Positions 1 through 64,000 of a DNA stretch of 64,000 nucleotides are shown here, one piece after another. The notes beneath the pieces are model-generated. The model had not been told where the DNA came from. It was given only the letters and a program-made list of their open reading frames with translations, and did no database searches. Every line of letters begins with the position of its first letter. Within the stretch, counting starts at the first letter, position 1. Source of the DNA: Haloterrigena turkmenica DSM 5511 (GTDB lineage: Archaea; Halobacteriota; Halobacteria; Halobacteriales; Natrialbaceae); contig NC_013745.1 in the NCBI RefSeq assembly GCF_000025325.1, positions 310,001 to 374,000 on the forward strand, read 5' to 3'. Both the position numbers and the translations under genes were made by a program.

Positions 1-96
1 AAGCCATTGTGCTGAGTGTCGGCATACACAATTATAAACCGTGCGGAGAACCGGGATCGGCGACACATTAATGAAGTCGCCGGTTCCACGTGTGGT

Positions 97-2529
97 ATGG
101 AGTATCACGAGTCGGTCGACTACCTCGAGTCGCTACAGCGGCGTCGACCCAAGCTCGGAACGGAAACGACCGCCGCGTTACTCACGCATCTCGATCGCCC
201 GCACGAGGACCTCGACTGCGTCCAGATCGCCGGGTCGAACGGGAAGGGAAGCACCGCATGTATGCTCGAGCGGGTTCTTCGCGACGCTGGACTCGATGTC
301 GGCCTCTATACGTCGCCTGATCTAAACGATCTGCGCGAACGGATTCAGATCAACGGCCGGAAAATCCCGAAACAGCGGGTCCAGGAATTCGTCGCCGAAA
401 TCGACGACTGCGTCGAACGGCTCCGCGAGGTAGACGATACGCCGACCTACTTCGAGGTTCTCACAGCGCTTGCGCTCCACCACTTCGCCAACGAGGACGT
501 CGACGTCGCCGTTCTCGAGGTCGGCATCGGCGGCCGATACGACGCGACGAGCGCCGTCGATCCCGTCGCGAGCGCCGTGACCAGCGTCTCGCTGGAACAC
601 ACCGACATCCTCGGCGACACGATCGAGGAGATCGCCCGCGACAAGGCACAGGTCTCGCCGGCCGATGCGCCGCTGGTGACCGGCGCGTCGGGGGCGGCCC
701 TCGAGGCGATCCGCTCGGAGACGGACGTGATTACCGTTGGAAGCGACGACGCGGACGTGGTCGCCCGCGAGCACGGGCTGGCATCGCCGATCGAGAGCGA
801 GATTTCGATCGCGGGACCGAAGTGGTCGTTCGAGACGCGGCTGCCGCTCGTGGGCCCACATCAGGCGACCAACGCCGGCGTCGCGGCGACGCTGGCTGAT
901 CAGGTCGCCGGCGTCGATCCGGAATCGATCGCGCGCGGTCTCCGCGACTCCTACTGGCCGGGCCGGTTCGAAGTCATGTCGACGACGCCGCTCGCGATCC
1001 TCGACGGCGCGCATAATCCGGGCGCCTGCGAGACGCTCGCCTCGCTCGTCGACCGATACTCGTTCGACGACCTCCACCTCGTCTTCGGCGCGATGCGAGA
1101 GAAGGACCACCGGGGCATGGCGGCGGCGTTGCCGTCCCCCGATGCGCTCTACCTCTGTGAGCCGGACGTACCCCGCGCCGAGAATACGGACGCCCTCGCG
1201 GCCGCGTTTGACGATCGCCCGGCGACGATCGACTGCGCAGGGTCCGTCCTCGAGGCGACCGAGCGGGCGCTGTCGGCGGCCGACGAAGGCGACTGCGTCC
1301 TCGTCACCGGCTCGCTGTACGCGGTCGCAGAAGCGCGCGACCGGTGGACGCGGCTCCAGATCCCGAAGCGAACGGCCGCGACGGAACAGGCGCGAAACGT
1401 ACTCACGAGCGCGGCCGTCGACGCGGAGACCGCCGAATCCGTCGCGGACGAGACCGTCCATCGAACGATCAAGACCTATCTGCGCGGTCCGCAGGCCGAG
1501 CGCGTCGAACAGGCGTTCGAGGCGATCGGCGGAACGTGCGTCCGTTCGGACGCCGAGACGGCCGGTCGCCGCGTCGTGACGATCCTCTCCGGGACGTCGT
1601 CACAGTTCCGGGACCTGTTTGAGGAACTGACCGACGCCGACCGCGGCCTCGCCCACGTCGCCGCCCAACTCCGGCGAACGATCGACGACGATCGCGTCGA
1701 CGAACGAGCCGATCGCGATCGGTATCCGTGGGATCGAACCCCCGCGGTCATGGGCATCCTGAACGTCACGCCGGACAGTTTCTACGACGGAGGAGAGTAT
1801 GACCGCGTGCCGGACGCGGTCCGGCAAGCCCGCGAAATGGTCGCCGCCGGCGCCGATATCATTGACGTCGGCGGCGAGAGCACCCGTCCCGGCGCCGAGC
1901 CGGTCTCGGTCGCCGAAGAGATCGACCGCGTCGTCCCGGTCATCGAACGCATCGCGGACCTGGACCCGGACGTCCCGATCTCGGTTGACACGCGGAAAGC
2001 GGCCGTCGCCGACGCCGCGCTCGAGGCGGGCGCGGACATCGTCAACGACGTCTCCGGACTCGAGGACCCGGAGATGCGCTTCGTCGTGGCCGACCACGAC
2101 GCGTCGCTCGTCATCATGCACAGCCTCGAGACGCCCGTTAATCCCGATCGGACCGTCACCTACGACGACGTCGTCGAAGACGTCCTGCACGAACTCTCGG
2201 AGACGGTGTTGCTCGCGGAACGTGCGGGATTGGATCGCGACCAGATCGTCGTCGATCCCGGACTCGGATTCGGAAAGAATCCGGCCGAGAGCTTCGAACT
2301 GGCCGCCAGGATCGACGAGTTGCGCGCGCTGGGGTGTCCCATCATGATCGGTCACTCCCGGAAGTCGATGTTCGACCGCGTCGGCTGCGAGCCCGGCGAG
2401 CGATTACCGCCGACGCTCGCGGTGACGACCATGGCAGCCGAACGCGGCGCCGACGTCGTCAGAGTTCACGACGTCTCCGAAAACGCCGCTGCGGTTCGGA
2501 CGGTCCGCACGGCGGACGCTCGATACTAG
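97..2529 (+). CDS. folCP: Bifunctional folylpolyglutamate/dihydrofolate synthase - dihydropteroate synthase fusion
   Basis: The protein makes and glutamylates folate in the cytoplasm. The N-terminal half (about residues 1-420) is a Mur-ligase-like FolC, with the ATP loop GSNGKGST, the motif EVGIGGRYDAT and LDGAHNPG. A spacer of about 120 residues follows. The C-terminal 270 residues are a FolP TIM barrel with GILNVTPDSF, DVGGESTRPGAE, DPGLGFGKNP and GHSRKS. Such FolC-FolP fusions are known in haloarchaea. The ATG at 97 (810 aa) is preferred over an upstream GTG at 16, because FolC homology begins right after it. A TATA-like stretch lies at 29-40. The folate product matters here, because the dehydrogenase at 34728 and glyA both use tetrahydrofolate. 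Confidence 0.93.
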   Translation: MEYHESVDYLESLQRRRPKLGTETTAALLTHLDRPHEDLDCVQIAGSNGKGSTACMLERVLRDAGLDVGLYTSPDLNDLRERIQINGRKIPKQRVQEFVAEIDDCVERLREVDDTPTYFEVLTALALHHFANEDVDVAVLEVGIGGRYDATSAVDPVASAVTSVSLEHTDILGDTIEEIARDKAQVSPADAPLVTGASGAALEAIRSETDVITVGSDDADVVAREHGLASPIESEISIAGPKWSFETRLPLVGPHQATNAGVAATLADQVAGVDPESIARGLRDSYWPGRFEVMSTTPLAILDGAHNPGACETLASLVDRYSFDDLHLVFGAMREKDHRGMAAALPSPDALYLCEPDVPRAENTDALAAAFDDRPATIDCAGSVLEATERALSAADEGDCVLVTGSLYAVAEARDRWTRLQIPKRTAATEQARNVLTSAAVDAETAESVADETVHRTIKTYLRGPQAERVEQAFEAIGGTCVRSDAETAGRRVVTILSGTSSQFRDLFEELTDADRGLAHVAAQLRRTIDDDRVDERADRDRYPWDRTPAVMGILNVTPDSFYDGGEYDRVPDAVRQAREMVAAGADIIDVGGESTRPGAEPVSVAEEIDRVVPVIERIADLDPDVPISVDTRKAAVADAALEAGADIVNDVSGLEDPEMRFVVADHDASLVIMHSLETPVNPDRTVTYDDVVEDVLHELSETVLLAERAGLDRDQIVVDPGLGFGKNPAESFELAARIDELRALGCPIMIGHSRKSMFDRVGCEPGERLPPTLAVTTMAAERGADVVRVHDVSENAAAVRTVRTADARY

Positions 2530-2576
2530 CCCTCGCAGTTGAAGCTGGAAGCAGAAGTGAAACCAAGTGAACGCAA

Positions 2577-4514
2577 TCACGAACGGGCGGCGAACGAAGC
2601 GGTCGACACCGTTGGATACGTCTCCTCGAGTTCCCTCGCCTCCTCGGGAAGGACGGCGGCGACGACGTACTCGGTGTGATCCTCGAAGTAGTTAAGCAGA
2701 CCGCGAATCCGATCCGCGTCGAGCATTTCGACGGCGTCGATGACGATGAACGGTAGTTCGCTCGCGACGTCGTGAACGAGATAGCCCGCGAAGGCGACGT
2801 CGAGCCCGATCACCTCGCGCTCGCTCTTGCTCAGGCTGTCGACCGTGTCCTCGTACGCGGCGCCGCTCTCGCTCGAGCGAACGATATGTAGCTCGAAGTC
2901 GGTCGACGACGGTGCATCACTGTCTCCCGCGAGCCGTTCGATCCAGACGCGTTCGACGTTCTCGTAGTCCAGCACGTCGAGGACCTGCTGCATCGATTCG
3001 TTGAACGTTGTGACGAGGTCGCGCTCGAGCGTCTCGATCCGCTCGCGCTGCTCTCGCAGCCGCGTCGCGACCGACTCGCGCTCCGCCTCGAGGTCGTCGC
3101 GGTTCTTGAGTTCCGCCTCGAGCTCCTCGATCTCCCGTTCGAGTTCGGTCAACTCGTTCTCGAGCTGCCCGCGTTCGTATTCGAGGTCGCTCACCTCGCC
3201 GTGGAGCTCGAGCAGTTCGTCGTCTCGTTCGTCGAGCGTTTCGGCGTCCGCTTGAAGCGATTCGATCTCGTCGTCGAGCGCCGCTTTCTCGTCCCGTAAC
3301 TCGCTCAGCGTTTCCTCTCGCTGTTCGATCTCGGCCTCGACCGACCGCTCTTTCTCGGCGAGTCGCTCGCGTTCGTCGCGCCGGCGTTCGAGCTGTCGTT
3401 TCTCCTCCTCGAGCGATCGTACTCGCTCGGTGATCGTCTCGCGCTGCTGGCGCTTTTCTCCGATGATCTCCTGGACTACCCGGACCTGCTCGGCGATCTC
3501 TTCCCGTTCGACGGTGGAGCCGCACGTCCAACAGGAGATCGTCCGCGACGAGGGATCGAGTTCGGCGACGATCTCGTCCGATTTCATCTCCTCGGGGATC
3601 TCTCGCTCGTCGTCCAGCAGCTGGTCGTTCATCTCGACGATCGGGCTCAACGCGTTGATCGTACTCGTCAGTTGCTGTTTCTGATGGTGAAGACCCTCGA
3701 TTTCGCTCTCGACCGCGTCGACGTCCCGTGCCGACTCCGCCGTTCCGGGTTCGTCGCGCTGCTCGCGGACGGCCTCGAGCTCGTCCTCCAGCGAGCGGAT
3801 CGCCTCTCGTTGCGTTTCGATGCGATTGCGAACGGACTCGCGCTCCGATCGCTTCTCCTTGAGGTCGTCGAGGACGTCGTTGCCGTCGGTCTCCGCTTCC
3901 CGCTCGTCGATCTCCTCGCGCTTCTCGCGGAGCGCTGTCTCGATCTCCTCGCGGTCCTCGCGCAGGGTGGTCGCTCGCGTCCGCAGCGTCGGGAGTCGGT
4001 CCTCGGATCGATCTAACTCCGCGAGTCGCTCGTCGAGCCGATCCTTTCGCGCTTTCAGCTGCTCGATCTCGGCCTCGATTTCCGCGGTATCGACCGGCCG
4101 CATCAGTAGCTCGTACACGTCCCCGTCGGTGAGAAGACACTGCCTGATCGGATTCGTTTCTCCGAGTGCGGCGAACAGTTCACAGAGGTCGGTCCGATCG
4201 GAAAACCGCTCCGCGTCGGTGACGGTCGGATCGCCGTTTTCGTTCGACAACTCCAAGAAGTACTCGTTCTCGTCCGTTCGAAGCGTCACCCGTCCGCGAT
4301 CGGCGTCGCTCTTTATTGGCGGTGTGGGTCCGCCGAGTACGGCGGCCAGTCCGCGAAGGAACGACGACTTGTTCGACGCGTTCTCCCCTGAGAGCAGCGT
4401 CACTCCGGGTGAGAGCGTCAGTTCGCCGTCGGTGATTCCACCGACGTTCTGGACGGTGATATGTAATTCCTCGAACTCGCTTTCCGGCTCCGATTCAGGG
4501 CTGTTTACAAACAT
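2577..4514 (-). CDS. Archaea-specific SMC-related protein (Sph-type coiled-coil ATPase)
   Basis: This is an SMC/Rad50-like ATPase of about 645 aa. It has an N-terminal nucleotide-binding half, two long Glu/Arg-rich coiled coils, a central zinc-hook-like CWTC motif, and a C-terminal half with a signature-like SLSKSERE and a Walker B LPFIVIDAVEML. The Walker A reads GENASNKSS, so the glycine before the lysine of GxxxxGK[ST] is replaced by Asn; from memory this is a trait of the subfamily. The ATG at 4514 is chosen because the upstream in-frame start adds 20 residues unlike the family. The next gene upstream is rdfA in the same orientation. In Haloferax, homologues of this pair affect rod-shaped cell morphology (recalled). 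The exact ortholog is not certain. Confidence 0.85.
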   Translation of the reverse strand: MFVNSPESEPESEFEELHITVQNVGGITDGELTLSPGVTLLSGENASNKSSFLRGLAAVLGGPTPPIKSDADRGRVTLRTDENEYFLELSNENGDPTVTDAERFSDRTDLCELFAALGETNPIRQCLLTDGDVYELLMRPVDTAEIEAEIEQLKARKDRLDERLAELDRSEDRLPTLRTRATTLREDREEIETALREKREEIDEREAETDGNDVLDDLKEKRSERESVRNRIETQREAIRSLEDELEAVREQRDEPGTAESARDVDAVESEIEGLHHQKQQLTSTINALSPIVEMNDQLLDDEREIPEEMKSDEIVAELDPSSRTISCWTCGSTVEREEIAEQVRVVQEIIGEKRQQRETITERVRSLEEEKRQLERRRDERERLAEKERSVEAEIEQREETLSELRDEKAALDDEIESLQADAETLDERDDELLELHGEVSDLEYERGQLENELTELEREIEELEAELKNRDDLEAERESVATRLREQRERIETLERDLVTTFNESMQQVLDVLDYENVERVWIERLAGDSDAPSSTDFELHIVRSSESGAAYEDTVDSLSKSEREVIGLDVAFAGYLVHDVASELPFIVIDAVEMLDADRIRGLLNYFEDHTEYVVAAVLPEEARELEETYPTVSTASFAARS

Positions 4515-4717
4515 GGATGGGCGAACGACCGATGGATCGATAGCGGCACAGCGTTGATTGATTAGGCCGCGCACCGGTAGATGATGGCTGTGTTCTATAT
4601 AATCGTTTGGCCGAATAATACTTTCACGATCTAGGAGTAACGTATATACGACGGCCCGTTATCGTCGGCCGACCGCCGACTTCGAAACCCGCCCGTACTC
4701 GTGACACCGCCCGTCGA

Positions 4718-5347
4718 TCACGCTTCGGTCTCATCGTCTCGAGCATCGGTTCGACCGGCCTCTCGGCACGAACAGCGTCCCCGATCCACGAGGCGGGCAA
4801 ACGTGTACTCCTCACCGCATTCCGTACATGCGACGCGCAGACTCAGCGTGACCTCCGGGTCGCCGATCGTCAGGTGACCGCTCGAGCGGAGTCGATCGAT
4901 CGTTCGCATGGTGATCGACTCGGTTCGGGACAGTAATTTGAAGACGACGTTCTTCGCGTCAGTCCGATCGATTCGCGTGGTCCGCTCGGTGTCGACGTCG
5001 AGGCAGTCGTTGAGATGCGTCCGAACGGTCTGGTAACTGACGAAGTCGTCCGTGACCGCGTCCGGATCGATTCCGTTCCGTTCGAGTCGGGACTGCGCTT
5101 CGACTCGCGTTCCGACGCTCACGTCATCGTCGGTAAGCAGGCGGTAGAGGTTCTCGACTTCACCCTCAAGCGTCTCCATGTCCGATTCGTTCACCGCCGC
5201 TTCGAGCACCTGCCGGTTGTGATACGTTTCGAGGTCGCGGAGACTGGCTCCCGCGTCCCGGCGCTCGAGGAGTCGCTGATCGAGGTCGTCGAGTTTCCGC
5301 TCACGGGCGACCCGATCGATCTTACAGCCTCCGGTGTCGTTCGCCAT
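4718..5347 (-). CDS. rdfA: Rod-determining factor RdfA family protein
   Basis: A 209-aa soluble protein with an N-terminal helical region containing an RNRQV-like segment (HNRQVLEAAV), a middle region of predicted winged-helix character, and a C-terminal zinc-ribbon-like CTECGEEYTF with a second CSC pair. It matches my recollection of haloarchaeal proteins annotated as RdfA, needed for rod formation. It lies upstream of the SMC-like gene on the same strand, about 200 bp away, which is the usual pairing. The start ATG at 5347 has no competing in-frame start. The molecular function of the family is not settled. Confidence 0.8.
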   Translation of the reverse strand: MANDTGGCKIDRVARERKLDDLDQRLLERRDAGASLRDLETYHNRQVLEAAVNESDMETLEGEVENLYRLLTDDDVSVGTRVEAQSRLERNGIDPDAVTDDFVSYQTVRTHLNDCLDVDTERTTRIDRTDAKNVVFKLLSRTESITMRTIDRLRSSGHLTIGDPEVTLSLRVACTECGEEYTFARLVDRGRCSCREAGRTDARDDETEA

Positions 5348-5557
5348 CGTATATATTGCGTGTGTGGGACACCATTTATTTTCTTCCCGCTGTGTCGCCG
5401 CCGCGAATCGTTATCCGACTGACTCGAGCATACTCTTATGATGCTGCCCAAAGCAACGAGAAAGTACCGTGCAGACGGACGATACACGACCGGCGAGCCG
5501 ATATGGAACCGACGATCGAGACCGCTCGGTAATTAAGACGAAACCATTACTGAAGAG

Positions 5558-6214
5558 ATGCCTATCACCGTAAAAGCCTACGCCGAACACGACGAACTCG
5601 CTCTGGTCCCGACGTTGCGGAGCATAGATGGTATCGAAATCGAAGTGATAACGCAGGCGAACACCGATCCGGATTCGGACGTCTTTCCGTTTCTCATCAC
5701 GTACGACGACCGCGACGAATTGGAGCGTCACCTCGATTCTGATCCGACCGTTGACGGTTATGAACTCGTCGACGCGAACGACGACATGTTCATCTACTAT
5801 ATCGAACATTCAGACGGGACCATATTACTCAGTCCGATCCTCACGGAAGTGAACGGATTCATGTTGCGTACGGAAACCAGACGTCGCGGATGGTTCGTCC
5901 AGTTACAACTCCCGGACCGAGAGGCGCTCAATACGATCTGGGAGTACGCCGAAGGGTGCGGGATGAAGTTCGAGATTATCGAACTACACGGGAGCACGGG
6001 GACCGAAAAAGATATTTCGTTCGGGCTGACGGACGAACAGATCGAAGCACTGCAAACAGCGTACAAGTGCGGGTACTTCAACGAGCCGCGAGACACGGCC
6101 CTCAGCGGTGTTGCCGACGAGGTCGGCGTCTCCTCGACCGCGATGAGCGGTCGGCTTCGACGCGGGATGCGAAACTTGATCTCTGCGACGTTGATGGACG
6201 AAGATATCGACTGA
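5558..6214 (+). CDS. HTH_10 (bacterio-opsin activator-type) transcription regulator
   Basis: A 218-aa protein ending in the typical haloarchaeal HTH_10 domain: FGLTDEQIEALQTAYKCGYF, then a PRD segment, ADEVGVSSTAMSGRLRRG and NLISATL. The N-terminal 150 residues form the sensor-like region common to Bat/HTH_10 regulators. The ligand is unknown. It stands alone, transcribed towards the HalOD1-AOR pair 360 bp further on, so control of that pair is possible but unproven. The ATG at 5558 gives the usual N-terminus. Confidence 0.88.
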   Translation: MPITVKAYAEHDELALVPTLRSIDGIEIEVITQANTDPDSDVFPFLITYDDRDELERHLDSDPTVDGYELVDANDDMFIYYIEHSDGTILLSPILTEVNGFMLRTETRRRGWFVQLQLPDREALNTIWEYAEGCGMKFEIIELHGSTGTEKDISFGLTDEQIEALQTAYKCGYFNEPRDTALSGVADEVGVSSTAMSGRLRRGMRNLISATLMDEDID

Positions 6215-6575
6215 CGCTCCCCGCTACTATTTGCGTGTTACCAGTTCTCTGTAGATATGGAATTCTGTTCTATAATAAACATAATAGATGTTTCTTTGAG
6301 GGGAAGAGACATAAAGCTGCTTCTGAGGAGGTTTATAGCCCAGGTTACTATATTTATAAAACTGGTTATAAGTTTATCTCCCAAGCCGGCTAACAGACAC
6401 TGATCGATGGCCAAGTGCGTAACTTTACCGATGTATGACTGGTTCGATGGGATTCGAGCCCACGGATCACCTTCATGTAACGGTATCCGGAACGGACTCC
6501 GTCATATGTGGGGTACTTAAAGAGGGGGCATATTACTCATTAAAGATCATTTTGGTGACTGTCAATTACTAACCT
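6215..6575. other. Gene-free AT-rich stretch upstream of HalOD1/AOR
   Basis: No supported gene. The segment 6255-6390 is much AT-richer than its surroundings, with several TATA-like blocks (for example 6346-6360 and 6366-6376), and probably holds promoters and leader sequence. A tRNA T-arm-like sequence lies within it. Confidence 0.6.
6440..6471 (-). other. tRNA 3'-end-like fragment (T-arm), possible old attachment site
   Basis: On the minus strand, 6463-6447 forms a 5-bp stem (GTGGG/CCCAT, including one GU pair) closing a 7-nt loop CTCGAAT, which is how a tRNA T-arm looks. It is followed by CGAACCA. No D-arm or anticodon arm could be assembled around it, so it is not an intact tRNA. Integrated elements often leave such 3' tRNA pieces. 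It could also be chance. Confidence 0.3.
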
Positions 6576-6866
6576 ATGAGTAGTGCCGTAGACTCGGCGG
6601 CCGACCGACCGACGCATCACTTGCACCACGACTGGACTGGGGAGGAGTGGGCGAGTGATCGTATCGTGCAGGCGATTGCGGAGTACGAAAAGGAGCGTCT
6701 GGAGGATCTTCCACCGCTGAGCGACAGTATCAATCCCGAGGCGCTCGATACGGCGTTCGAATCCGCCGACGGGAGCGCCGGTAAGGCCGGGTGTATCACC
6801 TTCTCCTACTACGGCTACACCGTTCTCGTGCAGAGCACTGGACAGATTCTCATCAAGAAAAACTAA
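6576..6866 (+). CDS. HalOD1 output-domain protein
   Basis: A 96-aa cytoplasmic protein made of one HalOD1 (halobacterial output domain 1) unit. It has an N-terminal HHDWTGEEWASDRIVQAIAE helix, the LPPLSDSINPEALD segment, and the terminal strand pair ITFSYYGYTVLVQSTGQILI. These domains occur as signalling outputs or stand alone in haloarchaea; the biochemical role is unknown. It ends 21 bp before the AOR gene on the same strand, so the two are probably co-transcribed. Confidence 0.85.
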   Translation: MSSAVDSAADRPTHHLHHDWTGEEWASDRIVQAIAEYEKERLEDLPPLSDSINPEALDTAFESADGSAGKAGCITFSYYGYTVLVQSTGQILIKKN

Positions 6867-6887
6867 CTCCCCTTACACTACACAACA

Positions 6888-8831
6888 ATGACCGATATTG
6901 GAGGCTTTCAGGACCACGTTGCACGAATCGACCTCGGAAACGACGACGTCGCGTACGAAGGAATCGACGAGGAAGACGCGAAGAAATACATCGGGGCGCG
7001 CGGCCTCGGTGTGAAATACGTCTTCGAACAGGGATCGGACGTCGACCCGCTCGGTCCCGACAATCTACTGGCGTTCATGAACGGCCCGCTGTCGGGAACG
7101 CAGGTGACGATGAGCGGCCGAATCGCCGTCTGTACGAAGTCACCCTTGACCGGGACCGTTACCGACAGTCACCACGGCGGCTGGTCGGGCGCTCGCCTGA
7201 AGTGGGCCGGCTTCGACGGGCTCCTGTTCGAAGGGCAGGCCGATGACCCCGTCTACGCCGTCGTCGAGGATGGCGCGGTCGAACTCCGGGACGCGTCCCA
7301 CCTCTGGGGGAAAGGCGTCCACGAGACCTGCGAGACGATCGAGGACGAAGTCGAGGGCTCGTACGGCAAGAACCTCTCGATCATGGCGATCGGCCCTGGT
7401 GGTGAGAACGAGGTCCGATACGCCTGTATCATGAACGAAGACGACCGGGCCTCCGGTCGCGGTGGGACCGGTTGCGTGATGGGCAACAAACGGCTGAAGG
7501 CGATCGTCATCAAGTCGAGTACCGAGATGCCCCAGCCCGCGGATCCGGAAACGTTCCGCGAGGGCCACCAGCAGGCGATGAAGGCGATCACCGAGTCGGA
7601 CGTCACTGCGCCCAACGAGGGCGGTCTCTCGATGTACGGGACGAACGTTCTGATGAACCTCACGGAGGAAATGGACGGTCACCCGACCAAGAACGGGCGA
7701 TACACCTCCGCGATCTCGTACAACGAGCACGAGACGGATCGACCGAAGGATCTCGACGCCGAACGCATCAGCGGCGAAAACGTCCGCGAGAACATCTTGG
7801 TCGACGAACCCACGTGTCACTCTTGTCCGGTCGCCTGTAAGAAGGAGGTCGAAGTCGACGTGATGCACAAGGGCGAGGAGCTGAACGTCCGGATGGAGTC
7901 CTTCGAGTACGAGTCCGCCTGGGCGCTCGGGACGAACTCCGCCAACGACGACCGGGACAAGATCGCCGTGATGATCGACCGCTGTAACGACATGGGCCTC
8001 GACACCATCGAGATAGGCAACATCATGGCGATGGCTATGGACGCGACCGAAAAGGGCTATCTCGACGACGTGGACGACGGGCTCGACTGGGGCGACGCGG
8101 AGACGATGATCGACATGATCGAGCGCGTCGCTCATCGCGAGGACGACCTCGCCGACCTCCTCGCACGAGGCCAGGCGCGGATGGCCGACGAAATCGACGC
8201 TCACGACTGCCGACTCGACGTGAAAGGCCAGTCCATCGCCGCGTACGACCCCCGCTGTATGAAGGGAATGGGGATCGGCTACGCGACCTCGAACCGCGGG
8301 GCCTGTCATCTGCGGGGCTACACGCCCGCCGCGGAGATCCTGGGCATCCCCGAGAAGGTCGATCCCTACGAGTACGAAGGGAAGGGCGAACTCACCGCCC
8401 AGTTCCAGGACCTCCACGCCATCAGCGACTCGTTCGACATCTGCAAGTTCAACGCCTTCGCGGAGGGCATCGAGGAGTACGTCACCCAGTACAACGGGAT
8501 GACCGGGCTGGAGTACACCGAGGAAGACCTGCTCGAGTGCGGCGAACGAGTCTATAACCTCGAGCGCTACTACAACAACCTCGTCGGCTTCGACGGCGAC
8601 GACGACTCGCTGCCCGAGGTGTTCCTCGAAGAAGGCGAGACGCCGGGTCAGGGCGCCTCGGAGGGCGAATACTGCGAACTCGAGGAGATGAAGGAAGAGT
8701 ATTACGACCACCGCGGCTGGGTCGACGGCGTCGTCCCCGACGAGAAACTCGACGAGCTCGAAATCGAGATCGGTCCCGGTACCGGTGTCAGCGACGGTGG
8801 AAGTGGGGCAGCGGTTCCGTCCGACGACTGA
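6888..8831 (+). CDS. Aldehyde:ferredoxin oxidoreductase family protein (intact cluster motif)
   Basis: A 647-aa tungsten-pterin oxidoreductase of the AOR family, expected to oxidise aldehydes to acids with ferredoxin as acceptor. Visible are the N-terminal pterin-binding segment (GARGLGVKY), the SGRGGTGCVMGNKRLKA loop, and all four [4Fe-4S] ligands: C310, C313 and C317 in CHSCPVAC, and C519 in DICKFNAF. The C-terminus is an acidic, Gly/Ser-rich tail. It follows the HalOD1 gene by 21 bp. The substrate is not predictable from sequence. Compare the second AOR at 37667, which lacks the first three cysteines. Confidence 0.9.
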   Translation: MTDIGGFQDHVARIDLGNDDVAYEGIDEEDAKKYIGARGLGVKYVFEQGSDVDPLGPDNLLAFMNGPLSGTQVTMSGRIAVCTKSPLTGTVTDSHHGGWSGARLKWAGFDGLLFEGQADDPVYAVVEDGAVELRDASHLWGKGVHETCETIEDEVEGSYGKNLSIMAIGPGGENEVRYACIMNEDDRASGRGGTGCVMGNKRLKAIVIKSSTEMPQPADPETFREGHQQAMKAITESDVTAPNEGGLSMYGTNVLMNLTEEMDGHPTKNGRYTSAISYNEHETDRPKDLDAERISGENVRENILVDEPTCHSCPVACKKEVEVDVMHKGEELNVRMESFEYESAWALGTNSANDDRDKIAVMIDRCNDMGLDTIEIGNIMAMAMDATEKGYLDDVDDGLDWGDAETMIDMIERVAHREDDLADLLARGQARMADEIDAHDCRLDVKGQSIAAYDPRCMKGMGIGYATSNRGACHLRGYTPAAEILGIPEKVDPYEYEGKGELTAQFQDLHAISDSFDICKFNAFAEGIEEYVTQYNGMTGLEYTEEDLLECGERVYNLERYYNNLVGFDGDDDSLPEVFLEEGETPGQGASEGEYCELEEMKEEYYDHRGWVDGVVPDEKLDELEIEIGPGTGVSDGGSGAAVPSDD

Positions 8832-8942
8832 CGAAACGACCGACGGATTCCTCGCGGTCTCGAACGGCATTCACGAAGTCCTCACGAGCGCGACCTCGAA
8901 CGCCTTCTACCGAATTCGTCGAAGTTGGGAGAACGGACGGCG

Positions 8943-9616
8943 ATGCCTATCAGAGCGTTCGCCGTCCGGTTCCACCAGACTAGTTGTTCGCTCCGAGAGA
9001 TACAAGCGATTCTTCGCTCACTCGGCGTCGAACGCTCTCATCAAGCACTCTGGCACTGAGTATATCGGCTTGCTGACAGCGTGTCAGACCCGCCGACGCC
9101 CACGAGAGCAACGCTCTCGTGCGGCCGCTTGGAGCGCAAAGCGCTCCACTGGTCGGCGAATCTTCGATTCGCCTCGACAACAGAACGCAACGCGTTCTGC
9201 GGACGGCACGCCGTCGCAGGTCGCGGTTGATGAAATCGCTGACAGGATTAACGGTGACCAATCTTGTGGGTGTTCTACAATAATCCTTGACATAGGCTAC
9301 GTTTCTACATGGACTCACCGAGAAACACGATCTCTCTGATGCTGAATTTCTCGTTGATGGTGCTGGATATCTAACTACCCTCTCTCGATTAGGAGTAAGC
9401 GGCCACCTCGACTGTGTCGATCGAAACCGCATTGAAAAGTGGTTTCAGACCCTCAAAATGCGGATCGACCGCTTCCATGACTCCTGGGTCGGCAGTCGGG
9501 CGAGCGGCAGAGAATTGCTTGAACAGATTGTACACTACTATAACATACAACGACCGCACCAGTCACTCGACAGACAATCGCCAGCGGAGGTGCCAAACGA
9601 CACCGGGCCGCTGTGA
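8943..9616 (+). pseudogene. Decayed IS6-family transposase with hairpin-array insertion
   Basis: Translated pieces match a haloarchaeal IS6-type DDE transposase: RAFAVRFHQTSCSLREIQAI, LGVERSHQALWH then a stop (TGA where a Trp codon is expected), YRLADSVSDPP, VAVDEIADRINGD, LTEKHDLSDAEFLVD, and DRNRIEKWFQTLKMRIDRFH to NIQRPHQSL. The VAVDE frame is offset by one from the upstream frame, and the central part after INGD is scrambled. Between SDPPT and VAVDE sits about 115 bp of consecutive short hairpins, listed separately. The element is inactive. Terminal inverted repeats were not identified. Confidence 0.82.
9101..9215. repeat. Array of five perfect short hairpins
   Basis: Five palindromes stand in line: 9101-9121, 9131-9147, 9155-9173, 9181-9199 and 9202-9215. 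Each has a perfect stem of 6-9 bp and a loop of 2-3 bases, with 2-9 bp between units. The units differ in sequence, so this is not a simple tandem repeat. The array lies inside the IS6-type transposase relic. Confidence 0.85.
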
Positions 9617-9635
9617 ATCACCCATCCGGATCGCT

Positions 9636-9697
9636 ATATAACGGGACTCCGTTCCGTAAGCGGCGAACGTTCGACTGTCTCCGCGTACTTCTCACGA
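9636..9697 (+). repeat. Dispersed repeat, copy A (about 62 bp)
   Basis: This block matches 13336-13396 at roughly three of every four bases, in the same orientation. It begins ATATAACG and ends ACTTCTCACGA in both copies. It starts 20 bp after the transposase relic ends. No function is evident. Confidence 0.65.
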
Positions 9698-9821
9698 GCA
9701 GTGATTATTCTCGTTCTCTCCTGTAGTCTCGTAACGGGCGGTAAAACGGTGCTCCGCGCCAGAAGCGCTTAACTAGACGGTGCCCGAAGAACTATTATAT
9801 CGCGTCTCGACGTAAATCGTA

Positions 9822-10130
9822 ATGAGTAGGGCTGCCGACGTCTCGCAGCAATGTGCGTTCCCGACGGCGATCGACGTCACCGCAGTCTTGGACCGACTCG
9901 AAATCCAGTTCCTCGACGTCCACGACCATCGTGCGATCGTTATCTTCGCCGGCGCGATCCTCAACCTCGAGTGCCGCGAGGGTGATCTAACCGCCCTCGA
10001 GCGTGCGGAAATCACCGTTTACGAGCCCCCAGTTCGCAGTAACAGAGATACCGAAAACGAGACCGCGGCCACGGTCGGAGTCATCGACGATTTCGTCGAG
10101 CAACTGGACGCGACGGGCCAGCCTCCGTGA
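9822..10130 (+). CDS. Hypothetical small protein
   Basis: A 102-aa acidic ORF with haloarchaeal codon usage and an ATG about 25 bp after an AT-rich block (9790-9800) that could be a TATA box. It has no membrane segment, cysteine motif or recognised domain; the middle region (IVIFAGAILNLE) looks like a buried beta strand. It lies between transposon debris and ppsA. I do not recognise the family, and it may be a spurious ORF. Confidence 0.4.
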   Translation: MSRAADVSQQCAFPTAIDVTAVLDRLEIQFLDVHDHRAIVIFAGAILNLECREGDLTALERAEITVYEPPVRSNRDTENETAATVGVIDDFVEQLDATGQPP

Positions 10131-10507
10131 ACCGTCATCGGAAATTAGGTCGCGACGACGAAGGCGGTTCGGTAACGAGGACGACGAACTATCGGATTAC
10201 CGCATTTTGTCCGTCACGTTCGCCTGCGGTCAAAGCCGACCGATTCGATCGGTCTTCCGTACCGACGCCGACGAGTCGCCGCTACGTATCGAACCCCGTT
10301 CGTTTGACTCCTCCAAATATCGACGTGAAAGGGACAATCGATTCGAATCAGAAGAAAACGACCGATCGCGGTCATTGTCCGAGACCGACGTCCGGCGAAC
10401 CGAACGACGTCCTCGAGTAGGGCCGACGCCCCGGTCGCTCGGTCAGCGCTTGCGTCGACCCTCGTCCGATCCGCCGACGGTCTCGAGTCACGTTCCGCCC
10501 GTCGAAT
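10131..10507. other. Intergenic, nothing recognised
   Basis: No convincing gene, RNA or repeat was seen between the small hypothetical ORF and the end of ppsA. Confidence 0.5.
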
Positions 10508-12865
10508 TCACTCCGTTCTTCGCGACTCGAGGAGCAGCTTCTGCTCGACGCGCTTGACCTCGTGCTGGACGTCGCGGACGGCGTCGATGTTCGCGGAGAT
10601 GGACGTGACCCCTTCCGTGGCGAGGAACCGGACCATCTCGGGTTTCGAGCCGGCCTGGCCGCAGATGCTGGTGTCGACGTCGTATTCGCGGCAGGTCTCG
10701 ATGACGTCGCCGATCAGCCGCAAAACGGCAGGGTGGAGTTCGTCGAAGCGGTCGGCGACGTTTTCGTTGTTCCGATCGACGGCCAGCGTGTACTGGGTGA
10801 GGTCGTTGGTGCCGAAGGAGGCGAAGTCGATACCTGCCTCGATCAGCTCTTCGACCGCCAGCGCCGCGGCCGGCGTCTCGATCATCGCGCCCCAGCGGCG
10901 CTTCTCGGGGTCGATGCCAGCCTCCTTCATGAGCGACTTGGCCTGGTAGATGTCCTCCGCGTCGTTGACCAGCGGGAACATGATCTCGACGTTGTCGTAG
11001 CCCATCTCGTAGAGCCGCCGAAACGCCTCGAGTTCGTGGGCGAAGACGTCGGGTCGATCGAGCGACCGGCGGATGCCACGGTAGCCGAGCATCGGGTTGT
11101 GCTCCTCGGGTTCGTTCTCCCCGCCCTCGAGCTGGCGGAACTCGTCGGTCGGCGCGTCCAGCGTCCGGACGCGGACGGGACGCGGGTAGAACTCGTCGGC
11201 GACGCCGCGGATGCCGTCGATCAGTTCCTGCGTGTAGGCGTCGGTGCCGTTCTCTTCGATGAACTTCTCGGGCGTCTGGTTCAGCGAGAGGATCATGTGT
11301 TCGGTCCGAAGGAGACCGACGCCGTCGGCGCCGGTCGCGGCCGCGCGCTCGGCGGCCTCCGGGATCGAGACGTTGACCTTCACCTCCGTCGCGGTCATGG
11401 GCTTGACCGGCGACTGCGGCCGGACCTCCTCGACGGGTTCGGTCTCTTCGTCGGGTTCGACTTCCTTGCCCTCGAGGACTGCGCCCTTGTCGCCGTCGAG
11501 CGTGACGAGTTGCCCGTCCTTGAGGACGGAGGTAGCATTGGTGGTGCCGACGATAGCCGGAACGCCCAGTTCGCGCGAGACGATGGCGGCGTGGCTGGTC
11601 ATGCCGCCCTCGTCGGTGACGATCCCTGCCGCGCGTTTCATCGCAGGGACCATGTCCGGCATCGTCATCTCGGTGACGATGATGTCGCCCTCGCCGACCT
11701 TCGCGAGGTCGTCGAGTTTCGTGACGATCCGGGCCGGTCCGCTGACCGTCCCCGGACTCGAGCCCAACCCGTCGACGATGACCTCGCCGGCGCCGTTTGC
11801 CCCCGAATCCGAACCCGGACTCGAGCTCGCGCCGCTGGCGCCGGCGCTCTGAACGCCGCCGCTACCGTCGGTCACCCCTTTCGAGACGTCAAAACTACCG
11901 GTTTCGGTCGCCGCGTCGCCGCCCTCGTCGATGGTGGTGATCGGCCGGGACTGGAGCATGTAGACCTCGTCCTCAACGATAGCCCATTCGACATCCTGTG
12001 GTTCGTCATAGTGGTCCTCGACGCGCTCGCCGAGATCAACCAGCGCGCCGATCTCGTCGTCGGCGAGGACTCGTTCGTTCCGTTTCTCTTGGGGAACCTC
12101 GCGCTCGACGGTCTCGCCGGTTTCTTCGTCTTTCTCGTGCATCACCTTCTTCTCGGCGACGGTGACGTCGACCGAGCGGTCGTCGCGCTCGACGACGTAG
12201 TTATCCGGCGAGACGGCACCGGAGACGACGGCCTCGCCCAGGCCCCAGGCGCCCTCGATGATCATCGTCTGGTCGCCCGTCGAGGGGTGGCTCGTGAACA
12301 TCACGCCCGACTTCTCGGCGTCGACCATCTGCTGGACGACGACCGCGATGTTGACCACCGAGTGGTCGAAGCCCTGCTCTTGGCGGTAGTAGATCGCCCG
12401 CTGGGTAAAGAGCGAGGCCCAGCACTCGCGAACGCGGTCGAGCAGCGCCTCCTCGGTGACGTTGAGGAACGTCTCCTGTTGGCCCGCGAAGGAGGCGTCG
12501 GGCAGGTCCTCGGCCGTCGCCGACGACCGCACCGCGACGAACGCCTCGCCGTCGCCGACCTGCCGATACGACTCGAGGATCTCCTCGCGGAGTTCGTCGG
12601 GGAAGGGGGTCTCGAGGATGAGTTCCTGCGCGCGGTCGGCGGCGTCGGCCAGTGCCGCCGAGTCGTCGGCGTCGACGTCGACGGCCGCGAACAGTTCCTC
12701 GTCGATTTCGGCCGCTTCGATGAACGATCGATAGGTCCCAGCGGTGACGACGAATCCCGGGGGCACGGGCAGCCCAGCACCCGTCAACTCGCCCAGGGAG
12801 GCGCCTTTACCACCGACCGTCTCGAGATCGTCGGCGCTGACCTTTTCTAACCAGAGTACAGCCAT
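10508..12865 (-). CDS. ppsA: Phosphoenolpyruvate synthase (pyruvate, water dikinase)
   Basis: A 785-aa enzyme converting pyruvate, ATP and water to PEP, AMP and phosphate. Domains: an N-terminal ATP-grasp (about 1-320); a low-complexity Gly/Ser linker (about 325-365) that looks haloarchaeal; a swivelling phosphohistidine domain with GGMTSHAAIVSRELGVPAI, where His425 is the phosphorylated residue; and a PEP-binding TIM barrel ending in the catalytic-Cys motif CGQAGSKPEMV. The ATG at 12865 gives the normal N-terminus (MAVLWLEKVSADD). It supplies PEP for gluconeogenesis from pyruvate- or serine-yielding substrates, which suits the catabolic genes in this window. PEP carboxylase lies upstream, divergently transcribed. 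Confidence 0.95.
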   Translation of the reverse strand: MAVLWLEKVSADDLETVGGKGASLGELTGAGLPVPPGFVVTAGTYRSFIEAAEIDEELFAAVDVDADDSAALADAADRAQELILETPFPDELREEILESYRQVGDGEAFVAVRSSATAEDLPDASFAGQQETFLNVTEEALLDRVRECWASLFTQRAIYYRQEQGFDHSVVNIAVVVQQMVDAEKSGVMFTSHPSTGDQTMIIEGAWGLGEAVVSGAVSPDNYVVERDDRSVDVTVAEKKVMHEKDEETGETVEREVPQEKRNERVLADDEIGALVDLGERVEDHYDEPQDVEWAIVEDEVYMLQSRPITTIDEGGDAATETGSFDVSKGVTDGSGGVQSAGASGASSSPGSDSGANGAGEVIVDGLGSSPGTVSGPARIVTKLDDLAKVGEGDIIVTEMTMPDMVPAMKRAAGIVTDEGGMTSHAAIVSRELGVPAIVGTTNATSVLKDGQLVTLDGDKGAVLEGKEVEPDEETEPVEEVRPQSPVKPMTATEVKVNVSIPEAAERAAATGADGVGLLRTEHMILSLNQTPEKFIEENGTDAYTQELIDGIRGVADEFYPRPVRVRTLDAPTDEFRQLEGGENEPEEHNPMLGYRGIRRSLDRPDVFAHELEAFRRLYEMGYDNVEIMFPLVNDAEDIYQAKSLMKEAGIDPEKRRWGAMIETPAAALAVEELIEAGIDFASFGTNDLTQYTLAVDRNNENVADRFDELHPAVLRLIGDVIETCREYDVDTSICGQAGSKPEMVRFLATEGVTSISANIDAVRDVQHEVKRVEQKLLLESRRTE

Positions 12866-13660
12866 GATGTCGACAGAATAGCTGCTGTATCAAGGGATTT
12901 TCGCCTTTTCCACGGAACGTGGCTCCGTTCCGAGACGGCAACGGGAAACAACTGTGATGTAAATGGCCGTGATCGGCCGAAAGAGCCGTGTGTGGGAGGA
13001 TTTCGTTTGAGTTATCGAGCGCTAACTGTTATTTACTATATACCATGAGTTCTCGAATCGGAAATCGCGAGTAGTATCTGTGTCTGACCACGGAACGGTT
13101 CGGAGGTTCTCGCGTTCGGATCAGCGACGAGCGACGGACGGATCGATCCGCTATACTGCGGCATTCGTGACGGTGCCCTCGACGCTGCGTCGAATGGTTC
13201 CGCGTCTCGGTCCAAGAGAACCGGTACTGTTGACGAGAGAGGGGGGCCCTTCAGTGCTGTCTAGATACGCGAAACCGCAAGGGTGAGAGACGTTGGGGTT
13301 GCGGTATCGGCTGTGAGAGTACTATCTAGACCGTGATATAACGAGACTCTGTTCCCTGAGCGGGAAAATTCGGCTGTCTTAGCACACTTCTCACGAAGTG
13401 CATGGAAGGCGGGTACACCACCCGATTTCGACGTAGACGGGAATCCGTCCGCGTGATCGGTCAACTGACCACCGACGGCGTCAGAACGGGCGACAGGGTT
13501 CGGCCCGCCTCTGTCGACGAACTCAGCAGGCCCGATTCCGGCATCCGAGAGCCCGAGAGCAGGACCGAGACGGGTGCCAGTTTACGTCCGTATAGATAGG
13601 GTTATTGTCAATAATCGGCGACTTTATGAGGGTATTCTATGTAACCAGCATAGGTAGATC
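12866..13660. other. Divergent intergenic region between ppsA and ppc
   Basis: About 800 bp without a supported gene. It holds the promoters of the two divergent PEP-metabolism genes and copy B of a dispersed repeat. The ORFs in it have no recognisable similarity and were not called. Confidence 0.55.
13336..13396 (+). repeat. Dispersed repeat, copy B (about 61 bp)
   Basis: Diverged partner of 9636-9697 in the same orientation, sharing ATATAACG at the start and ACTTCTCACGA at the end. The two copies bracket ppsA and the small ORF upstream of it. Confidence 0.65.
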
Positions 13661-16351
13661 ATGCCAACTCACAATAGAGAGATCTCGCGAGACGTCAGAG
13701 AACTCGGCGAACTGCTGGGCGAGGTACTGAAGGACCAGACGTCGCGACAGGCGTTCGAGACGGTCGAGTCGTGCCGGCAGACCGCGGTCGAATACCGCTC
13801 CGGGGAGCGCGAGTCTCGTGACCCGCTGGTAGCGGAACTCGAGGGGCTGTCGCCCCACCAGCAGCGGATCGTCGTGCGTGCGTTTACGACCTACTTCGAA
13901 CTGATCAATCTCGCGGAGGAACGCGAGCGAGTGCGTACGATCCGCACCGAATCCAACGAGGGCACCCTCGAGGACGGTCTTAGCGCTGCGGCCGCAGAAC
14001 TGGGCGAAGAAGACGTCGATACCGTCCACCAAGTGTTGGACGACGTGCTAATCGAGCCGACGTTCACCGCACACCCGACCGAAGCGCGACGGAAAACGGT
14101 CAAATCCAAACTCAGAGATATCTCGACGCATCTCGAGACGCTGGACGAACGGCTGCTCACCGAGAAGGAGCAGTCACAGGTGTGGCGGGACATCGACGCG
14201 GAGGTGACGAGCCTCTGGCAGACCCCACAGGTCCGAAACCGCCAGCCCGAGCCCGAAGACGAGGCGCGCAACGTCCAGTGGTACCTCGAGAACACGCTGT
14301 TCGACGTCGTCAGTGAAGTCTACGACGAACTCGCCGACGCCATCGACGCCGAGGTTGACGGCGACCTCGAGATTCCGAAGCTGTTCGAGTTCCGCTCGTG
14401 GGCGGGCAGCGACCGCGACGGCAACCCCTACGTGACGCCCGAAGTCACTTCGAATACCCTCGAGCGCCAGCGCGAGGTCGTCCTCGAGAAGTACCGCGAG
14501 CAACTCAAGCACCTCTCGGGCGTGCTGAGCCAAGACGGCAGCCGCATCGACACCGACGGCGAGTTCGAGGCCTCCCTCGAGGAAGACCGTGAACGGCTTC
14601 CCGGTAGCGCCCGCATGGCCGAAGAACGCTACCCTGACGAACCGTACCGCCAGAAGCTCAAACTCATGCGCGAGCGCCTCGCGCGCGTCGGCGACGTCCG
14701 TCCGGGCGGCTACGACGACGTCGACGAACTCCTCAACGACCTCGAGATCATCGCACAGAGCCTCCGTAACAACGTGGCCGAAAACGTCGTCGAGGCCCAC
14801 GTCGACCCGATCCGGCGCCAGGTCGCCACCTTCGGCTTCTCGCTGGCCAGCCTCGATCTGCGCGAACATCAGCAGAAGCATACCGACGCTATCGCCGAGG
14901 CCCTCGAGAGCGAGGGGATCGACTACTACGATCTCTCGGAGGCCGAGCGCGTCACGTTCCTGACCGACGCCGTGTTACAGGACGAGCCCGTACTCGACCT
15001 GAGCGAAACCGACGGGCTCTCGGAGGACTCGGCGCGCGTCTTCGAGCTCTTCGACAGCCTCGCCGACTGGCAGACCGAGTACGGCGTCGAGGCCATCGAC
15101 ACCTACGCCATCTCGATGACCGACGAGCCCAGCCACGTTCTCGAGGTGCTGTTCTTGGCCGATCAGGCCGGCGTCGTCTCGTTGCCCGAACACTCGGGGA
15201 TCGACATCGTTCCGCTGCTCGAGACCGAGTACGCCCTCTCGGGAGCGCGACGCATCATGGGGACGCTATTCGAGAACGAGGCCTACAGTCAGGCCCTCGA
15301 GGCTCGCGGGCGGACCCAGGAGATCATGCTGGGCTACTCGGACTCGAACAAGGAGAACGGCTTCCTGGCGGCCAATTGGTCGCTATTTAAAAACCAGCGC
15401 CGGCTGGGCGAGATCTGCGACGATTACGACGTCCAGATGCGGCTGTTCCACGGCCGCGGCGGCTCGATCTCGCGCGGCGGCGGTCCGATGAACGAGGCGC
15501 TGCTGGCGCTGCCGAACAACACCATTACGGGCCAGGTCAAGTTCACCGAACAAGGCGAAGCCATCGCCGAGAAGTACGGCAATCCCCGCATCGCCGAGCG
15601 CAACATCGAGCAGATGCTCAATGCCCAACTCCGGGCGCGCAAGCAGGCGATCAACCAACCCGAAGAGGAGATTCCCTCGGAGTGGACCGACGCGATGGAG
15701 ACGATGGCCGACGCCGCCCGGCAAGAGTACCGGAACCTCCTCGAGAGCGACGGCTTCGTCCGATACTTCGAGCAGGCGACGCCGATTACGGTGATCGAGG
15801 ACCTCAACCTCGGCTCGCGGCCGGCCTCGCGGTCGGGCGAGCGCAGCGTTGAGGATCTCCGGGCGATCCCGTGGGTGTTCTCCTGGACGCAGTCGCGATG
15901 TATCCTCCCGGGCTGGTACGCCGTCGCGACCGGTATCGAAGCGTATCTGGAGGACGGCGGCTCGATGGAGACGCTCCGGGAGATGTACGACGAGTGGCCG
16001 TTCTTCCGGACGACGCTGGACAATGCCGCCCTCTCGCTGTCCCGCACCGATCTCGAGATCGCTGCGCAATACGCGGACATCGCGGATCCCGATCTTCGCG
16101 AGCGGTTCTTCTCGCGCATAACTGCGGAGTTCGAACGTGCGCTCGAACTGATCACCGAGATCGGCCGACGCGACGAACTCCATCCCCGCGACTGGCTCGG
16201 TGAGAACCTCGAACGCCGGAATCCGTACGTCGATCCGCTAAACGTACTGCAGGTCCATTTGCTCGAGCAGACCCATCGCACGGATATCGAGGAGCGGACG
16301 CTTCGATTGACGGTCAAGGGAATCGCTGCCGGGATGAAAAACACTGGGTGA
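13661..16351 (+). CDS. ppc: Phosphoenolpyruvate carboxylase
   Basis: An 896-aa bacterial-type PEPC that carboxylates PEP to oxaloacetate, an anaplerotic step. Diagnostic motifs are present: FTAHPTEARRKTV with the catalytic His, GSDRDGNPYVT, MLGYSDSNKENG, FHGRGGSISRGGGP, and a C-terminus ending in GMKNTG. The length is normal for the family. The ATG at 13661 fits the expected N-terminal helix. It stands divergent from ppsA, so the two PEP-handling enzymes share a regulatory region. Confidence 0.96.
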   Translation: MPTHNREISRDVRELGELLGEVLKDQTSRQAFETVESCRQTAVEYRSGERESRDPLVAELEGLSPHQQRIVVRAFTTYFELINLAEERERVRTIRTESNEGTLEDGLSAAAAELGEEDVDTVHQVLDDVLIEPTFTAHPTEARRKTVKSKLRDISTHLETLDERLLTEKEQSQVWRDIDAEVTSLWQTPQVRNRQPEPEDEARNVQWYLENTLFDVVSEVYDELADAIDAEVDGDLEIPKLFEFRSWAGSDRDGNPYVTPEVTSNTLERQREVVLEKYREQLKHLSGVLSQDGSRIDTDGEFEASLEEDRERLPGSARMAEERYPDEPYRQKLKLMRERLARVGDVRPGGYDDVDELLNDLEIIAQSLRNNVAENVVEAHVDPIRRQVATFGFSLASLDLREHQQKHTDAIAEALESEGIDYYDLSEAERVTFLTDAVLQDEPVLDLSETDGLSEDSARVFELFDSLADWQTEYGVEAIDTYAISMTDEPSHVLEVLFLADQAGVVSLPEHSGIDIVPLLETEYALSGARRIMGTLFENEAYSQALEARGRTQEIMLGYSDSNKENGFLAANWSLFKNQRRLGEICDDYDVQMRLFHGRGGSISRGGGPMNEALLALPNNTITGQVKFTEQGEAIAEKYGNPRIAERNIEQMLNAQLRARKQAINQPEEEIPSEWTDAMETMADAARQEYRNLLESDGFVRYFEQATPITVIEDLNLGSRPASRSGERSVEDLRAIPWVFSWTQSRCILPGWYAVATGIEAYLEDGGSMETLREMYDEWPFFRTTLDNAALSLSRTDLEIAAQYADIADPDLRERFFSRITAEFERALELITEIGRRDELHPRDWLGENLERRNPYVDPLNVLQVHLLEQTHRTDIEERTLRLTVKGIAAGMKNTG

Positions 16352-16775
16352 AATGGGCTACTGAGACGCTGAGACGAGCCGAACGAATTCGCTCCCAACG
16401 CCGATCTCTCCGTTCGGTAAAGGAAACGGCCATCGGCTCTGCTGGAGTTGTGGCTCTCGGTCGAGAACGGATGCAACGAGAGGCACCGTTTAGTTAACAC
16501 AATTTACGAAGCGAGCAGGTCGTAGTTGGTCATGCAGCTCGCAGACCTGCTCAGCGCGGATTACGAGATTGAAGAACCGTATCAGCTCCGAACAGAGGCC
16601 GTCAATTGGATCCGACAGACCGGAAAGACGCACCGATTCACATTCAGAAATATAAGTAGTAGCATAAATGCTCGCCACTAAAAGTTGGACATTTTATGTA
16701 TTGAGTTTTAACCGCCATTATAAACAATGAATATAAATATGATCCGCTCGTGGATGACAATGGAGATATCGATCA
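16352..16775. other. Intergenic with one doubtful small ORF (16532-16681)
   Basis: A 49-aa frame at 16532-16681 starts MQLADLLSADYEIEEPYQL. It has acidic, protein-like composition but no recognised family and no good promoter, and may be a gene remnant. AT-rich sequence at 16700-16745 probably includes the promoter of the formaldehyde dehydrogenase. Confidence 0.4.
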
Positions 16776-17939
16776 ATGTCCATGAATGCCGTCGTCTACA
16801 AAGGCGAACGCGAGGTTGCGGTCGAAGAAGTCGAACAACCCCAGATCGAGCACCCGAATGACGTCGTGATCGACATCACGACGACGTGCATCTGCGGGTC
16901 CGACCTACACATGTACGAAGGGCGGACGGCCGCAGAGTCGGGGATCGTGTTCGGGCACGAGAACATGGGTATCGTGACAGAGGTCGGCGATGCGGTGAGT
17001 TCCCTCGAGGTGGGCGACCGCGTCGTGGCGCCGTTCAACGTCGCCTGTGGCTTCTGTGAGAACTGCGAGAACGGCTACACGGGCTTCTGTACGAACGTCA
17101 ACCCCGGGTTCGCCGGCGGCGCGTACGGGTACGTCGCGATGGGGCCGTATCAGGGTGGTCAGGCCGAGCAACTCCGCATTCCGTACGCGGACTTCAATGC
17201 GCTCAAACTGCCCGACGGGGACGAACACGAGGACTCGTTTGCACTGCTCGCGGACATCTTCCCGACCGGCTGGCACGGCACGGAACTCGCCAACCTCGAG
17301 TCCGGTGACTCCGTCGCTATCTACGGCGCCGGTCCGGTGGGCCTGATGGCGGCCTACAGCGCCAAGCTCAAGGGTGCCGCGGAGATTTACGTCGTCGACC
17401 GCGTTCCCAGCCGCCTCGAACTGGCCGAGGAACACTGCGACGCGACACCGATCAACTTCGAGGAGGGCGATCCGGTCGAACAGATCAAGGACCTCCACGG
17501 CGGCGGCGTGGACAAGGGCGTCGATGCCGTCGGATACCAGGCTATCGATCCGGATAAGGAAGGCGACGACGCGTACGACCCCGCTCGCGAGAACCCAGCT
17601 GTCGTCATCAATAATCTCATCCGGACGGTCCGCCCGACCGGTGAGCTCGGAATTCCGGGACTGTATGTCCCCGATGACCCCGGTGCACCGGACGACATGG
17701 CCGCACAGGGCCGTCTCGGTATCGACTTCGGCCTCCTCTTCGAGAAGGGGCAGGCACTCGGCACCGGCCAGTGCAACGTCAAGGAGTACAATCGCGAACT
17801 CCGCGACATGATCATCGAAGGGCGCGCCGATCCCAGCTGGGTCGTCTCGCACCGCGTCGACCTGGAGGACGCGCCGGAGATGTACGAGAAATTCGACAAC
17901 CGCGAGGAAGGCGTCACGAAGGTCCTGCTGGAACCGTAA
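16776..17939 (+). CDS. Glutathione-independent formaldehyde dehydrogenase (zinc alcohol dehydrogenase family)
   Basis: A 387-aa medium-chain zinc dehydrogenase. The catalytic-zinc region reads CICGSDLHMYEG and GHENMG; the structural-zinc cysteines are in CGFCENCENGYTGFC; the NAD Rossmann motif is YGAGPVGLMAA. The insertions near AYGYVAMGPYQGG and the DPDKEGDD segment are typical of Pseudomonas-type formaldehyde dehydrogenase that needs no glutathione (recalled). It would oxidise formaldehyde to formate with NAD. Rieske demethylation releases formaldehyde and the window also encodes a formate dehydrogenase, so a detoxification and energy role fits. Other short aldehydes or alcohols remain possible substrates. 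Confidence 0.88.
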   Translation: MSMNAVVYKGEREVAVEEVEQPQIEHPNDVVIDITTTCICGSDLHMYEGRTAAESGIVFGHENMGIVTEVGDAVSSLEVGDRVVAPFNVACGFCENCENGYTGFCTNVNPGFAGGAYGYVAMGPYQGGQAEQLRIPYADFNALKLPDGDEHEDSFALLADIFPTGWHGTELANLESGDSVAIYGAGPVGLMAAYSAKLKGAAEIYVVDRVPSRLELAEEHCDATPINFEEGDPVEQIKDLHGGGVDKGVDAVGYQAIDPDKEGDDAYDPARENPAVVINNLIRTVRPTGELGIPGLYVPDDPGAPDDMAAQGRLGIDFGLLFEKGQALGTGQCNVKEYNRELRDMIIEGRADPSWVVSHRVDLEDAPEMYEKFDNREEGVTKVLLEP

Positions 17940-18179
17940 CCCTCGCGCGATCAGACGCCTCCGTTTTTAGCGTGACTGCGTCGCCCTACGTTATACAGTA
18001 ACACACTACTCGCACAGGATTTTTCGTCCCTAGGGCTGGACACGAGGGGCCGAGTATGAGGCGCAGACGAGTACCTGAGTACGACACGAACCGGACAGTC
18101 ACCGGGATGGATCAACGTCGGCTGCGAGGAGTATGCAGGTGCTGGAACGACCAGCGAAGGGATCAGCTCCGGGCGGAGA

Positions 18180-19310
18180 TCAAGCGGATCCGCGGGGGAA
18201 GGGATCAGTAGCGTACGCTTCGGTCTGTTCGTCGGACGCCGCCAGACAGTCGTCGAGTTCGTCGGTCACGGTCTCTTCGTCGAGGTCGCTACCGATGAAC
18301 ACTAACCGCGTCGCCGGGTCGTCGTCTCCCCACTCGCCGATCGGGCCAGCCTGGATGGACGGACCGGCCTGACTCACCCCGAGAACCGTCTCCGGGCGAC
18401 TCGCCACCCACGCGAACCCTTTCGCGCGGATAATCTTGCCGTCCCAGTCGTCGAGCCACGCGTCGAACCGCTCGGGGTGGAAGGGACGCTCTCGCCGATA
18501 GACGAACGACTCGACGCCGTGCGCCTCGGCCGCCGAAACGGCATCGTCACCGTGGTCGTGACCCGGATGCTCGTTTGCTGCGTCTCCGGACAGAGCTCGC
18601 TTCCAGCCTTGCTGCCGCCGTGCCGCTTCGAAGTCGAACGATCCGGTGTCGAGAACGACACTCGGGTCGACATCGCTGTACGTCGTTCGATGAAGCGTCG
18701 CACGCGGCTGGAGTTCGCGGATGGCGGCCTCGATAGACTCCCGCGTATCATCAGGAACCATATCGCATTTGTTCAGCAGCAACACGTCGCAGAACTCGAT
18801 CTGGTCGACCAACACCTCGGTCAGCGGGCGCTCCGGATCCGGGGCAGCATCCGGGAGGGATTCTTCGGAATCGAACGCTTTCCAGAACCCGTAGGCGTCG
18901 ACGACCGAAACTGTCGTATCGAGGCGGAACCGGTCCGGAAGGCTGTCTTCTTTTGTCCCCTCCGTAAGCGCACGAGCGATGGGAATCGGCTCGCTGATTC
19001 CCGACGCCTCGACGACGAGGTAGTCGAACGAGCGCTCCTCGGCCAACCGCGTCGCTTGAGCGACGAGGTCGTCCTGGAGCCGACAGCAGATACACCCGTT
19101 CGAGAGGTCGACGACACCCTCCTCCGTCTCGTCGGCGATCAACTCCGCGTCGACGTTGACCTCGCCCATGTCGTTGACGATGACGGCGATTCGCCTATCG
19201 CCGGGGTTGTTCAGCAGTCGGTTGACCAGCGTCGTTTTACCCGCACCCAGCGGTCCACTGATAACGGTGATCGGAATCTCCGATGGAGACGTGACCATTC
19301 CGTATGGCAT
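18180..19310 (-). CDS. CobW/COG0523-family GTPase metallochaperone
   Basis: A 376-aa G3E GTPase with P-loop ISGPLGAGKTTLVN, the metal-binding GCICC motif (NGCICCRLQDD), the NKCD base-recognition motif and a C-terminal CobW_C domain (about 270-376). A His-rich stretch, HPGHDHGDD, lies between the domains, as in zinc chaperones of this family. It would hand a metal, probably zinc, to a client enzyme; the zinc formaldehyde dehydrogenase is a neighbour, but a link is only a guess. The ATG at 19310 places the P-loop about 15 residues in, as usual. Confidence 0.88.
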   Translation of the reverse strand: MPYGMVTSPSEIPITVISGPLGAGKTTLVNRLLNNPGDRRIAVIVNDMGEVNVDAELIADETEEGVVDLSNGCICCRLQDDLVAQATRLAEERSFDYLVVEASGISEPIPIARALTEGTKEDSLPDRFRLDTTVSVVDAYGFWKAFDSEESLPDAAPDPERPLTEVLVDQIEFCDVLLLNKCDMVPDDTRESIEAAIRELQPRATLHRTTYSDVDPSVVLDTGSFDFEAARRQQGWKRALSGDAANEHPGHDHGDDAVSAAEAHGVESFVYRRERPFHPERFDAWLDDWDGKIIRAKGFAWVASRPETVLGVSQAGPSIQAGPIGEWGDDDPATRLVFIGSDLDEETVTDELDDCLAASDEQTEAYATDPFPRGSA

Positions 19311-19571
19311 CTCGTGTCGACGGATAATGAATCTCCCGTCATCACCGAGAGTGATGGTTGGGCGTCCGCTCCAATAGCGGCGATACAGAGGCCGTTATCG
19401 AAGTTCTGTGTTCGTGGCCGGCATCGAGTCGGAACAGGGACACGTCCGCTATAGACTCGCTCACCCCGCCTACAACAGATAATCTACTTGGTGTGTTGTG
19501 AAGAACGGGAAAACGTGCCGTTTCGTCTAGCTCAATACGGGAAAACTCACTCTCTCGTCGCCTCTGAGCAA

Positions 19572-20030
19572 TTACGCCTGCTTCCGCAGGTACTCGATGA
19601 CGGTTCCGGTGTCTTGTCCAACCCATCGCCCTGCGTAACGATCGAACCGCCGCCATCGCCGAACTCCGCCGTGACATCGTCGACAACCTCGCCGGCGTCC
19701 GGTTCGCCCGTTGTCGCGACGACCAGGAACGAACTACCGTTGACGCCGGTACGTGCGATTACGTCCGCCGCGCGTTCGGCGTTCTTTCTCTCATCGATCC
19801 GCATTCGGATGGCTGTGAGATCGATAGCGTACTCAACACGGACGAGATCGGGACACGGATTCGAGACGTCCAGCACCGCTATCGGGCCGACCTCGCTGGT
19901 GTTTCTTACGTGCGTGCCGCAGGCCGCGACGTCCTACTCGTCGATCTCGATTACGCGAACCGTATCGGACGATTCGCCGTTATATTCGATAGCATCGACT
20001 TGCGTGCGATCATCAAATAAACCCAATCTA
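19572..20030 (-). pseudogene. Alanyl-tRNA editing protein (AlaX-type), C-terminal relic
   Basis: The minus strand reads TVRVIEIDE, a stop (TAG where the family has Trp), then DVAACGTHVRNTSEVGPIAV, LVRVEYAIDLTAIRMRIDER, and a DHHA1-like end EFGDGGGSIVTQGDGLDKTP. After that a frameshift leads to VIEYLRKQA and a stop. The CxTH metal-site motif of AlaX/AlaRS editing domains is visible. The N-terminal half of the same gene lies at 20540-21010, on the other side of a small transporter gene. It is non-functional as it stands. Confidence 0.75.
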
Positions 20031-20438
20031 TCGAGTGATTAAAATGATGCTGAGACAGGCGAACGCGATTCCAGTAAATCTCGTTATCGTAACATCGTCT
20101 CCGAGAATGACGATACCGAGGACGGCCGCGACGACGAAGTACATGGCACCGAGAGTAGAGACCAGTGTCGTTGACGCTTGGGAGAATCCGATGTACATCG
20201 AAATGAGGCCGATTCCAGCGAACAATCCAGCCGCGCTAGCAAGCAGCCCTCCTCTCGCAGTAACGGCGATCGACGCATCTGAAACGACGATAGATCCAAG
20301 TGCGAGAAGACCCGCTACGAGATACGTGATCGCGGCGGCAGTTCTCGGATCGATGGACTCCGACGCACCGTTGCCTAAGATTATCCAAATCCCCCACGAC
20401 GTCATTGTAATTAAGCCGAAGAAAATTCCCGAATCCAT
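20028..20438 (-). CDS. Small DMT-superfamily (EamA-like) membrane transporter
   Basis: About 136 aa with four hydrophobic helices: the FFGLITMTSWGIWIIL start, a second at about 40-60, a third containing GLISMYIGFSQAS, and a fourth AMYFVVAAVLGIVILGD with a tail helix. This is the half-size EamA type that works as a dimer. The start at 20438 aligns with the paralog at 30596-31009; ATG 20453 is an alternative. The gene sits exactly between two halves of a broken AlaX gene, and its stop overlaps the relic's sequence. The substrate is unknown. Confidence 0.75.
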   Translation of the reverse strand: MDSGIFFGLITMTSWGIWIILGNGASESIDPRTAAAITYLVAGLLALGSIVVSDASIAVTARGGLLASAAGLFAGIGLISMYIGFSQASTTLVSTLGAMYFVVAAVLGIVILGDDVTITRFTGIAFACLSIILITR

Positions 20439-20539
20439 TCCGATAAATCCCATCAGTGAGTTCTTCGTATCGCTATGTGAAGAAAACCCACGTGCATAAT
20501 GAAAGGTGTTTAAAAACCCGCTGCTGAAGGTTGTTGTTC

Positions 20540-21010
20540 CGTGTCTAAACAAGACCCGTCCCACGTGATATCCCGAGAGTTCCGGACTACCTCGTTTGCC
20601 ATTCGCTCGAACGTGATAGCGTTTACGTCGCCGGGATCGCGGTCAGTTTCGAAGTCTAAGCGAACGTTCTCCGATCCGATATCTAACCCGCCGTGTCCAG
20701 GGTCCTCGAACAGGGTTCGTTCCGCACCGTACACCAAGTGACTCGCCGTCTGCGCTCGCGTGCAGTAGGTCTGGAACTCTTCGTCAATGCGACCCGTGAC
20801 GGCTTCTCCCACTTCGAAGTCAGGTTCGGTCGCGAGGGCGTGGATGGTTCTCCGTTTCGTTTTTGTACGTCGGTGACGTCGATACCGTTCAGAGTCGCGC
20901 TGTCGGCCGGTTACCCGCCCACCTCCGGGTAGAAATACGGCCAGTCTAAACGGACCGCGCGACCGGCAACGGAACGAACAGCCGCCTCGAACTCGGTCAC
21001 GTATGTCGCG
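20540..21010 (-). pseudogene. Alanyl-tRNA editing protein (AlaX-type), N-terminal relic
   Basis: Minus-strand pieces read AVRLDWPYFYPEVGG, then a stop where the family has GGQPAD, then PADSATLNGIDV. After a frameshift comes EPDFEVGEAVTGRIDEEFQT, YCTRAQTASHLVYGAE, DIGSENVRLDFE and VVRNSRDITWD. The editing-site HxxxH of intact AlaX is altered; THTASH-like TASHLVY remains. Homology stops near 20545, where the DMT transporter region begins, and resumes at about 20030. Confidence 0.72.
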
Positions 21011-21097
21011 GCAATCCCAGATAACGAATCGCGGTGTTCCGAAAAACGGAGCTACATACTCGATCGGATGAGTCCCCTCTCTGGCGTTTCAGACCAG

Positions 21098-22108
21098 TTA
21101 TGAGTTATAGGCCTCCTGGGCGAGCTGGTGGAAGCGGTGGACGGTGTGTTCGTTGGGGCCGAGCTGAGCCTGGGCGAGCGCGCCCGTTCTGAGCCCTTCC
21201 CACTGACGTTCGACCAGTTCGAAGTCCTCTTCCTGGAGCTGGCGGCTCGTGCGAACGAACTCGCGCTCCTCCTCGGAGAGCTCGCTGTCGCGGAAGTAGT
21301 AGTCCGCGATCAGTCGGAAGCGATCGGTGTCGATCGGGTCGATGATGTAGGTGCCGTAGCCGTCGGCGGTGCCGTACATGTTGACCGTGAAGTTCGGCCA
21401 GAAGTAATGGAACTGCGCCTCGTGTTCGTCGTGGATCCGCATCTCGTCGTCGACGTCCTGGGCGTGCGTGTAGTGGAGCACCCAGTGGTAGTCGTTGACC
21501 TCGAGTTCGGAGTCGTTGAGCGAGATGCCCTTGATCCAGTCCTGGTGGTTGGCCTGACAGTGGTCGCACTCCGAGTAGTTGCTCGCGAACACCTTCCAGT
21601 TGCACTCGACCTCCGAGACGATTCGGGTGGCGTGTTCGTACTCCCCAAGGGGCAGCGCCTCGAGGCGGTCTTTCATCACGCCGGCCTGCTCGGCCAGCGG
21701 CATCGGATCCTCCTGCAGGTTGACGAACTGCAGCGGACCGATGCTGTCGACGTGCACCGACTCCACGTCGGCGAGCTCGTCCGGATCGACGCGTCCGGGA
21801 TCGGTCATCGGCGCGTCCTCGAGGAGCGCGTCGCCGTCGCGAGCGGAGAAGTTCTCCACGGCGCGGACGTCACCGTCGTCGTCTCGAGCGATGATGAGGT
21901 CGCGGCCGCCGATGGTCCGCGTGAAGTATTGGCCGGGCTCACTGATGCTGTTAGCGTGGCCGGCGTAGACCCAGTACTGCCCGAATATCTTCTCTTTTTC
22001 CATCTCGAAGACGTCGTCGTCGGTGAAGTACCGGGCCGGTAGCGCGTTCGTCTTCTCCGTGATGTCTGCGCTCACTGCCTCGGTCTGGTTTTGGTTCCAT
22101 TGCGTCAT
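21098..22108 (-). CDS. Rieske-type oxygenase paralog lacking the Rieske cluster ligands
   Basis: 336 aa, with a start at ATG 22108 that aligns with the intact copy at 32549-33682. The C-terminal catalytic half keeps the mononuclear-iron motif NYSECDHCQANH and differs from the intact copy by about four residues over some 210. The N-terminal part is only moderately similar: the CAHRGS motif is FSARDGD here, and about 41 residues containing the second pair CPYH are deleted. No [2Fe-2S] cluster can form in the usual way. It may be a broken duplicate repaired over its 3' half, a subunit that borrows electrons from the intact paralog in a mixed trimer, or a pseudogene without stops. The reading frame is open throughout. 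Confidence 0.85.
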   Translation of the reverse strand: MTQWNQNQTEAVSADITEKTNALPARYFTDDDVFEMEKEKIFGQYWVYAGHANSISEPGQYFTRTIGGRDLIIARDDDGDVRAVENFSARDGDALLEDAPMTDPGRVDPDELADVESVHVDSIGPLQFVNLQEDPMPLAEQAGVMKDRLEALPLGEYEHATRIVSEVECNWKVFASNYSECDHCQANHQDWIKGISLNDSELEVNDYHWVLHYTHAQDVDDEMRIHDEHEAQFHYFWPNFTVNMYGTADGYGTYIIDPIDTDRFRLIADYYFRDSELSEEEREFVRTSRQLQEEDFELVERQWEGLRTGALAQAQLGPNEHTVHRFHQLAQEAYNS

Positions 22109-22635
22109 ACAGTAGCACAATTGAGGGCATTACGAAAAAGCGTTAACCAGTTATATAGAATCCCATTATATGTCCGGTTTCCAGATCCGGATAGCGGATC
22201 ACTCTGCGACATCGATTTGACCTTCTCGAGCCAGCGACTCGCCGCTTTACGCGCTCGAAGCGCTGCGATACCCCGACAACGAGAAGTCGAACATGATAGG
22301 GGCCGAATCATCAGTATACTGAACCGGTGCCGCGCCGGCGGAACCGAGCGGAAGATCAGGAGAACTGATCGACCCGTTTCCGTCTTTGAAGGTGTCCACG
22401 ATCATACTGATGACGCAGTTACCGAAGCCCCCGAGGTTACAGTGGGGGTCGACGTCTGCCTCGACCTGTCGCGGCCGGCCTCGTCAAGAAATCGTTCGCA
22501 AATCTCCGACGGAGGCTGGCCCACCCGTCTGCTAGTCCCAGAGCGTCGCGTTTGCTGCTATCAACGGTCCGGTATAACGACCCGTCATTTAGCACCCCCA
22601 CGTTTATCATGTGCTGAGTTGGCACAAATCGTGAG
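22109..22635. other. Intergenic upstream of the Rieske-less paralog
   Basis: A TATA-like TTATATAGAA lies at 22148-22157, oriented so it could serve the minus-strand gene. No gene was recognised in the rest. Confidence 0.5.
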
Positions 22636-22737
22636 ATGCGATGTCCGAACTGCGAACAGACGGTGGTCGAACCGTACGGACGATCCACGCCGATGTGCGA
22701 TCACTGCGGGCACGTGCCGAATCTCGGAGCGGATTGA
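22636..22737 (+). CDS. Candidate zinc-finger micro-protein (33 aa)
   Basis: The frame starts at ATG 22636 and reads MRCPNCEQTVVEPYGR, then STPMCDHCGHVPNLGAD, then TGA. It has two CxxC knuckles 13 residues apart, as in the small one-domain zinc-finger proteins found in many haloarchaea. An AT-rich block, GTTTATC at 22599-22605, about 31 bp upstream, could be its TATA box. It is free-standing, with no neighbours on the same strand. The function of such proteins is mostly unknown; nucleic-acid binding is plausible. Confidence 0.55.
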   Translation: MRCPNCEQTVVEPYGRSTPMCDHCGHVPNLGAD

Positions 22738-23775
22738 TGATCGACTCGCGGTGAACGTATCGGAAAACAGTCGCGACTGCGCGTAGATGCGTAGTTAGCA
22801 ACCGGTGTCTGCTGTAAGTCCGAATTACGTCGGAAGCGATGAGATGGTGACGATTGACAGCACCTGATACTGTCGTCTTTCAGTCTGCCCGGGATGAGGG
22901 GGAAAGAGAATCGTCCGGCTTCCGTCGTGTCCGATCGGTACCGCCGCATTTACGCGAGATTCTCGCGAAACGAGAGCGTGAAACACAACACCTTAGAATA
23001 CATACCTTTCGTTGATGGTGCACGATATCTCGGGACCACGTTTCCAAACGGAACTCCGACTTCGGCGCAAAAGAGGCGGAAACAGAACTGCTGCCAGATA
23101 CGTACGATCACGGATGAACGACGTGATATCGCCCGCACTTTTCGAATGCGTAAAAGTAGACGGTGGGATCGCAGTCCCGGTGTCGCAGCTCGCCGCGATC
23201 TGGCAGGCTACCACGACCTCAGTGGCCCCCTTTCGGACGCTACAGTTCGGTACGTGATGTCAGGACTCAGCGGCAGATAATGGCCTATCGCGCCGATGAG
23301 AGGAGGACCCGTATGTATCGGTCTCGGCACTGAGATGGCGGGCGTAAACGCAGTGATTACAAACGTACGTGTGTAATTGACTGGCCGAGGAGAACCGACG
23401 TACCGTAGTCGGACGGAAGAGACAACCGTACGCGAGGCCGGTTAACGAATCTGAAAATAGAATCCGAGAGAAGAGCGCAGTGTCGCCCGGCGACTGTTCG
23501 GCCCGCTCCTCGACGCTCGATTCAACGCTGTGATTGGCGAGCGGGTCTCGGGACCGGGAGCTACCCATATTTAGGTGGTATCACGGTGCTTTCGGTCGAT
23601 CATGACGTCATGTCACCAACTGCGAACGAACGACGGACGATTTCGAATATATGAATGGTATGATTCCCTATGAATTGTGGATCGTCGAAATGCTGAGATA
23701 ACAGTCCCAGGTCCGCCGATGGGTACTCTGAGAAGTGAAATTCGAGCTGGCGTTTCGATTTGCGAAATTCTTAAT
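22738..23775. other. Long gene-poor region
   Basis: About 1 kb in which I recognise no gene. Open frames on both strands (for example 22894-23280 and 23260-23568) are rich in Arg/Ser and lack the acidic bias of the real proteins nearby. It may be decayed sequence. Confidence 0.5.
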
Positions 23776-23795
23776 TGTCATGGCATGTATTGACA
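23776..23795. promoter_or_regulatory. Inverted repeat upstream of IclR gene, candidate operator
   Basis: Arms TGTCA (23776-23780) and TGACA (23791-23795) are separated by 10 bp, ending about 10 bp before the IclR start. It could be an autoregulatory site. The arms are short, so this is tentative. Confidence 0.35.
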
Positions 23796-23804
23796 TTTCA
23801 CATG

Positions 23805-24608
23805 ATGGACCGACCGAAGGATCCGACATTGAAAACGACCGCCCGCTCGCTGGCGTTGATCGATCGAATACAGGAACGCGGCGGTGCGAACCTCCCCCAG
23901 CTCGCCGAGGATCTATCGCTCGCTAAAAGCACGGTATACAAGCACGTGAGTACCCTGTACGAATGCGGCTATTTGGTAAAAGAAGGCGACGAATACCACA
24001 TCGGTCCGAAATTCCTCGACCTGGGCGAACACGCCCGGAGCCGAAAGGTGGGCTACCAGTTCGCGGACGACGCCGTGAGAGAACTGACGGACGCAACCGA
24101 CGAAGAGGTCGATTTCGTGATCGAGGACCACGGCCGCGTCGTCACAATCTCGGAATCGTACCATAAGTGGGTGAAGCACCCCGACGAAAGCGATTCGAAT
24201 CGCTACCGTGCCCGAATGGGGACGTATTACCACATGCACGCTACCGCGTCCGGGAAAGCGATTCTCGCCGAACTGCCCCGGGAGCGTACCGAAGCGATCC
24301 TCGATCGGTGGGGACTACCGGCGAACACGGACAATACGATTACCGATCACCGGGCCTTCTTCGAGGAACTCGAGCGCGTCGACGATCGGGGATACGCGAT
24401 CGACGACGAGGAATTCACTGCGGGACTGCGCAGCGTCGGGATGGCGGTCGACCGACCGGACGGCCCTCCCATCGGTGCTATGAGCGTCTCGGGACCGAGC
24501 TACCGCATTACCGATGAGGTAATCGACCAAAATATCGTGCCGGTGCTCGAGCGGACCGTCGAATCGTTCGAACGACGGTTGGCGAACGACCGTAGTGACG
24601 GTCCGTAG
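23805..24608 (+). CDS. IclR-family transcription regulator
   Basis: About 267 aa. An N-terminal winged helix (TTARSLALIDRIQERGG, then LAEDLSLAKSTVYKHVSTLY) is followed by the IclR effector-binding domain (about 80-260), with the typical HMHATASGKAILAELP and FTAGLRSVGMAV segments. Starts at 23775, 23802 and 23805 are in frame; 23805 is preferred because the longer form would bury the inverted repeat and lacks family-like sequence. It lies upstream of, and reads towards, the alcohol and aldehyde dehydrogenase genes, so it is the likely regulator of the choline-type oxidation genes. The effector is unknown. Confidence 0.88.
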   Translation: MDRPKDPTLKTTARSLALIDRIQERGGANLPQLAEDLSLAKSTVYKHVSTLYECGYLVKEGDEYHIGPKFLDLGEHARSRKVGYQFADDAVRELTDATDEEVDFVIEDHGRVVTISESYHKWVKHPDESDSNRYRARMGTYYHMHATASGKAILAELPRERTEAILDRWGLPANTDNTITDHRAFFEELERVDDRGYAIDDEEFTAGLRSVGMAVDRPDGPPIGAMSVSGPSYRITDEVIDQNIVPVLERTVESFERRLANDRSDGP

Positions 24609-24933
24609 CGGGCCGAACGCGGCGCGTCGGAAAGCGTCGGCGTTCTCCGGCGGATCGAACGCGACTCCGCTCCCGAGACGATCGGCTCGCGAAGTCGGTG
24701 ATCGACGCTACTCGAGGCCCGTTTCCACATTCGAAACGCATCAGAATAGGAACTATTCAGTTGCCGAACATGAATTGTTTAGGCGGCTAACGGGGAGGTC
24801 AGAACCGAGAGCACCTCCTCGATCGATCAGGGGACCGGTAGTGCGACCGGCGGATCGATCCGCCGCGAGCGGGGCCCAGCCGATCACACGGACGCGGACA
24901 CGACGTTCGCGAAATCGCGACTGGGTGTGACCT
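24609..24933. other. Intergenic between IclR and the alcohol dehydrogenase unit
   Basis: No gene seen. The short AT-rich block at 24746-24780 holds no clear operator. Confidence 0.45.
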
Positions 24934-24950
24934 GACACTAAGATTTATAT
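24934..24950 (+). promoter_or_regulatory. Promoter box GACACTAAGATTTATAT
   Basis: A TATA element (TTTATAT) preceded by a purine-rich BRE-like stretch. It lies 27-33 bp before ATG 24977, the spacing of a leaderless haloarchaeal transcript. Almost the same box, GATACTAAGATATAT, precedes the aldehyde dehydrogenase gene. Confidence 0.6.
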
Positions 24951-24976
24951 ACTGTAATATGGAATCCTCGGTTGGA

Positions 24977-25081
24977 ATGCGAGAGAAAGACACTCATGCG
25001 GACCGAGAGACGTCCATAAACGGTACGGCCACGGAATCGCCCGGCATTCTCGACGCGAAACGCGAGGGTGAGCGCCGATGA
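24977..25081 (+). CDS. Short ORF translationally coupled to the alcohol dehydrogenase
   Basis: A 34-aa frame (MREKDTHADRETSINGTA and onward) whose TGA overlaps the dehydrogenase ATG as ATGA at 25078-25081. Its ATG is at the position where a leaderless transcript from the 24944-24950 TATA box would begin. The peptide is hydrophilic with no recognised domain. It may be a leader that couples translation, a micro-protein, or a chance frame. Confidence 0.45.
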   Translation: MREKDTHADRETSINGTATESPGILDAKREGERR

Positions 25082-26277
25082 GCCTCGGCGACTACACGCT
25101 CACCTTCCCGATCTGGGTCGAATTCGGGAACGGGTCCAGCGAGAACATCGGATCGATCGTCGATTCTCAGGGCTGGGAGAAGGCACTGATCGTCACGGAT
25201 CAGGGGATCCTCGACGCCGGCTTGGTTGACGGGATCCAAACGTCGCTCACTGCCGAAGGCATCGAATACGCTACCTACGACGGAGTCGAGCCCAACCCGA
25301 CGGCCGGGATGGTCGACGAAGCGACCGAACTGTTGGAGAGAGAGGGATGTGACTTCATCGTCTCCGTCGGCGGCGGAAGTTCGATCGACGTCGGAAAGGG
25401 CGCGTCGCTGATGGCGACCAATCCGGGAGAGATCGCCGATTACGAAGTGACGTCGGCCGAGGAGGTAATGGAGGAACCGATCGAGAACCACCCCCTCCCG
25501 CTGGTGACGGTACCGACGACCGCCGGAACCGGCAGCGAGGTCGACTACTGGGCCGTTATCACCGACGAAGAACGCGAGTTCAAGATGGCCCTCGGCCAAT
25601 CGCCGCTGTACCCGGGCGGACCGTACCTGGGCGCCGAAATATCGCTGGTCGATCCCGCCCTGACGGAGACGCTACCGCCGAGACAGACCGCCGCGACCGG
25701 TTTCGACGCCTTCTCCCACGCGCTCGAGAATCACGTGTCGTCCGCCCGCCCGCCCCTCGTCGAACCGCTGACCAAACACGTGATGGGACTCGTCTCGGAA
25801 CACCTCCCCGCCGCCTACGAGGACGGTGAGCTGGAGGCGCGCGAGCAGATGATGTTCGGCTCTCACGTGGCGGGGATCTGCGAGAACTTCGCCGGATTCG
25901 GAGCGATCCACTCCCTGGCCGAAACGACCGGCGGAATGTATCCCGAAATTCCACACGGTGAGGCCATCGCCGCGTACACCCCCGCAGTGATGCGATACAA
26001 CATCGAAGCCGTTCCCGGACGATACGCCGAAGTCGCCGAAGCGATGGACGTGGACGTTTCCGGGTTATCCGACGAGGAGGCCGCGAGGGAAGCGGTGGAC
26101 GCCGTAGAGGACCTCATCGACAGGGTCGACCTCCCCTCGAGCCTCCGCGAACTCGGCGTCGCGGAGGACGATCTCCCCGCGATCGCGGAGAAGTCGTTGG
26201 ACACGATCGAGATCCACGACAACCCCCGAGACGCGGACGCCGACGACCTCTTGGAAGTCGCTCGGGACGCGTACTGA
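25078..26277 (+). CDS. Iron-containing (type III) alcohol dehydrogenase, possible choline dehydrogenase
   Basis: A 399-aa Fe-ADH with NAD-binding SVGGGSSIDVGKG and TTAGTGSEV. The metal ligands lie in GFDAFSHALENHV, GAIHSLAETTGG and IPHGEAIA. It oxidises an alcohol to an aldehyde in the cytoplasm. An aldehyde dehydrogenase of betaine-aldehyde type and a BCCT carrier follow on the same strand and an IclR regulator precedes, so choline to betaine aldehyde is a reasonable substrate guess. Bacterial choline oxidation usually uses BetA or type III BetB-linked enzymes, so this is inference. The start overlaps a short upstream ORF. Confidence 0.9.
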   Translation: MSLGDYTLTFPIWVEFGNGSSENIGSIVDSQGWEKALIVTDQGILDAGLVDGIQTSLTAEGIEYATYDGVEPNPTAGMVDEATELLEREGCDFIVSVGGGSSIDVGKGASLMATNPGEIADYEVTSAEEVMEEPIENHPLPLVTVPTTAGTGSEVDYWAVITDEEREFKMALGQSPLYPGGPYLGAEISLVDPALTETLPPRQTAATGFDAFSHALENHVSSARPPLVEPLTKHVMGLVSEHLPAAYEDGELEAREQMMFGSHVAGICENFAGFGAIHSLAETTGGMYPEIPHGEAIAAYTPAVMRYNIEAVPGRYAEVAEAMDVDVSGLSDEEAAREAVDAVEDLIDRVDLPSSLRELGVAEDDLPAIAEKSLDTIEIHDNPRDADADDLLEVARDAY

Positions 26278-26494
26278 TCGTCGCGAATCGCGAAACGCAG
26301 CCGATCGAGGGACCGGTGGTGCATCGGTTTCGATGGAAGCGACGGGCAGTTCCGAACGGACGCGACTGCATCGGCCACACCCCTCCGTCGCGGCGTCGGT
26401 CATCGGTAGTCTCATCGATCATCGGGAACGGTGCGGCAGGGGGTTTCGTTCGCGGCTCCGATTTTCGAACTCGAAGCTCTAGCGTCGATGAGCC

Positions 26495-26509
26495 GATACT
26501 AAGATATAT
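26495..26509 (+). promoter_or_regulatory. Promoter box GATACTAAGATATAT
   Basis: A TATA element 30-36 bp before the aldehyde dehydrogenase ATG at 26539. It shares the ACTAAGAT core with the promoter at 24934, which suggests joint control of the two dehydrogenases. Confidence 0.6.
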
Positions 26510-26538
26510 GAAGGATGGTAACAAACCACTTCCTGTAA

Positions 26539-28059
26539 ATGGCATCAGAGACTGTTAGCGGCCAGTTACGGGAGAATCACGCGGAAGCCAGAGACCGGGT
26601 CGAGGATATCAGCACGTTCGACTCGTGGATAGACGGATCTCGATACGAGACCGACGAGGTCGTCGAGACCACCGATCCCGTCGTCGGTGAACCGATCACC
26701 GCGATTCCGCGCTGCGGCTCGAGTGAGGTCGATACGGCAGTCGACGCCGCGTGGAGAGCGTTCGACGAGGAGTGGTCGGAGACGACCCCTGCCGAACGAT
26801 CTCGGCGCATGTTCGAATGGATCGACGTGCTCCGCGATCACGTCGACGAGCTGGCGTTCCTGGAGTGCGTAGACACCGGGAAGCCGATGTCGCAGGCTCG
26901 AGGAGAGGTCGAAGGGGCGATCGGAACCTTAGAATACTACGCGTCGATCTGTCAGGGCCAGAGTCAGGACGGGAGACAGGTGTCTACGTCCGAGGATCTG
27001 CACCTCTACACGCGGAAGGAGCCTTACGGCGTGGTCGGACAGATCACGCCGTGGAACTTCCCGGTCTGGGCGGCCGCGTGGAAGCTCGGGCCCGCGCTCG
27101 GGACGGGGAACGCGACCGTGCTGAAGCCGTCGGCCGAGGCCCCGCTGACGACGATCCGCATCGCCGAACTGTCCGAGGGTATCTTCCCGGACGGCGTGCT
27201 TAACGTCGTAACCGGGACCGGATCAGAGGCCGGCGGTGCGCTGACTGAACACGATCGGGTCCGCAAAATCTCGTTCACCGGCAGCGTCGGCGTCGGACAG
27301 CGAGTGATGCAGGCGGCCGCCGAAAACGTTGCCCCAGTTACGTTGGAGCTCGGCGGGAAGTCGCCGTTTATCGTGTTTCCCGACGCCGACTTGGAGAAGG
27401 CGGTTTCCGCCGTCGCCGACGGTATCTTTTACAGCACGGGGGAGATCTGTGACGCGTTCTCTCGAGCGATCGTTCACGAGAGCGTTCACGAGGAGTTCGT
27501 CGACCGGTTCGTCGAGAAGGCCGAGTCCTACACGCTCGGGGATCCGCTCGACGAGGAGACGACGATGGGACCGCTCACTACCGAGTCCCAGTACGAGACG
27601 GTCACGGAATACATCGACGTTGGTGAGAGTGAAGGCGCGACCCTGCTTACGGGCGGTGGACCGCCGGACGATTCCGATCTCCGGGACGGCTGGTTCGTCA
27701 AACCGACGGTGTTCGACGACGTGGAGAACGATATGCGCATCGCTCGGGAGGAAATCTTCGGGCCCGTACAGACGATCAACACGTTCTCCAGCTACGACGA
27801 GGCGATCGAACTCGCGAACGACACCGAGTTCGGGCTCGCAGCGGGCATCGCGACCGAGCGGACGTCCGTCGTCCACAACGCGGCGGCGGACATCGAAGCG
27901 GGGCTCGTGTACGTCAACGAGTACGGTCCGATCCTGCCGCAGGCTCCGTACGGCGGCTTCAAGGAGTCGGGTATCGGAAAAGATCTGGGCACGGAGGTGC
28001 TCGACCACTACCAGCAGACGAAATCGGTCTACGTCAATCTCGATGAGCCGGAACTCTGA
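26539..28059 (+). CDS. NAD(P)-dependent aldehyde dehydrogenase, betaine-aldehyde type
   Basis: A 506-aa ALDH. Motifs: GQITPWNFPVW, SFTGSVGVGQ, TLELGGKSPFIVF with the general-base Glu, the catalytic Cys in GEICDAFSR, EEIFGPV, and the C-terminal PYGGFKESGIGKDLG. The length and motifs match betaine-aldehyde and related dehydrogenases (BetB). It probably converts betaine aldehyde to glycine betaine after the Fe-ADH, although substrate choice in this family cannot be read reliably from sequence. It has its own promoter box and is followed by the BCCT carrier gene. Confidence 0.92.
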   Translation: MASETVSGQLRENHAEARDRVEDISTFDSWIDGSRYETDEVVETTDPVVGEPITAIPRCGSSEVDTAVDAAWRAFDEEWSETTPAERSRRMFEWIDVLRDHVDELAFLECVDTGKPMSQARGEVEGAIGTLEYYASICQGQSQDGRQVSTSEDLHLYTRKEPYGVVGQITPWNFPVWAAAWKLGPALGTGNATVLKPSAEAPLTTIRIAELSEGIFPDGVLNVVTGTGSEAGGALTEHDRVRKISFTGSVGVGQRVMQAAAENVAPVTLELGGKSPFIVFPDADLEKAVSAVADGIFYSTGEICDAFSRAIVHESVHEEFVDRFVEKAESYTLGDPLDEETTMGPLTTESQYETVTEYIDVGESEGATLLTGGGPPDDSDLRDGWFVKPTVFDDVENDMRIAREEIFGPVQTINTFSSYDEAIELANDTEFGLAAGIATERTSVVHNAAADIEAGLVYVNEYGPILPQAPYGGFKESGIGKDLGTEVLDHYQQTKSVYVNLDEPEL

Positions 28060-28263
28060 CGAGAGGGTTCGGAGAGACGGTGTCGTCGTGACTGACGAGA
28101 TGGTGACATCGCGGCGTGGTCGAGGAGACCGTCTCCGTCACCACTGACCGAAGGCGACGGAGGCGCCCGAGCGATCCCGAATACGAGAGACGGAACGCGG
28201 GACCGAATCCTCCGTCGTTCGCGCCGGAATCGCGTACGACGACGGTTCTCGTTTCGATATTTT
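28060..28263. other. Intergenic before the BCCT operator region
   Basis: No gene recognised. It leads into the palindromic operator candidate at 28264-28300. Confidence 0.45.
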
Positions 28264-28310
28264 GGTCGAATTTTTCGACCGAATCGTCGATATGGTCGAA
28301 AGGTATAAGT
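28264..28310 (+). promoter_or_regulatory. Palindromic operator candidate with TATA box
   Basis: A perfect palindrome with arms GGTCGAA (28264-28270) and TTCGACC (28274-28280) is followed by a third half-site GGTCGAA at 28294-28300. A TATA-like GGTATAAGT stands right after it at 28302-28310. Three copies of a 7-bp half-site next to a TATA box is how a repressor or activator site for the downstream carrier gene would look. Confidence 0.6.
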
Positions 28311-28351
28311 ATCGCTCCGTTGGGATAGCAGATGCACTGGTAATACATAAC

Positions 28352-28417
28352 ATGAGTCACGCATCGGACCGGGGATCGATTACGGAGACGTGTAGTTCCA
28401 CCATCGAAAAACAATGA
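28352..28417 (+). CDS. Short leader ORF coupled to the BCCT carrier
   Basis: A 21-aa frame (MSHASDRGSITETCSSTIEK and one Gln). Its TGA overlaps the carrier ATG as ATGA at 28414-28417. It lies between the TATA box and the carrier, so it would be translated first. No domain. It may be a coupling leader or coincidence. Confidence 0.35.
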   Translation: MSHASDRGSITETCSSTIEKQ

Positions 28418-30015
28418 ACTTCTGGCACGTATTCGGCCTGGAAAGCGCAGACACCGGTGAGAAACTCCTGTTCTTCATCACTGGAGGGGCATTGCTGGCG
28501 TTAGCAGCGATCGGGATTCGGAGCCCACAGGTCCTCAACGATACGTTCAACGAGGCCTTCGGATGGGTGTTAACCTACTTCGGTTGGTGGTTCATGTTAC
28601 TCGGGATGGTATTGCTCGTCTTCTCGACGTACATGGTCTTCTCGCGATACGGCCACATTCGGATCGGCGGGCAGGACGCCGAGCCAGAGTTCGATCTGTT
28701 CTCGTGGCTCGCCATGGTGTTCACGGTCGGGTACAGCGGCTCGATCATCATTTGGGGCGTCGGCGAGCCCATCTCCATCGTGAACAGTCCGCCTCCGGAG
28801 CCGCTTCCGGTCACGGGGGCCTCGATCGAAGCGCTCGCGCTCGCGTTCATGTTCATCCACGAGGTCTTCCCGGGACTCGCCATGTGGTATCCGCCGTTCG
28901 CGTTGGCGTTCGGCCTGATCATCTACACGCGCGGTACGGACTCGTACAAGTTCAGTTCGATGCTGAAGGTGTTCCTCGACGACGACCGGTACAAGCTCCT
29001 CTACTGGACCGTCGACTTGGCGGCGCTGATCGCCATTATCGGCGGTGTCGCGGCGGCTATCGGGTTCTCCGCGCAGGTGTTCGCCGCCCTGCTGGATACG
29101 GTGTTCGGCGTTCCCCCGACGCTGTTCACGTACGGGCTGTTCGGCGTTCTCGGACTGGTCTTCCTCGGTGACGTCTGGTTGGGACTGCGAAGCGGAATTC
29201 GCAACGCGGCTCGGATCACCGTCGTCCTCATGTTGATCACGTTCGCGCTGCTCCTCGCGGTCGGACCGACGCTCTTCACGATTAACCTCGGGCTCGACGC
29301 CGGCGGCGTATGGCTGAACAACATGTTCCGCCTCTCGCTGTACTCCGCTCCGACGGCTGCGGGCAATTGGCCGCAACAGTGGACGAGTTTCTGGTGGGCG
29401 TGGTGGGCCGCGTGGGGTCTGTTCGTCGGCAGTTTCGTCGCCCGCGTGTCGAAGGGCCGAACCATCCGCGAGACGTTCGTTTGCCTGGTCGTTATTCCCG
29501 GTGTGCTGCTCTGGATACAGCACTCCATCGTCGGCGGCTGGGTGCTCGCACCGGGATACGTCGGGCCGGTCAGTGACGCGTTTGCCAGCGGCGGTATCCC
29601 CGCCTCGATCGCGACTGCGGTCACTCTCACGCCGCTCGCACCCCTGCTGGGAGTGTTGCTCATCTTGGTGATCGCCGGATACGTCGTGACGTCCCTGGAC
29701 TCGGCCGTGTACATCCTCTCTTCGATAACGCTCGGCACGGAGGAGCCGAACGCTCGAAACCGGGCGTGGTGGGGCGTCCTGCTCTCCTTCCTCGGCGTGA
29801 TGACGCTCGAACTCCCGGTGTTCGACGCGATGCAAGCGTTTCCCCCGGTGCTCGCGCTCCCGTTCACGCTCTTCCTCTTGGCGATCGTCTACGCGAGTTA
29901 CGTCACCGCTCGCGAATACTATCAGGGAGAGTCCACGCTGGCGAACGAGGATACGTTGATCACGTCCGCGAACACCGATTCCTCGCTTCCACAGGGGCAG
30001 GACGACGATGACTAG
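28414..30015 (+). CDS. BCCT-family transporter, divergent member
   Basis: A 533-aa membrane carrier with about 12 hydrophobic helices. The Trp-rich helix, SFWWAWWAAWGLFVGSF followed by KGRTIRE, is the BCCT hallmark, but it differs from the three other BCCTs here, and the early SAGIGAGIVFWGPAE-type segment reads TVGYSGSIIIWGVGEP. It imports a quaternary ammonium compound or related substrate with Na+ or H+; its place after the choline-type dehydrogenases suggests choline. The acidic C-terminal tail ends in four Asp. The start overlaps a short leader ORF. Confidence 0.9.
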   Translation: MNFWHVFGLESADTGEKLLFFITGGALLALAAIGIRSPQVLNDTFNEAFGWVLTYFGWWFMLLGMVLLVFSTYMVFSRYGHIRIGGQDAEPEFDLFSWLAMVFTVGYSGSIIIWGVGEPISIVNSPPPEPLPVTGASIEALALAFMFIHEVFPGLAMWYPPFALAFGLIIYTRGTDSYKFSSMLKVFLDDDRYKLLYWTVDLAALIAIIGGVAAAIGFSAQVFAALLDTVFGVPPTLFTYGLFGVLGLVFLGDVWLGLRSGIRNAARITVVLMLITFALLLAVGPTLFTINLGLDAGGVWLNNMFRLSLYSAPTAAGNWPQQWTSFWWAWWAAWGLFVGSFVARVSKGRTIRETFVCLVVIPGVLLWIQHSIVGGWVLAPGYVGPVSDAFASGGIPASIATAVTLTPLAPLLGVLLILVIAGYVVTSLDSAVYILSSITLGTEEPNARNRAWWGVLLSFLGVMTLELPVFDAMQAFPPVLALPFTLFLLAIVYASYVTAREYYQGESTLANEDTLITSANTDSSLPQGQDDDD

Positions 30016-30595
30016 CGCGCCGGTTCGGTTCGAAGGGGGAAGCGAGAGCGCCTCACGCGCTCGGGATCGCTGACCGACACCGCCCGTACGGAGCCACTCG
30101 ATATTCTATTCCGCTTCCGATCCGAACGCTCGGACGCGGAAACGAAGTATTCCGGTGCTCAAGCGGTGTTCCGCACTAATGATACGCCTATCGGCGACGA
30201 GATCTCTCTCTAGCGGCCCCACTCGACGGTGAGGGGCGCCCGGCAGCACCGTCTACCGATCGGCGTCGGGAATGCCGTGCGCCTCACCGTCCACATGACG
30301 GCGATGCCGAACCGCTCCTCGTCTGCGGACTATCGACCGAAGCCGGAGCACGGTCCGCTATCGACTCGTAGGGAAGATGCGATGGCTCCATCCCGTTCTG
30401 CTCCGGAACCAGTACGGTTTCGCCGAACTCGGATCGGCTACCGCGCCCGTGTTCGCGAGGGAAGTGAGGCGTCATCGAGACCGCGACCGGAGACCGGTGT
30501 CCGCTTCGCGGCGCTCGCGAACTCGAGAGGTAACAAAACTACCACGATGAGTTTCGCGAGCGAACGCGATCCGCTCGGCTCGTCCGCGAGCTCGG
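30016..30595. other. Intergenic, nothing recognised
   Basis: About 580 bp between converging genes. No gene, RNA or repeat could be supported. Confidence 0.5.
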
Positions 30596-31009
30596 TTAGT
30601 TCGCGATCAGCGCGATGGCGATACCAGCCAGGAGGATCCCCGCAGTATCAGTCATCTGCAAGGATTCTTCCAGAAAGACGACCGCAATAACCGCCGCGAC
30701 GACGAAATAGAGGGCGCTGATGGTCGTGACGACCGCGGCGTCACCCCTCGCGAGCGCCGCGTACAGGGCGATTCCACCGGCCGCCGACGCGACACCGGCG
30801 AGCGCGGCGTAGAACAGGCCGTCGTAGACCACGGCCGTCGGGACCTTCCGTGTGGCACCCATATAGGTAACGGCGACGAGCGTCCCCACCGCGTAGGAGA
30901 TACCCATCGCCGTTTCCGGAAGGATGGAATCCGTCGCGAGCCTGGCGAAAACCGCCCACAGACCCCACGCGATCATCGTTACTACCGCGAGCAGTATCGG
31001 ACGTCCCAT
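30596..31009 (-). CDS. Small DMT-superfamily (EamA-like) membrane transporter
   Basis: 137 aa with four helices, starting MGRPILLAVVTMIAWGLW. The last two helices, ISALYFVVAAVIAVVFLEE and ILLAGIAIALIAN, are typical of half-size EamA proteins. It is a paralog of the transporter at 20028-20438. The ATG at 31009 is chosen because hydrophobic sequence starts at once after it; a longer start adds eight residues. The substrate is unknown; osmolyte or amine efflux would suit the context but is a guess. Confidence 0.8.
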   Translation of the reverse strand: MGRPILLAVVTMIAWGLWAVFARLATDSILPETAMGISYAVGTLVAVTYMGATRKVPTAVVYDGLFYAALAGVASAAGGIALYAALARGDAAVVTTISALYFVVAAVIAVVFLEESLQMTDTAGILLAGIAIALIAN

Positions 31010-31240
31010 ACAGTGCATGTTCACACGGACCACTATTACCGTTAGCGTACCGACAGCCGAGTCGCGTGACCGAACCCCGACCGGTTCCCCGGAATCGAGC
31101 CGAACGGCTCCGCGAGCGGTGGGATACTGCCCCTCTCTCGGAGCGGGGTGACGGTCCCGATCTCGGGGACGGACGGTCGATGTGATTCGCCCGTCGGTCG
31201 GACCAGTCAGCTATTTCTGTCGACGGACGAGAGAACCGGT

Positions 31241-32038
31241 ATGGACGACGGAAAACAGGCCACGTTCGGCACCGAGGGCGAACTTCGGACCGACGAGACG
31301 GACGCGACGGACGACGATTCCGACTCCGGGCCCGAGCGCGACGACTTCGGCGACGAACTCGGTGAGAACGAGACCAAATCCGGGGTGAACCGGTACGTCG
31401 TCTCGAGTCTCCTCCAGAAAGCGGTTCGGCGATCCGACGAGGAGGTCGCGGCGTGGGCCGCGTGGGAACTGGTCCGTTCGGGATACGCCTGGAACTTCTG
31501 GGACCGGATCAACCTCTACGTCGTCGAGGACTTGCGCGCCGGACACGAGGTCGCGCTCACGGTGGCTCGCTACGAGGAACTGGCCCGCGAACGCTGGTCG
31601 GAAGAGTCCTGGCGCGGGCGGCTCTGTGCGGTCCACGCAGCCCTGGCGGCCGCTCGAGCGCCGTCGTCCCGCGAGGCCGCACACGCCGACGATTACTTCG
31701 GGGAACTTTCCGAAGAGCGCGCAGCCGCACGCGAGGAGGGCCGCGAGCCCCGCTACGACCATCCCGTCGACGAACTCGAGCCCGGCGGGAAATACGACGC
31801 CGTCTTCGACCAGCACACCTACGAGGGGAAGCGGCTCGGCCGCGACGGAGCGTTCTTCAGGACTCACGGCGGGCGAGTCGGACCCGAAGGCGAACCGGAA
31901 CTGAGCCGCCAGTGGCGGATCCGGAGCATGCGACTCGAGGACCGCGATTACACCGAAGATGAACTCGTTCGCGCGGTGGAACCGATCGATCCCGACGAAA
32001 AGTGGCCCGATACGGACGCGACCGATCGCGAGGAGTGA
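31241..32038 (+). CDS. Protein resembling the C-terminal domain of RarA/MgsA
   Basis: 265 aa. The first 50 residues are a very acidic, probably disordered tail. The rest (YVVSSLLQKAVRRSDEEVAA, FWDRINLYVVEDLRAG and YEGKRLGRD) resembles the tetramerisation/clamp-loader-like C-terminal domain of the replication-associated recombination ATPase RarA, with its KSxRGSxxxAA, ASEDVG and PxxYxGRRF pattern, but the AAA+ ATPase domain is absent. It may act as a partner of DNA-repair factors; no relation to the catabolic neighbours is visible. The start is at ATG 31241; an upstream start lacks similarity. Confidence 0.65.
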   Translation: MDDGKQATFGTEGELRTDETDATDDDSDSGPERDDFGDELGENETKSGVNRYVVSSLLQKAVRRSDEEVAAWAAWELVRSGYAWNFWDRINLYVVEDLRAGHEVALTVARYEELARERWSEESWRGRLCAVHAALAAARAPSSREAAHADDYFGELSEERAAAREEGREPRYDHPVDELEPGGKYDAVFDQHTYEGKRLGRDGAFFRTHGGRVGPEGEPELSRQWRIRSMRLEDRDYTEDELVRAVEPIDPDEKWPDTDATDREE

Positions 32039-32130
32039 CCGTCGCGACGAGCGACGGCGGTGAGCGGGAGCCGTCCGGCGTTTCGAATCGAACGCGAGTC
32101 AGTGAGCCCGAAGACGAACGAAACGGTCGG

Positions 32131-32490
32131 TCAGAACGCACCGAGGTGATCGTCCTGCGGTTCGTACAGTCCGCCGGTCATCCGCACCTCGTGGATCTCG
32201 TCTAACGTCTCGCCGATCGATAGTCCGCGGTCGGACATCGCCGCCGCGACGACGCCGATCGGGACGCCGTTCTCGTACTGCTCTTGCAGCTGCCAGACGA
32301 CGTCCTTGAGCTCGTCGCTCGCGACGTCCTCGGCGAGATCTACCTGTGCGCGTTCGAACTCCACGTCGTGGCCCGTCACGCGATAGTGACGGCGGTAGAA
32401 CTCGACGATCTCGTTCGGCTCCTCGGTTTGCAGATCGACGTCACACTCTGGACAGGATGCGACGTACGGTGCCTGATCTTGCGTGCTCAT
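32131..32490 (-). CDS. Small zinc-ribbon protein with MCM-like C-terminal winged helix
   Basis: 119 aa. The N-terminus carries SCPECDVDL, a single CxxC. The C-terminus, WQLQEQYENGVPIGVV to MTGGLYEPQDDHL, resembles the winged-helix tail of haloarchaeal MCM proteins (the GxxYEPxxxxL ending). It lies 58 bp downstream of the intact Rieske oxygenase on the same strand and is probably co-transcribed with it. A DNA-binding or regulatory role is plausible; I know of no established function. Confidence 0.65.
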   Translation of the reverse strand: MSTQDQAPYVASCPECDVDLQTEEPNEIVEFYRRHYRVTGHDVEFERAQVDLAEDVASDELKDVVWQLQEQYENGVPIGVVAAAMSDRGLSIGETLDEIHEVRMTGGLYEPQDDHLGAF

Positions 32491-32548
32491 AGGTGTCGAA
32501 TTTCGGATTTCGTCTCGAGCGGTGAGTACTGGTCGGTAGACGGTGCGA

Positions 32549-33682
32549 TCACGAGTCGTAGGCCTCCTGGGCGAGCTGGTGGAACTTGTGGACGGTGTGT
32601 TCGTTGGGACCGAGTTGGGCCTGGGCGAGCGCGCCCGTTCTGAGGCCTTCCCACTGGCGTTCGACCAGTTCGAAGTCCTCTTCCTGGAGCTGGCGGCTCG
32701 TGCGAACGAACTCGCGCTCCTCCTCGGAGAGCTCGCTGTCGCGGAAGTAGTAGTCCGCGATGAGCTGGAAGCGGTCGGTATCGATCGGATCGATGATGTA
32801 GGTGCCGTAGCCGTCGGCGGTACCGTACATGTTAACCGTGAAGTTTGGCCAGAAGTAGTGGAACTGCGCCTCGTGTTCGTCGTGGATCCGCATCTCGTCG
32901 TCGACGTCCTGGGCGTGCGTGTAGTGGAGCACCCAGTGGTAGTCGTTGACCTCGAGTTCGGAGTCGTTGAGCGAGATGCCCTTGATCCAGTCCTGGTGGT
33001 TGGCCTGGCAGTGGTCGCACTCCGAGTAGTTGCTCGCGAACACCTTCCAGTTGCACTCGACCTCCGAGACGATTCGGGTGGCGTGTTCGTACTCCCCAAG
33101 GGGCAGCGCCTCGAGGCGATCTTTCATCACGCCGGCCTGCTCGGCCAGCGGCATCGGATCCTCACTGAGGTTCACGAAGATCAGCGGGCCGATGGTGTCG
33201 ACGTGGACGTCGTTCAGGGCGTTCTCTTCGGCGTCGAACTCCTGGACGTCTTCGTCCTCGAGGTCGGGGTTCAGACCGGCTTCATCGAAGCTCTTGGGCG
33301 TGCTTTTGAGCTCTCCCTCGAGGTCATACGTCCAGAGGTGATACGGACACTTGATCCGCTTCGCATCGCCGGGATCGGTCATCGGCGTGTCCTCGACCAT
33401 CTTCGAGCCGCGGTGGGCACAGACGTTGTCGAACGCTTTGACCTCGCCGTCGTGACCGCGGACGACGATCAGTTGACGATCACCGATCGTCCGGGTGAAG
33501 TACTGGCCCGATTCCTTGATACAGTTGGCGTGGCCGGCGTACACCCAGTACTGGCCGAACACCTTGTCTTTCTCTATCTCGAAGACGTCCGGGTCAGTGA
33601 AATACCTCGCCGGTAACGCGTTTGATTTTTCCGTGATATCTGAACTCACTGATTGCGTCTGTGAGTCGTCCCACTGTGTCAT
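32549..33682 (-). CDS. Rieske non-heme iron oxygenase, probable quaternary-amine N-demethylase (large subunit)
   Basis: 377 aa. The Rieske [2Fe-2S] ligands are Cys88 and His90 in CAHRGS and Cys112 and His115 in CPYHLW. The mononuclear iron site is in NYSECDHCQANH (His224, His229), with Glu221 in the bridging position; a Glu there is reported for carnitine oxygenase CntA and similar quaternary-ammonium Rieske enzymes (recalled). The third ligand is probably the Asp of EEDFELVERQ. Glycine betaine to dimethylglycine plus formaldehyde is the best guess, given the dimethylglycine-type dehydrogenase 1 kb away. No dedicated reductase lies nearby. The ATG at 33682 is preceded by a TATA box at leaderless distance. 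Confidence 0.9.
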   Translation of the reverse strand: MTQWDDSQTQSVSSDITEKSNALPARYFTDPDVFEIEKDKVFGQYWVYAGHANCIKESGQYFTRTIGDRQLIVVRGHDGEVKAFDNVCAHRGSKMVEDTPMTDPGDAKRIKCPYHLWTYDLEGELKSTPKSFDEAGLNPDLEDEDVQEFDAEENALNDVHVDTIGPLIFVNLSEDPMPLAEQAGVMKDRLEALPLGEYEHATRIVSEVECNWKVFASNYSECDHCQANHQDWIKGISLNDSELEVNDYHWVLHYTHAQDVDDEMRIHDEHEAQFHYFWPNFTVNMYGTADGYGTYIIDPIDTDRFQLIADYYFRDSELSEEEREFVRTSRQLQEEDFELVERQWEGLRTGALAQAQLGPNEHTVHKFHQLAQEAYDS

Positions 33683-33702
33683 ACGAGCCCACAAATGACA
33701 CA

Positions 33703-33710
33703 CATATAAA
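33703..33710 (-). promoter_or_regulatory. TATA box of the intact Rieske oxygenase gene
   Basis: The AT-only run CATATAAA (plus strand) stands 21-28 bp upstream of ATG 33682, fitting a leaderless transcript on the minus strand. Confidence 0.5.
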
Positions 33711-33845
33711 AAACAGTTCACCTGTGATACTGAACCTCACTATAAACAAGTGAGAATTACGTTTCAGCGGAGACACAAAAGAGCAACTGAGAGACGTCGG
33801 GAATTCAGTCGCTTACCGAATGAGTGTCTCCGAGTCTCTCGCCGA

Positions 33846-34289
33846 TCAGTCGTCTGCCGTGACCGCTTCCTCTTTGATGAGTTCGTTCCACCGCTCGACG
33901 CCAGCTTCGGCGACCTCGCGGTCCTGGCTCACGGCACCGCCAGAGACGCCGATCGAGCCGACGACCTCGCCGTCTCGCTCGAGCGGATAGCCGCCACCGA
34001 AGATGACGATCTGGTCGTCGTCGGTCGTCTGGAGGCCGTACAGGGAGTTACCCGGTTCGGAGGGCTCCGCCAGTTCGTGTGTCGGCATCTCCAGGGCAGC
34101 CGACGTGTACGCCTTGTTACGCGAGATGCTCACGGAGGCCAGCCAGCCGCCATCCATGCGGTGCTGGGCGATGAGGTTCCCCTCGCTGTTTGCGACCGTG
34201 ATCACCATCGGGTTGTCGATCTCGTCCGCTTTCTCTTCTGCCGCTTCTATCAGCTGTTTCGCTGTTTCCAGCGGAATGGACTCTACCAT
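33846..34289 (-). CDS. GlcG/HbpS-family (heme-binding-like) protein
   Basis: 147 aa matching the GlcG/HbpS fold: IPLETAKQLIEAAEEKADEI, NPMVITVANSEGNLIAQHRM, FGGGYPLERDGEVVGSIGVS and GVERWN. Relatives bind heme or cobalamin, or occur as accessory proteins in catabolic clusters. The His of the AQHRMDGGW segment is in the usual place. It lies between the Rieske oxygenase and the FAD/GcvT dehydrogenase, divergent from the latter, and probably belongs to the demethylation set. The ATG at 34289 follows an AT-rich promoter at 34310-34325. Its role here is unknown. Confidence 0.85.
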   Translation of the reverse strand: MVESIPLETAKQLIEAAEEKADEIDNPMVITVANSEGNLIAQHRMDGGWLASVSISRNKAYTSAALEMPTHELAEPSEPGNSLYGLQTTDDDQIVIFGGGYPLERDGEVVGSIGVSGGAVSQDREVAEAGVERWNELIKEEAVTADD

Positions 34290-34727
34290 GCAAGAGGAAG
34301 ATGAGGAGTTGTAATGAAATAAGTTGTCATTATTTCTTCGATAGACAGCATGATTTCTGAGATTCGGTGAGGAATTATGTCGTATCAGGACCTCTATACC
34401 CGCATATCCACGGGTTCGCTCGATTGGCTCGGGTAACTGCAAAGGGAAGCCGTTACCCGCGATTCAGCGTTACTACCGCTAGAAGTGATATTCAAATGCT
34501 ATTTTGTGCTTCTCCGCGGTCTTGCCGATGTCTCTGACGACCGTTGGCGTGTCTCGCACGGAATCGAACGCTATCGCTCGGCGATGGTGCCGTAGAATAA
34601 CAGTGCTATCACAGTTATCCGCAGCCGCCTCGAAACTCTACTTATAATTCTTCTACCACGTTTTGGTGAAGATCTGGGTGAGCGATAATTATATTTGTAC
34701 TCGACTGGCACCACGGAGTGTACAATT
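34290..34727 (+). promoter_or_regulatory. Divergent promoter region, HbpS-like / dimethylglycine dehydrogenase-like
   Basis: A 438-bp gap with no gene. A TATA-like ATAATTATATTTG at 34685-34697 lies about 31 bp before ATG 34728, the spacing of a leaderless start. The AT-rich run 34310-34330 would serve the minus-strand gene. Confidence 0.55.
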
Positions 34728-37301
34728 ATGAACGCAGACGACAGCTTGCCGGACCAAGCGGACACTGTTATTGTCGGTGCCGGTATTGTCGGGTGCAACC
34801 TGGCATACCAGCTCACTGAACTCGGCCGAGACGACGTCGTCGTCGTCGATCAGGGACCGATGCCAACCACTGGCGGGTCTTCCAGCCACGCACCGGGGAT
34901 CATGTTCCAGACTTCCGAGTCGAAGATCCTCTCGAAGTTCGCCAAGTACAGCCGTAACCTGTACTCGGACCTGGAAGACGACGACGGAGTTCAGGCCTAC
35001 AAGGAAGTCGGCGGCATCGAGGTCGCGCGGAGCGACGAGCGGATGGACTACCTCCAGCGCCGCGTTGAGTGGGCCGAATCCTGGGGGCTCCCGAACCCGG
35101 AGGTCCTCTCGCCCGAGGAAGTAGAAGAAAAGCTGCCGCTCGTCGACACCGACGTGATCCAGGGAGGGTACTACTCACCGACTGACGGCCAGGTGTCTGG
35201 CGTCGTCGCCTGCGCTGCCCTCGCCAGAGAAGCCATGGACCGGGGAGCGAAGTTCGTTCCGCATACCCGCACCGAAGACGTCGAGACCGAGAACGGGTCG
35301 GTCAGCTCGGTTATCACCGAAAATGGGACTATCGAGTGTAACGAGGTCGTCATCGCGACGAACATCTGGGCGCGTCAGCTGGGCGAGAAACTCGACGTTC
35401 ACCTCCCGGTGACGCCGGTCGAGCACCAGTACACGATGACCGAGTCGCTCGAGGATCTCGCCGACAACCGGGTCGACGTCAGCGATCACCCGCTGTACGA
35501 GAACTATAAGGGCGTCTCCGGAGACAAAACCGACCGCCTGCTCGCGAGTCCTGACCGGCCGATCCTCCGCGATCAGGACAACGCGATGTACTTCCGGACG
35601 CACGGGGACTCCTACGGAATCGGCTCGTACAACCACGAACCCATTGTACCTGATCCGCAGGACCTCGGCGGCAACGAGGAAGACGCTGAACAGGGCTCGG
35701 TCCACGAGTTCACCGAGTATCACATGAACAACGCGACGCACCCGGATCGGCCGGACAAGGCGCCCCGCCAGGCCAGCGACGAACTGCTGCCCGCCACCGA
35801 GGGGAAGGAACTCGAACACAAATACAACGGGATGTTCGCGGAGTCGCCGAACGGCCTGCCGGTGATGGGTCCGGTCCAGAAATACGACGGTCTCTGGACC
35901 GCGGCCGCCATCTGGGTCACTCACGCCGGCGGCGCCGGCAAGGCGCTCGCCGAGTGGATGGAAAACGGTATCCCTCGTCTCTCCGACGGACCGATCGACC
36001 TCCGGCACTGCAACGTCAATCGGTTCGACGCCCACGAAGGCAGCTGGGACTTCGCGCGAGACATCGGCGGCGAGGAGTACCGCATCGTCTACAACATCAT
36101 GCACCCGAAGTGGGTCTGGACGGATCATCAGCGCGACATCCGCCGCACGCCGATGTACCACAGCCACAAGGAACTCGACGCCGAGCTGTGGGCCGAAGCC
36201 GGGTGGGAGGAACCGCAGTGGTTCGAGTCCAACGCCGACCTGCTCGCCGAGTACGGCGAGCAGATCCCGGACCGCGAGGGCTGGGTGGGCAAGTACTGGT
36301 CGCCCATCGAGGGCGCGGAGGCGCTCCACGTCCGCAACAAGGTCGGCCTCCACGACATGACGTCGTTCAATAAGATGGAGGTCGTCGGGAGCGATGCCGG
36401 AGACTTCGTCCAGCGCCTCTGTACGAACGACATGGACCTCGACATCGGCGACGTCCGGTACACCTTGATGTGTAACGAGGAGGGCGGCGTCCGCGCGGAC
36501 ATCACCGTCACGCGCGTCGACGACAACCGCTACCTCCTTCTGACGACCGGTCGTGAGGTCGGAAACAACCACGTCGCGTGGGTCCGCGAGCAGTCCCCCG
36601 AGGACGTGGTCGTCAACGACGTTACCTCCAGCCTAGCGGCGATGGTCTGTACCGGTCCGAACGCGCGGAAGGTACTCTCCGAGGTGACGGACGTGGACCT
36701 CTCCGACGAGGCGTTCCCGTTCTTCACGAGTCAGCAGTTCTTCATCAAGAACGTTCCCGTCACCGCGCTCCGGGTGTCCTACGCCGGCGAACTCGGCTGG
36801 GAGCTGTACACGCCCTCCGAGTACGGCGAGCAGCTCTGGGAGCACCTCATGGAGGCCGGCGAAGAGTACGACATTCGCCCGTACGGTAATGGTGCGCTGA
36901 ACGCGCTGCGCATCGAGAAGGGCTTCCGGCTGTGGGGCGAGGACCTCCACACCGAGCACAACCCCTACGAGACGGATCTCGGATGGGCCGTCGACCTGGA
37001 GACCGACTTCATCGGGAAGGAAGCGGTCGTCGAAGCGGCCGAGGGTAACAACATCGACCACAAGGTCGCGTGCCTGACCCTCGACGACGAAGAGGCGACG
37101 ATCCTCCCTCACCGTCCGATCTTCGACGGTGACGAACCGATCGGCTACGTACACAGCGCCGAGTACGGGTACACGGTCGGCGCCTGCGTCGTCTACACGT
37201 ACCTCCCACCGGAGTACGCGGAGCCCGGGACCGAACTCGAGATCGAGTACGAGGGCGAACGGTACGACGCCACCGTTCGCGAGGAACCGCTCCTCGATTA
37301 A
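34728..37301 (+). CDS. FAD-dependent oxidoreductase/aminomethyltransferase, dimethylglycine or sarcosine dehydrogenase family
   Basis: 857 aa in two parts. Residues 1-400 form a DAO-type FAD domain with GAGIVG at 17-22 and GGSSSHAPG, in which His54 sits where dimethylglycine dehydrogenase binds FAD covalently. Residues 430-850 form a GcvT-like tetrahydrofolate domain, with GLHDMTSFNKMEVVG, FVQRLCTNDMDLDIGDVRYT, YAGELGWELYTPSEY and GNGALNALRIEKGFRLWGED. Such proteins oxidatively demethylate dimethylglycine or sarcosine and pass the methylene group to THF. It has its own promoter and is followed by a T-tract terminator. The exact substrate is inferred from the Rieske, glyA and betaine-transport neighbours. 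Confidence 0.93.
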   Translation: MNADDSLPDQADTVIVGAGIVGCNLAYQLTELGRDDVVVVDQGPMPTTGGSSSHAPGIMFQTSESKILSKFAKYSRNLYSDLEDDDGVQAYKEVGGIEVARSDERMDYLQRRVEWAESWGLPNPEVLSPEEVEEKLPLVDTDVIQGGYYSPTDGQVSGVVACAALAREAMDRGAKFVPHTRTEDVETENGSVSSVITENGTIECNEVVIATNIWARQLGEKLDVHLPVTPVEHQYTMTESLEDLADNRVDVSDHPLYENYKGVSGDKTDRLLASPDRPILRDQDNAMYFRTHGDSYGIGSYNHEPIVPDPQDLGGNEEDAEQGSVHEFTEYHMNNATHPDRPDKAPRQASDELLPATEGKELEHKYNGMFAESPNGLPVMGPVQKYDGLWTAAAIWVTHAGGAGKALAEWMENGIPRLSDGPIDLRHCNVNRFDAHEGSWDFARDIGGEEYRIVYNIMHPKWVWTDHQRDIRRTPMYHSHKELDAELWAEAGWEEPQWFESNADLLAEYGEQIPDREGWVGKYWSPIEGAEALHVRNKVGLHDMTSFNKMEVVGSDAGDFVQRLCTNDMDLDIGDVRYTLMCNEEGGVRADITVTRVDDNRYLLLTTGREVGNNHVAWVREQSPEDVVVNDVTSSLAAMVCTGPNARKVLSEVTDVDLSDEAFPFFTSQQFFIKNVPVTALRVSYAGELGWELYTPSEYGEQLWEHLMEAGEEYDIRPYGNGALNALRIEKGFRLWGEDLHTEHNPYETDLGWAVDLETDFIGKEAVVEAAEGNNIDHKVACLTLDDEEATILPHRPIFDGDEPIGYVHSAEYGYTVGACVVYTYLPPEYAEPGTELEIEYEGERYDATVREEPLLD

Positions 37302-37324
37302 AAAGAGCGCACTCGACGGCGCAA

Positions 37325-37350
37325 TGCGATTTTGCGTCTGACTTTTTTCT
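37325..37350 (+). terminator. T-tract terminator after the dehydrogenase
   Basis: A short GC-containing stretch (TGCGATTTTGCG) followed by a run of six T at 37343-37348, within 50 bp of the stop codon. Haloarchaeal terminators are typically such T-runs. Confidence 0.5.
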
Positions 37351-37666
37351 TCTCGAGGAGGCAGACGCTCTGTCGTGCGATCGGAGTGACCATCGTCAGC
37401 AAAATCAGAGTATATTCGCACTTCGATCGGGGACCCCTAGTCCGCCCGGCAGGTGCCCACGAGTTCGTCAGTGACAGTGGTAGCCCGACCCGCAACGTGA
37501 CGTATCAGAGGAGTCCCCGGCGAGGTTGATAACCGTCTCGTCCAGTTCGCCGAAGCACGTCGAACGGCTGCCGGCGATGATGAGGGCCGCGCGCGGACAC
37601 GGTCGTCCGCGCGGGTACTGAAGGAGACGAGGTACCTTTTTACACCGCAAGGGATACATTCAACCA
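37351..37666. other. Intergenic before the second AOR
   Basis: No gene recognised. A TATA-like CTTTTTA at 37634-37640 lies about 27 bp before ATG 37667. Confidence 0.45.
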
Positions 37667-39436
37667 ATGCACCTTCGCGCGCCCGATCGACTCCTCCGCG
37701 TGGATCTCTCGACGGAGTCGGTGGAACGCGTTTCCGTCCCGGACGAGTGGCGACGACGCTACGTCGGCGGCAAGGGTCTCGGAGTCCGATACCTCTACGA
37801 GGAACTGGACGCCGATACCGATCCGCTCGGACCGAATAACGTCCTGCTGTTCATGATTGGTCCGGTCTCAGGTCTCCTTCCGGGAGAGAGTCGCTACGCG
37901 GCTATCACGAAGTCCCCTCTGACCGGGGGCTTTCTCGACTCGTACGCCGGAGGGACGTTCCCGGCAGTGCTCGCGGGTGCGTTACGCGACGCCGGCGGCA
38001 TCCTCGTCACCGGCCGGGCGTCAGAGCCAGTCCGACTCGTCGTGACGAACGGAGACGTGAATATCGAACCGGCCGAGACCTGGGGAGCAGATACCGTCAC
38101 CACTGACGAGCATTTTTCCGACGCCGCAGTCGCCTGTGTCGGTCCCGCAGGGGAGAACCAGGTCGCCTACGCGACCATTTCGTCCGACGCCGGCAACCAC
38201 CACGCCGGTCGGGGCGGCGCGGGCGCCGTGATGGGTGCCAAGCGGCTCAAGGCTGTCGTCGCCCGGGGCGATCCCCCGTCGAGCCTCGAGAATCTGCGCG
38301 AACGGTACGCGGAACGCTATCGCGAATCAGACACCGGGAAGTGGCTGCAAGCGAGCGGCACCGTCGAAACGGTCGACTTTGCCAACGAGACCGGCGTCCT
38401 CCCGACGCGCGGATGGCAAGACGGGCAGTTCGAGGGCGCAGACGACATCGGCATCGCCGCCGTCCGCGAACTGGCGCGAGAGCGGGAGTACCCGGACGAC
38501 GAAGACCCCGGAGGGTACCGCGTCGAGACTGACGCGGGCGAGAGCATTCCCCGCGGTGCGACGGCGATGACGCTCGGCGCGGGCCTGGGCATCGACGATT
38601 TCGACGCCGTGGCGGAACTCGGGGCGACGTGTGACCGATTCGGTCTCGATCTGATCAGCGCCGGAAACACCGTCGCATGGGCCGTCCGTGCCAGCGAGGC
38701 GGACCTACTAGATCACTCGTTTACGTTCGGTACTCCCGACGACGCACGATCACTGCTCCGCGACATCGCAACTCGAGAGACGACGCTCGGAGACACACTG
38801 GCGGAGGGAGTCGACGCGGCGGCCGAACGGTTCGGCGGCGACGATCTCGTGCCGACGGTCAAAGCGATGGAACTGCCCGCGTACGATCCCCGGGGCGCCG
38901 AAAGCATGGCGCTGGCCTATGCCACGAGTGATCGCGGCGCCTGCCACCGGCGAGCGATCCCGATCGAGCGGGAGATCTTCGAGAACTGGAGTCCGGGGCG
39001 GGCCGCCCGCGCCGTCGTAACTGAACAGGACCAGCGCTCGATTCTCTGGTGCCTGATCGTCGACGACTTCGTCGGCGACGTCTTCGAGGATCTCGGCGCC
39101 GAGTGGCTGGACGCCGTGGGGTTGGACACCGACGGAGACCTGCAGACGATCGGGGAGCGCATCTGGACGCTCACCCGGTTGTTCAACGTTCGCGAGGGGA
39201 TCTCTCGAGCGGACGACGAACTACCGCCCGCGCTCCGAAAACCCCTGGAGTCGGGGCCGAACGACGGGCAGGCGGTAGACGAGGACCGTTTCGAAGCGAT
39301 GCTCGACGCCTATTACGCGGAGCGCGGGTGGGGAGCCGACGGTCGACCGGCCCGCGAGACGGTCGGTCGTCTCGGATTGGACGAGGTCGTCGACGACGAG
39401 ACGCCGCTGGCCGAGCGACCCCTGGAACGGAAGTGA
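37667..39436 (+). CDS. Aldehyde:ferredoxin oxidoreductase family protein lacking CxxCxxxC
   Basis: A 589-aa AOR homologue. The pterin-binding N-terminus (GGKGLGVRYLYEEL, SPLTGGFLDSYAGG) and the loop HAGRGGAGAVMGAKRLKA are intact, as is the C-terminal AYDPRGAESMALAYATSDRG. The three clustered cysteines found in the AOR at 6888 (CHSCPVAC) have no counterpart: the matching region reads AAVRELAREREYPDDEDPGG. Only the last ligand position keeps a Cys (SILWCLIVDD). The protein may be iron-sulfur free, use another electron route, or bind pterin without redox activity. It is shorter than the intact paralog by 58 residues. Confidence 0.87.
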   Translation: MHLRAPDRLLRVDLSTESVERVSVPDEWRRRYVGGKGLGVRYLYEELDADTDPLGPNNVLLFMIGPVSGLLPGESRYAAITKSPLTGGFLDSYAGGTFPAVLAGALRDAGGILVTGRASEPVRLVVTNGDVNIEPAETWGADTVTTDEHFSDAAVACVGPAGENQVAYATISSDAGNHHAGRGGAGAVMGAKRLKAVVARGDPPSSLENLRERYAERYRESDTGKWLQASGTVETVDFANETGVLPTRGWQDGQFEGADDIGIAAVRELAREREYPDDEDPGGYRVETDAGESIPRGATAMTLGAGLGIDDFDAVAELGATCDRFGLDLISAGNTVAWAVRASEADLLDHSFTFGTPDDARSLLRDIATRETTLGDTLAEGVDAAAERFGGDDLVPTVKAMELPAYDPRGAESMALAYATSDRGACHRRAIPIEREIFENWSPGRAARAVVTEQDQRSILWCLIVDDFVGDVFEDLGAEWLDAVGLDTDGDLQTIGERIWTLTRLFNVREGISRADDELPPALRKPLESGPNDGQAVDEDRFEAMLDAYYAERGWGADGRPARETVGRLGLDEVVDDETPLAERPLERK

Positions 39437-39538
39437 TTGTCGCAACGGCCACTGTTCCGTCGGGACGCCAGGCAGTCGCGGCCGAACCGTTTCGGCGCTC
39501 ATCCGGCACCAGTCCGGACGAAACCGGTCGCTTGGTAA

Positions 39539-39922
39539 CTACAGCGGCCAGTCGTCGGCAACGTCCAGAAGCGGACGTAGCTCCGCAGCGTTCCGTGTTA
39601 GCGTGACTGTGTTCTGGACCTGATCGTACTCGACGATATCCGCGGCTGCTAGTTTCGGAATGTCTGCGTGATAGAGCGATACGTAGACGTCTTTCGCATC
39701 CTCTTTCGAGACATCGGTCGTCCCGGTGCCGTTCTCCGAAGCGGCGACTTCATCTGCCAGGTCCGCCAACGCCATCGGGTTGTCGACCGGTAGCAGGCAT
39801 CGAAGCACGCACCGACGGCGCTCGTTCGACAGAATCTCGAGCGCGGTATCCGCTGCTATTGATTCGATATCGGTGGGATCCGGCCCCGGGGCTGCAGTCG
39901 AACAGGGAGTGTTATCCGGCAT
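39539..39922 (-). CDS. DUF7344-type winged-helix protein
   Basis: 127 aa. The core, ALEILSNERRRCVLRCLLP, with VSLYHADIPKLAAADIVEYD and an end LRPLLDVADDW, is the haloarchaeal DUF7344 winged-helix domain, which is ArsR-like in outline. It probably binds DNA as a dimer. The start is at ATG 39922; the longer frame adds 30 hydrophobic residues that do not fit. It lies between the second AOR and the formate dehydrogenase pair, as a possible local regulator. Confidence 0.8.
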   Translation of the reverse strand: MPDNTPCSTAAPGPDPTDIESIAADTALEILSNERRRCVLRCLLPVDNPMALADLADEVAASENGTGTTDVSKEDAKDVYVSLYHADIPKLAAADIVEYDQVQNTVTLTRNAAELRPLLDVADDWPL

Positions 39923-40112
39923 TATAACTACGTACCTCCGTATTATGCTAAAAGTGTGTTGGTGAGGGAGAATTATATTTCTCAATGACCAAATACAGAA
40001 TTGGGAAAGCAAATACTATCGGCCATCTTATATTTTATAGTCTGCACCACGGAACAGCGTGTGGTCGCGTTACCCGAGAGGATTCGGCCACGAAATCCCG
40101 GCCGTCAAGCGC

Positions 40113-40385
40113 TCACCGAAGCTCCATTTGCTCGGCGCGCTCGACCGCGAGATCGGCGATCTCCTCGACAGGGCTGTCGGAACGGTCGGCGAGTACGCGC
40201 ACCAGCATGCCGAGCTGAACCGCTGCGGCTTCCCGAAGTTCGGCCGCTTCCTCGGTATCGTTACCGAAATAGTACTCGTGGCGGCCGTTCTCGTGGACGA
40301 TACCAGTGTACACCGAACGGAGATCGTTACCGGAGACTGCCTCCGCCGCTTCCGTTTTGACTTCCTCGAATCGGGGGTTCGTCAT
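40113..40385 (-). CDS. Conserved haloarchaeal small protein of unknown function
   Basis: A 90-aa acidic protein (MTNPRFEEVKTEAAEAVSGN and onward) with a beta segment HENGRHEYYFGNDTEEAAEL and a long C-terminal helix. No domain recognised. It has haloarchaeal composition and a plausible ATG at 40385. It is divergent from the NuoF-like/formate dehydrogenase operon. Confidence 0.65.
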   Translation of the reverse strand: MTNPRFEEVKTEAAEAVSGNDLRSVYTGIVHENGRHEYYFGNDTEEAAELREAAAVQLGMLVRVLADRSDSPVEEIADLAVERAEQMELR

Positions 40386-40574
40386 CGTACCTGATATGAG
40401 CCCAGAGGATCCTAACCTCTTTGATAAGCTAAGTGAATGGTCGGCGAGGGATCGACTCGCGTCGGGCCGTTGGAACCAAGTTGGCCGTGAGCGGGTATGG
40501 GGAGACGAATCCGTAACAGGGAACATCGAACCCCCAACGGCTCGATTGTGACACACCGATGACTTCAGTCGCGT

Positions 40575-40600
40575 ATTTTGCACCCGTTATTATGCAAAAT
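40575..40600. promoter_or_regulatory. Inverted repeat upstream of the NuoF-like gene, candidate operator
   Basis: Perfect 8-bp arms ATTTTGCA (40575-40582) and TGCAAAAT (40593-40600) with a 10-bp spacer, so centres are 18 bp apart, about two helix turns. It lies roughly 25 bp upstream of a TATA-like GTTTTTATC at 40625-40633, which in turn is about 27 bp from ATG 40657. Confidence 0.55.
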
Positions 40601-40656
40601 GCTTACAGTAGTCCGGTCATGAGTGTTTTTATCCCTGCGATTCAACGGTATAACCA

Positions 40657-42180
40657 ATGAAACGGGGTACAAGCACCGCTGATCGCTCACCTCTCGTTCG
40701 CGTCGCGACCGACGTAGCGGCGAACGGCGACGAACAGGTCGTGACGGCGATGCGAGACGAAGCCGATTCGATACCGGTGGTCCGCACGGGACCGACCGGT
40801 GCGACGGGGAGCGAACCGCTCGTCGTGGCGACACGCGAGGGACGGACGGCGTTCTTCGCCGACCCGAAGCCGTCGACCGCCCAGAACATCGTCGACACGC
40901 TGGAAGACGGAGCCATCCCAGCGGATGGCGCTGACGCGGTCGTCGAACACGGGTCCGAGACGACGACGATCCCGATCCCGAACACGGGACCGCTCTCGAT
41001 CGGTCAGCGGTCGGTGCTCGGCCGGTGTGGATGGGCCGATCCTCTCGATCCGAAAGAGTGGCCGATCGTCTCGTCTGAACGAACCGCCGAGACGGTGACG
41101 GATATCGGACTCCTCGGTCGGGGTCGCGGCGACGCCGCCGCCGATGACCCCGTCACCGACGTGTGGGAGACCGCGCGGGACGCGGACGGAGACCCGGTCG
41201 TGGTTGCCAATGCGAACGAGACGCGCGACGAACAGCGAGCGGACGAGGTGCTGCTCGGCGGAGCGCCGATAGCCGTCCTCGACGGGATAGCCGCCGTCGC
41301 CGAGTACGTGGGTGCCGACGACGCCGTCGTCTACCTGAACGAGGAGGATAGCCACCTGCATCGACACCTCCGCGAAGCGATCGATGCAGTCGCCGGCGAA
41401 CTGCCGATCGTTCCGCAGCTGGTGGCCGGCCCCGACGAGTACCGCGCCGGCGCCCCGACGGCCGCGCTCGAGGCGATGGAAGGCGCCGACCGCATCGAAC
41501 CGCGTCTCCAGCCGCCGTCACCCGCCGAGTACGGTCTCTACGGGCGGCCGACGGTCATCCACACGCCGCGGACGTTCGCACAGGTACGGCGGGCTATCCG
41601 CGATTCGGACGCGTTCGACGCGGATGCCGCCGATCCGGGAACCCGGCTGATCACCGTCGCTGGCGACGTCGCCGATCCGGCGACCATCGAACTCCCGTCA
41701 GACAGCAGCCTTTCGGTGGTACGAGACGCCGTCGAACTGACGGGCTCGTTCAAGATGGCCTGCGTCGGCGGCGTTCTCGGCGGCATTACGCGAAGCCTCG
41801 ACGTCGCTCCGACCGCACAGTCGCTCGCTGCAGCCGGTCTCGGGACCGACGGCGTGGTCGAACTGCTGAACGACGACCGGTGCGTAGTCGCCGATGTCGG
41901 CGAGCGCGCCCGATTCGCGTCCACCGAGAACAGCGGCCGCTGCGTGCCCGGCCGCGAAGGGACGAAACAGCTCACCGAACTCCTGCGAGACGTCTACCAG
42001 GGATCGCTCGAGGCCGACACGATCCGCGAACTGGGTCGAGTGATGGCTCGGTCGAGCAACTGCCAGATCGGCGCTCACGCGCCCCGCCCCGTGACGACCG
42101 CGATCGACGAGTTCGAACCGGAGTTCCATGCACACGCCGACGGTCGCTGTCCCAGCGGTACCTGTACTGAGAAACTATGA
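40657..42180 (+). CDS. NuoF-like (NADH-binding subunit family) protein with degenerate cofactor motifs
   Basis: 507 aa resembling NuoF/HymB/FdhB. The FMN-loop region reads LLGRGRGDAAADDP instead of the Gly-rich GRGGAGFPTG, and the NADH-site region reads VVANANETRDEQRADEVLL. The cluster motif that should be ESCGKCxPCRxG reads ENSGRCVPGREG, so only Cys429 remains of the three, with Cys469 (SSNCQIGA) as the fourth ligand. A C-terminal CPSGTC is left. Its TGA overlaps the ATG of the formate dehydrogenase gene (ATGA, 42177-42180), so the two are coupled and probably form one complex. It may be structural, or hand electrons to an acceptor other than NAD. Confidence 0.82.
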   Translation: MKRGTSTADRSPLVRVATDVAANGDEQVVTAMRDEADSIPVVRTGPTGATGSEPLVVATREGRTAFFADPKPSTAQNIVDTLEDGAIPADGADAVVEHGSETTTIPIPNTGPLSIGQRSVLGRCGWADPLDPKEWPIVSSERTAETVTDIGLLGRGRGDAAADDPVTDVWETARDADGDPVVVANANETRDEQRADEVLLGGAPIAVLDGIAAVAEYVGADDAVVYLNEEDSHLHRHLREAIDAVAGELPIVPQLVAGPDEYRAGAPTAALEAMEGADRIEPRLQPPSPAEYGLYGRPTVIHTPRTFAQVRRAIRDSDAFDADAADPGTRLITVAGDVADPATIELPSDSSLSVVRDAVELTGSFKMACVGGVLGGITRSLDVAPTAQSLAAAGLGTDGVVELLNDDRCVVADVGERARFASTENSGRCVPGREGTKQLTELLRDVYQGSLEADTIRELGRVMARSSNCQIGAHAPRPVTTAIDEFEPEFHAHADGRCPSGTCTEKL

Positions 42181-45100
42181 GCACTGACGACACACTTCCA
42201 GGCGTTCCCGATATCGAAGACTCGCAACCAAATACGCCGGTCTCCGCCACGTTCGAGACCGGCACCGCGAACGACCCCGCCGTCGGTACCGACGGCGACG
42301 AGCCGACGACGGTGACGATCAACGGCGAACCGGTGACCGTCCCGCCGGGTTCGACCGTTATCGACGCGATGCAGGCCGTCAGCGACGAGACGGTCAGCGT
42401 CGACCCCGGCGAGGACGGCGTTGATGACGACGCCGATGTCCCTGCACTCTGCTACTACGACCGCGACGGCGACTGCAGCGGCGAGATCGGTCCGCGGAGC
42501 GAGTGCCGGACCTGCATGGTCGAGACCGACGAGCACGGCCTCGTTCCCTCGTGTTCGTTCCCGGCCGAGGAGGGGCTCTCCGTGCAGACGGATACCCCCG
42601 ATGCCGAAGAGACGCGCAGCGTCAACCTCGATCTGGTCCTCTCGAACCACAACCTCCGGTGTACGACCTGCAACGGCAACGGCCGCTGTGAACTACAGGA
42701 CACCGCAATCAGCGAGGGCGTCGACCATCCGCGCTATGGCGTCTTTGACGATCGTGACGAGTACGAACCGCTCGACGACAGTTCGTCGTTCATCCAGATC
42801 GACCGGAACAAGTGCATCCTCTGTAACCGGTGTGTCGAGGGATGTAACGACGTCCAGGTCGAGGGCGTGCTCCGCATCGAGGGCCACGGCGAGGATACCC
42901 GGATCGGCTTCCAGTCCGACGCCGAGACGATGGCCGAGTCCGACTGCGTTTCCTGCGGTCACTGCGCGACTGTCTGTCCGACAGGCGCGCTGACAGAGAA
43001 GGACATCGGCGGCGCGGCGACGCTTCCGCTTCCAGGGTTCACCCAGCGCAACTCCATCGGGACGGTTATCGAGCATGAAGAAGTCGAAACGCTCGACGAC
43101 ACGACGGCACCGAATCGCTCGCCCGACCCCGGCGGAGAGAGTCGGATCGGAGCCGGCCCCAGCGTGAGTCCAGACGATCGAAGCGGCGTCGCACGGTTTA
43201 TGTCACAGAGCAGGCGCCGTGCGATGGACATCGCCACCGAGTACGGTCACAAAGCCATGTTGGCGGGCGAACACACCGCCGAAAACATCGCGACGAAGGT
43301 GCTCCCCGAGGGGAGATTGTTCGACGTCGCGTCGACCGTGAGCGACTACCGCCTCGGCAAGATCGACAAGGAGGAGACGACGTGCGGGTTCTGTGCTGTT
43401 GGCTGCCGATTCGAGATGTGGGGCAAAGACGGCGACGCGATCGGTGTCCAACCCGTCGAAGACCCCGCGAAGGCGCCCGCTAACAACTTCTCGACCTGCG
43501 TGAAAGGGAAGTTCGGCCACGAGTTCGCCAACAGCGACGAGCGGATCACGGAACCGCTTGTTCGCAACGAGGACGGCGAGTTCGAGACGGCGTCCTGGGA
43601 CGAGGCGCTCGATCGCGTCGCGAGCGGGCTGCGCGCGATCCAGGACGAACACGGCATCGACGCCGTCGGCTGTCTCGCGTCCTCGAAGGGGAGCAACGAA
43701 GAGGCGTATCTCGTCCAGAAGTTCGCGCGACAGGTTCTCGGAACGAAAAACATCGACAACTGTGCGCGGCTCTGTCACTCGACGACGGTGGCGGCGCTAC
43801 AACAGACGCTCGGGTACGGCGCTATGACCAACCGCATCAACGAGGACGTCGGCGAGGCCGACGCCTACCTCATCACCGGGTCGAACACGACGGAGTCGCA
43901 CCCGGTTTTGGCGACCCGTATCAAGCAAAACGTCCGAGACGGCGCCGACCTGATCGTCTTCGATCCCCGTGAGGTCAACATCGCAGAGCACGCCGACCAG
44001 TACACACGGACCAGACCTGGGTATGACGTCGCCTGGATCAACGGTCTCATCCGATATATCATTGAGAACGACCTCCACGATGAGGCGTTCATCGAACGTA
44101 ACACGAAGGGATTCGAGAAAGTCAAGGAGAAGGTACAGGCGTTCACACCCGAGAACGTCGAAGAGCTGGCTGGCGTTCCGCCTGCAGAGCTGAAGTCCGC
44201 CGCCGAGACGCTCGCCGAGGCCGATACCGTCGTCTTCGGCTGGGCGATGGGAATGACCCAGTCCAGCCACGGCACGCAGAACCTCCTCGCGATGGCCGAC
44301 CTCGCCCTCACGCTCGGCCAGGTCGGCAAGCCCGGGGCCGGGCTCTCACCTTTCCGGGGGCAGAACAACGTGCAGGGCGGCGGCGGCGACATGGGAACGC
44401 TTCCTGGAAGCCTGCCGGGCTATCAGGATCCAGCGGACGCCGAGGTCGCCGAAAAGTTCGAAAAAGCGTGGGGCGAGCGCCCGCCCGAGGAGCCGGGGCT
44501 CAAGGTGCCGGAGATGCTCTCGGAGGCTCACGAAGGCAACCTGCGTGGAATGTACGTCGTCGGGGAGAATCCCGCGTTGTCCGAACCCGACATCCAGCAC
44601 GCCGAAGCGGCACTCGAGAAACTCGAGTTCCTCGTCGTTCAGGACATCTTCATGACGGAGACGGCGACTCACGCGGACGTGATCTTGCCCGCAGCGACGT
44701 CGCCGGAGAAACACGGCACGTTCACTAACACCGAGCGCCGCATCCAGCGGGTGCGCCCAACTGCGACACCGCCCGGGACGGCGCGCCAAGACTGGGAGAT
44801 CACTCAGGACCTGGCCAACCGGCTCGGGTATAGCTGGGACTACGACCACCCGCGGGAGATCATGGACGAGATCAGCGACCTGGTCCCGATCTACGGCGGT
44901 GTCAGCTACGACCGCCTCGAGTCGGGCGACGAGCACGGACTCCAGTGGCCCTGCTGGGACGAAGACCACCCCGGAACGCCATACCTCTACGATTACGAGG
45001 ACGGAGAGTTCAACTTCGACGACGGTATGGCTCGCTTCGTGCCCGCGGACGGTGGACACCCCGGCGAGCTGCCCGACGAAGAGTATCCGCTCACGCTCAC

Positions 45101-45512
45101 CTCCGGGCGGGTGCTCTACCACTGGCACACCGGCCAGATCACCCGGCGCGTCGAGGGGCTCATGAGCCACGTCGGCGAGAGCTTCGTCGAGATCAACCCG
45201 TCGACGGCCGACGAACTCGGCGTCGCCGACGGCGAGTACGTCCAGGTCGAGTCGCGCCGCGGAGACATCGTCGTCAAGGCGAACGTAACCGACCGCGTCG
45301 GCGAGGGAACGTTGTTCATCCCGATGCACTTCGCTGCCGGCGCGGTCAACAAGCTCACTCAGGAGAGCTTTGACCCGCACACGGGAATTCCCGAGTACAA
45401 GGTGTCCAGCGTCCGCGTCGAGCCGCTCGGATCGGAGGCCAATCCGGACGTGTTGCGGGCGCCCGACGCTGGAGCCGATAGCGACGGCGGAACCGCAGTC
45501 AGCGACGACTGA
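42177..45512 (+). CDS. fdhA: Formate dehydrogenase, molybdopterin alpha subunit with NuoG-like N-terminus
   Basis: 1111 aa. The N-terminus (about 40-280) is NuoG-like: a [2Fe-2S] domain (CYYDRDGDC, ECRTCMVE), the His/Cys cluster HNLRCTTCNGNGRCE, and two [4Fe-4S] motifs, KCILCNRCVEGC and CVSCGHCATVC. After a linker come the catalytic-subunit [4Fe-4S] motif TTCGFCAVGC (about residue 401 on) and the Mo-bisPGD domains, with the metal-ligand Cys (not selenocysteine) in DNCARLCHSTT. The C-terminal dinucleotide-binding domain has LTSGRVLYHWHTG. It oxidises formate to CO2, completing formaldehyde oxidation. No Tat signal is present, so it is cytoplasmic. It is coupled to the NuoF-like gene. Confidence 0.92.
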   Translation: MSTDDTLPGVPDIEDSQPNTPVSATFETGTANDPAVGTDGDEPTTVTINGEPVTVPPGSTVIDAMQAVSDETVSVDPGEDGVDDDADVPALCYYDRDGDCSGEIGPRSECRTCMVETDEHGLVPSCSFPAEEGLSVQTDTPDAEETRSVNLDLVLSNHNLRCTTCNGNGRCELQDTAISEGVDHPRYGVFDDRDEYEPLDDSSSFIQIDRNKCILCNRCVEGCNDVQVEGVLRIEGHGEDTRIGFQSDAETMAESDCVSCGHCATVCPTGALTEKDIGGAATLPLPGFTQRNSIGTVIEHEEVETLDDTTAPNRSPDPGGESRIGAGPSVSPDDRSGVARFMSQSRRRAMDIATEYGHKAMLAGEHTAENIATKVLPEGRLFDVASTVSDYRLGKIDKEETTCGFCAVGCRFEMWGKDGDAIGVQPVEDPAKAPANNFSTCVKGKFGHEFANSDERITEPLVRNEDGEFETASWDEALDRVASGLRAIQDEHGIDAVGCLASSKGSNEEAYLVQKFARQVLGTKNIDNCARLCHSTTVAALQQTLGYGAMTNRINEDVGEADAYLITGSNTTESHPVLATRIKQNVRDGADLIVFDPREVNIAEHADQYTRTRPGYDVAWINGLIRYIIENDLHDEAFIERNTKGFEKVKEKVQAFTPENVEELAGVPPAELKSAAETLAEADTVVFGWAMGMTQSSHGTQNLLAMADLALTLGQVGKPGAGLSPFRGQNNVQGGGGDMGTLPGSLPGYQDPADAEVAEKFEKAWGERPPEEPGLKVPEMLSEAHEGNLRGMYVVGENPALSEPDIQHAEAALEKLEFLVVQDIFMTETATHADVILPAATSPEKHGTFTNTERRIQRVRPTATPPGTARQDWEITQDLANRLGYSWDYDHPREIMDEISDLVPIYGGVSYDRLESGDEHGLQWPCWDEDHPGTPYLYDYEDGEFNFDDGMARFVPADGGHPGELPDEEYPLTLTSGRVLYHWHTGQITRRVEGLMSHVGESFVEINPSTADELGVADGEYVQVESRRGDIVVKANVTDRVGEGTLFIPMHFAAGAVNKLTQESFDPHTGIPEYKVSSVRVEPLGSEANPDVLRAPDAGADSDGGTAVSDD

Positions 45513-45841
45513 TCGTCGCGGACATCTCGCTCGTCGACTGCTTCTGTTCGAGCGAACTTCTCGTATCGGAGCCATCACGAAGGCACCGAATCACCGCCCG
45601 GTTCGGACGCTCTCGAGTCGCACGAGCTGAAAAACGAACGCTGACCACCGAGCCTCTCGCCGGCCGTGTCGCGAGAATCAGTCTGCCGATTCGTTCGGCC
45701 GGCTTCCCTTTACGGCCTCGTCTCGCGTCTGGTCGGGGAGTCAGCCCGATTTTCTCGGAGGGCATGACCGACGAGGACTGACGACGTAGATTGCCGCGTA
45801 CGCTCGGAACACGGATAGGGAACTTCGGCCGAGTTGATCAG
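45513..45841. other. Intergenic after the formate dehydrogenase
   Basis: No gene, RNA or clear terminator recognised. Confidence 0.45.
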
Positions 45842-46003
45842 TCAGGACGCGCCGTAGCCGACGTCCTCTCGAAGTTCGTCCCACGATTCGTGGAACCCGT
45901 ACGTCGCCTCTGACTCTGTACTGATAGTGTTCTGATACACGTCGTCGTACTGTAATAACTGCGTCCAGCCGTCGTGGTATCGGTAGCTACAGTATTGGCA
46001 CAT
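45842..46003 (-). CDS. Small hypothetical protein with N-terminal CxxC
   Basis: 53 aa starting MCQYCSYRYHDGWTQLLQYD and ending WDELREDVGYGAS. It is acidic and rich in Tyr/Trp, with one CxxC, so it may bind a metal as a dimer. The frame is open further upstream, but ATG 46003 puts the cysteines at the very start. Family unknown; moderate support from composition only. Confidence 0.45.
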   Translation of the reverse strand: MCQYCSYRYHDGWTQLLQYDDVYQNTISTESEATYGFHESWDELREDVGYGAS

Positions 46004-46171
46004 GAACGACCATATCACGCCGGATGGAAAAGGCGTATCGGTGAAATCGAGCACCGGCCGACTGTACCGGAGTCGATAACCCAGTCATACCCTCATTGTC
46101 AGAAAGCCGCCAGCAGCGTCCGTGCGGACGCGTCACGCTGCGGACGATCGATCCCTCGTGACCGACAGAGA

Positions 46172-46552
46172 CTACTCGATTACCGCGAGCGCCTCGATTT
46201 CGACTGCGGCGCCTTTGGGAACGCGGCCGACCTCGACGGCGCTTCTGGCGGGCGGCTCTTCGTCGAAGAACTCGCTGTACGCCTGGTTGAACTCGTCGAA
46301 GTCGTCGATATCGTCGAGGAACACGGTCGTCTTGAGGACGTCGTCCATCGATCCCCCTTCGGACTGGAGAATCGCGCTGACGTTTTCGAGACATTGTCGA
46401 GTCTGTTCACCGACCGACGCATCGTCGAGGAGTTCTCCGTCGGTTGTAAGCGGGAGTTGACCTGCGGTGAAAAGCAGCTCACCGTTCGTAGTTGCCTGAC
46501 TGTACGCGCCCACGGCTGCCGGAGCATCGTCGGTACTGATTGCGCGCTTCAT
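46172..46552 (-). CDS. ridA: RidA-family reactive-imine deaminase
   Basis: 126 aa, full length for the family, with IGAYSQA-like VGAYSQAT, LLFTAGQLPL, GEQTRQCLENVSAIL, TVFLDDIDDF, PPARSAVEVGRVPKGAAVEI and EALAV. RidA hydrolyses 2-aminoacrylate and similar imines formed by PLP enzymes such as serine dehydratase. Divergent transcription from glyA (139 bp gap) fits serine made from glycine being deaminated to pyruvate. The start ATG at 46552 matches the family N-terminus. The key Arg of ARSAVEV is present. Confidence 0.93.
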   Translation of the reverse strand: MKRAISTDDAPAAVGAYSQATTNGELLFTAGQLPLTTDGELLDDASVGEQTRQCLENVSAILQSEGGSMDDVLKTTVFLDDIDDFDEFNQAYSEFFDEEPPARSAVEVGRVPKGAAVEIEALAVIE

Positions 46553-46690
46553 AGACACCGATATCCGCTCCTGTATCTTAAAGGCAGGTAGCGCGCGGGC
46601 TCGCCAGCATATACCATCATATGTATTACTTTTTGAGGTTGGAAGCCCGCTGCACGCAAGATACTTACCGTCCATAATCGATGTCTAGAT

Positions 46691-47941
46691 ATGGCGTTCA
46701 AACAATCGCTCGAGCAGATAGATCCGAATACGGCCGAGGCTATCGACCTCGAGCGTGAACGGCAGGAATCGACGCTGGGGATGATCGCCTCCGAGAATCA
46801 CGTCTCGAAAGCCGTGCTCGAAGCACAGGGGAGCGTCCTCACGAATAAGTACGCCGAGGGATACCCCGGCGGGAGATACTACGGCGGCTGCCAACACGTC
46901 GACACCGTCGAGGAACTCGCTATCGAACGCGCGAAGGAACTGTTCGGGGTCGACCACGCCAACGTGCAACCCCACAGCGGCACGCAGGCCAACATGGGCG
47001 TGTACTTCTCCGTGCTCGAACCGGGCGACAAGATCCTATCGCTGTCGCTGTCGCACGGCGGACACCTCTCTCACGGCCACAACGTCAACTTCTCGGGACA
47101 GCTCTACGACGTCGAACAGTACGAGGTCGATCCCGAGACGGGGTACATCGATTACGACGAACTCGAGAGCCTCGCGCGCGAGTTCGACCCGGACATCATC
47201 GTTAGCGGCTCCTCGGCGTATCCTCGCGAATTCGAGTACGAACGTATCGGCGATATCGCGGACGCGGTCGACGCCTACCACCTCGCGGACATCGCTCACG
47301 TGACGGGGCTCGTCGCCGCCGGCGTTCACGCCTCGCCCGTCGAACACGCGGAGTTCGTCACCGGAAGCACCCACAAGACGATCCGCGCCGGCCGCGGCGG
47401 GATCATCATGTGCGACGAAGAGTTCGCGGACGACATCAACTCCGCCGTGTTTCCCGGCGCGCAGGGCGGGCCGCTGATGCACAGCGTGGCCGGCAAGGCC
47501 GCAGGGTTCGCAGAAGCGAGCACCGATGAGTTCCAGTCCTATGCCGTGCAGACCATAGCTAACGCGAATACGCTCGCCGACGAGTTCGACGACCGAGGAC
47601 TCTCGCTGGTGAGCGGTGGAACGGACAAGCACCTCATGCTCGTAGACCTCCGCGACTCCCACCCAGACATCACGGGAGAGGAGGCCGAAGAGCTACTGTC
47701 CGACGTCGGCATCATCGTCAACAAGAACACCGTACCCGGTGAAACGCGGTCGCCGATGGTGACCAGCGGGATCCGCGTCGGCACGCCGGCGCTCACGACC
47801 CGGGGATTCGGAGAAAAGGAGATGGAGACCGTTGCCGACCTCATCGTGGACGTACTCGACAATCCCGAAGACGAGGACGTTCATGACCGAGCCGCCTCGA
47901 CGGTCGAACACCTTTGCCAGGAGTTTCCCATCTACGGGTAG
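46691..47941 (+). CDS. glyA: Serine hydroxymethyltransferase
   Basis: 416 aa. PLP enzyme interconverting glycine plus methylene-THF and serine. Motifs: LGMIASENHVSKAV, YAEGYPGGRYYGGC, HSGTQANMGVYFS, DIAHVTGLVAAGVH, and the PLP lysine in TGSTHKTIRAGRGG (Lys229). It takes glycine and the one-carbon unit coming from dimethylglycine/sarcosine demethylation and makes serine. The ATG at 46691 has a normal N-terminus. It is divergent from ridA, with a shared promoter region. A T-rich CTCTTTTTAAGAG about 30 bp after the stop probably terminates the transcript. Confidence 0.96.
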   Translation: MAFKQSLEQIDPNTAEAIDLERERQESTLGMIASENHVSKAVLEAQGSVLTNKYAEGYPGGRYYGGCQHVDTVEELAIERAKELFGVDHANVQPHSGTQANMGVYFSVLEPGDKILSLSLSHGGHLSHGHNVNFSGQLYDVEQYEVDPETGYIDYDELESLAREFDPDIIVSGSSAYPREFEYERIGDIADAVDAYHLADIAHVTGLVAAGVHASPVEHAEFVTGSTHKTIRAGRGGIIMCDEEFADDINSAVFPGAQGGPLMHSVAGKAAGFAEASTDEFQSYAVQTIANANTLADEFDDRGLSLVSGGTDKHLMLVDLRDSHPDITGEEAEELLSDVGIIVNKNTVPGETRSPMVTSGIRVGTPALTTRGFGEKEMETVADLIVDVLDNPEDEDVHDRAASTVEHLCQEFPIYG

Positions 47942-48325
47942 CGGGCAGGCTATCGCTCCTCGAGTACGCGCTACTCTTTTTAAGAGGTTCGACCAGTAAC
48001 GCCGTTACGGTCGGTCTTTTCGAGAGCTGATACGGTCGACAACCACCCGTGACTCCGGACTGCGATCGAGGGCACATCGTGTATACGATGACTCGAGGCC
48101 TGCCGCCTCGAGCGACGGACGCTCTGACCGAACTGCGCGACGCTGTTTGCCGCTGTGCAGTCCAGGTTATCGTGCCCCGCGACGTCAACGGAGGAGTGAG
48201 GTGAGCAGACGGCAACGTCGGTGAAGACAGATCGCCGTGCAACGAGAAGGAGAACTAGGGCGACGTCGTCTGCACTGATGCGCTCCCGTCGCCGCGACCG
48301 GACGGTCTACTCAGTTCACGGCTGA
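47942..48325. other. Convergent intergenic region with terminator and hairpin
   Basis: A T-tract terminator candidate lies near 47970-47985. A strong hairpin with 8-bp arms CTCGAGGC/GCCTCGAG and a 5-base loop lies at 48092-48112. No gene recognised. Confidence 0.5.
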
Positions 48326-49954
48326 TCAATCATCATCCGACTCTCGAGCTGCTGTCTCCCCTGAAGCGTCGAGTCTCGCGGACTGATTCGACGCGGAATC
48401 CGAACGATCAGTGTCGAAGAACACCGGGTGGATATCGTGACAGGGATAGCTGATCGCCAGCACCGCGAGGATGGTGATGACGGCGAAGGGACCGCCGGTG
48501 ATAATCGACGCCGCTTGGAGCGCGTCGACGCCGCCGACGACCATCAGCAGGGACGCCAGTGCCCCGACCAGGGCGCCCCAGATCACGCGGTTGATCGTGG
48601 ACGGCTCGAGTTCGCCGCCGGTGGTGAGCATTCCCAGCGCCAGCGTCGAGGAGTCCGCCGACGTGACGAAGAACGTCGTGATCAGCAGCAGGAAAAGGAG
48701 GTTCAGTACGTCGCCGGCGGGTAATGCTTCGAACAGTGGGTACCCGGAGCCGGCGACGCCATACTCGGAGATGACCCCCAGGATATCCGCCGCGTTGGTC
48801 GACTGTTCCGTGATCGCGATGCTACCCATGATCCCGAACCAAGGGATCGTCACCGCCGTCGACGCCAAGACGCCGGTGACGACTACCTGACGGATCGTAC
48901 GGCCCCGCGAAACGCGGGCGATGAACAGCCCAACGAACGGCGTCCAGGAGAACCACCAGGCCCAGTAGAAGATGGTCCAGTTACCGACCCAGCTCGCATC
49001 GTTGCCCGCGTTCATGAAGAAACTCATCGCGACGAACTGATTGATATACTGTCCGAGCGCTTCCGTCGTGACCGACATGATGTACGCTGACGGGCCCAGC
49101 ACGAACGTCAGAAGCATGACTACCACGAATAGCCCCATATTGAACCGGGACACCCGACGGACTCCCTTCTCGATACCCACCGTCACTGACAGCGTAAACG
49201 CGATCGTCAGGCCGACAATCGCCAGAATCGTTCCGGTGTCACCGACCGATACCCCGGTAGTGTACTCGATACCGGTCAGGAACTGACTCCCGACGAACCC
49301 GAGCGTCGTCGCGATACCGCCGAGGGTGGCGAACACCGCGAGGATGTCGACCAGTTTCGCCCAGACGCTGTCCAGGTTGTCGATGCCCAAGAATGGAGTG
49401 AGCACCGTCGAGACGCGCATGGGCGCGTCGTGCCGGTACGTGTAGAACGCTATGGGAAGCGACATGATAGCGTACGCGGCCCACGCAGAAAGCCCCCAGT
49501 GGAAGAACGTGTACCGGACAGCACCGACCGCTGCGTCGGCCGTCTGCGACTCGGCGCCGACGAGCGGCGGAACCGTGTCGTAGTGAAAGATCGCCTCCGC
49601 TGGGCCCCAGAACACGATCCCTGCGCCGATCCCGGCCGAGTACAGCATCGCGAAGTACGACAAGAAGCTGTACTGTGGCTCCTCGTCCGGCTTGCCGAGC
49701 TTGACGTTCCCCCACGGACCGAACACCAGGAACAGCGCGAACGCCACGATGAAGAACATCGCGAGGAGGTACATCCAGCCGACTTTTTCCTCCACCAACG
49801 AGTTCACACGCTTGACGGCGCTGGCGGCGGCGTCCGGCATCAGAGCGAAGGCGATGACTGCTACCAGCGCTGTGAGGAACCCGACGAGAAACACGGGAGC
49901 GTCGAGCTCGTTCGCGAACCGAGCGAAGCGACCGTCTGGATCAGAGTTACCCAT
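48326..49954 (-). CDS. BCCT-family betaine/choline/carnitine transporter
   Basis: 542 aa with 12 predicted membrane helices. Hallmarks: SAGIGAGIVFWGPAEAIFHY, and the substrate-site helix YWAWWFSWTPFVGLFIARVS followed by GRTIRQ. The C-terminal tail is acidic and probably cytoplasmic. It is a typical secondary carrier for glycine betaine and similar compounds, for osmoprotection or as carbon and nitrogen source. It is closely similar to the carriers at 52314 and 56083. It lies next to glyA/ridA in convergent orientation. Confidence 0.93.
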   Translation of the reverse strand: MGNSDPDGRFARFANELDAPVFLVGFLTALVAVIAFALMPDAAASAVKRVNSLVEEKVGWMYLLAMFFIVAFALFLVFGPWGNVKLGKPDEEPQYSFLSYFAMLYSAGIGAGIVFWGPAEAIFHYDTVPPLVGAESQTADAAVGAVRYTFFHWGLSAWAAYAIMSLPIAFYTYRHDAPMRVSTVLTPFLGIDNLDSVWAKLVDILAVFATLGGIATTLGFVGSQFLTGIEYTTGVSVGDTGTILAIVGLTIAFTLSVTVGIEKGVRRVSRFNMGLFVVVMLLTFVLGPSAYIMSVTTEALGQYINQFVAMSFFMNAGNDASWVGNWTIFYWAWWFSWTPFVGLFIARVSRGRTIRQVVVTGVLASTAVTIPWFGIMGSIAITEQSTNAADILGVISEYGVAGSGYPLFEALPAGDVLNLLFLLLITTFFVTSADSSTLALGMLTTGGELEPSTINRVIWGALVGALASLLMVVGGVDALQAASIITGGPFAVITILAVLAISYPCHDIHPVFFDTDRSDSASNQSARLDASGETAARESDDD

Positions 49955-50217
49955 ACGAAATCACTTGTCCTGGTCGTGCGCTGTGCGCGTCGACGTGAAC
50001 TCGAACGATCTCGCGACACTGTTCTCGCTTCGCACGTCGACTCCCGTTTTACCCGCTTGCGCGGTGCTCATGTCTCGAGTTAGCATGCGGCTACCCTATC
50101 TCCTAAAGTTCCGTAATAAGATATAAACCCACCGAGATATTATTACCTCCTCACTATACTAAAAATTAATAGTGTTTCTTTTTCGCGGTGGATCATCCAC
50201 TAATTGTGCTTTCGCTC

Positions 50218-50393
50218 CTATTTTCGGTTCATGTCTTCGACCGGGTACCCCTCCGGATAGAGACGCGAATTCGTCGCGGAATAGTCTTTCTCGCGGTCTC
50301 GAACGAGTAGGAACGGACTGTCCCGAATTACCGTCCTCAGAATCGCGTCGCGGTTCTGATCGGCTGCGAAAATCACACAGCGATTTTCGAACG
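50218..50393 (-). pseudogene. Unidentified C-terminal gene fragment
   Basis: The minus strand is open and protein-like from about 50393 to a TAG at 50218-50220: FAADQNRDAILRTVIRDSPF, then LLVRDREKDYSATNSR, then LYPEGYPVEDMNRK. Composition is haloarchaeal. Upstream it runs into the TnpB relic, so it may be the tail of a gene cut by that element. I do not recognise the family. Confidence 0.35.
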
Positions 50394-50542
50394 CCTGTGG
50401 AGACTGCGCTCCCTACGGACACCGATTCGGTGTCTGCAAAGCGCGTTCGCCAGACTACGTCTGGCGGGCTGTCAGACTCGCAGGATCTGACACCGTCATG
50501 GAAGCCGGAACCCCCTCAAGGAGCGAACCGCGTCAGCGGTGA
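50394..50542 (+). pseudogene. TnpB (IS200/IS605, IS1341-type) C-terminal relic with hairpin insertion
   Basis: PVETALPTDTDSVSAKRV at 50394-50447, then after about 45 bp of hairpins VMEAGTPSRSEPRQR and TGA at 50540. This resembles the C-terminal tail of haloarchaeal TnpB proteins (VETALPxDT, VSAKRVVE, GSPxLxEP; recalled). The sequence just after the stop, to about 50575, is G-rich like the element's right end, where TnpB guide RNAs arise. The bulk of tnpB is missing. Perfect hairpins at 50448-50466 and 50471-50491 interrupt the tail and shift its frame. Confidence 0.6.
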
Positions 50543-51256
50543 GCGAGTAGGGTGGGGGGAAGTCACTCGCAGCGTCAGCGGTCGCAGAGTCATCTGGTAG
50601 AAGTGGTTAATTTACGGGTGGCGGGAGCGACCAAATTCGACGCCCGTTTGCGGGGAGATCGGGGCGAGGTGTACACTACTGCTGGCAAGATCGTATAAAC
50701 TCCCGTAGCTATCCACGTGAAGATATTTTAATCGGTGCGGAAACGTTTGACGTGGCGCCTGACGCGGGTGCCCCACACAGAATGAGGGATACGGACCCTT
50801 TCAACGGTCGTCCCGATCTCGGACTGCCATGGATCTCGTAGCCCCGTCCTCAGCCACGGACTAACACGGGTCTCGGTAGCTCGATTTCCCTCGTTCTTAG
50901 CCGTAACGACGAACCAGCCACTGCAGCAGGGGCGTAATGGTAGGTGCTGGTGATAGTCTGGATACCACTGTTCAATCGATCCTCGAACTCTCCGGTCGTC
51001 CATACTACTGTGTTTCGGAACACGGGTTACCTTATCCGCTGTCCGGAAACGGACACAGACAACCGTTACTACTAGACAGGTCTCGTTGATCGGACAGTAC
51101 AGGAGACCGGCCCGTCTCGAGACGGACGCGTTCCTGTCGAGAGCGACGAGACGTGCGACCATCTAGAAAGAAATTAAAATAACAGTGGTATCACTGTGAA
51201 TATCTGGGAGGCGATCGGTGATTCGTTCGCGACCGTGAGCGTCGCGCCGAACGAGA
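50543..51256. other. Gene-poor region
   Basis: No supported gene. A 144-aa minus-strand frame (50728-51162) is Arg-rich and not acidic, so it was not called. The AT-rich block 50690-50740 is of unknown role. Confidence 0.45.
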
Positions 51257-51848
51257 TTACCCGAAACAGACCGAACGTTGGGCGACCGTCGAGCGGAAGT
51301 TCTCGATGATCCGCTTGCCCGCGTCGGTGAGGGTACCCTCGGGATGAAACTGGGCGCCAACGTGCGGTCGGTCCGCACGCCGGACGCCCATCAGGGTCTC
51401 GCAGTCGTCGTCCGTCCAGGCCGTCGACGAGGCGAGACGGCAACGACTCTCGTTCGACGGGGAGCGAGTGGTATCGCCCCACCTCGAGCGAATCGGAGAG
51501 GCCAGCGTACAGTCCAGCGCCGTCGTGGCGCATCTCGGACGGCTTCCCGCGGATCACTTCGGGGGCGTGGCCAACTGAAACGTCGTGAGCAGCACACAGC
51601 GCCTGATATCCCAGGCACACTCCCAGCGCGGGGTAGTCCGTTTCGGCGAACACGTCGACGGAAACACGCGCATCCTCGAGTTTCCCCGGCCCGGACAAGA
51701 CGACGACCCGATCCGGATCGAGGGACCGGATTCCCTCGACGTCGATTTCGTCGTTTCTGCGGACCTCGACGGGGATGAACTCGCCGAGCGCTGGACGATA
51801 TTGTAGACGAAGGAGTCGTAGTTGTCGACGATCAAGATTATCAGAGTT
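51257..51848 (-). pseudogene. trpG/pabA-type glutamine amidotransferase relic
   Basis: Three frames are needed. First IILIVDNYDSFVYNIVQ. Then, after a shift, LGEFIPVEVRRNDEIDVEGI, DRVVVLSGPGKLEDARVSVD and ALGVCLGYQALCAAHD, which keeps the nucleophile Cys. Then, after a second shift, AWTDDDCETLMGVRRADRPH and VGAQFHPEGTLTDAGKRIIE with the catalytic His. The GPGTP motif reads GPGKL. This is anthranilate or aminodeoxychorismate synthase component II, broken by at least two frameshifts, unless the sequence has errors. Confidence 0.8.
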
Positions 51849-51854
51849 CCCCAT

Positions 51855-52030
51855 CGCGTCGGGTGCTGTTTCTGCAGAGAACGACGTCTGATCGTCGAGC
51901 GCTTCGTCGGCGGCGGTAACGAGCACTCGAGCCTTGTCCAACGGTTCAGCGTACTCGTGAGCAGCTCGGAATCGTGAACGATCCCCGTGTCGACGCGGAG
52001 AGAGTACGCGTCGCGGAGACGCACAAGTGT
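51855..52030 (-). pseudogene. trpE/pabB-type synthase C-terminal relic
   Basis: Just upstream of the trpG relic, two frames carry SLRVDTGIVHDSE and HEYAEPLDKARVLVTAADEA. These match the chorismate-binding C-terminal end of component I (xVxAGAGIVxDSDPxxEYxET). Only the tail remains. The order matches a trpE-trpG operon. Confidence 0.55.
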
Positions 52031-52313
52031 TCGCGGGGAGCGTGGCAGCCGAACACCAGGTCGACACGGCCGAGCACGCGATGACGCTGTACGAGGTCCA
52101 GCGGGAGTTATGCCCCCAAACGTATCGAGACGCGAGAAATGATGGAAAATCTGGGTTCGTTGGCCCACGTCGACGACCGGCTCTAACAACAGGCCAACGG
52201 TTGGACCACCGAGGTCGATAGTCGCAGATCGGATCTAACAGAGCGCCGCGAACGGCGCCCGAAAGCCGATATACGAGGTGGGGAGACTGGATCGGCCAGC
52301 GAAGGCGACGATG

Positions 52314-53924
52314 TTAGTCGTCGTCGTCCGTGTTCGTCGCAAACACGGGCGGCGACTGTTCGTCGATTTCGGTGGACTGATCGTCGGTGTTCGCCTGCAG
52401 GACCGGACGGATACGTTGGAACTCCAGACACATCCCGACGATAGCTAGGACGCCGATGACGGCAAATGGTCCGCCGGTGATGATAGCCGAGGAGCGCAGC
52501 GCGTCGAGGCCGCCGCCGACGATAAGCAGCGACGCGAGGCCGCCCATCAAGCCGCCCCAGAGCACGCGATTGATGGTCGAGGGGTGTTCCTTGCCGCCGG
52601 TCGTGAGCATTCCCAGCGCCAGCGTCGAGGAGTCGGCGGAGGTCACGAAGAACGTGATCACGAGCATCATGAAGACGAGCGACAGCAGCGACCCCAGGGG
52701 CAGATTGGCGAACAGCGGAAACCCGGAGACGGCGACGCCGTGTTCCGAAACGGCGGCGAGCATCGGCGCAGCACCGGTCCGTTCGAGGTGAATCGCCGTA
52801 CCACCCATCGTCAGGAACCACGGGATGGTAGCGACGGTCGCGCCGATCAATGCCGTCGCGGTCACCTGCCGGATAGTTCGTCCGCGAGAGATGCGCGCGA
52901 CGAACAGACCGCCGAACGGCGCCCAGGAGAACACCCACGCCCAGTAGAACACGGTCCAGTTGCCGACCCATTCGCCGGACCCCGAAGCGTTCGTGTACAG
53001 GCTCATCCGGAGAAAGCCGTTGGCGTACTCGCCGATGGCCTGCAGGCCGGTGTTCATGATGTAGGTCGTTGGACCCAGCAGAAACGTGGCTAGACACAGC
53101 AGAGCGAATCCGTACATATTGAACATCGAAACTTTCCGAATACCACGCTTGACGCCCAAGACGACCGAGGCAGTAAACGCCAGTGTCATCCCCGTAATGA
53201 CGAGAATGGTACCGCCATCGCCGAGAGTGACGCCGTAGTTGTATTGCAGACCGGTCAGGAACTGACTTCCGACGAACCCTAAGGTTGTCGCGATACCGCC
53301 GATAGTCGCGAACACCGCCAGAATATCGACGACCTTGGCGATGGGACGGTCCAAGTTATCGACGCCGAGAAAGGGCGCTAGCAGCGTCGAGATGCGCATC
53401 GGCGCGTCTCGCCGGTACGCAAAAAAGGCGATCGGAATCGCGACGATCAGGTACGGAACCCAGTACGAGATCCCCCAGTGGAATAGCGTGTACTGAATAG
53501 CGCCGATCGCTGCTGACTGTGTCTGTGACTCCGCACCGATCATCGGGGGGACGGTGTCGTAGTGGAACAGCGCCTCCGCCGGGCCCCAGAACACGATGCC
53601 CGCCGCGATGCCCGCCGAGAACATCATCGCGAAGAACGCCGGGGTGCTGAATTCGGGCGACTCGTCCGGATCACCGAGCTTAATGTCTCCCCACGGGCCG
53701 AACATCAGCCATAGGGAGAACAAGACCATGAGAAACATCGAGAACACGTATACCCACATGAACTCCGACCAAAGGTACTCGTTGACCGCGCCCATCTTTT
53801 CGGCGGACGCCTCAGGGTTGAGGAAGAACACGACGATCGCTATCAGTGCTACGCCGAAGCCAATGCTGAACACACCCGCGTCTAGTTCCTCGGCAAAGCG
53901 TTCTACGGCGTTCCGTATTTTCAT
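52314..53924 (-). CDS. BCCT-family betaine/choline/carnitine transporter
   Basis: 536 aa with 12 helices. It has SAGIAAGIVFWGPAEALFHY and the Trp-rich helix YWAWVFSWAPFGGLFVARIS followed by GRTIRQ, and a tail ending in four Asp-rich residues. The start is ATG 53924. Parts of it are nearly base-for-base identical, in inverted orientation, to patches of the carrier at 56083, although the two genes differ clearly elsewhere. Expected to import glycine betaine or a related compound. Confidence 0.93.
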   Translation of the reverse strand: MKIRNAVERFAEELDAGVFSIGFGVALIAIVVFFLNPEASAEKMGAVNEYLWSEFMWVYVFSMFLMVLFSLWLMFGPWGDIKLGDPDESPEFSTPAFFAMMFSAGIAAGIVFWGPAEALFHYDTVPPMIGAESQTQSAAIGAIQYTLFHWGISYWVPYLIVAIPIAFFAYRRDAPMRISTLLAPFLGVDNLDRPIAKVVDILAVFATIGGIATTLGFVGSQFLTGLQYNYGVTLGDGGTILVITGMTLAFTASVVLGVKRGIRKVSMFNMYGFALLCLATFLLGPTTYIMNTGLQAIGEYANGFLRMSLYTNASGSGEWVGNWTVFYWAWVFSWAPFGGLFVARISRGRTIRQVTATALIGATVATIPWFLTMGGTAIHLERTGAAPMLAAVSEHGVAVSGFPLFANLPLGSLLSLVFMMLVITFFVTSADSSTLALGMLTTGGKEHPSTINRVLWGGLMGGLASLLIVGGGLDALRSSAIITGGPFAVIGVLAIVGMCLEFQRIRPVLQANTDDQSTEIDEQSPPVFATNTDDDD

Positions 53925-54523
53925 ACGTCACTCTTTCTCACAATTATCGCGTGTGAACTTGTGTGTGGAATATATCCGGTATTTATTATATCGGCGGATC
54001 TGTCCACCGGCGGGAGTCACCAGCGGTGATGTATTCCTGCGTCACGTGACTCACGATTGACAGCGGACGTCACGCGACGAAAACAGGCCACGGGCGAACC
54101 CGACCGCGGATGACAGCAGATAACGTAAGCAACGAGCGTGACAGCGGATGTCTCGGCGCGCAACGGCGATATCTATACCGCGCAGAACGATTCGCCGAAA
54201 TAGCAGAGTGAAGCTCTCGCTTACTGGCACCACGCGCTTCTTACAGCAGACGCACCACACCGGTCGATCGCTGGCCGTCTCAGCAGGATCGCTGATCGCG
54301 ATGAGTGCACCACCGTCCGGGTATTGACGCTGCAGAGTCCCGTCGGAGATAACGGTCTGGTCTAACTCCGAGCTGTCGTCATGTTATTCGCTCGCGCAGA
54401 TGTTCACCGCCAGAAAGTATTAAATTCCCATCATCTGTTACTCAGTCGGTATCAGGCCAGACAGAGATTCTGCCATCGTAAGGAGAGAGTCCAGCGCTCC
54501 ACACGGACTCAGAGCGGTCTCAC
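53925..54523. other. Gene-free region upstream of the BCCT gene
   Basis: The AT-rich stretch 53970-53992 probably holds the carrier's promoter. No gene recognised. Confidence 0.45.
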
Positions 54524-54607
54524 ATGGTCCGGGTGTGTCACGAGTGTCTGTCTACGATATCGTTCGACGTCGCTTGCTCCCCGAACTGCGGCTTCACCCC
54601 GGCATAA
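54524..54607 (+). CDS. Possible zinc-finger micro-protein (27 aa)
   Basis: The frame from ATG 54524 reads MVRVCHECLSTISFDVACSP then NCGFTPA and TAA. It has a CxxC and a CxxxC, as in miniature zinc fingers. Its end overlaps a GC hairpin (CCCCGG/CCGGGG, 54597-54616) that is followed by a T-run at 54636-54640, a terminator-like arrangement. No promoter is obvious. It could equally be a leftover zinc-finger from a decayed gene. Confidence 0.3.
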   Translation: MVRVCHECLSTISFDVACSPNCGFTPA

Positions 54608-55308
54608 CCGCCGGGGCTCCCGTCCCACAGGTAGGATTTTTGCTAGTTGCTAACCCGGTTGGTATGACCGAGCTACTGGTAGGTCACACCGTCGTTACTC
54701 CTATCTCGCCAGGAGGTTCGGAGTTATCTCGTTGATGGAGACACCGGAGCGGTTCGAAATGTGTGTCTCGAACAGTAGAGTCCTCGGAGTTCCGATGTTG
54801 TCAGATAACGGCCTAGGATCGTACCCACATGGACTCGAGAGACTCAAGCTGATCCGATCGCACGGAGTTTGGTCGTCCCGACATCAGCCGCGAATCGATC
54901 GTAGATTTCGGGGTCCGCTACTGGTTACACGCAAGTCTCGGCGCACCTACCTCTGACGAACTCCCCAGGTTAGGCGGTCTGATCTTTGATCTCTATCGGC
55001 GCTGTCGGAGCCGGGACTGGATCACCCGAGATAGTGAGTCTCGGTGTCACTCGATTGTCAAGCTACCGACTGTTTTCTCGGGACCATCTTCAACAAGAAT
55101 AGTACCACTTGTTAACAATATCGCTCTATCGATGTTCTCACATGCGAACGCTCCTGAAGACACATAATACCGACTTACAACGCATACTTTAGAAGGCTTA
55201 GTTTCGTGTCATGGAGTCTTATTTCGTCCTGAATTATAAATTGACACGGTAAAAATATTGGTAAGGTTACAAAAGGGTTTTCTCCCCAGTCGTTCTCTGA
55301 TCCACGTA
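54608..55308. other. Gene-poor region before the double HalOD1 gene
   Basis: No gene supported. The sequence becomes AT-rich after 55150 and probably includes the promoter of the HalOD1 gene. Confidence 0.45.
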
Positions 55309-56007
55309 ATGATGAATTTGAGAGAGTTAAAAGACACATTCTATCGCGATTGCAGCACCTTCCATCACGATTTTGATAGCGAAGAAAAGCTGTTGGTATC
55401 GGTCGTCGATGCGATAGCGAGCGTCGAAAACCGCTCCCCGGTCGATATGGATCCGATAGACGGTAGTATCGAGCCGAAACTGCTTAATTCATTCTCGAAG
55501 TGTGCAGACGCGAGCGACGGATCGTCACCGGTGAGCCTCACCTTCTCCCACGAGGGGTACCAGATAACCGTCGACGGTACGGGGAAAATAGTTCTGAGCC
55601 GAGACGAGACCAGTTCCTCGACCCTCTCTTTCATCCGCCCGTCCAGCGAGAGTAGCGCACTCGAAGAATCGTCGGGAGAATTCACCTGTCATCACGACTT
55701 CGAGGCCGATTACTCTCTCACAGTCACGCTCGCCAAGGCTCTCGCCGCGATCGAAAATACTCGACCTACGGAGGTCACACCGCTTTACGAGAGTATTGAT
55801 CCAAAAGTCCTCAGTATACTCGGTGACTATGCTAGCGAGCGAGACGAACCCTCCCCTGTTTCCCTGGAGTTCGTCCACTCGGACCATCGAATAACTGTCG
55901 ACGAGCGTGGGAAGATCTCTATCCGTGAGAACACCCCGAATTCCAATGTCACTGCCGTTGTTCGCGACGCCTGGAATTCAGAACCTCCTCTAACCGCACC
56001 TCGCTAG
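55309..56007 (+). CDS. Protein with two HalOD1 output domains
   Basis: 232 aa made of two homologous halves. Each has a CSTFHHDF- or TCHHDFEADY-type start, a helix ending in SVENRSP or AIENTRP, a DPIDGSIEPKLL or PLYESIDPKVL segment, and a final strand pair (SLTFSHEGYQITVDGTGKI, SLEFVHSDHRITVDERGKI). It is a tandem HalOD1 protein, related to the single-domain one at 6576. It sits 75 bp upstream of a BCCT gene on the same strand, so they may share a transcript. Start at ATG 55309 or 55312; the longer GTG/TTG-type start has no support. Confidence 0.8.
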   Translation: MMNLRELKDTFYRDCSTFHHDFDSEEKLLVSVVDAIASVENRSPVDMDPIDGSIEPKLLNSFSKCADASDGSSPVSLTFSHEGYQITVDGTGKIVLSRDETSSSTLSFIRPSSESSALEESSGEFTCHHDFEADYSLTVTLAKALAAIENTRPTEVTPLYESIDPKVLSILGDYASERDEPSPVSLEFVHSDHRITVDERGKISIRENTPNSNVTAVVRDAWNSEPPLTAPR

Positions 56008-56082
56008 AACCCTCTGCTCAGACCATCTACTACTCGTACCATTTAGCTCGGAATATACGATATTATCAAAAATGAGTTAAAT

Positions 56083-57741
56083 ATGAAATCAGAAGATAGC
56101 ATCCCGCACGGGAAGTCGAGCGTATCGAGGTTCGTCGACGAGATCGATGCGACAGTTTTTGTCACAGGGTTTGTCCTCTCTCTCATAGCTATAGTAATTT
56201 TTCTTATATATCCCCAATCGTCGGTAGGAACGATTCTCGCTATTACGGATCATATTAGACATAACTACACATGGATCTACGTCGTCACCATGTTTCTCAT
56301 GCTACTGTTTGTCCTCTTCCTGTTGTTCGGGAAATGGAGAGACATTACGCTGGGAAAGCCGGCAGAGGACCCGGAGTTCACACTCTTTGAATTCTTCGCG
56401 ATGATGTTCTCGGCGGGCATCGCGGCGGGCATCGTGTTCTGGGGCCCGGCGGAGGCGCTGTTCCACTACGACACCGTCCCGCCGCTAATCGATGCGGAGT
56501 CGCAGATGCCTGCAGCAGCGACAGGTGCGGTCCAATACACGCTCTTTCATTGGGGAATTTACTATCTAATACCCTACGCTATAATCGGGATCCCGATCGC
56601 GTTCCTCTCGTACAGGCACGAGGCACCGTTGCGGATCTCGACGCTTCTCATGCCTTTCGTCGGCATTGACGGGCTCGACAACGTCTGGGGAAAACTACTG
56701 GATATCCTCGCAGTACTCGTCACTATCGGTGGTATCACCACGACGCTGGGGTTCATCGGGAGCCAGCTCCTGAGCGGCGTTCAATACACCACCGGAATAA
56801 CATTTGGAAATACAGAAACGATCCTACTCATCTCCGGGTTAACGGTCGTTTTTACGCTCTCGGCAGTCCTGGGCGTCGAACGGGGGATCCGACGATTATC
56901 GCTGTTTAATATTGTCCTATTTTCTCTTCTGGGGGTGCTCGCGTTTCTCGTAGGGCCGACTAACTTTATAATAAATTTGGGAGTACAAGCGACGGGAGGG
57001 TATTTCAATGACTTCTTCGAGATGAGTCTGTACACCGGAATGGGAGAGAACGACGGATGGATCGGCTCCTGGACCGTGTTCTACTGGGCGTGGGTGTTCT
57101 CCTGGGCGCCGTTCGGCGGCCTGTTCGTCGCACGCATCTCTCGCGGACGAACCGTACGCGAAGTGGCTGCCGCAACCATCTTCGGGGCAACGGCAGGGAC
57201 GCTCCCCTGGTTCTATACGATGGGTGGTACAGCTATCTGGCTCCAACGCTCTGGCCGCGTCAACCTGCTTGAAGAGATTTCAGCACACGGCGTCGCCATC
57301 TCCGGGCTTCCGTTATTTAATGCACTGCCCCTGGCACCGCTACTGGTAGGTCTGTTCCCGATTCTTATCACCACGTTCTTTCTCACGTCCGCAGATTCCT
57401 CGACACTTGCACTCGGGATGTTAACGACCGGTGGGAAAGAATCGCCGTCTAGCCTCAACCGCATCATCTGGGGAACACTGATGGGCATTCTTGCGTCGCT
57501 ACTCATCGTTGGAGGGGGAGTCTCGGCACTGCAATCGTTAGCGATTCTTTCGGGACTTCCGTTCGTCGCGATCGCGATGCTCGCTATCGTCGCCACAAGC
57601 GTCGAGTTTCGGAAAGTCGCGCCGATATTCGAAAGTTCTGCGAAGGAGAAAAGGTCGTCCAGGCCGGAATTCCACGAGGAGTCACCGGAATCCCACGTGG
57701 GCTCACCGGAATCCCACGAGGACTCACAGCGCAAAGACTGA
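56083..57741 (+). CDS. BCCT-family transporter with mosaic base composition
   Basis: 552 aa with 12 helices and the hallmark SAGIAAGIVFWGPAEALFHY and YWAWVFSWAPFGGLFVARIS followed by GRTVRE. The gene is AT-richer than its neighbours, with codons unusual for this genome, except for short GC-rich patches (about 56394-56485 and 57065-57130) that match the carrier at 52314 almost perfectly. This suggests a foreign gene partly overwritten by gene conversion. The C-terminus has a three-fold repeat of PESH followed by EES, VGS and EDS. Substrate as for other BCCTs: a quaternary ammonium compound. Confidence 0.92.
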   Translation: MKSEDSIPHGKSSVSRFVDEIDATVFVTGFVLSLIAIVIFLIYPQSSVGTILAITDHIRHNYTWIYVVTMFLMLLFVLFLLFGKWRDITLGKPAEDPEFTLFEFFAMMFSAGIAAGIVFWGPAEALFHYDTVPPLIDAESQMPAAATGAVQYTLFHWGIYYLIPYAIIGIPIAFLSYRHEAPLRISTLLMPFVGIDGLDNVWGKLLDILAVLVTIGGITTTLGFIGSQLLSGVQYTTGITFGNTETILLISGLTVVFTLSAVLGVERGIRRLSLFNIVLFSLLGVLAFLVGPTNFIINLGVQATGGYFNDFFEMSLYTGMGENDGWIGSWTVFYWAWVFSWAPFGGLFVARISRGRTVREVAAATIFGATAGTLPWFYTMGGTAIWLQRSGRVNLLEEISAHGVAISGLPLFNALPLAPLLVGLFPILITTFFLTSADSSTLALGMLTTGGKESPSSLNRIIWGTLMGILASLLIVGGGVSALQSLAILSGLPFVAIAMLAIVATSVEFRKVAPIFESSAKEKRSSRPEFHEESPESHVGSPESHEDSQRKD

Positions 57742-57849
57742 CACTCCGCTAGGCTAAGACGATCCGTGTTTGAGGAGCCGCTGGAGAAAACCAGGGGCCC
57801 TCACGGTTTTGCAAGGTCGAAGTCTCGGTATTATCTACTTCTAGACTCC

Positions 57850-58165
57850 TTAGCTGGTGTCTTTCCGTCGAGCGTTTCATGTGGTAGTAATAAACAAACT
57901 GTTCAAGCCACTCGAGGACACTCGTCTGATTTTCCACCCACGAGTTGTAGAGACGGTCGACGCGCATTTTGAGGGTGTGAAGCCACTTTTCGGTGTGGTT
58001 TTGTTCCGTATAGTTGACCAGACAGTCCGATCCCTACTCGAGCGAGGGCAGTCCGAAAGCCGAATTGATCGACCAGAAGCATAGTGTCTGAGATATCGTG
58101 TTTCTTGCGGAGTCTGTGTAGGAACACAACCGCCGGATCAATACCGCGCGCCAACCAAACCACGC
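57850..58165 (-). pseudogene. IS6-family transposase relic (C-terminal part)
   Basis: Minus-strand pieces in two frames: GIDPAVVFLHRLRKKHDISD and MLLVDQFGFRTALARVG, then MRVDRLYNSWVENQTS and EWLEQFVYYYH. They match the C-terminal half of haloarchaeal IS6-type transposases. The N-terminal half is missing and there is a frameshift. Confidence 0.75.
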
Positions 58166-58221
58166 GGTCTCTATGAGGTGGATTTAGGAGAATCGTGGGA
58201 GAACGAGTGGACGGCGGTTGC

Positions 58222-58821
58222 GTCAGGGTGTTCGCCGTCCGCCTCCATCAGACCGGTTGTTGGCTCCGAGAGACAACAACGATTCTCGCTGAATTAGGCG
58301 TTGAACGCTCTCACGGAGCGGTTTGGAACGGGATTCATCGGCTGGCCGACAACGTACGCGACCCGCGGATGGCTTCGCTGTCGCGGGTCGCTGTTGACGA
58401 GACCGCTGTCAAGATCAATGGCAAGTAGTCTTGTCTATACAATACAATATACGCCGAAACAATGTTGATTCTCGACGTTGCATTATTTAGTCGATATGGC
58501 ACCGATTTAGTAGCTTCGTTTCTGTATAATACCCACGATAAACACGATCTCTCGGGGATAGAGCTTCTCGTTGATCAGTTCAGTTATCGGATTGCCCCTC
58601 TCTCGAGTAGGACTGAGCGGTCGGGTCAACTATACCGAGCGGACCTGCTCGAAAAGTGGTTTTATACCCTCAAAACGCGGATCGGCCGTTTCCATAACTC
58701 GTGAGTGAACAGTCAGTCGAGCGTCCACGGTTGTATTGAAAGTTTTGTACACTACTACGACCGTCAAAGACCATACCAAGCTCTCGGCGGAAAGACGGCG
58801 ATTGAGGAGATACAGAACTAG
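58222..58821 (+). pseudogene. IS6-family transposase relic with internal stops
   Basis: It reads VFAVRLHQTGCWLRETTTIL, LGVERSHGAVWNGIHRLADN, VAVDETAVKINGK, a stop (TAG in place of Trp), MLILDVALFSRYGTD, HDKHDLSGIELLVDQFSYR, EKWFYTLKTRIGRFHNS, a stop (TGA in place of Trp), then ESFVHYYDRQRPYQALGGKT and TAG at 58819. The DDE residues are largely visible. A 10-bp perfect hairpin stem (GCGACCCGCG/CGCGGGTCGC, 58357-58390) sits just before VAVDE. It lies head-to-head with the relic at 57850. Confidence 0.85.
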
Positions 58822-58972
58822 ACAGTGCCGCTTGGAGCAGCCCGCTCGAACCTATGACTTTCTCCGCTCACTGAATTCGACTCAGGCACCGATCCACGGT
58901 CTCATCGGTTGTATAATGCATTCCGCTAGACTATCGAAACGTGAGTGAGGAAGACACTGTTGAAGGGGCTGG

Positions 58973-59659
58973 TTATCCTGTCGCAATCGACTGGTCCTGA
59001 AGACCTTCTCCGCCGATTTGGCGTGCGATAAATGCAAACGTGCTATCGAGCGTGATCGCAAGAAGTGCCCCTGGAATCGCTCCTGCAAGGATTTGCGGCG
59101 TGTTGAACAGGTTGATACCGCTGATGACCCACACGCCAAGTCCGCCGCCACCGATGAAAAACGCCAGATACGCGGTCCCGACGTTAATAACGATACTCGT
59201 TCTGATTCCCGCGAAGATCACCGAGAGTGCCATTGGCAACTGGATCTTGCGTAATATCTCACCTTTCGTCATACCCATTCCCTTTGCCGCTTCGATCGTA
59301 CTCTCGTCGACCTGATCGAGTCCTGTTATCGTGTTAGTGAGGATCGGTAATAACGCGTATACGAACAATGCGATAACTGCGGAACTGAACCCCAGTCCGA
59401 AGATCGGAAACGCTAACGCGATAACGGCCAGCGTCGGAATCGTCTGTGCGACATTACCCATTGAGAGAATTGCCCCTTGCAACCGTTTGTATCGAACTGC
59501 GATGATTCCAAGGGGCACTGCAACGGCAATCGCCGCTAACTCGGAGACCAAAACTAATATGATATGCTGACGGAGGAGCGTCAAGAACTGGTCGAAGTTC
59601 TCTATCAAGTATTGACCGCCTTCGACTAGTGTGGACAGTTCCGACATCTCAGTCACCAT
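58973..59659 (-). CDS. Quaternary-amine ABC transporter permease (OpuAB/ProW type)
   Basis: 228 aa with about five membrane helices and the permease EAA-like loop EAAKGMGMTKGEILRKIQLP. It belongs to the osmoprotectant (OpuA/ProU/OpuC) importer type with two permeases. The start at ATG 59659 overlaps the end of the ATPase gene by 11 bp, as expected in this operon; the longer frame would sit inside the ATPase. Last gene of the binding protein-permease-ATPase-permease operon. Confidence 0.92.
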   Translation of the reverse strand: MVTEMSELSTLVEGGQYLIENFDQFLTLLRQHIILVLVSELAAIAVAVPLGIIAVRYKRLQGAILSMGNVAQTIPTLAVIALAFPIFGLGFSSAVIALFVYALLPILTNTITGLDQVDESTIEAAKGMGMTKGEILRKIQLPMALSVIFAGIRTSIVINVGTAYLAFFIGGGGLGVWVISGINLFNTPQILAGAIPGALLAITLDSTFAFIARQIGGEGLQDQSIATG

Positions 59660-60635
59660 TGTAGAGATCGAAGACATCGTCTTGGTCGACGATCCCGATG
59701 ATTCCTCCGTCTCTAACGACTGGAAGTGATTGAACATCCGACTCGACGAACATCGATAATGCGGACTTCAGCGAGTCATCGGGATCAAGTTGATGCATTA
59801 TCTCGCCGCCACTCGTCATTACGGTCTGTTCGACGTGGTTAGCCGCCGTGTCATTGGTGTCGGGCGATTGCATGATCTCTTCAACGTTTATCAGACTTAG
59901 CTTTTTGAGCGTGACGTCGTCGCCGACGAAGTCGCGTACGAACTCGCTGTTCGGATCCTCGAGGATGTTCCGCGGTGTATCGTACTGGACCAGTTCGCCG
60001 ACGTCGAAGATTGCAATCTTATCCCCCATTTTCAGCGCCTCGTCGATACTATGAGTGACGAAGAGGATCGTCGTATTGATCTCTGCCTGAATTTCGAGGA
60101 ACTCGTCCTGCAGGTCCGCGCGCGTTATCGGGTCCAACGCTCCGAACGGTTCGTCCATGAGCAGGACGTCCGGATCTGCAGCGAGTGCGCGTGCCACCCC
60201 GACGCGCTGTCGCTGGCCGCCGGAGAGTTCACGCGGGTACTGGTCCCGATACTTCGTCGGCGGGAGTGCCATCAATTCGAGTAGCTCGTCAACTCGGTCG
60301 TCGATCCGATCAGCGTCCCATCCTTTGAGTTTCGGGACGGTGGCGACGTTCTCTCCGACGGTCATGTGATTGAACAGGCCGATCTCCTGAATGACGTACC
60401 CGATGTCACGGCGGAGTTCGGTAACATCGATCGCTTGGGTGTCGGTCCCGTCGTAGTAGACGGTTCCTTCCGTCGGATCCTCGAGACGGTTGACCAGTTT
60501 CATCGTCGTGGTCTTCCCACAGCCCGACGGTCCGACGAGAACCGTCGTCGTTCCTTCGGCTACCTCGAAACTCACATTTTCGATCGCTACCGTCGAATCT
60601 GCGTAGGTCTTCTTGACGTTATCGAACTCAATCAT
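59649..60635 (-). CDS. Quaternary-amine ABC transporter ATPase (OpuAA/ProV type) with CBS region
   Basis: 328 aa. Walker A GPSGCGKTTTM, Q-loop, signature LSGGQRQRVGVARAL, Walker B DVLLMDEPFGALD and the H-loop THS. The C-terminal 90 residues form a CBS region (LKSALSMFVESDVQSLPVV, IIGIVDQDDVFDLY), which in OpuA senses ionic strength. Its ATG overlaps the upstream permease stop (60632-60635). It powers import of glycine betaine, choline or similar compounds. Confidence 0.94.
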   Translation of the reverse strand: MIEFDNVKKTYADSTVAIENVSFEVAEGTTTVLVGPSGCGKTTTMKLVNRLEDPTEGTVYYDGTDTQAIDVTELRRDIGYVIQEIGLFNHMTVGENVATVPKLKGWDADRIDDRVDELLELMALPPTKYRDQYPRELSGGQRQRVGVARALAADPDVLLMDEPFGALDPITRADLQDEFLEIQAEINTTILFVTHSIDEALKMGDKIAIFDVGELVQYDTPRNILEDPNSEFVRDFVGDDVTLKKLSLINVEEIMQSPDTNDTAANHVEQTVMTSGGEIMHQLDPDDSLKSALSMFVESDVQSLPVVRDGGIIGIVDQDDVFDLYNGD

Positions 60636-61318
60636 GGTACCACCGTTGTAATTGCTTTCGTCCCCCTCGTGAGGGAGATATCTTCTCCGTTTCGAAGTTG
60701 CAAGAGCTGTTCAACCGTTTTGAGGCCGTAATCGAAGACCAGCGCCAACAGCGAGACGATGATCGTTGCGACGACGACCATTTCGGTATTCGCCTGGTAG
60801 ATCCCCGTGAAGATGTAGTCACCGAGCCCACCGGCACCGACGTACGCTCCCACTGTTGCCACACCGATCAGGATCACGGTCGCGTTCCGCACACCCGCGG
60901 TAATCACCGGCAGTGCGACCGGGATCTGTATTTGGCGGAGTCGCTGCCACCGGGTCATTCCGACCCCTTCGCCGGCTTCGATCATGTTTTCATTGACACC
61001 GGTTAGTCCGATGTACGTATTCCTGATGATTGGCAGTTGTGCGTACAGTACCAGGGCAACGATGACTGGCGGATTACCTATCCCGAGGAACGGGATGAGC
61101 AGCCCGAACAGTGCGAGACTGGGGATCGTCATCGCGATGCCAGCGCCCCACAGAACGCCGAGCGCTGCAGGCTGGTAATACGCGATGAATATCCCGAGGA
61201 AGATTCCGAGCGGGAGCGCGATTACCAGCGTCTGGACGACGAGCTCAACGTGTTCGATAAGAAGCTGGAAGAGGTCCTTCCAGTTATTGAGTGTGAACTC
61301 AATGTATGACTCTATCAT
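60632..61318 (-). CDS. Quaternary-amine ABC transporter permease
   Basis: 228 aa with five to six helices and the cytoplasmic loop EAGEGVGMTRWQRLRQIQIP. It is similar in length and motif to the second permease of the operon; together they would form the heterodimeric channel. It begins 4 bp after the end of the binding-protein gene and its stop overlaps the ATPase start, so translation is coupled. Confidence 0.93.
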   Translation of the reverse strand: MIESYIEFTLNNWKDLFQLLIEHVELVVQTLVIALPLGIFLGIFIAYYQPAALGVLWGAGIAMTIPSLALFGLLIPFLGIGNPPVIVALVLYAQLPIIRNTYIGLTGVNENMIEAGEGVGMTRWQRLRQIQIPVALPVITAGVRNATVILIGVATVGAYVGAGGLGDYIFTGIYQANTEMVVVATIIVSLLALVFDYGLKTVEQLLQLRNGEDISLTRGTKAITTVVP

Positions 61319-61321
61319 GTT

Positions 61322-62266
61322 TCAAATTAGGCCGTTCTCTTTCAGGTGATCTCTGGCCACGTCCTGTGGATCCTCTCCTTCCAGGTCGATCCGACTGTTC
61401 AGCTTCCGAACCTCTTCTTCGGATGTTAGCGACTGTGAGGCTTTGTTGAGGGGATCCTCGATATCATATTCTTCAACTGTTTCTTTCTTTACCAATGGGG
61501 CCGGATTATACGGCAAGAAGAATTCCTCGTCATCTTCTAGAATTGTAAGATCGAACTGCTGAATGTTTGGATTCGTGCTGAACACCATTCCGAGATCCGC
61601 CTCGTTTTCGCCGAGAATCTCGTACGTAAGATCGGCTTGGACGCTCTGGATGTCGAGTTCCTTCGCGGATTCTTCAATACCATAATGTTCAACCAATCCA
61701 GGCCAGCCGTCGGACCGTTCTTGGAATTCCGGTCCAAGAACGATCGAAACATCGGTATTTCCGTTTTCGATGTAGTCAACAAACCCGCTCAGTGTCTCTA
61801 TACCCGTTTCGTCGGCCCACTCCGGGCTAGCACCGATTGCGTACGTGTTGTTGAATGCGGCGGGCTCGAGGTAGGCCAGCCCGTGTTCTTCTTCCATATC
61901 ATCTTTCACTTGCTCATAGAGTTCGTCCGGATCGGAAATTAGCTCCTCGCGCTGCGGTGGAAGCTCTGACCACGCGCCGCCAGTATAGATGTGATAGAGG
62001 TCGATTCCTCCGTTTTTCACGGCCTCGAAACATTGTCTCGAACCTCCTAGACTGGTCTCGTCTCCGACGCTGGTGTCCGTGTTTTCCTTGAGCATTTCGT
62101 ATCCCAGATATCCCATGAGCCGAGCCTCGCTCCACTTCATGGAAGCTACGGCGATTTCATCATCAGTTCCGAGACATCCTGCTGTCGTTGTCAGACCTAC
62201 CGTCGCTCCGATACTACATGCCCTGAGTATCGATCTACGATCTGTTCTCGTGTTATCGGATCGCAT
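61322..62266 (-). CDS. Quaternary-amine ABC transporter substrate-binding lipoprotein (OpuAC/OsmF type)
   Basis: 314 aa. The N-terminus has twin Arg (RTDRRSILRA) and a lipobox TTAGC with Cys31, so it is probably Tat-exported and lipid-anchored on the outside. The body (MKWSEARLMGYLGYEML, SRQCFEAVKNGGIDLYHIYT, LGMVFSTNPNIQQFDLTILE) is the OpuAC/OsmF glycine-betaine-binding fold. ATG 62266 is chosen over GTG 62281, because the TATA box at 62291-62300 would start the transcript at about 62266. First gene of the importer operon, divergent from an IclR regulator. Confidence 0.92.
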   Translation of the reverse strand: MRSDNTRTDRRSILRACSIGATVGLTTTAGCLGTDDEIAVASMKWSEARLMGYLGYEMLKENTDTSVGDETSLGGSRQCFEAVKNGGIDLYHIYTGGAWSELPPQREELISDPDELYEQVKDDMEEEHGLAYLEPAAFNNTYAIGASPEWADETGIETLSGFVDYIENGNTDVSIVLGPEFQERSDGWPGLVEHYGIEESAKELDIQSVQADLTYEILGENEADLGMVFSTNPNIQQFDLTILEDDEEFFLPYNPAPLVKKETVEEYDIEDPLNKASQSLTSEEEVRKLNSRIDLEGEDPQDVARDHLKENGLI

Positions 62267-62290
62267 GGCATTCTCTTCCACATCGTTGTG

Positions 62291-62300
62291 ATATATATAT
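62291..62300 (-). promoter_or_regulatory. TATA box of the importer operon
   Basis: A 10-bp alternating AT run, 25-34 bp upstream of ATG 62266, which gives a leaderless transcript. Confidence 0.6.
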
Positions 62301-62365
62301 CTTCCCCCGTTATGGCGGGTTTCGTTCCAGATGAGGATCCCTCACGGATTGTATTACTTCCACGC

Positions 62366-62381
62366 ATTCCATAATATAGAA
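62366..62381. promoter_or_regulatory. Near-palindromic site, repeated at 63894-63909
   Basis: The 16-mer ATTCCATAATATAGAA occurs exactly twice: here and at 63894-63909. It is nearly palindromic (TTCcATAATATaGAA). Here it lies about 33-48 bp before the IclR gene at 62414 and overlaps its likely TATA box. It may be an IclR operator, or a promoter element only. Confidence 0.5.
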
Positions 62382-62413
62382 AATCTTATGGCGATTGGTC
62401 GGGACGGTGGGAT

Positions 62414-63184
62414 ATGCACGAGGCGTCTAACCCGGTTAAATCGCTTAAAACGATGGAGCGTGTAATCGAGGCACTCGCATCATTAGAAGGAGCCAGCGTC
62501 TCGGAGATTGCCAAGGAGATCGATCGACCACCGAGCATCGTGCACAATCATCTGGACACTCTCCGCGAGCTAGAGTACGTCGTCGCTCGTGACGGCGAGT
62601 ACTATCTGGGACTCAAGTTTCTCCACCGGGGTGAAAAGGCACGATACCGGTTACCGCTCTATGACGCTGCAAGGAAAGAGATTGCGAAACTCGCAGCTGA
62701 ATCCGGGGAGCTGATTACGCTGTTAGTCGAGGAACACGGGAAGGGCGTCTACCTGGATATCAACTCGGGCAGCGAGGCCATCGACTACCCCGCCAAGCCG
62801 GGAGAGCGAACGCTCCTTCACTGTTCTGCGGTTGGCAAAGCCGTCCTCGCTCACATGTCGAAGTCGAAGGTCGAACGGATCGTCGACTATTACGGACTTC
62901 CGCCTCAATCCGAGAACACGATCACGAGTCGCGAACAGCTCTTCGAGGAACTATCGGAGATCCGATCAACGGGGATTTCGTACGACCGAGAGGAATTCCG
63001 TTCGGGATTGAAAAGCGTTGGTGCACCGATCACAGCGGCTAGTGATACTGTTGTCGGATCGCTCAGCATCGCCGGCCCGACCCACCGAATGAACGACGAT
63101 CGCGTTGAAGATGATCTCCGGCCACTTCTGATGCAGTCGATCAACGTAATCGAACTGAACCTTAGTGAACCGACTATCCAGTAG
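62414..63184 (+). CDS. IclR-family transcription regulator
   Basis: 256 aa. The N-terminal winged helix (VKSLKTMERVIEALASLEG, SEIAKEIDRPPSIVHNHLDT) is followed by the IclR ligand-binding domain, with LLHCSAVGKAVLAHM, SYDREEFRSGLKSVGAPI and SLSIAGPTHRM. It is divergent from the ABC importer operon across 147 bp, so it is its likely regulator and probably regulates itself. The effector is unknown; a quaternary amine or breakdown product is plausible. Confidence 0.9.
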   Translation: MHEASNPVKSLKTMERVIEALASLEGASVSEIAKEIDRPPSIVHNHLDTLRELEYVVARDGEYYLGLKFLHRGEKARYRLPLYDAARKEIAKLAAESGELITLLVEEHGKGVYLDINSGSEAIDYPAKPGERTLLHCSAVGKAVLAHMSKSKVERIVDYYGLPPQSENTITSREQLFEELSEIRSTGISYDREEFRSGLKSVGAPITAASDTVVGSLSIAGPTHRMNDDRVEDDLRPLLMQSINVIELNLSEPTIQ

Positions 63185-63496
63185 TCACTTGGCGACGTGG
63201 ATTTCGATTATCTCGACGAATTCGTCGGTTCCCAGCGGATAGACGACGTTTCCTCTTTCGGTTTTTTGTCGTTGAAGCGTTCGAGCCTGTTCACCGTCGA
63301 CTTCGATCGCCCAGACGCTCGGAAACGTCGGGTCCTCCGCAACGAACCGTATCGAACAGCCGAGATCCCGTTCTACTTTGTCGACGACGATATGAACGTA
63401 GGTTCCATCTTCGAACTGCGGTGGTTCGTATGACTGTAAATCCATTTCGTCTCGAAGTTTCGCGTTCCTCTCCCACCAGTCGGGTCGCTCGTTCAT
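63185..63496 (-). CDS. Conserved haloarchaeal hypothetical protein
   Basis: 103 aa: MNERPDWWERNAKLRDEMDL, an aromatic/acidic middle and TDEFVEIIEIHVAK at the end. The beta-rich core (YVHIVVDKVERDLGCSIRFV) suggests a small globular protein. No function known to me. Its stop codon abuts that of the IclR gene (63184/63185) in convergent orientation. Confidence 0.7.
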   Translation of the reverse strand: MNERPDWWERNAKLRDEMDLQSYEPPQFEDGTYVHIVVDKVERDLGCSIRFVAEDPTFPSVWAIEVDGEQARTLQRQKTERGNVVYPLGTDEFVEIIEIHVAK

Positions 63497-64000
63497 ACGC
63501 CTAGTTGTATATAACGATCAATATCGGTCTTTCGGTCGAACGCTCGAGAACGGGAATGCGGCTGAACGGCCGTTGACAGCACATTGCAGCCCCTAAACCG
63601 CTCCCCACCCACAATCAAATTCTATTATATATAGCCCTTCTATTATCGAACAATCGGTCTCCTTGTCCCTTGATTTCATATTATAGAATCGATCTTCGAG
63701 CGGCTCTCGGTAGCTTCATCGCGATATGAATCCGTTCGTTCCGTGTTCTCTTCTTCTGATTACGACGGCGGAAATCCACCTCGAAGGTGGAGTTACAAAC
63801 ATACCGTTGTAATACCTGAGTGCCCTTTATTACAATAGTATGGTTGTAAAGTCCGAGTTTATAAGATCTCCGTGAGTTCGAAATTAGACGTCGATTCCAT
63901 AATATAGAATTTAAAGCCTCGGTGATACGTTTGAATGTAGCAACGGTACGGGAACCGAATGGAGAGGTAAGAAAAACCCCTTCCAAAAAATTTAATACTC
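63497..64000. other. AT-rich right end of the window
   Basis: No gene recognised. The region is AT-rich, with TATA-like runs at 63622-63636 and 63680-63688, and the second copy of the 16-mer ATTCCATAATATAGAA at 63894-63909. A gene beyond the right edge may start here. Confidence 0.5.

Follow-up and report, generated by a model that had tools for sequence, protein, structure and literature searches.

The closest known counterparts of the elements described here are the CGTC-tagged REPs, which, in the sections of the published account used here (PMC3733652, Di Nocera et al. 2013), are hairpins of 8 to 9 bp with an outward CGTC tag, loops of 4 to 5 nt and AT at the stem base, mostly arranged as head-to-head pairs and rarely clustered. 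Those sections report them from five bacterial phyla, including the RPE-4 and RPE-6 repeats of Rickettsia, place some of them inside genes and palindromes, and give no known transposase or mobiliser for them; REPIN/RAYT systems are there assigned GTAG tags and a RAYT. Two further groups come from Haloquadratum walsbyi, as far as described in the relevant part of PMC3119063. PATEs are gene-less, with near-terminal palindromes, ends that are those of IS605-type transposons, no target duplication and terminal-only forms of 52 bp. SMR-A elements (HqIRS42/43/55) are about 110 bp long, have prominent terminal inverted repeats, make no target duplication and lie within IS605/PATE palindromes. In the passages of PMC6006769 that bear on this point, only IS200-type TnpA (subclass 1.1) is reported in Archaea.

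The hairpin train analysed here lies in a 64-kb stretch of DNA (the window). We think it likely that it consists of two nested, gene-less palindromic insertion elements, and that the outer one belongs to a haloarchaea-wide family resembling REP dimers (REPINs) with outward CGTC-like tags. The layout of this outer unit, two hairpins with what appear to be outward CGTC-like tags, equals the head-to-head dimer of the CGTC-tagged REPs, including RPE-4 and RPE-6, and as in REPIN/RAYT systems two inverted hairpins make up one small dispersed unit. Stem length also fits, being mostly 8 to 10 bp, whereas only 10 of 126 stems start with AT, loops are of 3 nt in the conserved units, head-to-tail trains occur and the hosts are archaeal. 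Since loop length and stem base differ, membership in the CGTC-tagged REPs, as characterised in the cited sections, is not claimed, and the haloarchaeal units are best described as appearing to resemble them. The earlier note on this sequence had likened the train to interspersed palindromic elements of bacteria, and RPE-4 and RPE-6 come close to that comparison.

A hairpin train within an IS6-family transposase relic

Five palindromes had been described in the earlier note as standing almost end to end at 9101-9215, and a hairpin scan of the window finds all five perfect. Hairpin 1 (9101-9121; 9 bp, loop AAC; CACGAGAGC-AAC-GCTCTCGTG) and hairpin 4 (9181-9199; 8 bp, loop AAC; CAGAACGC-AAC-GCGTTCTG) are hairpins A and B of the outer unit, and hairpin 2 (9130-9148; 8 bp, loop AAA) and hairpin 3 (9155-9173; 8 bp, loop TTC; GGCGAATC-TTC-GATTCGCC) are the first and second of the inner unit. 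Hairpin 5 (9202-9215; 6 bp, 2-base loop) is native to the transposase gene and marks the insertion site, a GACGGC-type hairpin in most array-free copies. The five are preceded by a short hairpin at 9073-9087, also native transposase sequence, with a similar hairpin in one array-free copy (L019).

The train is the sole cluster of at least three hairpins in the window (arms of at least 6, loops of 2 to 5) and, in an 800-kb sample of its own genome, the only group of four (arms of at least 7, loops of 2 to 4), the chromosome sample also holding two clusters of three; five first-order Markov shuffles per sampled stretch contained no cluster of four or more. The folding z-score of 9066-9220 is -5.8, and none of 200 shuffles folded as well. 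Chance or simple decay as the origin of the train was rejected on the z-score and the Markov shuffles, which bears out the view already taken from the sequence that decay is an unlikely source. Hairpins of 8 bp with 3-nt loops are only about twofold in excess in the genome samples, and several other loop lengths behave alike, indicating a specific element class rather than a general tendency. Template switching during replication (fold-back synthesis) could also create hairpins in situ, a process to which perfect stems and 3-nt loops would be natural; at the gene-end loci L071 and L077 the neighbouring hairpin does resemble local sequence. The same stems and linkers, however, occur at unrelated places in many genomes, which led us to reject an in-place origin for the window array and makes this reading extremely improbable. 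The neighbouring genes, at window positions 6888-8831 and 10508-12865, encode an aldehyde ferredoxin oxidoreductase and a phosphoenolpyruvate synthase.

The host gene is a transposase relic on the + strand at 8942..9617, delimited by alignment with the intact copies L006, L008, L022 and L025; it is split by the insert and further decayed, with a stretch near 9289 missing relative to those copies. Its own genome holds many matching places, and the protein of the intact relative L006 scores as an IS6 family transposase (199.8 bits, cut-off 125). In the alignment the array falls between CCGCCGACG and the remainder of the native hairpin. By alignment and copy comparison the insert is about 107 nt long and occupies 9099..9205 (+), preceded by a GACG at 9095..9098 (+) that is present in array-free copies; assigning this GACG to the other side would place the insert at 9095-9201. 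The right end of the outer unit, GGACG, lies at 9201..9205 (+). The inner unit, about 51 nt from the difference between four- and two-hairpin lengths, sits in the linker of the outer one at 9127..9177 (+), its ends uncertain by a few bases.

Comparison with other IS6 copies shows that the segment is absent from 36 of 52 distinct copies, is represented by a two-hairpin version in 7, and is present with four hairpins in 9, the window included; because the loci were fetched by resemblance to the window or its hairpins, these counts are a non-random sample and not frequencies. The 52 comprise 51 copies found in fetched loci, fragments lacking either half being left out, and the window copy, added by hand. 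Two-hairpin copies are longer by 55/56 nt, which hold the hairpins or their remains, and four-hairpin copies by 106/107 nt (tblastn spacing; alignment for the window). The possibility that the segment is ordinary coding sequence of the family was thereby rejected. These data uphold two earlier proposals, that the host is an IS6-type transposase relic and that a palindromic element has been inserted, the stems recurring as units in other genes and other haloarchaea; the refuting condition named with them, that all members of the family carry the segment, does not hold. The insertion covers the four hairpins within 9101-9199, and the fifth, at 9202-9215, belongs to the gene. As none of the insert lengths is divisible by three, the encoded peptide CGRLERKALHWSAN is probably meaningless, and the resulting frameshift should inactivate the IS6 transposase.

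A GACGGC-type native hairpin is found in 22 of the 36 array-free copies, a different hairpin in 1, and none with arms of at least 6 in 13. The native hairpin varies with compensation among array-free copies (CGACGGC / CGAGGGC / GACAGC), a pattern suggestive of a structural role.

On a transposase tree built with the insert removed, the three insert states are scattered, requiring 14 changes against a mean of 15.0 for shuffled labels, with as few changes in 52 of 200 shuffles. The AU test rejects monophyly of the filled copies as a whole (p 3e-53), of the four-hairpin copies (4e-63) and of the two-hairpin copies (4e-36), on a tree whose bootstrap had not settled and whose branches are partly unsettled or long, one row having a long branch. 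Among the flank columns, none shows linkage to the insert at p<1e-3. The simplest reading is that the same IS6 hairpin was entered repeatedly, a pattern that recombination among copies could imitate. One ancient insertion, followed by repeated precise loss between GACG repeats or by spread through gene conversion, strikes us as quite unlikely: GACG does flank the insert on both sides, multi-copy elements recombine and the tree has the weaknesses just given, but most of the copies compared are array-free, the insertion causes a frameshift, flanks carry no linked column and the module also occupies a second IS6 site.

The outer unit, its boundaries and its relatives

Neighbouring sequence across loci gives the outer unit the layout CG/TT-hairpin A-linker-hairpin B-GGACG/ (slashes mark the ends), with a size of 55-56 nt, stems of 8-10 bp, loops of 3 nt and a short linker. 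The unit is present or absent as a discrete piece: between CAAGGAGCG and CAGTAGGG, L168 has 55 nt and L217 has 0 nt. The left flank at this site reads AGCG and the right one GACG, a difference that excludes a 4-bp target duplication there and leaves a 2-bp CG duplication possible. A strain pair differing solely by the unit was not seen, and the exact outer-unit pattern was not found in viral contigs.

The stem pattern CAGAACGC-NNN-GCGTTCTG occurs in 31 of 61 related genomes, and the reversed control pattern in none. Among 30 hits to this hairpin chosen without a GACG condition, in 19 a GACG lies no more than 3 nt away, always on a single side (background 0.10); the 11 hits without GACG within 3 nt include other hairpin combinations (L071, L077, L079, L083 and L087). 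In 63 distinct modules, collected with the left CG and right GACG required and in some searches with 3-nt loops only, the four bases on the left are GACG (22), GGCG (21), AGCG (8), AACG (5) or other/unparsed (7). The left end of the collected modules is mostly CGTT, its CG having been imposed by the collection. GNA forms the loop of hairpin A in 39 of the 63, and hairpin B loops, read from their own tag, are GNA in 24 and TNC in 21. In DNA, GNA loops are very stable when a GC pair closes them.

Beyond the window's site, modules occur at a second IS6 position (site 2), in a TnpB region overlapping the sot0042 RNA, and upstream of tnpB in L082, with strong matches near tnpA in L245 and L217. The sot0042 case is the one module copy found inside a match to Rfam RF02656 (sot0042, an RNA overlapping tnpB), where it is a 57-nt insertion relative to the consensus (L086). 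Insertion appears to be tolerated in some IS605/TnpB elements.

These neighbours bring the haloarchaeal PATEs into question, which the units resemble in being gene-less, palindromic and small; at L168/L217 a 4-bp duplication is excluded and a 2-bp one possible. The hairpins might be the fused ends of a core-deleted IS605-type element, a terminal-only PATE moved by an IS200-type TnpA, as the near-terminal palindromes, absent duplication and 52-bp forms described for Haloquadratum in the cited part of PMC3119063 and the modules close to tnpA or tnpB would allow. We nevertheless regard this as unlikely. Modules lie inside several unrelated elements; an R1 scan (R1 being a covariance model of the outer unit) gave a strong match at few of 30 tnpA loci, the matches in L245 and L217 not being demonstrated outer ends; and modules are carried by all six genomes that were in both searches and gave no Y1_Tnp hit, the transposase search having used Pfam PF01797 alone, a model that does not separate RAYT from TnpA.

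A kinship with the SMR-A elements, compared by description only, seems doubtful to a similar degree. Their habit of lying within palindromes is the same and their size, as given in those parts of PMC3119063, is similar (107 nt for the nested form here, 113 nt for a tandem pair described below), but the prominent terminal inverted repeats of SMR-A speak against it, and R1 gave a single marginal hit (E 0.004) on H. walsbyi plasmid PL47, which may hold no SMR.

Distribution, trains and the inner unit

The hairpin-array models found relatives across haloarchaeal genomes, as the earlier note had proposed to check. Of 32 candidate segments for R1, ten were not used (six from four-hairpin arrays, two from L147, and L071 and L087), and L061, L064, L068 and L086 were removed as well, their stems having been shifted in the alignment; R2, the model of the nested four-hairpin form, was built from 11 four-hairpin segments without L005, L036, L050 and L055. 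R1 matches 280 of 292 haloarchaeal genomes (E<=1e-3, at most 18 candidates scored per genome), and the 30 loci taken from this search were the best-scoring ones rather than a random draw. When as many as 150 candidates were scored, R1 gave 2 to 51 hits in five of six genomes (E<=1e-6, both strands) and none in the sixth. R2 matches 31 of 242 haloarchaeal genomes (E<=1e-8). R1 matches 40 of 196 genomes drawn phylum-wide. These are 32 of the 33 listed that belong to the window's order or are nearer to it, together with 8 of the 163 others, most of these 8 at 1e-4 to 1e-6. Two matches outside the order are stronger, G449 (4e-9, 9 matches) and G352 (3e-10), and represent possible relatives outside haloarchaea.

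On plasmids, the two-hairpin query is found in 53 records and the array in 15, and those listed (the best 40 of the 53, and all 15) are haloarchaeal. Most listed plasmid matches lack an annotated feature, so the units are easily overlooked. We recognised no earlier description of them in haloarchaea in the open-licence literature.

Units also follow one another head to tail. On the Haloferax mediterranei plasmid pHME132 (L151), IS6 site 2 holds two tandem units, 113 nt in total, the second starting immediately after the terminal GACG of the first, and the same GACG join between units is seen in L171, L201 and L061. A unit that needs a GACG-like target and itself ends in GACG would build such trains unaided.

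Several further arrangements were observed. The tandem units at L151:1401-1580 break the start of the IS6 gene, and in the record the annotated transposase begins within the second unit. At L061:1316-1648, in a distant haloarchaeon (G070), 13 hairpins follow one another, some of them forming head-to-tail units. In G163 contig 1, module pairs recur with the same spacing near 478740, 799879, 2414212 and 2563090, which would fit their being part of a larger repeat that carries them.

The inner two hairpins are a second unit, found alone elsewhere and nested here in the linker of the outer one. A scan of genome contigs from 84,980 species found the core of the inner pair in 17 stretches, all titled haloarchaea, and 5 of these lie within IS6 copies. 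The pair occurs without the outer pair in L248, L251, L256 and L259; open frames behind it score as TnpB in L251 and L256, and a 150-residue piece from L248 had no family match. In all four loci it sits between the same two residues of TnpB-like frames, and the loop of its second hairpin, GTA, gives TAG in an otherwise open frame.

Proposed folded-strand recognition and spread

Stems are conserved where flanks and loops vary. Mean pairwise differences for flanks, stems, linkers and loops are, in that order, 0.32, 0.06, 0.12 and 0.53 among nine four-hairpin copies and 0.32, 0.05, 0.09 and 0.70 among seven two-hairpin copies. Pairs were counted in an alignment of the nested form (A6) that had itself been fitted to the model supplying them; its 25 distinct rows include a weak match lying on the opposite strand of the window array. 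Of the 34 pairs, 24 have changed on both sides, against a mean of 7.1 in shuffles (0 of 500 as high) and 3-8 in slid controls.

Such covariation could reflect a structured RNA under selection, an attenuator, a stabiliser or part of a guide RNA, with copies spreading because the transcript is useful, and one copy does overlap the sot0042 RNA. We hold this to be very unlikely, as copies lie in dead transposase genes and in both orientations relative to their hosts, no Rfam family covers the array, and covariation also fits folded DNA. A known RNA family was rejected in particular: over the window array (L001) there is no Rfam match, RF02656 included, and in L086 the hairpins are an insertion relative to the consensus.

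The nested-element reading is extended by the target sites. Empty sites, joined across the unit, are more foldable than 70-mers taken at random from the same loci (-4.4 vs -1.0 kcal/mol, each relative to shuffles; p = 0.002 over 29 site clusters), some of the sites abutting other modules. Together with co-varying stems and free loops, these foldable joined sites suggest that the unit is recognised as a folded strand and enters strands exposed at palindromes. On this model the unit would move as folded single-stranded or cruciform DNA, handled by an enzyme acting in trans that would recognise stems and linker and leave the loops unread. Palindromes would be preferred targets because they expose single strands, and trains would form because the unit's own end recreates the target.

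Put in full, the proposal is of a haloarchaea-wide, hairpin-seeking single-stranded DNA element without a dedicated transposase, which re-enters transposon palindromes at the same codons, silences IS6 by frameshift, recreates GACG and keeps its stems while its loops stay free. We put it forward tentatively, as possible rather than probable. If true, such an element would be a parasite of transposons or a brake on them. Easily overlooked as they are, the units can split transposase genes; one transposon hairpin appears to have been struck repeatedly, and trains may record the order of insertion. With a precisely bounded pair of filled and empty sites, a candidate target rule, the trains and the apparent repeated hits, haloarchaea make the spread of palindromes that lack a mover of their own testable.

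Follow-up and report, generated by a model that had tools for sequence, protein, structure and literature searches.

Gene X (21098–22108, minus strand) encodes a Rieske-less oxygenase subunit of 336 amino acids, which quite likely functions as the catalytic subunit in a heteromeric Rieske oxygenase whose [2Fe-2S] Rieske centre is supplied by a linked paralogue. The gene lies in the window, by which the whole stretch of 64,000 nucleotides that was analysed is meant, i.e., bases 310001–374000 of a 413,648-base replicon in a genome of 5,440,782 bases (5.44 Mb); positions without further label are those of the window. The replicon we take to be pHTUR02, the second plasmid of Haloterrigena turkmenica DSM 5511. 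The presumed electron-giving partner is gene B (32549–33682, minus strand), an intact Rieske oxygenase of 377 amino acids, and a third copy, C, likewise intact and with its own promoter element, lies outside the window about 41 kb from X (G000:C3:289601–290734, minus strand).

Metal sites of X and of the intact copies

X was delineated by its open frame, by profile matches and by alignment with the carnitine monooxygenase CntA, in which C86, H88, C106 and H109 bind the Rieske cluster, H208, H213 and D323 bind the mononuclear iron and E205 forms the bridge (PMC7948474). At the Rieske positions CxH...CxxH the alignment gives S, R, gap and gap for X, none of the four required ligands being present: the first pair is replaced by FSARDG (21833–21850, minus strand), and the stretch at 21728–21796 (minus strand) is without 41 residues of the intact copy, CPYH among them. 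The iron site of X is complete, with H183, H188 and D295 (21224–21226, minus strand; CntA D323) forming a 2-His-1-carboxylate triad that is identical in 14 of 14 tabulated X proteins. Both histidines belong to the motif NYSECDHCQANH (21545–21580, minus strand; compared in CntA numbering, PMC7948474), which comprises Y178, the bridging E180, C181, H183, C184 and H188. Here the bridging acid ahead of the first iron histidine, E180, aligns with CntA E205, and Y178, C181 and C184 correspond to the Group V traits Y203, C206 and C209 of CntA, which are also found in B; the cysteine pair has been noted in Group V quaternary-ammonium oxygenases (PMC10952381). All 14 tabulated X proteins keep the Tyr, the bridging Glu, both Cys, both His and the Asp of the iron site, and from all 14 the Rieske ligands are absent, except that the first His is kept in one.

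The Ring_hydroxyl_A profile matches X with 1.3e-19, and the Rieske profile covers only 41 positions with a score at the cut-off (20.3 bits). In RefSeq the X orthologue of H. salifodinae is labelled "SRPBCC family protein", and because of this label the current annotation conceals the pair of X and its partner. Monomer models of X and of a Natronococcus partner (see below) had a mean pLDDT of 49 and 42, respectively, and were fairly confident only for residues of about 41–140 of X; a fold search with the low-confidence X model had CntA as top match, by which little was gained over the sequence.

B, which was recognized by its open frame, profiles and alignment, carries the complete CxH...CxxH ligand set that X lacks (C88, H90, C112 and H115; 33338–33421, minus strand) and a mononuclear-iron motif with E221, H224 and H229 (32996–33031, minus strand). 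The preliminary description of this DNA had reported that X has a catalytic half nearly identical to that of B, a far more diverged N-terminal part, no Rieske centre and a frame that is still open, and all of this holds: exactly 4 of the last 209 residues differ and 46 of 127 aligned residues of the N-terminal part; CAHRGS has changed (its C to S and its H to R) and CPYH falls within the missing stretch; and frames of 336 and 377 amino acids are present. Chance similarity of X and B was considered and is not credible at such identities. C adjoins an uncharacterised gene and a gene of the HVO_B0008 family.

Shared promoter element

A TATA-like box followed by an element near TATnnCnGGTnAACnnnTTTT is common to X, B, C and their orthologues. 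Upstream of X it is found at 22137–22175 (minus strand) with the shared element TATAACTGGTTAACGCTTTT, and upstream of B at 33710–33749 (minus strand) with TATCACAGGTGAACTGTTTT. The pattern has exactly three occurrences genome-wide, namely ahead of X, B and C, and the reversed pattern, which served as control, has none in the whole genome. It should be noted that the recovery of X, B and C is expected because the pattern was derived from them, and that it is the absence of others which is informative. The shared element suggests that the three genes are expressed together.

Gene conversion of the 3′ half

It had been proposed that the sharp change in similarity between X and B reflects gene conversion of the 3′ half, and a breakpoint test, a comparison of nearest neighbours and a conflict between trees of the N and C parts now argue for this. 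The maximum-chi-square breakpoint lies at 21712/21713 (χ2 of 141 versus a largest value of 23 among 2000 permutations), by which even divergence along the gene is ruled out, and delimits a converted part of X (21098–21712, minus strand) that is 96% identical to the intact copy. Before the breakpoint 30.6% of the nucleotides differ between X and B and after it 3.8%, and at third codon positions alone the differences are 48.5% versus 9.3%. At synonymous sites the divergence between X and B is 1.07 (N part) and 0.185 (C part), and that between X and the X orthologue of a sister species is 0.309 and 0.288, respectively.

In the six genomes that were compared, each with X and an intact partner (G000, which is that of the window, G023, G072, G094, G098 and G108), the C part of X is in nucleotide sequence always closest to the partner in the same genome, and its N part to the X of another species. 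In keeping with this, X forms a single clade in the N-part tree (100/100) and is scattered in the C-part tree, with seven label changes. Because of these opposite neighbours and of the contrast in synonymous divergence, conversion, as read from the alignments, is repeated and limited to the catalytic half. Its direction in the window's genome was likely from B to X, since the X genes of sister species carry EEYELATRISSEV where X of the window has GEYEHATRIVSEV, the form found in the intact copies. Residue 265 of X (21314–21316) is Arg in 12 of 14 X proteins and Gln in 11 of 11 intact copies; lying in a half that is otherwise converted, it is a candidate for a position that is held different by selection.

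Distribution of X and its linked partner

Absence of orthologues without the ligands had been named as a sign of a simple pseudogene. Such orthologues were found, all with the same deletion, in 22 haloarchaeal genomes representing about 22 species. A family-level search of 125 genomes gave 16 with an ungapped match to the N part of X, a class-wide sample of 391 genomes gave three further ones, and another three, Halogranum amylolyticum, Halegenticoccus soli and Haladaptatus halobius, turned up when named genomes were scanned. X is also present in Haloterrigena salina, H. salifodinae, Natrinema versiforme, Natrinema sp. SYSU A 869, Halostagnicola, Natronorubrum thiooxidans, Natronolimnohabitans, Haloprofundus salinisoli, Halocatena salina and several Natronococcus. 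A Rieske-bearing paralogue is near X in all 22 genomes, being upstream and on the same strand in 20; in the other two (G027 and G076) it is about 14–17 kb away on the opposite strand.

In H. salina the Rieske stretch of the linked partner is interrupted by an apparent scaffold join. Real gene breaks in this genome (G004) were considered and rejected, as the breaks look like scaffold joins within near-identical repeats. An assembly artefact was likewise rejected, X being open in the complete genome of H. turkmenica (PMC3035258) and in a complete plasmid of H. salifodinae.

Reciprocal loss in Natronococcus

In six genomes of one genus, Natronococcus (N. jeotgali and N. amylolyticus among them), the partner has kept the four Rieske ligands C, H, C and H and has lost CDHC and both iron histidines via a four-residue deletion plus substitutions; the iron-site Asp is also gone in four of the six. 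For the one such partner tested, the Pfam score of the catalytic domain was below the cut-off. When these six genomes were searched with the intact protein, an intact copy was not found, only X and the degenerate partner being present, apart from one distant oxygenase (32%) in one of them. Natronococcus sp. CG52, of the same genus, has retained an intact partner. Since the six partners group in a single clade and have the same deletion in common, the reciprocal loss is to be counted as one evolutionary event and not as six.

It is likely, if slightly less so than the general reading of X given at the outset, that after duplication a split Rieske oxygenase arose in Natronococcus, of which one subunit has lost the Rieske centre and the other the iron site, and which would have to assemble as a hetero-oligomer, with electrons passing from one kind of subunit to the other, in order to work; the species of the window would then represent an earlier stage, with X specialised and intact copies still present. 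The mixed oligomer with borrowed electrons, which the preliminary description had put forward as possible, finds strong, though indirect, support in this reciprocal loss.

Selection

Values of omega were obtained by the method of Nei and Gojobori from a few pooled independent pairs, with intervals from codon bootstrap. The N part of X, for which a dN/dS analysis had been proposed as a check, has an omega of 0.24 [0.18–0.30], which indicates purifying selection and is not what a pseudogene would give; the C part has 0.07 [0.05–0.09]. For X of Natronococcus the values are 0.29 (N part) and 0.10 (C part). The Rieske part of the Natronococcus partner has an omega of 0.135 [0.09–0.19], the same as that of the intact copies (0.125), and its former catalytic part one of 0.38 [0.28–0.52] versus 0.042 in the intact copies. 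The N part of X is considered partly relaxed because its omega is twice that of the intact copies. The halves with surviving metal sites are constrained, and the other halves are relaxed without being neutral, as would be expected of a scaffold role.

Proposed mechanism

Cross-subunit electron transfer in Rieske oxygenases is known from structures and mutants of homotrimers in which each chain has both sites. From the loss of ligands, conservation, selection, conversion, the promoter element and reciprocal loss, all of which were observed, we infer the assembly, the electron path and the substrate of the heteromer. X would bind the mononuclear iron and the substrate, and the Rieske centre of the partner would reduce the iron of X over the subunit interface. 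In the head-to-tail trimer of this family the Rieske centre of each subunit faces the iron of its neighbour, and because the two centres of a chain are too distant and the bridging Glu on the iron side is retained in X, an adjacent partner would complete one active site. In the organism of the window there are two intact copies with which X could mix; in Natronococcus the pair would be obligate. The composition of the ring would matter, since among the contacts in a ring of three built from X and a Rieske-only partner just one is productive, which seems wasteful and counts against the heteromer.

Alternative explanations

X trimers could also be an oxygenase on their own that receives electrons from a separate carrier, the Natronococcus partner being a transiently docking Rieske ferredoxin. 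There is a precedent in NdmC, whose electrons come from the Rieske domain of a different protein (PMC4408171), and the Rieske part of the Natronococcus partner is constrained as strictly as that of the intact copies. However, this partner retains about 190 residues of the former catalytic domain under an omega below 1 (0.38), which a carrier would not need; where intact, the partner is a normal oxygenase subunit; and X has retained the bridging Glu, through which CntA makes contact with the Rieske centre of the neighbour. We therefore regard a separate carrier as unlikely. Rather improbable is a non-catalytic, regulatory X that lowers or tunes the activity of rings of intact subunits or stores them, even though X is not obviously required for catalysis in the organism of the window with its two complete copies: the sole remaining iron site in Natronococcus sits in X, and the most constrained part of X is its catalytic half.

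That X is a decaying pseudogene held open by repeated conversion, with both genes decaying in Natronococcus, is very improbable and already largely refuted by the selection test. It is true that the C part of X is coupled to the intact copy by conversion and that the N part evolves faster in X than in the intact copies, but the N part is not reached by conversion and nevertheless has an open frame in every genome, with the shared deletion and the low omega given above (0.24 [0.18–0.30]). Moreover, the C part of Natronococcus X is constrained (omega 0.10) and bears no trace of conversion with the degenerate partner, and the promoter element has been retained. A lone pseudogene was rejected because of the orthologues and of selection. 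A catalytic X that depends on the Rieske centre of its paralogue remains the preferred reading.

Comparison with known systems

The nearest solved relative is the carnitine monooxygenase CntA/YeaW of Group V (PDB 6y8j), which is the best sequence match of the intact copy (4e-41). CntA is a homotrimer with both centres in each chain; these are 44 Å apart within the subunit, and electrons cross between subunits via E205 (PMC7948474). Y203, E205, C206, H208, C209, H213 and D323 are all matched in X and in the intact copy; the difference is the absence of a Rieske centre from X and of an iron site from the Natronococcus partner. The best NCBIfam model for both X and the intact copy is that of the glycine betaine monooxygenase GbcA, which has similar pathway neighbours. 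With 74.5 bits (X) and 144.7 bits (intact copy) versus a cut-off of 670 for the GbcA equivalog NF058607, neither is a member.

NdmC of the N7-demethylase NdmCDE is a Rieske-less N-demethylase fed by the Rieske domain of another protein (PMC4408171) and resembles X in being a non-heme-iron oxygenase of the Rieske family without a Rieske cluster of its own. In NdmCDE, however, the Rieske domain is fused to a reductase and a GST-like protein is required, whereas here the donor would be a full-length oxygenase paralogue, in which a profile search found no reductase domain and hence no fusion of the NdmCDE type. Reciprocal loss of sites within one genus also distinguishes X and its partner from NdmCDE. 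The α3α′3 heterohexameric Rieske oxygenases have two homologous α-type subunits per enzyme (review PMC12445004). In the literature searched, most of it outside subscription papers, no account was found of subunits that have lost the two metal sites in a complementary manner, and only NdmCDE and the α3α′3 class came up for a mixed or split-site α pair.

A natural pair with one site each would be a ready-made complementation test, as it could function only by cross-subunit transfer. The pair would also illustrate how mutual dependence arises between duplicated subunits of a symmetric enzyme, with living intermediates still extant, and how one domain of two paralogues can be kept alike by gene conversion while divergence proceeds in the other.

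Neighbourhood, substrate and electron donor

Conserved neighbours of X and B are a small protein of the HVO_B0008 family (32131–32490, minus strand), the gene of which is found between partner and X in compact clusters, a FAD oxidoreductase fused to GcvT domains that resembles dimethylglycine/sarcosine dehydrogenases (34728–37301, plus strand), and a glutathione-independent formaldehyde dehydrogenase (16776–17939, plus strand). Genes for an iron alcohol dehydrogenase, an aldehyde dehydrogenase and a BCCT transporter lie between X and B (25078–30015, plus strand). This set would fit the breakdown of choline and glycine betaine with formation of formaldehyde. Judged by these neighbours, the substrate would belong to the quaternary ammonium compounds, glycine betaine being the most likely one, and would be N-demethylated oxidatively with release of formaldehyde. 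A dedicated flavin/ferredoxin reductase is a trait of Group V, but for such a CntB-type reductase (NAD_binding_1, PF00175) there is no match in the genome of the window, whereas such a match exists in 10 of 14 control genomes; the X, B and C oxygenases probably receive their electrons from a donor of a different type.

Four large hydrophobic transporter-like genes are found in the window (28414–30015, 48326–49954, 52314–53924 and 56083–57741), of which the first is identified as a BCCT transporter through its orthologue in H. salifodinae and the other three resemble betaine-type carriers (putative). Two related small genes for EamA-type transporters flank the region that lies between X and B (20028–20453 and 30596–31018). 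A tRNA-Cys predicted at 47461–47550 lies within a serine hydroxymethyltransferase-like gene (46691–47941) and is probably a false prediction. On the chromosome (G000:C1:22969–23340) a fragment of 115 residues from the C-terminus of a related oxygenase, apparently a remnant, lies by a gene that resembles those of FAD-dependent amino-acid oxidases.
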